Shown here: in pieces, positions 1-22,562 of the stretch | Numbering within the stretch: position 1 is the first letter of the stretch | Layout of the letters: every line of letters starts with the position of its first letter | Source: a virus | Direction: 5' to 3' (one strand) | Virus record (IMG/VR): IMGVR_UViG_3300009545_000062 | Span: 1 to 22,562 of that record | Length of the DNA stretch: 22,562 bases | Notes under the pieces: model-generated | Told to the model about the DNA's origin: nothing | The model's input: the letters and a program-made list of their open reading frames with translations, nothing else | The model's database searches: none | Program-made: the position numbers and the translations under genes

Positions 1-192
1 CAATCCGCCATTATGACCGGCTGGATGACTCGCAATGAGGCCCGGCGCCGGGAGAATTTGCCGCCGCTTGAGGGCCTGGATGAGCCGCTCATCCCAACCG
101 TGGCGCCACCCATGCTTTTACCGGCTCCAGCCGAGCCCGAGCCCGACGCAACCGATACAAACGACACCGACCCGGAGGGCGTCAATGCCTAG
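1..192 (+). CDS. Phage portal protein, C-terminal end (5' partial)
   Basis: The reading frame is open from base 1 and stops at TAG 190-192, giving the last 63 residues. The stretch GWMTRNEARRRENLPPLEG matches the conserved C-terminal region of HK97-family portal proteins, where a threonine or asparagine-rich turn is followed by an NEAR motif and an N-L-P-P-x-E-G motif. After this comes a Pro/Glu/Asp-rich tail of the kind often seen at portal C-termini. The portal forms the dodecameric ring at one capsid vertex through which DNA enters and leaves. The gene overlaps the start of the protease gene by 8 bases, which fits a translationally coupled head operon. The match is from recognition of the motif and the position before the protease; most of the protein lies outside the window. 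Confidence 0.85.
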   Translation, partial: QSAIMTGWMTRNEARRRENLPPLEGLDEPLIPTVAPPMLLPAPAEPEPDATDTNDTDPEGVNA

Positions 193-1093
193 CAATCACC
201 GCACCTCGCGCCTGCCCGCCATCGTGGAAGAACGCCGAGCCGTCAAGCTGGACCGCTCGGCGGTGGATGAACAGTCCCGAGCTTTCACCGGCCACGCGGC
301 CGTCTACAACCAACGGGCCGCCATCGGTGACCCGTTGAAATGGGGCTTTTTCGAGCAGATAGCCCGAGGGGCGTTTGATAAGAGCCTGGCCGATGGTGAC
401 GTGGTGCAACTGGCCGACCACGACCCGGCCAAACCGATTGCCCGCATGTCGGCCGGTACCCTCCGGCTGGCCTCCGACGCCACCGGCCTGGCCGTGGACT
501 CCGAGATTGTGGACACGAGCTACGGCTCCGACCTGATCGCCAACGTGCGGGCGGGCAACGTGGCCGGGATGAGCTTTGGCTTTCAGGTGGTCAAAGACGA
601 GTGGACCACCGAAACGGTGGAGCGAAACGACGGCCTCCAGGCCGAGGCCGAGGTTCGCACGCTACTTGAGGTGCGATTGATCGAAGTCTCCACCACGCCC
701 TTCCCGGCCTATTCGGGCACCGACGCCGGGCTACGGTCCATACGGGCGGCCCGGCTCTCGGTGCGAGCCCGTGGCGGCCCCGAGGTTTTGGAGGTCTCAG
801 ACGGCCAGCTAGCCGCCTTGGGTGCCGAGCTGAGGGCGGGGGCGGCCTTGTCGGCCGCCAACCTGGCCACCCTTCAGCAAGTGCTCGACCTCCTCGTGGC
901 CGCCGATACCGGCGTGGACACCGCCGATGCCGCTTTGGACTCTGCCCAATCGGTGCTAGCCGCCCTCATGGGCGTGGCCGATCCTGACCCACCCAAGCCC
1001 GGTGAGATGGAGATGGACGGCGGTTTCCCGGTTGACCTGGCCATCCGGTACCGCATCCTGGCCGACACTCTCACGAGGAGCAACGCATCATGA
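185..1093 (+). CDS. HK97-family prohead maturation protease
   Basis: The 302-residue protein belongs to the peptidase U35 (HK97 prohead protease) family, which trims the capsid delta domain and other head proteins during maturation. The conserved core is visible: FTGHAAVYNQ near residue 35, a GAF segment near 62, the catalytic histidine in LADHDP at residue 79 and the catalytic serine in GMSFGF at residue 130. The core ends near residue 185 at EVSTTPFPAYSGT, another family signature. The remaining 115 residues are an Ala/Leu-rich extension that may be scaffold-like, as is common in actinophage proteases. I start at ATG 185, which overlaps the portal stop and directly precedes the conserved region; an earlier in-frame ATG at 35 would add 50 residues wholly inside the portal gene. 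It ends in an ATGA overlap with the next gene. Confidence 0.92.
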   Translation: MPSNHRTSRLPAIVEERRAVKLDRSAVDEQSRAFTGHAAVYNQRAAIGDPLKWGFFEQIARGAFDKSLADGDVVQLADHDPAKPIARMSAGTLRLASDATGLAVDSEIVDTSYGSDLIANVRAGNVAGMSFGFQVVKDEWTTETVERNDGLQAEAEVRTLLEVRLIEVSTTPFPAYSGTDAGLRSIRAARLSVRARGGPEVLEVSDGQLAALGAELRAGAALSAANLATLQQVLDLLVAADTGVDTADAALDSAQSVLAALMGVADPDPPKPGEMEMDGGFPVDLAIRYRILADTLTRSNAS

Positions 1094-2193
1094 CCACGCC
1101 CGCATTGGCCGGTAGCGTTAGCTTCACCGCCCAGGACCGCCAACAGCTCACCATCACCGCCACGTTGGGCGGGAGCCCGGCGCCTTTGTACGCCGATCCG
1201 TACTTGCTCAACGTCTCACCGGGCACGGTTGCGGCCGGAGGCGGGGCCACCGCCACCGTCACCCTCTGGATGCCCGCTGGCACCTACACCTTCACGGCCA
1301 CGGATCGGGGCACGGTGGTCTACGGCCCCACGGCCATAGTGGTGGCGGCCGGTAGCTCCACCACCATTGGGGCGGCCTCATCCGGGGTGACCGGTTTGAG
1401 CGTTGGCTCGGGGGCGCCCTCGGGCGGTTCGGTGGGTAACTTCTACCTTCGCACCGATACGCCCACTGTTGCCAATCAAAGGCTTTATGTGGCCGTGCCC
1501 GCGGCGGGCACCACGCCCGCCTTTCGATCCATTGTGACAAGTGCCCCGAACCCGTCGGGGCTCGTCAAGACAATCACCATTCCGGCCTCGGTGGTGGTGG
1601 GTGACTTGATGCTCCTCTCGGCCGGGAACAACATCACCACCTCTGTTACGGCCTCGGCCGGGTGGACGTTGCTTACCTCCGATACGGTGCTCGACCCGAA
1701 CGAATCGGGCCTAGTCGGAAACGCCATCTTTTACAAAGTGGCCGTGGCCGGGGACACGGGCGGGGCCGCCACCGTGACCATCACCTATAACACGAACAAC
1801 GCCAGCGTTGTCTCACTGGCCGCTTATAGCGGCACGAGCGGGGGCGCCCCGCAAGCCTTCGCGGTGGGCAAGAACGCGGTGGTTAGTGCCACCTTGACCG
1901 CACCGGCTGTGACCGCCCTTACCGGGGGCGTGCTCATCGTTAAATACTTCTTTGGTTACAACAATGCCGCCCAATTCACCACGCCCTTTACCGCTGGCCC
2001 GGCCACGTCACGGGCGAACACAAAGGATACGGCGGGCACTCAAGCCCTCTACGTGAGCGACCTGGCCCAAGCCGCCTCCGGTGCCTCAGCCGTGGAGACG
2101 GCCACCACCAATGCGCTCTGCTCCTCGGTGGTCCATGCCGTGGTGCTGGCCGGGGTGGCGGGCGTGGGCACCTCTTGGGCGGGCATCGCCTAG
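1090..2193 (+). CDS. Probable head decoration or head-fibre protein
   Basis: The 367-residue protein is rich in Gly, Ala, Thr, Ser and Val with alternating polar and hydrophobic residues, so it is probably almost all beta strand. Residues 1-95 look like an Ig-like sandwich. Residues 110-140 (GSVGNFYLRTDTPTVANQRL) resemble the 'G-D-x-Y-I-D ... L-Y' strand pair found before collagen repeats in phage fibres, including the two fibre genes at 10411 and 10790. The rest is a second beta domain. It has no recognisable enzyme motif. It is coupled by ATGA to the protease and precedes the capsid gene, where decoration or head-fibre genes can lie. Function is inferred from context and composition only; a minor structural protein of another kind is possible. 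Confidence 0.5.
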   Translation: MTTPALAGSVSFTAQDRQQLTITATLGGSPAPLYADPYLLNVSPGTVAAGGGATATVTLWMPAGTYTFTATDRGTVVYGPTAIVVAAGSSTTIGAASSGVTGLSVGSGAPSGGSVGNFYLRTDTPTVANQRLYVAVPAAGTTPAFRSIVTSAPNPSGLVKTITIPASVVVGDLMLLSAGNNITTSVTASAGWTLLTSDTVLDPNESGLVGNAIFYKVAVAGDTGGAATVTITYNTNNASVVSLAAYSGTSGGAPQAFAVGKNAVVSATLTAPAVTALTGGVLIVKYFFGYNNAAQFTTPFTAGPATSRANTKDTAGTQALYVSDLAQAASGASAVETATTNALCSSVVHAVVLAGVAGVGTSWAGIA

Positions 2194-2208
2194 CCCTTGT
2201 TTTTGACC

Positions 2209-2275
2209 GGAGCCGCCTTGGGCACTCCGGGCCGCAGCAAATGACAGGTGGAGCCGCCTTGGGCACTCCGGGCCG
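2209..2275 (+). repeat. Two direct copies of a 26-bp sequence before the capsid gene
   Basis: Copy one is at 2209-2234 and copy two at 2250-2275, identical over 26 bases and 41 bases apart. In copy one the flanking CCGGAG and the internal CTCCGG can pair into a 6-bp hairpin with a 12-base loop; copy two keeps only GGAG/CTCC. They fill most of the 118-base gap between the decoration gene and the capsid gene. A processing site, weak terminator or capsid-mRNA regulatory element is possible; none is shown. Confidence 0.75.
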
Positions 2276-2311
2276 TCACGACAAGCAAACCACTAAGAGA
2301 AAGGCCCGGAA

Positions 2312-3589
2312 ATGTCCGAGCGACTGAAAGAGCTGACCGAGGCGCGCGCCAAGGCGTGGGCCACCATGAATGAGCTACGGGAAACCATCGGCAACGCCGC
2401 GGCAACCGCCGAGCAGCGGGCGGAATGGGATCGCATCGAGGCCGATATCGTGGAGCTGGGCTCCGACCTGGACCGCGAGAGCCGGGCGGCCAAGATGGCC
2501 CTGGCCCTGGCCCAGCCGGTGGATGAGCGCATCACTCCGGGGGCGCCCGAGGGCGAGGATGCGGCCGACGAAAAGCGGTACGCCGACATCTACTCTCGGT
2601 ATCTCCGCACCGGTCTCGGTGAGGGCTCCAGGCTCAACGTGGAGGAGCGGCTCATCCTGGCCGCTCGGGAAGCTAGAGCGCAGTCCACCACCACCACGGC
2701 CGGTGGGTACCTCGTGCCTCAGGGGTATCTCACGAAGATAACCGAGACCATGAAGGCGTTTGGCGGCTTGCTCTCCATTGCCAACATCATTCATACCGAG
2801 ACCGGCAATATCCTGCCCTGGCCGTCCAATAACGACACCGGCAACCTTGGCGCTCTCCTCTCGGAGAACACTCAGGTTACTGAGGTGGACGTGGCGTTTA
2901 CTACCCAGCAGCTCGCGGCGTGGACCTACACGAGCAACAGTGTGCTTGTCTCGCTCCAGCTTTTGCAGGATTCCGCTTTTGACCTTGACTCCTGGCTCCC
3001 AAAGAAGCTCGGGCAGCGTTTGGGCCGGGCCATTGCCGCCGATCTAGTGACGGGCACGGGCACCACCAAGCCGGTGGGCGTGGACAATGCACCGACTACC
3101 GGCGTGACCGGGGGCACCGGCTCCACCACCGCAGCTTTGTGGGGCGCCACCGCTTACGGCAAGGCCTACGGCGACCTCGTATCGCTCATCCACTCCGTGG
3201 ATGCGGCCTACCGGCAAATGGGCAATTGCAAATTCCTCATGAACGACCTCACCCTGGGAGCCATCCGGGCCGTGACCGATACACAGGGCCGCCCTTTGTG
3301 GACCATGAATACCCAGCAATCGGCGGTTGGCCCCGACCCGGATACGATCCTCGGCTACCCGGTGGTGGTGGATAACGCCATGCCCGTGATGGGCGTCTCG
3401 GCCAAGTCCATCCTCTTCGGTGACTTCGAGCAAGGCTATATCGTGCGCCAAGTGCTCGATCCGACCATCATGCGGCTGGTTGAGCGCTACGCCGACTATT
3501 TGCAGGTTGGTTTTATCGGCTTTCAGCGGATTGATGGCCGCCCGGACGACGCCGCCGCGGTTCGGGCGTTTGTCAATTCGGCCACCTAG
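2312..3589 (+). CDS. Major capsid protein, HK97 fold
   Basis: The 425-residue protein builds the icosahedral shell. Residues 1 to about 70 form a charged, Ala/Glu/Arg-rich coiled coil, the delta or scaffolding domain that the protease removes; a cleavage near residues 105-115 (before TTTTAGGYLVPQGY) is likely by analogy. From TAGGYLVPQGYLTKI onward the usual HK97 landmarks appear: a P-domain segment with FTTQQLAAWTYTSN and VLVSLQLLQDSAFDL, then the ATDLVTG-like AADLVTGTGTTKPVG, the A-domain FLMNDLTLGAIRAV, and the final FGDFEQGYIVRQ, DPTIMRLVERYADYLQVGFIGFQRIDG. The start ATG 2312 has an upstream GAGAAAGG ribosome site. The length is normal for the family. Confidence 0.96.
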   Translation: MSERLKELTEARAKAWATMNELRETIGNAAATAEQRAEWDRIEADIVELGSDLDRESRAAKMALALAQPVDERITPGAPEGEDAADEKRYADIYSRYLRTGLGEGSRLNVEERLILAAREARAQSTTTTAGGYLVPQGYLTKITETMKAFGGLLSIANIIHTETGNILPWPSNNDTGNLGALLSENTQVTEVDVAFTTQQLAAWTYTSNSVLVSLQLLQDSAFDLDSWLPKKLGQRLGRAIAADLVTGTGTTKPVGVDNAPTTGVTGGTGSTTAALWGATAYGKAYGDLVSLIHSVDAAYRQMGNCKFLMNDLTLGAIRAVTDTQGRPLWTMNTQQSAVGPDPDTILGYPVVVDNAMPVMGVSAKSILFGDFEQGYIVRQVLDPTIMRLVERYADYLQVGFIGFQRIDGRPDDAAAVRAFVNSAT

Positions 3590-3651
3590 TTGACCCTCGG
3601 GCGGGGCGGTTCCCTTGACGAGCCACCACCGCTCGAAGGCAACGCAAAACC

Positions 3652-3690
3652 ACCGGCCCCGGAGCCTTTTCCTTTGGGGCTCCGGCCGGT
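3652..3690 (+). terminator. Strong hairpin downstream of the capsid gene
   Basis: CCGGCC (3653-3658) pairs with GGCCGG (3684-3689) and, after a 2-base CC bulge, GGAGCC (3661-3666) pairs with GGCTCC (3678-3683), leaving a loop rich in T. There is no U-tract after it, so it may be a partial terminator or an RNA-stability element that sets capsid transcript abundance rather than a full stop. Confidence 0.5.
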
Positions 3691-3706
3691 TGGTTGCGTT
3701 CGGTCA

Positions 3707-3738
3707 CGCTCCGGCTCGTGTGCCATGAGGCCGGAGCG
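3707..3738 (+). other. Second intergenic hairpin after the capsid gene
   Basis: CGCTCCGGC (3707-3715) and GCCGGAGCG (3730-3738) are perfect 9-bp arms around a 14-base loop. It lies 17 bases after the first hairpin and about 30 bases before the AAAGGAG ribosome site of the next gene. It could stabilise the downstream mRNA or work with the first hairpin to reduce read-through. No U-tract follows. Confidence 0.5.
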
Positions 3739-3786
3739 TGTGCCGTGTGCACCCAACCAACAAACAAGAGAAAGGAGAGCCGACAA

Positions 3787-4089
3787 ATGGCTCTTGGTAC
3801 TGGTGATATGGGCGGACCTGCCCCGGAGAACACCGACAAGCAAGAGGGTGCCGTGGAGCGCACCGTTGACTTTGTAAAGGAAGTCATCGCCTACCCAACG
3901 CGCAACCGTGACGGCTCCGTGACCCATGGCCCGGATGCGGAGCTGCTCTACGATCCGGCCGACATTCCGCCCATGAGCCCGGCCCCGGCCCCAGCCGAGG
4001 GCGCACCCGAGCCCGAGCCTTTCGGCACTCCGGTGCCACCTGTCGAGCCGCCCGCCATCGTGGCCGACACTGAGGCCCCAACGCCGTAG
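3787..4089 (+). CDS. Small Pro/Glu-rich protein after the capsid gene
   Basis: The 100-residue product starts at ATG 3787 behind a good AAAGGAG site (3773-3779). Residues 1-55 are mixed and charged, with ERTVDFVKEVIAYPTRNRDGS as the only ordered-looking part. Residues 60-100 are a disordered Pro/Ala/Glu tail. I do not recognise a family with confidence. Its place between capsid and head-tail adaptor is where many siphoviruses keep a small head-associated or decoration protein, so a virion role is a reasonable guess. An in-frame ATG at 3694 would place the start inside the intergenic hairpin and lacks a ribosome site, so it was not used. Confidence 0.7.
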   Translation: MALGTGDMGGPAPENTDKQEGAVERTVDFVKEVIAYPTRNRDGSVTHGPDAELLYDPADIPPMSPAPAPAEGAPEPEPFGTPVPPVEPPAIVADTEAPTP

Positions 4090-4101
4090 GAGGCGCATCG
4101 C

Positions 4102-4734
4102 ATGACCGTTACCGCCCTCGTGACCATGGCCGAGCTGACCGCCCACCTTAATATGCTGATTACTCCCACCGACGCCATCGTGGCCGAGCTACAAGGCTTT
4201 ATTGATGATTGTACGCCGGTGGTGGAAGACATCGTGGGCCATGTCGTACCGGCCACGTTTGATGAGCGTTACGACGGCGGCAACGTGTCCATTCAGCTCC
4301 GACAATTGCCGGTGCTGACCGTGGCCAGCGTCACCGAGGTAATCGGTTTCACCAATTACACGCTGACCGAGCAACCGCCCAACGCCACCACCTCGGCCTT
4401 TGGCTTTTCGGTCGATAACTTGGACATGGGCATCATGGTGCGCCGGGATGGCGGGGGCGGCCTCACCCGGTTTTATGCCAACCGGGGCAATATCGAAGTG
4501 GTCTACACCGCGGGGCGGGCCACCGTGCCCGGCAACGTGCGCCGGGGCACCCTGGAGCTAATCCGCCATTGGTGGCAGTACGGCCAGCAAGCACAGGGCC
4601 GGGTGGGCTCCTACGCTCCCGGCTCGGCCGCCGAGGATGACTCTGCCCTATCGACCACGCCGAGCGGGTACCTCGTGCCCAACCGGGTAAAAGAACTACT
4701 CCAGCCGTCGCAACGCCCGGTGGTCATCGCCTGA
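4102..4734 (+). CDS. Head-tail connector (adaptor) protein
   Basis: The 210-residue protein looks like the gp6-like adaptor that docks below the portal. It begins with the typical helical segment in which a 'TPTDAIVAELQGFIDDCTPVVEDIVG' helix is followed by a beta hairpin (TFDERYDGGNVSIQLRQLPVL) and then VTEVI. It then has NRGNIEVVYTAGRATVPGNVR and a long helix, RRGTLELIRHWWQYGQ, characteristic of this family; the final stretch ends VPNRVKELLQPSQRP. A strong AGGAGG sits at the stop of the previous gene, so translation of the two is linked. It overlaps the next gene by TGATG. Exact family is from pattern and gene order. Confidence 0.8.
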   Translation: MTVTALVTMAELTAHLNMLITPTDAIVAELQGFIDDCTPVVEDIVGHVVPATFDERYDGGNVSIQLRQLPVLTVASVTEVIGFTNYTLTEQPPNATTSAFGFSVDNLDMGIMVRRDGGGGLTRFYANRGNIEVVYTAGRATVPGNVRRGTLELIRHWWQYGQQAQGRVGSYAPGSAAEDDSALSTTPSGYLVPNRVKELLQPSQRPVVIA

Positions 4735-5198
4735 TGGCCGGGCTCACCTCGGCCATACCCGACGCCATCACCGCCCTCATTGGCCACCTGGCCATGATTG
4801 CCGCCACCTACACCGACCCGCAGCTCCAGGTGATTGATGGCGACCTCGGTACCAACGTGCTGCCCGCCTTTGTGCAAATCGGCAACGCCACCGGATGGGT
4901 GCAAGAGGCGGTAGACCTCGGCAACTTCCGGCGCGATGAGCGTTTCGACCTGGAGGGCATCATCCAGTGGTTTGACGGCGGGGCCGGTGCCGAGGTGGCC
5001 TCACAGGTGCGGGCCGACGCCTTCGCCATCTTGGAGGCGGTGGTTTTGGCCATCACCGCCGATCCGACTCTTGGCGGCTCGGTGATCTTCGCTCAATGCA
5101 CCGGGGGCGGGGCCATGGAGCAAGGCACCACCGCCAACGGTGGATGGTCGGTGATCGTGCCGTTCCAAGTGCATTGTCAAGCCCAATTGCAACGATAG
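4734..5198 (+). CDS. Probable tail terminator / tail completion protein
   Basis: The 154-residue protein begins at ATG 4734, sharing the A of the previous TGA. The layout, an N-terminal helix (AIPDAITALIGHLAMIAATYT), a beta segment, FDLEGIIQWFDGGAG, a helix with VRADAFAILEAVVLAI and a terminal strand that includes GGWSVIVPFQVHCQAQL, is that of the small proteins that cap the siphovirus tail tube and join it to the connector. No enzyme motif is present. A head-tail stopper is the main alternative, because no separate stopper gene is obvious between the adaptor and the tail tube gene. Confidence 0.6.
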   Translation: MAGLTSAIPDAITALIGHLAMIAATYTDPQLQVIDGDLGTNVLPAFVQIGNATGWVQEAVDLGNFRRDERFDLEGIIQWFDGGAGAEVASQVRADAFAILEAVVLAITADPTLGGSVIFAQCTGGGAMEQGTTANGGWSVIVPFQVHCQAQLQR

Positions 5199-5209
5199 GG
5201 AGGCCGTCA

Positions 5210-5428
5210 ATGGCTCAAGTCACGAATACGACATACGGGCCGGTGGACGTGCCCCTCTACGGCCTTCGGTTCAAGGGTGGCGAAACGTTGGAGGTACCCG
5301 ACGATATCGCCCGCGAGCTGGGCGGCCCGCTGGCCGTGGAGTGGCCAGCGCCCGAGCCCTCAGCCGAGGCCGTCACGGCCCCGGCCGCAGTACCCACCGC
5401 ACCATCAACCGGAGGTAACGCATCATGA
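5210..5428 (+). CDS. Small hypothetical protein before the tail tube gene
   Basis: The 72-residue product starts at ATG 5210 behind GGGAGG and overlaps the tail tube gene by ATGA. The first 45 residues form a small beta-like unit (VDVPLYGLRFKGGETLEVPDD), resembling short phage proteins that share a 'v.l.G..f..Ge..eVpD..A..L' pattern; the rest is a disordered Pro/Ala tail. The function is unknown. Tight coupling to the tail tube gene suggests a tail role. Confidence 0.7.
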   Translation: MAQVTNTTYGPVDVPLYGLRFKGGETLEVPDDIARELGGPLAVEWPAPEPSAEAVTAPAAVPTAPSTGGNAS

Positions 5429-6432
5429 CAGGCACCGTAGTGGGCTCCGGCGTTGGTGGCTCGGTTGGCGTAGCCGCCGAAACCGCCTTCGGTACGTGGG
5501 TCACGTCCGCCAAATGGCTCGAATTCGAGTCTGAATCCATCAAGTGGAATCCGAGCCGTACCACCGGCAAGGGCATCCGAAACGGCGGCCTTGTGCCCCG
5601 ACGCAGCGCCCGGTTGACCACCACCGCCACCGTGGCCGGGTCGTTGGTAACGCCCGTCTATGGCAAGGGTATGGGCCTCTTCCTGGCCAACCTCATGGGT
5701 TCCATGGCCATGGCCCCGGTGGTGCAAGGCGCCACCGTCGCGTATTTGCAGACTCACGCCCTGGCCCGCCAGGATGGCCAATCGTTGAGCCTGCAAATCG
5801 GGCGGCCCACCATGGATGGCGTGCTCCATCCGTACAACTACAAGGGCTTGAAGATCATCAAGGGCCAGTTTGAGGCCAAGGTTAACGAGGCTCTCCGGGC
5901 CACCTTTGATTTTGACGGCAAAGATTATGACGAGGCGGGCGCCTACGGTGCGCCCGTCTACCAAACGGCCAACCCGTATTTCGCCTGGGAGCAAGGCGTG
6001 TTTTCCATGGGCACCTTCGGGGCCGAGGTGCCGGTTTCCGGAGTACGGGGCTGGACGCTGACCATCGACCGGCCGAGCAAAACCGACAACTTCTACCTTG
6101 ACGGCACCGGTCGCAAGGGCGCCCAAGTGCAAAACGATTTCATGAAGATTTCCGGTGCGTTGGAAACGGATTTCCTGTCGAAAACGACCTTTGCCGATCT
6201 GTTCGCGGCCGACACTCCCCAGAGCATGATAGTGACCTTTACCGGCCCTCTCATCGCCGGAGCTTTCAGCCAACAGATAACTTTCCGCCTGCCCTCGGTG
6301 CAATGGGATGATGAGCCGCCCACCATGGGAGGCCCCGACATTATCCAACCAAAGATGACTTTCACCGTCAACGATGATGACACGAACGTCCCGGCCACCA
6401 TCACCTACATGAGCACCGACGTAACCCTCTAG
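5425..6432 (+). CDS. Major tail (tail tube) protein
   Basis: The 335-residue protein is a phage tail tube protein of the long actinophage type. It opens with GSGVGGSVGVAAETAFGTW, the usual start in which the tube protein is described as a vulnerable 'G.a.E.tfGT' followed by a strand (LEFESESIKWNP). It then has a duplicated beta-barrel pattern with ARLTTTATVAGSLVTPVYGKGMG and a second barrel near residue 200 (GWTLTIDRPSKTDNFYL), ending in LPSVQWDDEPPTMGGPDII. The position before the chaperones and the tape measure fits. It stops at TAG 6430-6432, whose G begins the next gene. Confidence 0.85.
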   Translation: MTGTVVGSGVGGSVGVAAETAFGTWVTSAKWLEFESESIKWNPSRTTGKGIRNGGLVPRRSARLTTTATVAGSLVTPVYGKGMGLFLANLMGSMAMAPVVQGATVAYLQTHALARQDGQSLSLQIGRPTMDGVLHPYNYKGLKIIKGQFEAKVNEALRATFDFDGKDYDEAGAYGAPVYQTANPYFAWEQGVFSMGTFGAEVPVSGVRGWTLTIDRPSKTDNFYLDGTGRKGAQVQNDFMKISGALETDFLSKTTFADLFAADTPQSMIVTFTGPLIAGAFSQQITFRLPSVQWDDEPPTMGGPDIIQPKMTFTVNDDDTNVPATITYMSTDVTL

Positions 6433-6869
6433 TGGCCTCACGCTCGGGGCCACCGCCCATCGTCTTTGGCGTGGCGGTAACCGATTTTAAGGCGTTCGCC
6501 AAAGACATAAAGGCGGCTGATAAGAAGCTGGCCACCAACTTGAGGCAACGGCTCAAAAAGGGGGCGGATTTGGTGGCTGACCAAGCCAAGGCCAATGCGG
6601 CGTGGTCGCAACGTATACCGGGCTCGATCAAATCCTCATCCTCGCCCAGCTCGGCCAAAATCATCATCCGGGCGCCCAACGCTGCCCCGTTTGAGAACAT
6701 GGGCAAGGCGGGCAACTTCCGCCACCCGGTTTTCGGCAACCGTCAAGCATGGGTGACCCAAAAGGCCCGGCCCTTTGCTCTGCCCGCCCTGGTGGCCAAG
6801 GCCGATGAGGTGGCCGAGCTTGTCGGCAAGGCCCTGGATGACTTCGCACGAGACGCCGGTTTCCGGTGA
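6432..6869 (+). CDS. HK97 gp10-like neck protein
   Basis: The 145-residue protein starts at GTG 6432, overlapping the tail tube stop by one base. The N-terminal helix (DFKAFAKDIKAADKKLATNLRQRLKKGADLVADQAK), then SQRIPGSIKSS and an IIIRAPNAAPFENMGKAGNFRHPVFGNRQAW segment with a C-terminal helical part, fit the HK97 gp10 / neck family seen in siphoviruses between portal and tail. In most genomes of this type this gene comes before the tail tube gene; here it follows it. Alternative: a tail completion protein. Confidence 0.7.
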   Translation: MASRSGPPPIVFGVAVTDFKAFAKDIKAADKKLATNLRQRLKKGADLVADQAKANAAWSQRIPGSIKSSSSPSSAKIIIRAPNAAPFENMGKAGNFRHPVFGNRQAWVTQKARPFALPALVAKADEVAELVGKALDDFARDAGFR

Positions 6870-6946
6870 TGGACCGGCTCATTGTGTGGCTTTGGGGCGT
6901 GGTGGACCGGCTCGAAAGATATTTGACCGAGGAGAAAACGCCATGA
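6869..6946 (+). CDS. 25-residue micro-protein between neck and chaperone genes
   Basis: ATG 6869 overlaps the neck gene stop by one base (TGATG) and the micro-gene stops inside the ATGA that starts the chaperone gene. It thus fills the gap exactly and couples the two genes. The peptide has a hydrophobic first half (LIVWLWGVV) and a charged second half (DRLERYLTEEKTP), so it could be a short amphipathic or membrane-associated helix. A GAGGAG-like site inside it also serves the chaperone gene. It may be a real product or only a coupling device. Confidence 0.5.
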   Translation: MDRLIVWLWGVVDRLERYLTEEKTP

Positions 6947-7263
6947 TCGTTGAGTGTGAAGGCAAAGAGTACGCCTACGATCCTCGGCTCATTGAAGTGC
7001 GGGTGGCAAAGAAGATCAACGAGTACACCGGCCTTGGTCTGCGCTCGTGGGAAAAGGGCGTGGACGATTGCAACGCCAAATGTCTGGCCGCCCTCCTCTT
7101 CGCCATCAAGGTGCAAGCCGGAGAGCCGTGCCACTCCATCGCCGCCCTCAACTTTTCGGCTCTTGATTTCTACGATGCCATCGTGCAAGCGGCGGCCAAA
7201 GAGCTGGCCGAGAAGATCGAGCCGGAAGAGGTGGCCGAGACGGACCCTATGGTGACCGCCTAG
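6943..7263 (+). CDS. Tail assembly chaperone, short form (G-like)
   Basis: The 106-residue protein precedes the tape measure gene, the fixed place for tail assembly chaperones. It begins with a small beta part (MIVECEGKEYAYDPRLIEVR), then helices with VAKKINEYTGLGLRSWEKGVDDCNAKCLAALLFAIKVQAGE and a C-terminal acidic helix. Such proteins coat the tape measure before tube polymerisation. The start ATG 6943 has GAGGAG nine bases upstream (6929-6934). A second, longer product is expected from a -1 frameshift before its stop (see the next entry). Confidence 0.75.
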   Translation: MIVECEGKEYAYDPRLIEVRVAKKINEYTGLGLRSWEKGVDDCNAKCLAALLFAIKVQAGEPCHSIAALNFSALDFYDAIVQAAAKELAEKIEPEEVAETDPMVTA

Positions 7264-7448
7264 CGCGGGACGATCCGCGGTGGGATGAGCCCATTTACCC
7301 GCTACGGCAACGGTACCTCTTCGCCCTGGCCAACCTTTGCGGGCTCGGCCCGGCCGAGGTGGACGCTTTGAGCGTGGTGGATTTTTGGAGCCTCATTATC
7401 CCGTGCGAGCAGCACATAAGAGCCATAGCCGCAGCAAACGCACAATGA
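6943..7448 (+). CDS. Tail assembly chaperone, long form (G-T fusion by -1 frameshift)
   Basis: In the -1 frame an open stretch runs from 7167 to TGA 7446-7448. It encodes a conserved-looking, start-less segment with WDEPIYPLRQRYLFALANL and a C-terminal EQHIRAIAAAN. There is no ATG, GTG or TTG in that frame until well inside the segment, so independent initiation is unlikely and a programmed -1 frameshift is expected, as in the lambda G/GT system. The best slip point is C-CCT-ATG at 7245-7251, where P-site tRNA-Pro can re-pair with CCC; the A-site fit is poor and no canonical X-XXY-YYZ heptamer exists in the overlap. A GC hairpin (7264-7268 with 7275-7279) lies 12 bases downstream. The exact site is inferred. 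Confidence 0.7.
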
Positions 7449-7461
7449 CGGAGGCAAGGCC

Positions 7462-9141
7462 ATGGCTGGAGGCAATACCCGTACCCTAACCGTCAACGTG
7501 GTGGGCAACGCCACCGGGGCCAAGAAAGCCATGACCGAGACGGGGGCCACCGCCGAGGCCACCGGCTCGAAAATGTCGAGTGCTTTCAAGGGTGCTTTTG
7601 CCGCTCTGGGCTCGGCCTCGGGCGGGGCCTTCGCACCTGTACAGGAGATGTTTGACAAGCTCGGCCCGGCCATTGATTCCTTTAAGGAAAAGGGCCGGAC
7701 GGTTGGCTCTGTCATGGTCGGCGCCGGGGTGGGTATCGCCGGGGCCGGGGCCGCTCTCACCGCCTTTGGTGACAAGGACAAGGCGGCCACCCAGCAGCTC
7801 GGGGCGGCCATCTCGGCCACCGGGGGCGACATTGACGATTTCTCGGAGCGCATCGAGAAGGCCGTCAAGACGAACGAAAAGTACGGCACCACGGCTAGCG
7901 GCACCACCGGGGCTATACGCATCTTGACCACATCCACCGGCGACGCGGGCAAGGGCCTGGACTTGATGGGGCTGGCCGCCAACCTGGCAGCGGCCAAGCA
8001 CATAAGCCTTGAGGCGGCGGCCACAATGGTGGCCAAGGTCCACGGTGGGGCGACAAAGACGCTCAAGGAGTTTGGCGTCACCCTCTCTGCCAATAAGGAC
8101 AAGACGGCGGCGGCCACCGAAAACCTGGACGCTTTGAGTAAGAAGCTTTCCGGGCAGGCCTCGGCCGGGGCGAACACCTTTACCGGCCATATGAAGGCGC
8201 TCAAGACTGAGGTGGAGGATCAAGTAGCCACCATCGGCCAAAAGTACGGCCCGGCCTTGATGGGCGCCGGGGCCGGGATGAGCCTTCTCGGCACGGCCGC
8301 CACCGGGGCCAAGGCGGTTATGGGGATGTTCAAAACCACCGAGGAGCTGGGCGCGGTGGCGACCGACGCCCTGGCCGCATCCGAGGGCCTGGAGGCCACC
8401 GCCACCGCGGGTGAGACGCTGGCCGATACCACGCTGATCCCGGTGGAGACGGCCGCCCTATCGCCGGTGCTGCTCATCATCGCAGCGGTGGCCCTCTTGG
8501 CCGTTGGTATCTATGAGCTGGTCACCCATTGGAAAACGGTATGGACCGCCATACAGGAGGCGGTAAAGGCCGCGGTGGATTTCGTCAAGGGCCTGATTAC
8601 CGGCGTGGTCGGATGGGTCAAAGGCCATTGGCAATTGCTCCTCGCCATCCTGACCGGGCCTATCGGGCTGGCCGTGCTGGCCATCAAAGATCATTTCAAC
8701 CAAATTCTGAGCTTTATCACCGGGCTACCGGGCCGGATCGCCGGTATCGCCTCGGGCATGTGGCACGGCATCACCGACGCTTTCCGCTCGGCCCTGAATA
8801 TGCTCATCGACCTTTGGGACCGGCTCGGGTTCACGCTCCCGGCCATCAATTGGGGGCCAATGCACATTGGCGGCGGCCATATCTCTCTGCCCAAGATTCC
8901 GCACCTGGAGGCCGGGGGCATCGCCCTTAGCCCGATGCTGGCCGAGATTGGCCACGGGGCCAACGGTGAGGCGGTTGTACCTCTGCCGCCCGGTGGCCTC
9001 GGCGGCGGCGGTGGAGCCATCACCGTCAATGTGCCCCTCTACATCGACGGCCGCCAATTCGCCAAGGCCACCGCCCAATTCACCCGCGCCGAGCTACTCC
9101 AAGGCACGGGTAGGAGCACGGGCAGGGTAGGGCTCGGGTGA
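7462..9141 (+). CDS. Tail tape measure protein
   Basis: The 559-residue protein is the largest complete one here and sits directly after the chaperone pair. It has an Ala/Thr/Lys-rich helical N-terminal half, hydrophobic segments near residues 85-105, 334-355 and 390-412, and the usual C-terminal part in which HLEAGGIALSPMLAEIGHG is followed by EAVVPLP, a widespread tape-measure signature. It sets tail length and is thought to enter the cell envelope during DNA delivery. At roughly 1.5 angstrom per residue it would give a short tail of about 80-85 nm. The start ATG 7462 follows a GGAGG site. It overlaps the next gene by GTGA. Confidence 0.93.
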   Translation: MAGGNTRTLTVNVVGNATGAKKAMTETGATAEATGSKMSSAFKGAFAALGSASGGAFAPVQEMFDKLGPAIDSFKEKGRTVGSVMVGAGVGIAGAGAALTAFGDKDKAATQQLGAAISATGGDIDDFSERIEKAVKTNEKYGTTASGTTGAIRILTTSTGDAGKGLDLMGLAANLAAAKHISLEAAATMVAKVHGGATKTLKEFGVTLSANKDKTAAATENLDALSKKLSGQASAGANTFTGHMKALKTEVEDQVATIGQKYGPALMGAGAGMSLLGTAATGAKAVMGMFKTTEELGAVATDALAASEGLEATATAGETLADTTLIPVETAALSPVLLIIAAVALLAVGIYELVTHWKTVWTAIQEAVKAAVDFVKGLITGVVGWVKGHWQLLLAILTGPIGLAVLAIKDHFNQILSFITGLPGRIAGIASGMWHGITDAFRSALNMLIDLWDRLGFTLPAINWGPMHIGGGHISLPKIPHLEAGGIALSPMLAEIGHGANGEAVVPLPPGGLGGGGGAITVNVPLYIDGRQFAKATAQFTRAELLQGTGRSTGRVGLG

Positions 9142-10406
9142 CGGCTATACCCCCGCTGCAATGCTTGGTGGCGTTCAACAATGCGCCGGGTGATGATCCT
9201 GGCCTCATCACCACCGTGGCCTCACCGGGCGTCTTGGGCGCCCACAATGTGTGGACCGATATAAGCCCGTGGGTCACCGGGGCTCAGATCGGCCGGGGCA
9301 CGCAGCATGAGATGGGCGTCTTTGAGGCCGGGACGTGCACCCTTACTTTGGACAATCGGGCGGGCACGTTCAACCCGTGGAATACGGCCTCGCCCTTTTA
9401 CGGCTTGCTTTTGCCCATGAAATTGGTACAGGTGCGGGCCACCACGGGCGGCACCACCTTTTACCGTTTCACCGGCCATACCTCGGCCTGGCCGATCCTC
9501 TGGCCCGATCCGCTCTCCAGCGGGGCCGAGCTGGTGGCCTCCGACGCTTTCCGCCTGTTCAATACCTCCACCCTCTCAACGGTGGGCTTGACCTTGCAAG
9601 CCTCGGGCGCCCGCATCGGCGCGCTGCTCGACCTCATCGGCTGGCCCGCGGGGGCCAGGGTGATAGATACCGGCTCCACCAACATCCAGGCCGACGTACA
9701 AAATCTGACCGAGGCCGCCGCTTTGGGAGTGCTCCAATCGGTGGAGGAGACAGAGGCGGGCGCCCTGTTTATGGACGGTCAAGGCCGGGTGCGTTTCATT
9801 CAGAGGGGCGCCCTCAGCTACTCCACCGGGGCGCCCACGAGCCCGTACGGCGTGGTGCAAGCCGTTCTAGGCGATGAACCACGGGTGGGGGAGATACCTT
9901 TCCAACCCGGCCCCACGCTCGGCCTGGATGAGCTGGACATTTACAACCGGGCCGTAGTCACCCGCCAGGGCGGCACCGAGCAAGTCTATGACGACACCGG
10001 GAGCCAAGCCGCCTACGGGGTACACGTCTGGAAACCGTCCAGCACCGTGCTTTACACCTCCGACGCCGAGGCTCTGAATCGGGCCTTGTACGTGGTCACC
10101 ACCCACGCCCAACCAATCACCCGGCTGGCCGCCATCTCCGTGGACCTCAACGACCTTGTTGAGCCGGGCACGGTGGCCACCATGCTGGGCTTGGATTTGC
10201 TCTACCGGGTGACGGTCAACCGCCACGGCCCTCCGGGCGGCGGTGACGCCTTCCACCAAGACGGCAACGTGGAGCACATCTCCGAAGTCATCTCGGCCAA
10301 CGGGTGGACAATCACCCTAGCCCTGGCCCCGGCTGACACCTCCGGTTACTGGACGTGGGGCACCTCGGAATGGGCCACCCTGCCCGATACGACTAGATGG
10401 GATTAG
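9138..10406 (+). CDS. Minor tail protein (tail tip)
   Basis: The 422-residue protein starts at GTG 9138, overlapping the tape measure stop. Residues 40-80 carry the pattern [20 protein letters not shown] followed by [12 protein letters not shown]. This is a hallmark of actinophage minor tail proteins encoded after the tape measure, where a short G-R-x(6)-F-x-x-G-T-x-x-x-x-L-x-N-x-x-G-x-F-x-P run lies at the start. It then has [10 protein letters not shown] and a long beta-rich C-terminal half. It probably forms part of the baseplate or tail tip (Dit or Tal-like). No peptidase motif is seen. Confidence 0.8.
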
Positions 10407-10410
10407 GCCA

Positions 10411-10785
10411 ATGTCTTTTATCAATCCCGATAGCGTCCATCGCGGCACCACCGGGGCGGTGGCTCCGGCCGCGTGGGGTGACGTGGTAAACGATGACCTC
10501 AACGCCCTGAATACCGCCTTTGTCAATACGGTGCTGACCAATAACGGGGCGCCCGGTGCGGGCGTGGGCGTGGACGGAAATTATTGCATCGACCCTTTCA
10601 CTTGGATGCTCTACGGCCCCAAGGCCGGTGGCGTTTGGCCTGCCGGTGTGCACATTGTCGGCCCGGCCGGAGCTGTCGGCCCGGCTGGTCCGACGGGGCC
10701 AGCGGGGCCTACGGGGGCCGATGGGCCAGCGGGGCCGACCGGCCCGGCCGGAGCGACCGGCCCAACCGGGCCAACGGGGCCGTAG
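10411..10785 (+). CDS. Short tail-fibre-like protein: anchor domain plus collagen repeat
   Basis: The 124-residue protein has an anchor domain of about 80 residues ([20 protein letters not shown], then [13 protein letters not shown] and a strand pair [18 protein letters not shown]) followed by about 13 Gly-X-Y triplets ([13 protein letters not shown] and similar) up to its stop codon. The same anchor with the same order of motifs starts the next gene, 4 bases after this stop, so the pair arose by duplication. Collagen-like repeats form trimeric shafts in phage fibres. With no receptor-binding head, it may act as a spacer or structural fibre, or be a remnant of an ancestral longer gene. Confidence 0.8.
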
Positions 10786-10789
10786 GCCG

Positions 10790-12169
10790 ATGCCCGCCTT
10801 TGTCAATCCCGATAGCGTCAACCGGGCGGCCACCGCCACCGTGCCTCCGGCCTCATGGGCCGATGTCGTCAACGATGACCTAGCCAATCTCCGCACGAGG
10901 CCAACCAACAATATTCGCTACGGCACGGTGCCTCCGCTGCCCGCGGTGGGCATCGACGGTGATTACTACATCGACAGTGTGGCCCAGATGGTCTACGGCC
11001 CCAAGACGGCCAACGTATGGCCCTCTGGGGTGTCCATGGTGGGCGTGGACGCCACCACCGGGGCCGCCGGGGCCACCGGCCCAGCGGGGCCTACAGGGGC
11101 GGCGGGGCCGACAGGAGACACCGGCCCCGATGGGGCCACCGGGCCGATGGGGCCAGCCGGGCCGCTCGGCGCTCTCAGACATTACGTTTACGTGCGCCAG
11201 CCGACAGGTGCCACGGCGGTCCCCGTCTCCGGGGCCACGTTCGGGGCCATGACAAACGGCACGAGCCCGATTACCGATACGCACTTTTACCCGTCGTTCT
11301 TTTATGACGCTCCGCGGGGCCGGTGGGTTTACGTCGGGCAATCCATCTACACCTCACCCGATCTGACCACCTGGACCGCTCGAACCATGCCCGCGGGGTT
11401 TTTTGCCAATGGCAATGGCGTTAACGGCTCATGCGTGTATGACGGGCACGTTTTCATGGCGATTGATGCCGCTAACGATCCATCCACCGACGTGATAACT
11501 TCGCCCGATTGCGTCACCTGGACGAAGTACACCGTGGATGCTGGGCTCCGTAACGTGCTCTCGGTGGCCGGATCGGGCACCCGTTGGCTTTGCGCCGGTT
11601 TGCTCGCTCCTGGTGGGGTAACCGCAGCTCTTCGCACCTCCACCACGGGTGGGGCGGCGTGGTCAACGCTCACGCCTACCTTTACCGGATTCACGACGGC
11701 AACCTGGGAGATACTGCGCCTGTTCTACGGACACGGACTGTTTTTCGCTCTCGTCCAAGGCACCATCGGGGCGACCAACGGCACCCAACTATTCCATTCA
11801 CCCGATGGCATTACTTGGACACCGGCCAGCGTGCCGCCTTTGGTGTTCGGCTCCAACGCCTACACGTTTACGGTGATGGCGTGGAATGGCAGTCTCTTTG
11901 TCGCCGGGTCGATAAACAATTCAGGGCCGAGCAGCGGAGTATGGACCTCATCGGATGGAGATGTCTGGACCTTCCGGGCCTTGAGTACAGCCATGGCCAT
12001 TGTTATCTCGGTCAATTGGGATACGACGCTCGCCCTATGGGTGGTAATCGGATCAAACAGTTTCAGCGGTGGCGGTACGGTGGCCACCTCGCCCGATGGC
12101 ATCACCTGGACTGAGACGACCTTGACCGATGGCGCTGCCGGGCCGGTGATAGGCCTGGCCGTGGCGTGA
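10790..12169 (+). CDS. Tail fibre: anchor, collagen repeat and Asp-box-like propeller
   Basis: The 459-residue protein starts at ATG 10790, matching the anchor domain of the gene before it ([51 protein letters not shown]). Residues 90-127 are a Gly-X-Y repeat. From residue 135 the protein is beta-rich with six regularly spaced SPDGITWT-like motifs near residues 189, 237, 283, 336, 387 and 434, about 49 residues apart. They resemble the Asp-box (sialidase-type) turn but are one residue shorter. A beta-propeller receptor-binding or glycan-binding head is the likely role. A longer frame is open from ATG 10556, but that part lies inside the preceding gene. Confidence 0.82.
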
Positions 12170-13194
12170 CAAACCGGGCCGCCCTGGATGAGTGGAACGC
12201 CCGAGCCCTGGCCCTCACCCCGGAGGTGGTTTCCCTGCGAACGATGTATGACTCCATCTCGGCCGCCAATATTCCGACCACGGCGGCTTTGGTGGCCGGG
12301 TACGTGGACGGCCGTTACGCCTGGAGCCCAGCGGATTGGGCCAGGTTTCTCCATTCAGTCAAGGTGCGCATCGCAGTACGGCCGACCACCAATGATGGCC
12401 ACGTTTTGGATTGCGAAACCGGGGACGCCACGCCCGGCCAATGCCCCGGATGGGTGCTCATGCGCCGAGCGGCCGGGATAGACCCGAGCGTGTATTGCAA
12501 TTTTGCCACCTGGCCCGAGGTGAAAGCCGCTTTTGCCGTGGCCTCGGTGGTGCCACCTCACTACTGGATAGCCGGTTACAAGACGCCACCCGATACGAGT
12601 ATCCCGGCCGGGGCGGTGGCTCACCAATACACCGACGTTGGCCCGTTTGATCTTTCCAGCGTGGCCGACTACTGGCCCGGCGTTGACCCGGCCAGCACCA
12701 TGGCCACCGCCATCATTCGGCCCTCGGGTGGGCCGCCCATCACCGGAGAGGTGCCTGTTATGTCTCGTGTCGCCTATGACCAAAAGAGCGGGGGCACGTG
12801 GGCCATCCAGGCCGATGGCGCCGTTTACACCGCCGATGGTGCCCCGTACCTCGGCGGGCTCAACGCTCACCCGGATTGGCACGCCGGGAGCGGCACCAAT
12901 CTGGCCGTGGGTATCGCCCCGTGGGGCAACGGTTATGTGATTGTGACCGAGGAGACAACAGACGGCACCGGCGACCCATTCCGGTACTACCGCTTTGCTG
13001 GCTCCGGCCCCGTGCCCGGCACCGGGCCGATTGGGCCTCCAGGGGCCACCGGGGACGCTGGCCCGGCCGGGCCGGTTGGGCCTACCGGCGCCACCGGCCC
13101 CAAAGGCGATCAAGGACCTCCAGGGGCGGGCGGTTTGTCTCCGGCCGTCATGGATGACCTAGACGCCCTGGCCCGTCACGCCCGTAACCCGTAA
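12166..13194 (+). CDS. Endolysin, GH25-like glycoside hydrolase with collagen-like tail
   Basis: The 342-residue protein starts at GTG 12166 in a GTGA overlap with the fibre gene. Residues 25-180 match the actinophage lysin family of glycoside-hydrolase 25-like barrels: [30 protein letters not shown], then HVLDCETGD with acidic residues D82 and E84, [27 protein letters not shown] and [15 protein letters not shown]. Such proteins cut peptidoglycan glycan strands. Residues 195-275 form a separate beta domain with [21 protein letters not shown], which could bind the wall. Residues 280-322 are a collagen-like Gly-X-Y repeat, unusual in a lysin. The last residues form a helix. No signal peptide is present. 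Confidence 0.8.
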
Positions 13195-13284
13195 TCGGCG
13201 CTATTCGGGACGATTGATGGCCATGCGAGACGCCACCGCCGATATGGATGAGACACTCAACTAACAAGCTGAGGGCGTTTCGCC

Positions 13285-13929
13285 ATGGTACTGGCCAGTA
13301 TTTCCGACATTTTGGCGTATATCATCCCGGCCGCAGCCGCTACGGCCGCGGCTGGGGGCGCCTACTCCATAGCTCGCTGGCAAAGCTCCGGGCAGATCAA
13401 GACTTCTGACGCTACCGACCTCTGGAAAGAAGCCGACGCCATGCGGAGCATCTACCGCGAGGAGGCGGCTCAACTTCGCCTAGAGGGCGCAGCGTTGCGG
13501 CAAGAGGTTTTGACCCTTCGCCAAGACGTGATCGGGCTGCGCAACGAGACGGCCGCCCTTCGGGTGGAGGCGGTCCGATGGCGTGAGGAGGCCGTGAGCC
13601 TTCGCTCCGAGGTGGCCACCGGCCGGGTGGAGTCGGCGGCCCTCAGGGCAGAGGCCAAGGCCGGGCGAGAGGAGGCCGCCGCGCTCAGAGTTGAAGCAGC
13701 GACGCGCCGAGACGAGGCCGTTATCACGAGGGATGAGGCCGCGGCCGGGCGGGTGGAATCGGCTGCCCTCCGGGGCGAGGCGGCGGCCGGGCGGGCCGAA
13801 AGGGTGATGCTACGGAGCGAGGCGGCCATCGGCCGGGCCGAGGTGGAAAACATGCGGGAGGAGGGCACCGGTGAAGAGCATGCGCCTGGCGCGACTGTCA
13901 ATGACCCGAGACGCTCAGAGGGCGGTTGA
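13285..13929 (+). CDS. Membrane-anchored long coiled-coil protein of the lysis region
   Basis: The 214-residue protein has one N-terminal hydrophobic segment (residues 5-27, ISDILAYIIPAAAATAAAGG) and then about 150 residues of Ala/Glu/Arg-rich coiled coil. The coil holds a repeated pattern of the type V-E-S-A-A-L-R-x-E-A with units such as AAGRVESAALRGEAAAGRAE near residue 150-170. It ends in a short disordered tail. It lies directly after the endolysin gene. It has the topology of membrane-tethered lysis or holin-associated proteins, but no holin family signature. Its role is unknown; a holin partner or spanin-like function is possible. Start ATG 13285 has only a weak GAGGG site. Confidence 0.65.
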   Translation: MVLASISDILAYIIPAAAATAAAGGAYSIARWQSSGQIKTSDATDLWKEADAMRSIYREEAAQLRLEGAALRQEVLTLRQDVIGLRNETAALRVEAVRWREEAVSLRSEVATGRVESAALRAEAKAGREEAAALRVEAATRRDEAVITRDEAAAGRVESAALRGEAAAGRAERVMLRSEAAIGRAEVENMREEGTGEEHAPGATVNDPRRSEGG

Positions 13930-14065
13930 CCTAGAGGCGGCCTTGTACCGCCAGGAATCCGACGCCCTCAAAGCTGATTTGCGACTGTTGCGGGCCGAGA
14001 TAAGCGAAACGTCAAAAGAGCTTGTGGCCTTCACCCGAATTATGAAAGAGGTTCCTCATGGATGA
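13871..14065 (+). CDS. Small helical protein overlapping the coiled-coil gene
   Basis: The 64-residue protein begins at GTG 13871, with GGAGGAGG at ideal spacing (13858-13865) inside the previous gene, and overlaps that gene by 59 bases in another frame. It is helical and charged, with LEAALYRQESDALKADLRLL as the likely coil, and ends 8 bases inside the next gene. It resembles a short coiled-coil partner of the two membrane proteins on either side. No family is recognised. Confidence 0.6.
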   Translation: MKSMRLARLSMTRDAQRAVDLEAALYRQESDALKADLRLLRAEISETSKELVAFTRIMKEVPHG

Positions 14066-14546
14066 GGCCATGCCCGAAAAGGCGGATTTATTGATAGCGG
14101 CCGTAGAGCGGCTCGGGGTGGGTATATCGGCATCCAATGGCGCCATAGCTTTGAGCAATGACCGCATTGCCGAATCCAACGCCCGTATATCCGAGCTGGG
14201 CCAGGCATCCAAACGTCAACGGCTGCTCATACGAATCTTGGCCGTCTCGGTCGCGTTTGACATTGTGCTTTCCCTGGGCCTGGGCGTGGCTTTTCTCCGA
14301 GCCCGCCAAGCCGACAACCGCTCGCGCACGGCGGCGGCGGCGGTGGCGTTGCAAGTGACCGCCAACAATGCCCAAGCCCGTGCCACTTGCCTGGCCTCCA
14401 ACGCCACCCGAGCCCTGGCTACCCAAGGGTGGGATTATCTCCTCACCCAATCTGAGATAGGAGCGTCACCGGCCATGACCGAGCGAGCCGAGGCCCTACG
14501 GACCCACATCGACGCCCTCTACGTGCCACAATCCTGCCCGCGATGA
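14058..14546 (+). CDS. One-TM membrane protein of the lysis region
   Basis: The 162-residue protein begins at ATG 14058 behind AAAGAGG. Residues 1-55 are helical and polar (KADLLIAAVERLGVGISASN, then NDRIAESNARISELGQ). Residues 57-80 are a strong transmembrane segment (LLIRILAVSVAFDIVLSLGL) flanked by Arg/Lys on both sides. Residues 85-162 are an extended Ala/Arg-rich part with two Cys. Similar proteins in actinophages sit downstream of lysin genes and are annotated as holin-like or membrane proteins. I cannot tell whether it is the holin. It ends in an ATGA overlap with the Thr-rich gene. Confidence 0.6.
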   Translation: MDEAMPEKADLLIAAVERLGVGISASNGAIALSNDRIAESNARISELGQASKRQRLLIRILAVSVAFDIVLSLGLGVAFLRARQADNRSRTAAAAVALQVTANNAQARATCLASNATRALATQGWDYLLTQSEIGASPAMTERAEALRTHIDALYVPQSCPR

Positions 14547-14929
14547 CGGGGCACTCCCACGGCCACCCGGCCACCACCTCCACGACCTGCCCGCCGACCA
14601 CCATCACCTCAACCATCAAGGCGACCACCACCACCACGGCCAAGCCGGTGGCCACCACCGTGGCCACGAGCACGAGCACGAGCGTGGCGCCGGTGACCAC
14701 CACGAGGCCAACCGCCACGGTGGCCCCGAGCACCACCGTGGCGGTTGCCATCCTCGTGCCTCCAGCGGTGGCCGTGGCCCCTCCAGAGACGACAACGAGC
14801 GTGGCCGGGGCCACTCCGGCCTTGGCCTACACCGGGGCGCCCACGGGCGTGGAGACGGGGGCGGCCGGGCTCTTGCTCGGGGCCGGGCTCATCTTGGCCA
14901 TAGGTGCCCGGCGTTTTCGCAAGAGCTGA
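14543..14929 (+). CDS. Thr-rich protein with C-terminal LAYTG sortase-like signal
   Basis: The 128-residue protein is very rich in Thr, Ser, Ala, Val and Pro over residues 8-90, like mucin-type stalks of cell-wall proteins. Residues 94-128 form a textbook sorting signal: L94-A-Y-T-G98, a hydrophobic stretch AAGLLLGAGLILAIGA, and a basic end RRFRKS. Class E sortases of high-GC actinobacteria are known to use LAxTG. There is no N-terminal signal peptide; the N-terminus is MTGHSHGHPATTS and the frame has no upstream extension (stop at 14453). It could be a host-derived surface protein, or use the C-terminal segment only as a membrane anchor. Confidence 0.75.
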   Translation: MTGHSHGHPATTSTTCPPTTITSTIKATTTTTAKPVATTVATSTSTSVAPVTTTRPTATVAPSTTVAVAILVPPAVAVAPPETTTSVAGATPALAYTGAPTGVETGAAGLLLGAGLILAIGARRFRKS

Positions 14930-14935
14930 CCTACC

Positions 14936-14966
14936 TTGGCCCATCCAGATTCGGATTGCGTATACT
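14936..14966 (+). promoter_or_regulatory. Candidate promoter with TATACT -10
   Basis: TATACT (14961-14966) matches five of six bases of the sigma-70-type -10. The nearest -35-like TTGGCC (14936-14941) is 19 bases upstream, slightly long. A transcript from about 14973 would run straight into the hairpin at 15002-15034, so it may make a short RNA or be an attenuated promoter for the accessory genes. Confidence 0.35.
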
Positions 14967-15001
14967 TGCCATCGCCTCCAATTGGCTTGGTGGGCACGGC
15001 T

Positions 15002-15040
15002 GAGAGGCCCCGGCTCCGCACGGCCGGGGCCTCTGTCGCG
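15002..15040 (+). terminator. Hairpin terminator after the lysis genes
   Basis: AGAGGCCCCGG (15003-15013) and CCGGGGCCTCT (15024-15034) form an 11-bp stem with a loop of ten bases that can close further. It is followed by GTCGCG rather than a long T-run. The same gaggcccc/ggggcctc core recurs in hairpins at 19261, 19705 and 20766, which fits a family of terminators. Confidence 0.7.
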
Positions 15041-15054
15041 CATCGTGACGGTAC

Positions 15055-15083
15055 TTGCACGCGTGGCGGCATCGCGGTTAACT
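15055..15083 (+). promoter_or_regulatory. Weak promoter candidate before the right-arm genes
   Basis: TTGCAC (15055-15060) is 17 bases from TTAACT (15078-15083), with TAACTA overlapping. It lies after the hairpin and 32 bases before the zinc-ribbon gene, which has its own AAAGGAG. The match is modest. Confidence 0.3.
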
Positions 15084-15114
15084 ATTCGGTAGCCAAGCCA
15101 AAGGAGATGGACCT

Positions 15115-15489
15115 ATGGCATCTGCCACCCGCCCACGGGGGACTTCGGGCGTGGGCTTTGATGAGATGCTCCGATGCCGCACCCTCGGGCATCAATGGGA
15201 TGATTTCTACCCAACGTCTTTGGCGCCACCTTCTTTCGGGTGGCGCCTTTCTTTGCGTTGCGCCCGGTGCTCCACCGAGCGCCACGACATCATAAGCCAC
15301 GCCCAGGGCGAGGTACTCAGCCGGGAGTACCGCTACGTGGACGGCTACCAACAAGGCCGAGATGAGCGCCTCGACCGGCCCGAGCTACGCAAAGCCCTCT
15401 ATGAGCGCATCCGGGCCAAGCTCCCGCAAGCCGCACTAGCCTCGGATGTAACCGACATATCCACCAAACGGAAGGCAAACACGGCATGA
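15115..15489 (+). CDS. Zinc-ribbon-like actinophage protein
   Basis: The 124-residue protein starts at ATG 15115 behind AAAGGAG. It has the conserved layout MLRCRTLGHQWDD, then GWRLSLRCARCSTERHD and GEVLSREYRYVDGYQQ. The C-x(n)-H and C-x2-C residues look like a treble-clef or zinc-ribbon site. Proteins with this arrangement are common in actinophage genomes but have no proven function; a small DNA-associated or regulatory role is the usual guess. It overlaps the next gene by ATGA. Confidence 0.75.
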   Translation: MASATRPRGTSGVGFDEMLRCRTLGHQWDDFYPTSLAPPSFGWRLSLRCARCSTERHDIISHAQGEVLSREYRYVDGYQQGRDERLDRPELRKALYERIRAKLPQAALASDVTDISTKRKANTA

Positions 15490-16328
15490 CCACCACCACC
15501 AAGCCAACGGTGAGGATTGAACAGGTGACGCCCGAGATGGCCGACAAGTACCTCGGCACGATGGTGCACAACCGCCAGCTACGCCAAAGCCGGGTGGTCC
15601 AATGGCTTTCCATCATTGAGCGGGGACAATGGGAGTTGACCAATGACGCCATCTCCTTCGATGAAAACGGCCACCTCCTCAACGGCCAGCACCGGCTAGC
15701 GGCCATCGCCACGAGCGGCCGAACCCTGCCCCTAGTGGTGCTCCGCAACCTGCCGCCACGGGTACAAGACGTGATGGACTCCGGCCTCACCCGCAAGCTG
15801 GCCGACGCCCTCAAACTGCGGGAGCAAAACGACACTCACGTCAAGGCCTCGGCCCTGCGCTGGATACACCGGCTTGAGTACATAGAGGCCCATGATGGCG
15901 AACTCGTCACCTACGCCAACAAGTCGGCCGATATCCCGACCATTGCTGAGCTGCTTACAGTTTTCGACGCCCAAGCCGAGGCCATGTCCGAGGTGAGCAC
16001 CCTGGCACGACGAGCCAAACACGAGCTGAGCGTACCCGAGGGGGGCGCTATGGCGATAATGATCCGCCAACGGGCGATTGACCCAGACGAGCAAGAGGCG
16101 TTTTGGGAGACCACGCTTAGCGGGGCCGGGCTGGAGGTCGGGGACGCCCGCCTCGCCCTCCGCAACTATCTGCTGGCGCCGATACGGGGCGGGCACCGGC
16201 GCCGGGACTATCAAACCGTGGCCATCGCCATCAAAGCCTGGAACCATTGGCGTGATGGCAATAGCATCATGATACTTCGGTGGGCGTGGGGCGGATTGCA
16301 CTCCGAGCAATTCCCTATCCCCTATTGA
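15486..16328 (+). CDS. ParB-like N-terminal (GQHR) domain protein
   Basis: The 280-residue protein has a ParB/sulfiredoxin-like front half. VTPEMADKYLGTMVHNRQLR resembles the family opening, and ISFDENGHLLNGQHRLAAI holds N66-G-Q-H-R70, the signature loop that in this superfamily binds a nucleotide. LPLVVLRNLPPRVQDVMDSG follows. The rest is helical with a long all-alpha segment and an Arg-rich end. ParB-like phage proteins have been linked to partition, nuclease, modification or regulatory roles; here no ParA gene is near. It directly follows the zinc-ribbon gene and precedes the run of tiny genes. Confidence 0.7.
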   Translation: MTTTTKPTVRIEQVTPEMADKYLGTMVHNRQLRQSRVVQWLSIIERGQWELTNDAISFDENGHLLNGQHRLAAIATSGRTLPLVVLRNLPPRVQDVMDSGLTRKLADALKLREQNDTHVKASALRWIHRLEYIEAHDGELVTYANKSADIPTIAELLTVFDAQAEAMSEVSTLARRAKHELSVPEGGAMAIMIRQRAIDPDEQEAFWETTLSGAGLEVGDARLALRNYLLAPIRGGHRRRDYQTVAIAIKAWNHWRDGNSIMILRWAWGGLHSEQFPIPY

Positions 16329-16331
16329 GCA

Positions 16332-16442
16332 ATGGTTGAGCATTTCGACCGGGACGGGCGGCTCATCGGCTTGGCCGAATGGGCCGCCCTGGCTCGTCGG
16401 GTTGGCCAGGATGCAGGGGCGGAGGTGAGCAAGGGTGAGTGA
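16332..16442 (+). CDS. 36-residue micro-protein after the ParB-like gene
   Basis: ATG 16332 lies 3 bases after the ParB-like stop, so it can be read by re-initiation. The peptide (MVEHFDRDGRLIGLAEWAAL, then ARRVGQDAGAEVSKGE) is helical in the middle. Its end overlaps the GTG start of the next gene by 8 bases, and a GGAGG site for that gene lies within it. It may be a real small protein or a coupling element. Confidence 0.5.
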   Translation: MVEHFDRDGRLIGLAEWAALARRVGQDAGAEVSKGE

Positions 16443-16659
16443 TACAAGCCCACTGATGGGCGGGATTGTGCAGTGCGAGGAGAAGGTGTGGGAACCACCT
16501 GGGTATACCCACTCCCACCGCTGCCCAAATAAGGCTACTTGGCTTGTCACGACTGCTCATGACACCGAGCAGCGATATCGCTGCGGGGTTCACGTCAAAT
16601 GGTTCGAGCGGCATCGGCCAGCCTTCACGATCACACCACAAACGGGCCGGCCGACGTGA
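16435..16659 (+). CDS. Small Cys/His-rich protein
   Basis: The 74-residue protein starts at GTG 16435, preceded by GGAGG at 16420-16424. Cysteines in IVQCEEKVWEP, HRCPNKATW and RYRCGVHVKWFE give a C...H.C...C..H arrangement that may bind zinc. It resembles many short actinophage proteins of unknown function. Its last seven residues, PQTGRPT, match a tail shared with three other genes and a minicistron in the right arm. It overlaps the next gene by GTGA. Codon use in this gene and the following three differs from the rest of the window (fewer GGCC, more TCG and GTC). Confidence 0.7.
   Translation: MSDTSPLMGGIVQCEEKVWEPPGYTHSHRCPNKATWLVTTAHDTEQRYRCGVHVKWFERHRPAFTITPQTGRPT
16637..16649 (+). repeat. 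13-bp gene-junction motif, copy 1
   Basis: CACAAACGGGCCG, one base from the consensus CACGAACGGGCCG. It ends six bases before GTG 16656 and encodes part of PQTGRPT at the end of the previous gene. Confidence 0.7.
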
Positions 16660-16991
16660 GCGCGTGGGCGGTCGCTCTCATCTGGATCGGAAGCATCCTC
16701 GTCTATTCGATCACCGCCACCGTTGTTGGTGTCAAAGCATATTGGGTGTTCCGAGCACGGACCGAGGCCAACAGGAGCGCCCGCGAGTTCGAGCGTGGCT
16801 TTGCGCTGGATGAGATCGACCGCGGTTTCGGGTCGTCCATCATCGGGCTGATCTGGCCAGTCGCAGTTTGGTTCGTCGTCGCAATCTGGATGATCTACAG
16901 AGGCGAGGAACGCCACCGGCAACAGGCCGCGATGAACGCCGACAGGGACCGGATGCTGGCGCTCGCTCGCAAGGAGTTGGAGGATCTATGA
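16656..16991 (+). CDS. Small two-TM membrane protein
   Basis: The 111-residue protein starts at GTG 16656, giving a GTGA overlap with the gene before. Residues 4-27 (VALIWIGSILVYSITATVVG) and 61-82 (SIIGLIWPVAVWFVVAIWMI) are hydrophobic, and the C-terminal part is a charged helix (ERHRQQAAMNADRDRMLALA). Function is unknown; small two-TM proteins in phages include holins, superinfection-exclusion factors and membrane anchors. An in-frame GTG at 16599 would extend the protein, but that extra part lies in the previous gene. Confidence 0.65.
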   Translation: MSAWAVALIWIGSILVYSITATVVGVKAYWVFRARTEANRSAREFERGFALDEIDRGFGSSIIGLIWPVAVWFVVAIWMIYRGEERHRQQAAMNADRDRMLALARKELEDL

Positions 16992-17017
16992 CTGCACGAA
17001 CAGGCCGTCAGCCATGA
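16988..17017 (+). other. 9-codon minicistron MTARTGRQP
   Basis: ATG 16988 starts in the ATGA of the preceding gene, and the stop overlaps the ATGA of the next gene. It encodes only MTARTGRQP, the same tail that other nearby genes carry at their C-terminal ends. I see it as a coupling cistron or as the remnant of a gene end; translation is not shown. Confidence 0.35.
16995..17007 (+). repeat. 13-bp gene-junction motif, copy 2
   Basis: CACGAACAGGCCG, one base from consensus, six bases before ATG 17014. It encodes ARTGRQP in the minicistron. Confidence 0.7.
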
Positions 17018-17208
17018 CGATCGAGCATCACACCTTCGCCTATGACCGCAACTTCTTCGACGACAAGCTGATCGCCGCCTGCTCCTGCGGGTGGGAGAGT
17101 CGTCGCACCAGTGACACCATCGAAGACGCGCAGGAGCGGTGGGACGAACACCGCGAAGCAGTGTTCATCGAGGCGACGGAAACGGCACAGTCGGGCCGTC
17201 AGTTATGA
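17014..17208 (+). CDS. Small zinc-ribbon-like protein
   Basis: The 64-residue protein has CSCGWESRRTS preceded by LIAA, and then AQERWDEHREAVFIE. A C-x-C-G-W core followed by a helix with W-x2-H is common in small actinobacterial and phage proteins and may bind a metal ion. It ends in AQSGRQL, a degenerate copy of the shared tail. It starts at ATG 17014, six bases after a 13-bp repeat (16995-17007), and overlaps the next gene by ATGA. Function unknown. Confidence 0.7.
   Translation: MTIEHHTFAYDRNFFDDKLIAACSCGWESRRTSDTIEDAQERWDEHREAVFIEATETAQSGRQL
17186..17198 (+). repeat. 13-bp gene-junction motif, copy 3 (degenerate)
   Basis: CACAGTCGGGCCG, three bases from consensus, six bases before ATG 17205. 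It encodes AQSGRQ at the end of the zinc-ribbon gene. Confidence 0.5.
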
Positions 17209-17342
17209 GGATCGGCTACGCCATCGTCGTCCCGACCGCCGAGTGGTGCGGGCACGGCCTCGACCTCACCGAGCAGGAGAAGGCCGCATGGGTCGCCCAG
17301 TTCGAGCCTGCTCCAAGGCCACGAACGGGCCGGAGCCAATGA
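17205..17342 (+). CDS. 45-residue hypothetical protein with RTGRSQ tail
   Basis: ATG 17205 overlaps the preceding stop by ATGA. The peptide is compact (MRIGYAIVVPTAEWCGHGLD, then LTEQEKAAWVAQFEPAP) and ends in RPRTGRSQ. The start codon lies six bases after a copy of the 13-bp motif. No family is recognised. It ends in ATGA with the next gene. Confidence 0.6.
   Translation: MRIGYAIVVPTAEWCGHGLDLTEQEKAAWVAQFEPAPRPRTGRSQ
17320..17332 (+). repeat. 13-bp gene-junction motif, copy 4
   Basis: CACGAACGGGCCG, exact, six bases before ATG 17339. It encodes RTGRSQ at the end of the 45-residue gene. Confidence 0.75.
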
Positions 17343-17506
17343 TCACCCTTTGCCGCGTATGCAAACGCATGGTGACCGAGCACCTGGCCCGCGTGGATGC
17401 CGAGGCGTTGCCGTGGCCGTTGGTGGAGGCCGATATCGACGGCTGGATCGGGCTTTACTGCCCCGGCCCGGAATGGGCCGAGGTGAAAAGGAGGGCGGCC
17501 GAATGA
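17339..17506 (+). CDS. 55-residue Cys-rich hypothetical protein
   Basis: The protein starts at ATG 17339 (ATGA overlap), six bases after the perfect 13-bp motif at 17320-17332. It has a CRVCKRM pair near the N-terminus and a later YCPGPEW, suggesting a small zinc-binding unit. Base use returns to that of the main genome here. Function unknown; it is coupled by ATGA to the next gene. Confidence 0.65.
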   Translation: MITLCRVCKRMVTEHLARVDAEALPWPLVEADIDGWIGLYCPGPEWAEVKRRAAE

Positions 17507-17655
17507 CCAAGACGCCGAATCCTGGTAGCGCCGAGGCGGTGGCGGCCGGGTGCCTTTGCGCCATCATGGATAACAACCGGGGCACGGCCCCTCCACGGCC
17601 GCCCGATGGGTGGTGGATCAATGACAATTGCCCAATGCACGCTCCGACGCCATGA
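17503..17655 (+). CDS. 50-residue phage protein of the NPGS...CxC...CPxH type
   Basis: MTKTPNPGSAEAVAAGCLCA, then IMDNNRG and WWINDNCPMHAP match a small conserved family seen in many phages, in which NPGS is followed by A-x-x-x-G-C-x-C, D-N, and W...CP-x-H. The cysteines and histidine probably bind a metal. Function is unknown. It starts at ATG 17503 (ATGA) and overlaps the next gene. Confidence 0.75.
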   Translation: MTKTPNPGSAEAVAAGCLCAIMDNNRGTAPPRPPDGWWINDNCPMHAPTP

Positions 17656-18041
17656 GACGGCTGAAAGGCAACGGTCTTTTCGCGGCCACCATCATCCTGG
17701 CCTCGGGGGCGGTGGCCACGCTCATGGTGACCGTGCCCGGCTCCATTATCTTTGTGCTTTGTTTCCTGATAGCGGCCATGGCCGTGGTCAACGCCCAAAC
17801 GAAGCGGTGGGCTTATGTCCGGGGCTGGATGGACCGGAGTAATTCCAGTTTTCAAAGCGTGGCCGCGGCTCGTGCTCGGGGCATGAGCATTACCGAGTGG
17901 CTTATGTCGGAGGTGGAGCGAGACGGGCTTTTCTACGCCGATCATTGTTTGAGCCGACGCGACAAACGCCGGTTAGTGGCAAGCGCCAAGAAAGGAGCGC
18001 CGGATGCCTCCAGCGACCACGCCGGGCCGCCGCTCGGGTGA
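17652..18041 (+). CDS. Small membrane protein with helical hairpin
   Basis: The 129-residue protein starts at ATG 17652 (ATGA). Residues 9-49 are two adjoining hydrophobic segments (LFAATIILASGAVATLMVTV and IIFVLCFLIAAMAVV), then a charged C-terminal region with YVRGWMDRSN and EWLMSEVERDG. It lacks a recognised family. The end overlaps the next gene by 38 bases. Confidence 0.65.
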   Translation: MRRLKGNGLFAATIILASGAVATLMVTVPGSIIFVLCFLIAAMAVVNAQTKRWAYVRGWMDRSNSSFQSVAAARARGMSITEWLMSEVERDGLFYADHCLSRRDKRRLVASAKKGAPDASSDHAGPPLG

Positions 18042-18267
18042 CCACCCGGCCCGCACCACCTTGTCCGGCCTGGACCGGGCCGAGGTAAAAGAGCTAGCCG
18101 AGGCCGTCCACTACCGCCACGAGGCCCTCAAACGCACAGGGGCAGCCATGGGGGCCGGGCACGCCGGTGAGATGGTCACGGCCAAGCTGGCCGTGCTCCA
18201 CCACCTGTCGATCATCCTAGCCGACGCCAAACAAGACTTGGAGTGCGAAACGTGGGCGGGGCCATGA
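18004..18267 (+). CDS. 87-residue helical hypothetical protein
   Basis: ATG 18004 has AAAGGAG at 17992-17998, inside the previous gene, so the overlap is real. The protein has an N-terminal Pro/Arg/Thr part and then a long helix (LDRAEVKELAEAVHYRHEAL, then MVTAKLAVLHHLSIILADAK). No family is recognised. A hairpin terminator overlaps its stop codon. Confidence 0.65.
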   Translation: MPPATTPGRRSGDHPARTTLSGLDRAEVKELAEAVHYRHEALKRTGAAMGAGHAGEMVTAKLAVLHHLSIILADAKQDLECETWAGP

Positions 18268-18292
18268 GGGCCTTCATTTCCTCCCACGTTTT
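18248..18292 (+). terminator. Hairpin across the stop of the 87-residue gene
   Basis: AAACGTGGG (18248-18256) and CCCACGTTT (18283-18291) are perfect 9-bp arms with a 26-base loop that contains a further GGCC...GGCC pair, and the right arm merges into a TTTT run (18289-18292). A transcription terminator is the best reading. Confidence 0.55.
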
Positions 18293-18353
18293 GTGACCGC
18301 TCGGCCCGATACGCCAGAGCGACAAAGCGGCATACCAAGAGGAGCGTTTGTCT

Positions 18354-18572
18354 ATGAGCTATGAGCTATGGGCATGGCTTGTGCAAGAGAGCGACAGCAC
18401 CGAGGGAGTGATAACGGCCGGAGGGCTCATCAATGGCACGTTTACCAATCTGCAAAGCCGCCAGCGGGCATTGGCTGAGCGCATGCGGCCGTTGGCCGAG
18501 GCCCACGCTGAGGCATCCGGTAGGCCGGTGCGCCTTGCCCACCTGATCGAGCAGAGCGAGCCGGGACCGTGA
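18354..18572 (+). CDS. 72-residue hypothetical protein
   Basis: ATG 18354 has AAGAGGAG at 18337-18344, ten bases upstream; an in-frame TTG at 18348 would be too close. The protein (MSYELWAWLVQESDSTEGVI, then a helix RQRALAERMRPLAEAHAEAS) ends in a GTGA overlap with the next gene. No family recognised. Confidence 0.6.
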   Translation: MSYELWAWLVQESDSTEGVITAGGLINGTFTNLQSRQRALAERMRPLAEAHAEASGRPVRLAHLIEQSEPGP

Positions 18573-18808
18573 GCCCTTCGGGAACGGTCACCTTGATTAC
18601 CGGCGTGGCCCGGCCCACCTACGGCAAACGGGCCAAGGTCCACATTGCCGGGACCGAGCCCGGCCGTGCCCGGTGCGGGCGGTACCTCGGCTCCGGGCCG
18701 AGACCGGGCATCACCGCCGATACGTGGCAGGGGACCATGGCCGAGGTGACCTGCCAGCAATGTTTCACCATGACCACGCCGAGGCGAAGGCCGACCACGG
18801 CGAGATGA
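18569..18808 (+). CDS. 79-residue Cys-x2-Cys small protein
   Basis: The protein starts at GTG 18569 (GTGA). It has VHIAGTEPGRARCGRYLG and VTCQQCFTMT, a single-Cys strand followed by C-x2-C, like a three-Cys zinc ribbon found in many actinophage proteins. Function unknown. It is the last gene before the first of the three repeated promoters. Confidence 0.65.
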   Translation: MSPSGTVTLITGVARPTYGKRAKVHIAGTEPGRARCGRYLGSGPRPGITADTWQGTMAEVTCQQCFTMTTPRRRPTTAR

Positions 18809-18906
18809 TCGGGGGCGGCTCGGGCCTAGCCCATTGCCGTGGGTGATGGGGGCCTGATGGTGCCGCATCTTTCTGACGGCCAAGGCTCTCCGGCTGAGCC
18901 GCCCTC

Positions 18907-18973
18907 GTTACCCATTCGGGTAACCCTTGGCAAGATAGTTGCCAGGGTGGCGCCCGAGCCTTACTGTGGAGTC
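18907..18973 (+). promoter_or_regulatory. Repeated promoter-operator, copy 1
   Basis: GTTACCC/GGGTAAC arms (18907-18913, 18918-18924) are followed by an inverted repeat TTGGCAA-gatag-TTGCCA (18927-18944). The right arm is the -35 (TTGCCA), 17 bases before TACTGT (18962-18967), which is 6 bases before ATG 18974. A transcription start at or next to the ATG would make a leaderless or nearly leaderless mRNA; a GGAG between -10 and ATG is too close to act as a normal ribosome site. The operator arms overlap the -35, so repression by a phage regulator is likely. Confidence 0.65.
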
Positions 18974-19243
18974 ATGACCACCAACCAAGCCAATTCATCC
19001 ACCACCAACCCATGGAAGGCCCTCGCCCAAGAGCGTGAGGCCCGTTACGGGGCCGGGGGCACCGAGAGCGCCTACGAGCGTGCCGCCATTGAGGGCGAAT
19101 ACGCCGGGACCGATGCCTACGCCACGCCTTGCCCGTGCGGCTCGGTCATGGAGTACCGGGCCACGGTGGGCGCCTTGATCTGCCCGGATTGCCGCCAAAT
19201 GGCTCATACCAACGGGGTGCTTATCGGCGGCCCTCGCAAGTAG
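18974..19243 (+). CDS. 89-residue zinc-ribbon protein behind promoter copy 1
   Basis: The protein begins MTTNQANSSTT, shared with the next gene, and has CPCGSVMEYRATVGALICPD, a C-x-C...C-x2-C zinc ribbon (the last Cys is just after D). The rest is charged and helical. Function unknown. Start ATG 18974 is fixed by the promoter spacing; earlier in-frame codons lie in the promoter. Confidence 0.65.
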   Translation: MTTNQANSSTTNPWKALAQEREARYGAGGTESAYERAAIEGEYAGTDAYATPCPCGSVMEYRATVGALICPDCRQMAHTNGVLIGGPRK

Positions 19244-19260
19244 CCCGCCAGCTCCACCAA

Positions 19261-19290
19261 AGGCCCCGGCTCCGGCGCCGGGGCCTCTTT
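19261..19290 (+). terminator. Repeated terminator, copy 2
   Basis: AGGCCCCGGC (19261-19270) and GCCGGGGCCT (19277-19286) form a 10-bp stem with a TCCGGC loop and a CTTT end. A 17-base conserved lead (CCCGCCAGCTCCACC core) lies between the stop codon of the previous gene and the stem and recurs in the other copies. Confidence 0.8.
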
Positions 19291-19292
19291 GC

Positions 19293-19359
19293 GTTACCTC
19301 TTCGGGTAACCCATGGCAAGATGGTTGCCAAGGTGGAGCCCGAGCCTTACTGTGGAGCT
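19293..19359 (+). promoter_or_regulatory. Repeated promoter-operator, copy 2
   Basis: GTTACC/GGTAAC arms, then TGGCAA-gatgg-TTGCCA (19314-19330). The right arm TTGCCA (19325-19330) is the -35, 17 bases before TACTGT (19348-19353), with ATG 19360 six bases later. It sits directly after terminator copy 2, so terminator and promoter form a unit. Confidence 0.7.
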
Positions 19360-19686
19360 ATGACCACCAACCAAGCCAATTCATCCACCATTACCGCCCT
19401 CCGCACGTGGAAGGGCTCGAAGGCCGTAATCACCATCTACCTGGACGGGGCCGAGCTGGCCAGCCTTGGCGGGGCTCGGGCCGCTCGGGCCGAGGCCGCC
19501 ATCGTGGCCGATTGGTCGAATTGGTATCCAAACAATCGGTGGAGCGTGGAAATCCGGGGCGACCTGAAAGCGGCCGAGATGGAGGCCTACCGCAAGGCCA
19601 CCGCCACCACCAAGGGCCGGGGCCGGGCCGAGCGCCCGATCCGCAATCCAGCCATGGCCGTGGCCGTGCCCGTCACCGAGGGCTAA
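19360..19686 (+). CDS. 108-residue hypothetical protein behind promoter copy 2
   Basis: The protein starts MTTNQANSST (31 bases identical to the start of the gene at 18974) and then differs: a beta-like unit WKGSKAVITIYLDGAELASL, a helix RAARAEAAIVADWSNW and NNRWSVEIRGDLKAAEMEAY. No family is recognised. The shared start shows that the repeated promoter extends into coding sequence. It ends before terminator copy 3. Confidence 0.6.
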   Translation: MTTNQANSSTITALRTWKGSKAVITIYLDGAELASLGGARAARAEAAIVADWSNWYPNNRWSVEIRGDLKAAEMEAYRKATATTKGRGRAERPIRNPAMAVAVPVTEG

Positions 19687-19704
19687 GCCCGCCAGCTCCA
19701 CCAA

Positions 19705-19734
19705 AGGCCCCGGCTCCGGCGCCGGGGCCTCTTT
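19705..19734 (+). terminator. Repeated terminator, copy 3
   Basis: AGGCCCCGGC (19705-19714) and GCCGGGGCCT (19721-19730) around a TCCGGC loop, followed by CTTT. It is identical to copy 2, including the lead between the stop codon and the stem. Confidence 0.8.
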
Positions 19735-19736
19735 GC

Positions 19737-19803
19737 GTTACCTCTTCGGGTAACCCTTGGCAAGATGGTTGCCAACCGGGAGCCCGAGCCTTACTGTGGA
19801 GCT
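19737..19803 (+). promoter_or_regulatory. Repeated promoter-operator, copy 3
   Basis: GTTACC/GGTAAC arms, then a perfect inverted repeat TTGGCAA-gatgg-TTGCCAA (19757-19775). TTGCCA (19769-19774) is 17 bases before TACTGT (19792-19797), six bases before ATG 19804. It differs from copy 2 by only a few bases just after the -35. Confidence 0.7.
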
Positions 19804-19968
19804 ATGACCACCAACCGCAGCGCCGAGGATATCCGCAACAATATTTTGGCCATCGAGTGTGCCGCCTTCGGCATGGGCGTGCCCATCAACGCCGGGCAAG
19901 CCCTCCGCATTGCCGCTTTGCGGGCCGAGCTGGCCGCCGAGCTTGACCCGGAAGGCCGAGACGCTTGA
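19804..19968 (+). CDS. 54-residue hypothetical protein behind promoter copy 3
   Basis: The protein starts MTTNRSAEDIRNNILAIECA and is helical with RIAALRAELAAELDPEGRD at its end. It shares only MTTN with the previous two genes. No family recognised. It ends 23 bases before a possible 17-codon minicistron. Confidence 0.6.
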   Translation: MTTNRSAEDIRNNILAIECAAFGMGVPINAGQALRIAALRAELAAELDPEGRDA

Positions 19969-19991
19969 TAGCGCCCCTCCTGGCCCCGTCT

Positions 19992-20045
19992 ATGAAATCG
20001 GCCAGCTACCGGGCCGAGGCTCAAGCCCTTCGGGCCGCACGATGA
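19992..20045 (+). other. Possible 17-codon minicistron before the HTH gene
   Basis: ATG 19992 opens MKSASYRAEAQALRAAR and stops in an ATGA overlap with the next gene. No ribosome site is seen. It may help couple translation or be chance. Confidence 0.3.
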
Positions 20046-20221
20046 CCACCACCGCCGAGCTGGCCCGCTGGGCCACCAAGGCCCGTGAGGCCACGCTCCG
20101 GCGTGACCGCCTCATCGTGGCCATGCGGGCCGAGGGGGCCACCCATCGGGCCATTGCCGAGGCGGCCGGGCTCAGCCATACGGCCGTGCAAAACGTACTG
20201 GCCAAGGCGGGGCGGCCATGA
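20042..20221 (+). CDS. Small helix-turn-helix protein
   Basis: The 59-residue protein has a clear HTH: THRAIAEAAGLSHTAVQNVL near residues 34-53, where the A-x(3)-G-L-S-x(3)-V spacing is typical of sigma-70 region 4 or Tnp/Cro-type recognition helices. The N-terminal part is a helix (LARWATKAREATLRRDRLIV). A DNA-binding role, for example on the nearby inverted repeats, is a reasonable guess but not shown. It overlaps the following gene by ATGA. Confidence 0.7.
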   Translation: MTTTAELARWATKAREATLRRDRLIVAMRAEGATHRAIAEAAGLSHTAVQNVLAKAGRP

Positions 20222-20445
20222 CCGAGCGCCAGCCAACCTCGGGCGGGAGTGTGCATGGCCGTGCGCTCGATTTGGCCGAGAGGCTTGACCTGATGGCCGA
20301 TGAGGTCGGAGGGTGGGCGACGTGCTCAACAAGACTGCGCCAGGCGGCTTCCTCGCTGCGCTGGCAGGTCAGGTGGGAGGAACGCCACCCGATGACGGCG
20401 TACTACTCCGACGACGCCATAGCTGCACGAACGGGCCGATCATGA
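20218..20445 (+). CDS. 75-residue hypothetical protein with ARTGRS tail
   Basis: The protein starts MTERQPTSGG and has two helices (LAERLDLMADEVGGW and LRQAASSLRWQVRWEE). It ends in ARTGRS, encoded by a perfect 13-bp motif (20426-20438). The next gene starts with the same MTERQP and the same 17 bases, so this gene sits between direct repeats. Its base use differs from the neighbours, which suggests insertion. Confidence 0.65.
   Translation: MTERQPTSGGSVHGRALDLAERLDLMADEVGGWATCSTRLRQAASSLRWQVRWEERHPMTAYYSDDAIAARTGRS
20426..20438 (+). repeat. 13-bp gene-junction motif, copy 5
   Basis: CACGAACGGGCCG, exact, three bases before ATG 20442, 3 kb from the other copies. It encodes ARTGRS at the end of the gene at 20218. 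Confidence 0.75.
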
Positions 20446-20558
20446 CCGAGCGCCAGCCGCGGGAGTGGCCGGTGCCGTGCTCGTGGTGTCGGGAGCCCAC
20501 CTGGGAATCCTCGGCCCTCTGCCCGCGCTGCGCCGAGGCCAAGGCGGCTCGGTCATGA
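20442..20558 (+). CDS. 38-residue zinc-ribbon protein
   Basis: ATG 20442 is in an ATGA overlap. The peptide has CSWCREPTWESSALCPRC, two C-x2-C pairs about a dozen residues apart, a minimal zinc ribbon. It starts three bases after the 13-bp motif. Function unknown; it overlaps the next gene by ATGA. Confidence 0.65.
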   Translation: MTERQPREWPVPCSWCREPTWESSALCPRCAEAKAARS

Positions 20559-20749
20559 GCCGGGACTCATGGGGCGACCGAGCCGCCTACGTGGAGTGCT
20601 CCGAATGCGGCCACCCGCTGGAGCGCCACGGCCTCGGCGGTTGCGATGGCGAGGAGTGCCCTTGTCGGGTGCGCTGGACCGTGCGAGAGATTCAGGAGGC
20701 CCGCCGAGCCGAGGGCCTCCCGATCAAGTACAAGGCGTGGAACTACTAG
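20555..20749 (+). CDS. 64-residue Cys-rich actinophage protein
   Basis: The protein has CSECGHPLERHG, then GCDGEECPCRVRW, the C-x2-C-G-H...H...C...C-x-C order common in small phage zinc-binding proteins. It ends at 20749, before terminator copy 4. Function unknown. Confidence 0.7.
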   Translation: MSRDSWGDRAAYVECSECGHPLERHGLGGCDGEECPCRVRWTVREIQEARRAEGLPIKYKAWNY

Positions 20750-20765
20750 CCCGCCAGCTCCACCC

Positions 20766-20797
20766 GAGGCCCCATATTGAGAGGGTGGGGCCTCTTT
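20766..20797 (+). terminator. Repeated terminator, diverged copy 4
   Basis: GAGGCCCCA (20766-20774) and TGGGGCCTC (20786-20794) form a 9-bp stem with an 11-base loop, followed by TTT. It shares the CCCGCCAGCTCCACC lead with copies 2 and 3 but has a different loop and no promoter unit after it. Confidence 0.75.
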
Positions 20798-20855
20798 CGC
20801 GTCCCAGTGGCTCTCGGGGCCACGTAGGCCCCTCACGCTGCCGGATGGACGGGGC

Positions 20856-20867
20856 TACCATCCTGCC
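20856..20867 (+). promoter_or_regulatory. TACCAT -10-like element six bases before a GTG
   Basis: TACCAT (20856-20861) is followed by six bases and GTG 20868, the same spacing as in the three repeated promoters and the recombinase gene. No convincing -35 was found upstream. Confidence 0.4.
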
Positions 20868-21023
20868 GTGATCGAGCGCCCGTACCCGTTGGCCGCCGAG
20901 GAGCTAGGGCTCGTGGTGGAGGCCAGGCCGACGCCCACCGAGCCGGAGCCCAAACCGGCCCAACCGGGCCACGGCCGGACAAAATCCGGCCTCATTGTCA
21001 ATTGTGTCAATGTCAACCCATAG
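20868..21023 (+). CDS. Possible 51-residue Pro-rich protein
   Basis: GTG 20868 opens a frame to TAG 21021-21023. The peptide has a short helix (YPLAAEELGLVVEARP) then a Pro/Glu-rich part and ends GLIVNCVNVNP. It fills most of the gap between terminator copy 4 and the recombinase region. The start is supported only by the TAnnnT-N6-start layout, with no ribosome site. Confidence 0.4.
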   Translation: MIERPYPLAAEELGLVVEARPTPTEPEPKPAQPGHGRTKSGLIVNCVNVNP

Positions 21024-21079
21024 CCCTTTCCCTTGTGGCGTATGGCTTTCTCGGCCCCGGTAGGCCCTCCAACGGTTAG

Positions 21080-21133
21080 CCCTAGGTTCGCGATACCCGG
21101 TGAGCCGAGAATCGCTCACCTAGGGTGTACCTT
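21080..21133 (+). promoter_or_regulatory. Nested inverted repeats and -10 before the recombinase gene (candidate attP or operator)
   Basis: CCCTAGGT (21080-21087) and ACCTAGGG (21118-21125) are perfect 8-bp arms. Inside them GGTGAGC (21099-21105) and GCTCACC (21114-21120) are perfect 7-bp arms. TACCTT (21128-21133) lies six bases before ATG 21140. The 50-bp size, partial dyad and position next to a serine recombinase fit an attP site, but an operator for the recombinase is equally possible. Confidence 0.5.
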
Positions 21134-21139
21134 GGAGGT

Positions 21140-22562
21140 ATGGAAACCATCTACCAAGCCAACGCCGAGGCCGGAATCGACGCCACCACGTACGAGCGCA
21201 TCTCCGAGGATCGGGACGCCAACAAGGTGGGTGACCAACGGGCCGACAATCTCCGGGTATGCCAGAGCCGGGGCTACCGGGTGGTGGCCGATTGCCTAGA
21301 TGACTCCATCCCGGCCACCCGCTCGAAGGCCACCGGCAAGCTCCATGACCGGCCCGGATGGAATCGCCTACTTGAGCTAGTGGCCACTCACCCGAACGCC
21401 CTAGTCATTGTCTGGCCCCGCACGGATCGGGCCATGCGAGACGAAGAGGACTTGATGGCCTTCCGGAAGGCCTGCCGGGCGGCCAAGCGGGCGGGCTTGG
21501 TCCGGTTGGTGGAGGATCATTCCGGCGCCCGTGGTGACCCGCTCGACCCTCAGATAAAGCTCATCATGGGCGTGGTGGTGGCTACCGCTGGCTATGAGGT
21601 GGATATCAAAGACGCTCGCTCGACGGCCGCTATCGCCCACCGGGCGGCCGAGGGTGCCCACCACGGCGGGGGCCGCTCGTGGGGCCACCGCTATGAGCAT
21701 GAGGTGGCCATCATGGACCCGGCCAATCCGGCCATGCCCAAGATGGTCAAAGCCCGGACCAAGGCGGGCGTAACGATGGCGCCCGAGGTGAAGCGATGGG
21801 GCCGCTTGGTCATCGTGGCCGAGGAGGCGGCCATCATCAGCGACACGGCCGCCCGGCTCATCGCCGGTGAGTCCGTGGCCTCGGTGGTGCGTGACCTGCA
21901 ACGCATGGGGGCCACCACCGTCAAAGGCAATCAATGGACCGCGGCCCAGCTCGCCCGCGCCATCCAGGCTCCACGGCTGGCCGGTATCCGGATGCACCAC
22001 GGCACGCCCTACCCGGCCAAGGCGTGGGAGCCGATCCTCACCGCCGAGCAGCATCAAGCCTTGGTGGCCCTCTTCGCTGGCCGCAAAGGCCAGCCGAGGG
22101 CGAGCGTGAGTAGATTTCTGCTCTCCGGTTTCGCCCGCTGCGGCCGGTGCGGGCATTGGCTCCAATCCACGCCCACCCACGGGCGTAGGTGCTACGGGTG
22201 CCCGCCGCGGAGCCAAGGCGGTTGCGGCGGCCTCAGCGTGGAGATGGTCCACGCCGATGAGGCGGCCCGTGCCCTCCTGCTGGCTGAGGTAGACCGCCCA
22301 GGATTCGCCCTAGCCCTCGAGGCGGCCATGGCGCTACAGGAGGGCTCAGCCGACGCCCTACGGGCGCTACGGGCCACCAAGGCCGAGAAGGTGGCCATCT
22401 TGGCCGGGCTCATCAAGGCCGACCGTTTCGCCCGGATGGCCTCCACCTTGGAGGATGCCATTGCCACCCTGGACGCTGAGGCGGCGAGTATGGCCTCGGC
22501 TCGCAGGATGTCGGCGCATGTCGCGTATGCCGGTTCGGATGAGAGTCTGGTGAGGGCGTATA
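21140..22562 (+). CDS. Large serine recombinase (phage integrase), 3' partial
   Basis: 474 residues are visible with no stop before the window end. The N-terminal catalytic domain has YERISED with the nucleophile Ser22, then GDQRADNLRVCQSRGYRVVA and a later WPRTDRAMRDEEDL, the usual large-serine-recombinase block. The helical linker and recombinase domain include GRSWGHRY, a DTAARLIAGESVASVVRDLQ helix and GIRMHHGT. Residues 334-362 hold C334-x2-C337 and C351-x2-C354, a zinc ribbon, followed by an Ala/Leu-rich coiled-coil region. Such enzymes integrate phage DNA at attP/attB. ATG 21140 has GGAGG only one base before it, so initiation may be leaderless. It is separated from the gene at 20868 by the inverted repeats. 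Confidence 0.93.
   Translation, partial: METIYQANAEAGIDATTYERISEDRDANKVGDQRADNLRVCQSRGYRVVADCLDDSIPATRSKATGKLHDRPGWNRLLELVATHPNALVIVWPRTDRAMRDEEDLMAFRKACRAAKRAGLVRLVEDHSGARGDPLDPQIKLIMGVVVATAGYEVDIKDARSTAAIAHRAAEGAHHGGGRSWGHRYEHEVAIMDPANPAMPKMVKARTKAGVTMAPEVKRWGRLVIVAEEAAIISDTAARLIAGESVASVVRDLQRMGATTVKGNQWTAAQLARAIQAPRLAGIRMHHGTPYPAKAWEPILTAEQHQALVALFAGRKGQPRASVSRFLLSGFARCGRCGHWLQSTPTHGRRCYGCPPRSQGGCGGLSVEMVHADEAARALLLAEVDRPGFALALEAAMALQEGSADALRALRATKAEKVAILAGLIKADRFARMASTLEDAIATLDAEAASMASARRMSAHVAYAGSDESLVRAY

Follow-up and report, generated by a model that had tools for sequence, protein, structure and literature searches.

A 13-bp sequence repeated at five gene junctions of an uncultured tailed phage, with a possible origin as a boundary of small gene cassettes

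Five copies of an asymmetric 13-bp sequence were found at stop/start junctions of small genes in the window (the whole stretch of 22,562 bp that was analysed, IMG/VR record IMGVR_UViG_3300009545_000062), and they are best explained, with a probability of about 0.5, as a duplicated junction sequence that served as the entry site for small gene cassettes. The record stems from an uncultured tailed phage, and the motif region belongs to its non-structural operon. The copies are designated J1 to J5:

J1, 16637..16659, + strand: CACAAACGGGCCG (1 mismatch), 6 nt and GTGA; tail PQTGRPT of gene 16435-16659
J2, 16995..17017, + strand: CACGAACAGGCCG (1 mismatch), 6 nt and ATGA; tail ARTGRQP
J3, 17186..17208, + strand: CACAGTCGGGCCG (3 mismatches), 6 nt and ATGA; tail AQSGRQL
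J4, 17320..17342, + strand: exact 13-mer, 6 nt and ATGA; tail PRTGRSQ
J5, 20426..20445, + strand: exact 13-mer, 3 nt and ATGA; tail ARTGRS

All five sites described in the sequence-only reading were recovered at these positions, all on the + strand, and the C-terminal tails listed there recurred at every copy. The distance to the next start codon, given there as 3–6 bases, was measured as 6, 6, 6, 6, and 3 nt for J1 to J5 (starts GTG 16656 and ATG 17014, 17205, 17339, and 20442, respectively), and a TGA stop overlaps the start (RTGA, i.e., ATGA or GTGA) in each case. The motif is read in one common frame as [A/P][R/Q][T/S]GR-x(-x)-stop, in which all copies keep the Gly and the final Arg of the core and one or two free residues precede the stop. 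The spacers of four copies share their length of 6 nt and are mostly unrelated in sequence; J2 and J3 agree beyond the core, in bases of the spacer and of the following start (GGCCGTCAG..ATGA.GATCG), a pattern expected if a junction had been duplicated. J1 to J4 follow one another and enclose three orphan genes (16656-17342). The reading frames around the copies are:

16435..16659, + strand: gene of 74 aa, Cys/His-containing, ending in J1, no family match
16656..16991, + strand: X1, 111 aa, probable membrane protein (hydrophobic stretches, by inspection), between J1 and J2
16988..17017, + strand: predicted mini-ORF MTARTGRQP, 9 codons, little besides the motif
17014..17208, + strand: X2, 64 aa, with an AACSCGWES body, flanked by J2 and J3
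17205..17342, + strand: X3, 45-aa orphan ORF between J3 and J4
20218..20445, + strand: X4, 75-aa orphan ORF ending in J5

Comparison of X1, X2, and X3 with one another revealed no significant sequence relation, family matches of the array ORFs were weak at most, and searches for phage homologs of the genes at 16435, 16656, 17014, and 20218 found none. X2 has a weak match to phrog_5419 over residues 19-49, which ends where the profile ends and excludes residues 50-64 with the tail, and an IMG/VR match of the same gene (locus L389) has only the stretch around CSCGWES in common with it. The block was sought in plasmids without a hit, and a search for known RNA families and tRNAs gave none either.

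A chance resemblance in a GC-rich genome, chosen after the fact, is very improbable. Matches with up to three mismatches are indeed common (39 in the window versus 19.7 expected), so that the copy at 17186 counts only by its place and frame; those with 0–1 mismatch number four in the whole record, all at junctions. In a motif-blind test, in which the motif was not fixed beforehand and the 31 starts were compared with random in-frame sets in 1000 trials, a 13-mer was common to four of the 31 starts at ≤1 mismatch and to five starts at ≤2 mismatches, at a similar distance, and none of the 1000 random sets was as good at either threshold. When other viral loci were scanned automatically (528 strands, 2.7 Mb), one further case with at least three junctions emerged, and this was a Shine–Dalgarno-type sequence. 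Together with the shared rare codons described below (P about 2e-6), these tests contradict chance, which the sequence-only reading had named as fatal to its claim, and the five-copy observation is confirmed.

The codons of the motif are informative about how the copies are related. The first codon ends in A in all five copies (GCA or CCA), and both are rare in this genome, accounting for 4% of Ala and 15% of Pro codons, respectively; given the amino acids, the joint chance of GCA/CCA in all five is 1.7e-6. The sharing of rare codons indicates that the copies are related as DNA and are not five inventions of one peptide, which demonstrates either their common descent or a constraint on their DNA. 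Within the core, most differences between copies alter the residue (P/A, Q/R, S/T) while the rare synonymous codons are kept. This is the reverse of what selection on the peptide alone would leave, and the comparison of synonymous with nonsynonymous change that had been proposed as a check thus lends no support to the suggested protein-level role of the tail. A sorting, interaction, or stability signal, selected as such and spread as a coding segment, would account for the common frame and for the invariant Gly and last core Arg in all five copies, but a short literature search met no known signal of this kind, and the 16995 copy is joined to no full protein. Gene 16656-16991 stops before J2, which lies in the 22-nt gap between the stop at 16991 and the start at 17014, so that the claim that each copy ends the preceding reading frame held for four copies, whereas J2 is read in the mini-ORF, in the -1 frame relative to that gene and overlapping both its stop (ATGA) and the following start (ATGA). 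A free-standing ORF of nine codons is more readily understood as a DNA scar than as a protein tail, and a selected signal is accordingly unlikely.

Composition and a second repeat bear on the origin of the genes between the copies. The features concerned are:

16551..17342, no strand: most deviant composition of the record (687-bp windows, starts about 16501-16701)
20217..20234, + strand: left copy of the 18-bp repeat CATGACCGAGCGCCAGCC, at the start of gene 20218
20441..20458, + strand: right copy of CATGACCGAGCGCCAGCC, at the start of gene 20442, just past the J5 core

In the windows starting at 16501-16701, both dinucleotide and tetranucleotide usage are the most deviant in the whole record. 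When a Markov model was trained on the block after masking of the motif, the two remaining genes that end in the motif, 16435 and 20218, came out at the top of 15 small ORFs at order 2; at order 1 their ranks were fifth and first, respectively. The composition of 20218-20445 by itself is not exceptional. A foreign codon usage of the block was not significant, as 24% of null stretches were equally unusual. Gene 20218-20445 is flanked by the exact 18-bp repeat, which spans two successive starts, and 300 codon shuffles produced no 18-mer repeat. A gene lying between direct copies of a junction sequence, the arrangement by which a cassette is recognized, was found for X1–X3 with the 13-mer and for 20218-20445 with the 18-bp start repeat.

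Among the four options of the sequence-only reading, a cassette boundary is best supported, based on the rare codons, the run of orphan genes, the composition, the 18-bp repeat, and published precedents. A gene-junction sequence would have been duplicated, with the motif as its conserved core. Small cassettes would have entered the non-structural operon by recombination at such sequences, leaving each inserted gene between two copies; the result at 16.6-17.3 kb would be the order A-J-X1-J-X2-J-X3-J-B, with a related event at 20.2-20.4 kb. Since the upstream frame includes the core close to its 3′ end, each cassette would acquire the same C-terminal tail incidentally, and translational coupling of the operon would be kept through the RTGA overlap. 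The order of the array, its orphan bodies, and its deviant composition are direct observations. A sibling genome covering the motif site was sought and none was found (the only near-identical contig, L062, is limited to 4132-11571); the recombination events, their direction (gain and not loss), a donor, and a functionless tail are inferred. Several findings speak against a boundary: the shared core of 13–14 bp is short for general recombination, the codon usage of the block is ordinary, a sibling genome with an empty site was not encountered, and the constant distance, conserved core, and free spacer are the pattern expected of a cis-acting element.

Such an element, which would help the ribosome, or a factor of host or phage, to re-initiate on the next gene without a Shine–Dalgarno sequence, is the main rival explanation, possible but less likely, and the tail would then be its reading. 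The fixed distances (6, 6, 6, 6, 3) in a single orientation, the core kept next to mostly unrelated spacers, and the RTGA overlap at every copy are all consistent with it, and the mini-ORF at 16988-17017 would maintain the chain of stops and starts. The start-associated sequences (SAS) of cluster K mycobacteriophages are likewise 13-bp, polar, and located 3–7 nt from starts (PMC3203893). However, the motif lacks an AGGAG core, the longest complement to Escherichia coli 16S rRNA around it (6–7 nt) equals background, the five junctions have no common fold, and only five of about 17 small-gene starts carry it, with adjacent RTGA overlaps free of it. J3 moreover deviates at 3 of 13 positions although its spacer resembles that of J2, and eight whole virus records with relatives of the protein 15486-16328 (37–45% identity, i.e., distant) are without the motif. 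That one sequence serves both as cassette boundary and as a Shine–Dalgarno-independent 13-bp re-initiation element is rather unlikely; if true, the element would travel with the cassettes and write the common tail, and a newly inserted gene would be translated at once. The suggested regulator-binding site, comparable to the 13-bp asymmetric stoperators at which a bound phage repressor stops transcription, is weakened because the copies are confined to these five junctions, where they lie in coding ends at fixed distance and frame, and the repeated promoter-like units at 18.9-19.8 kb contain none. Stoperators, in contrast, lie mainly between genes, at 24–34 per genome (PMC3029335). In favor of a regulator site are the length, asymmetry, and single orientation to transcription inside an operon. 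Also in its favor, the record, which is a fragment, carries an integrase and so probably stems from a temperate phage; a regulator site nevertheless appears improbable. Integron-type cassettes (attC), which end in a structured inverted-repeat recombination site, were rejected, as the five junctions have no common fold.

Among known systems, the motif looks most like the junction scars from small-cassette insertion described in a few mycobacteriophages. In Corndog, a cluster O phage, a 17-bp junction repeat flanks gene 14 and is single in relatives, and this small gene with short direct repeats at its junctions was ascribed to recombination at the repeat (PMC4351075). That case comprises one gene, one repeat pair, and single-copy sites in four sister phages (PMC4351075), whereas the present array has five copies, four of them in a row, and its empty site was not found. 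Island3 genes 67/68 (cluster I) share 60 bp and their last 18 residues, which was ascribed to a process akin to boundary-sequence recombination (PMC3029335); as here, neighboring small proteins have common C-terminal residues through shared 3′-end DNA, but 60 bp and 18 residues in two genes contrast with 13–14 bp and 5–6 residues in five frames. LRRHood genes 43-46 lie between 29-bp repeats. The proposed likeness to SAS (cluster K, Microbacterium EF) holds for length, the non-palindromic single orientation, the non-structural location (PMC3203893, PMC7302621), and the distance of 3–7 nt before starts, which is 6, 6, 6, 6, and 3 nt here, all on the + strand. It does not extend to the AGGA(G) core, as CACGAACGGGCCG has no Shine–Dalgarno core and its 16S complementarity is at background, nor to the placement, which for SAS is mostly in gaps >50 bp and here at RTGA overlaps in all five cases, four of them inside the upstream gene end. 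Cluster K genomes have 11–19 SAS copies conserved between subclusters, in contrast to five copies here that were not found in the distant relatives searched. The stoperators of cluster A phages (L5, Bxb1) are also 13-bp, asymmetric, and in one orientation to transcription, but mostly intergenic, genome-wide in 24–34 copies, and repressor-bound (PMC3029335), whereas the present copies are coding, clustered, and tied to starts, with four (≤1 mismatch) in 22.6 kb, all at stop/start overlaps.

A survey of related genomes, proposed as a further check, was carried out and found no junction-associated motif elsewhere, which suggests that the motif is particular to this lineage. The exact motif occurs near ATGA in 57 IMG/VR loci, about the chance level by a rough estimate, and in none of these does a junction carry another close copy; a degenerate pattern matched at least 119 stretches, with no comparable array among the matches listed. 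Bacterial genomes contained isolated matches only, and a widespread phage element was rejected for want of recurrence at junctions in the viruses and bacteria searched. At one locus (L365), two exact copies share an identical context of 24 bases, which looks like a duplicated stretch. Distant relatives identified by the 15486-16328 protein (L072-L081, 37–45% identity) have the gene at 15115 in common with the window and are without both the small genes and the motif.

Phages constantly gain small orphan genes, and the junctions seldom retain a trace of how this happened. Four successive junction copies would represent an iterated form of the single mycobacteriophage cases, and such an array would show how small genes accumulate already coupled to their neighbors. 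For annotators it is a caution that, where unrelated phage proteins end in a common C-terminal tail, this tail may be a scar in the DNA rather than a signal with a function.

The five copies of the 13-bp motif (J1–J5, at 16637, 16995, 17186, 17320 and 20426) were re-read in the window and lie, as the sequence-only reading had stated, on the same strand; each is at a stop/start overlap, and the encoded tails are PQTGRPT, ARTGRQP, AQSGRQL, PRTGRSQ and ARTGRS. One correction concerns J2, which does not end the preceding gene: that gene stops at 16991, before the copy. The distances to the next start are 6, 6, 6, 6 and 3 nt. The record is a 22,562-bp virus fragment, and many of the closest phrog_5931 relatives among phage records are actinophages. 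The following features are relevant:

Window: genes for head protease, HK97-type capsid, tape measure, minor tail and serine integrase
16.4 to 20.75 kb: small-gene region of about 17 same-strand ORFs, many with ATGA/GTGA overlaps, bordered by a ParB-like/phrog_5931 gene on one side and the integrase on the other
16656–16991: gene ending before J2
16988–17017, + strand: mini-ORF MTARTGRQP, containing J2 and overlapping the preceding stop and following start
20218–20445, + strand: gene opening with CATGACCGAGCGCCAGCC and closing in J5

All four copies with 0–1 mismatch in the whole record are among the five junction copies. J3 (3 mismatches) is unremarkable by sequence alone and matches the others in place, frame and spacer length. 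In a start-codon-anchored alignment, likeness was limited to about −20 to −7, plus RTGA. The small-gene ends AKAGRP (20221) and AKAARS (20558) before ATGA are loosely tail-like with differing codons, and are possibly decayed copies or chance.

Because the motif had been picked after inspection, a motif-blind statistic was used, namely the maximum number of starts with a common 13-mer at most 24 nt upstream at similar distance. Sharing was observed for 4 of 31 starts at ≤1 mismatch and 5 at ≤2. The possibility raised earlier that such hits arise at random found no support, as 0 of 1000 codon-phase-matched random sets were as good at each mismatch level, both for all genes and for the small-gene region alone. 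Applied automatically to 528 strands of other viral loci (2.7 Mb), this type of scan turned up a single case with three or more junctions, an extended Shine-Dalgarno sequence. That case comes from the 122-kb record IMGVR_UViG_3300036832_000855 (loci L082 and L390–L392) of an uncultured virus, which has 22 exact copies of CCGACCGAGGAG and 12 more with one mismatch (reversed control, 1). Of 25 sites inspected in their context, 23 lie 0–8 nt, mostly 4–6 nt, from a possible start codon, so the sequence is SAS-like.

The motif was absent from relatives of the neighboring protein (37–45% identity), among them complete records as long as 114 kb. The exact motif preceded ATGA in 57 IMG/VR loci, about the chance number by a rough estimate, and none of these had a second close junction copy among the matches listed. 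Bacterial genomes gave scattered single matches and no comparable array among the matches listed. One near-identical IMG/VR contig (L062) overlaps the window only at 4132–11571.

In each of the five copies the first core codon has A at its third position (P = 1.7e-6 given the amino acids and record codon use), and such codons are rare in this record (GCA 4% of Ala, CCA 15% of Pro, CGA 10% of Arg). These shared rare codons rule out five independent origins of one peptide and indicate copies of one DNA sequence, or retention by selection at the DNA level. The core differences, small in number, are mostly residue-changing, which speaks against strong selection on the tail.

J1–J4 follow in succession and enclose three ORFs with mutually unrelated bodies (the block, 16656–17342, with genes 16656, 17014 and 17205). 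The bodies of 16656 and 17014, the two searched, had no phage relatives at E 0.1. Gene 17014 weakly matched phrog_5419 (E 0.0012); the match stops at residue 49, the profile end, and leaves out the last 15 residues, tail included. J2 and J3 flank 17014–17208 and also have spacer and next-start bases in common. At the second place, CATGACCGAGCGCCAGCC recurs exactly at the start of the gene after 20218–20445; 18-mer repeats appeared in 0 of 300 codon-shuffle trials. Composition, one of several statistics examined as evidence on origin, was most deviant in the 687-bp windows at 16501–16701 for both dinucleotides and tetranucleotides (unsupervised scan of the whole record), and the window at 20276 was in the top twelve for dinucleotides. 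A Markov model fitted to the block after masking of the motif placed the two other motif-ended genes, 16435 and 20218, at the top of 15 small ORFs at order 2, and fifth and first, respectively, at order 1. Speaking against a separate origin, the block taken together showed ordinary codon usage.

Other repeats occur in the window. A unit at 18915–18986, 19242–19372 and 19686–19816 precedes the otherwise unrelated genes 18974, 19360 and 19804 and extends into their first codons (ATGACCACCAACC); its other elements are GGGTAACCC and TTGGCAAgatggTTGCCAA dyads, GCCCGAGCCTTACTGTGGAG and, in the last two copies, a hairpin resembling a terminator. Identity between two of the copies reaches 97%, and the products of genes 18974 and 19360 both start with MTTNQANSST. 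The unit looks like a duplicated promoter/operator/start cassette. The 17-bp AGCCCGCCAGCTCCACC, with which the terminator repeats at 19242 and 19686 begin, recurs at 20748, after the last small gene, and there too precedes a GGCCCC...GGGGCCTC stretch (20748–20790 in all). At 10417–11164, two adjoining tail-region genes start alike (FINPDSV/FVNPDSV; 77% identity over 83 nt) and continue with collagen-like GPAGPTGP repeats.

We favor, at a probability of roughly 0.5, that cassettes were inserted and that each insertion would duplicate the junction sequence, because one process with precedents accounts for the array with its unrelated bodies and deviant composition, as well as for the common rare codons, the stand-alone J2 copy and the repeat at 20.2/20.4 kb. 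Precedents for such a process are Corndog 14, whose 17-bp repeat is present in single copy in sister phages (PMC4351075), Island3 67/68, with 60 bp and 18 C-terminal residues in common (PMC3029335), and LRRHood 43–46. Less well explained is the 6-nt distance, constant although the spacers are mostly unrelated; this constancy is the strongest point in favor of a cis-acting element like the Start Associated Sequences (SAS) of cluster K phages (PMC3203893). The motif resembles these in distance to the start but lacks their Shine-Dalgarno core, is not complementary to 16S rRNA (that of E. coli), has no common fold at its copies, and most neighboring overlaps function without it. Such an element is considered the less likely reading, and the choice between the two is an inference.

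Actinophage operons have known examples of repeated junction sequences, some of them recombination boundaries and others start-associated elements. A variant with five copies, four in tandem, that lie within coding ends where stop and start overlap and that lack a Shine-Dalgarno core was not met in the publications consulted. Cassette boundary and cis-acting element may be united in this one sequence.
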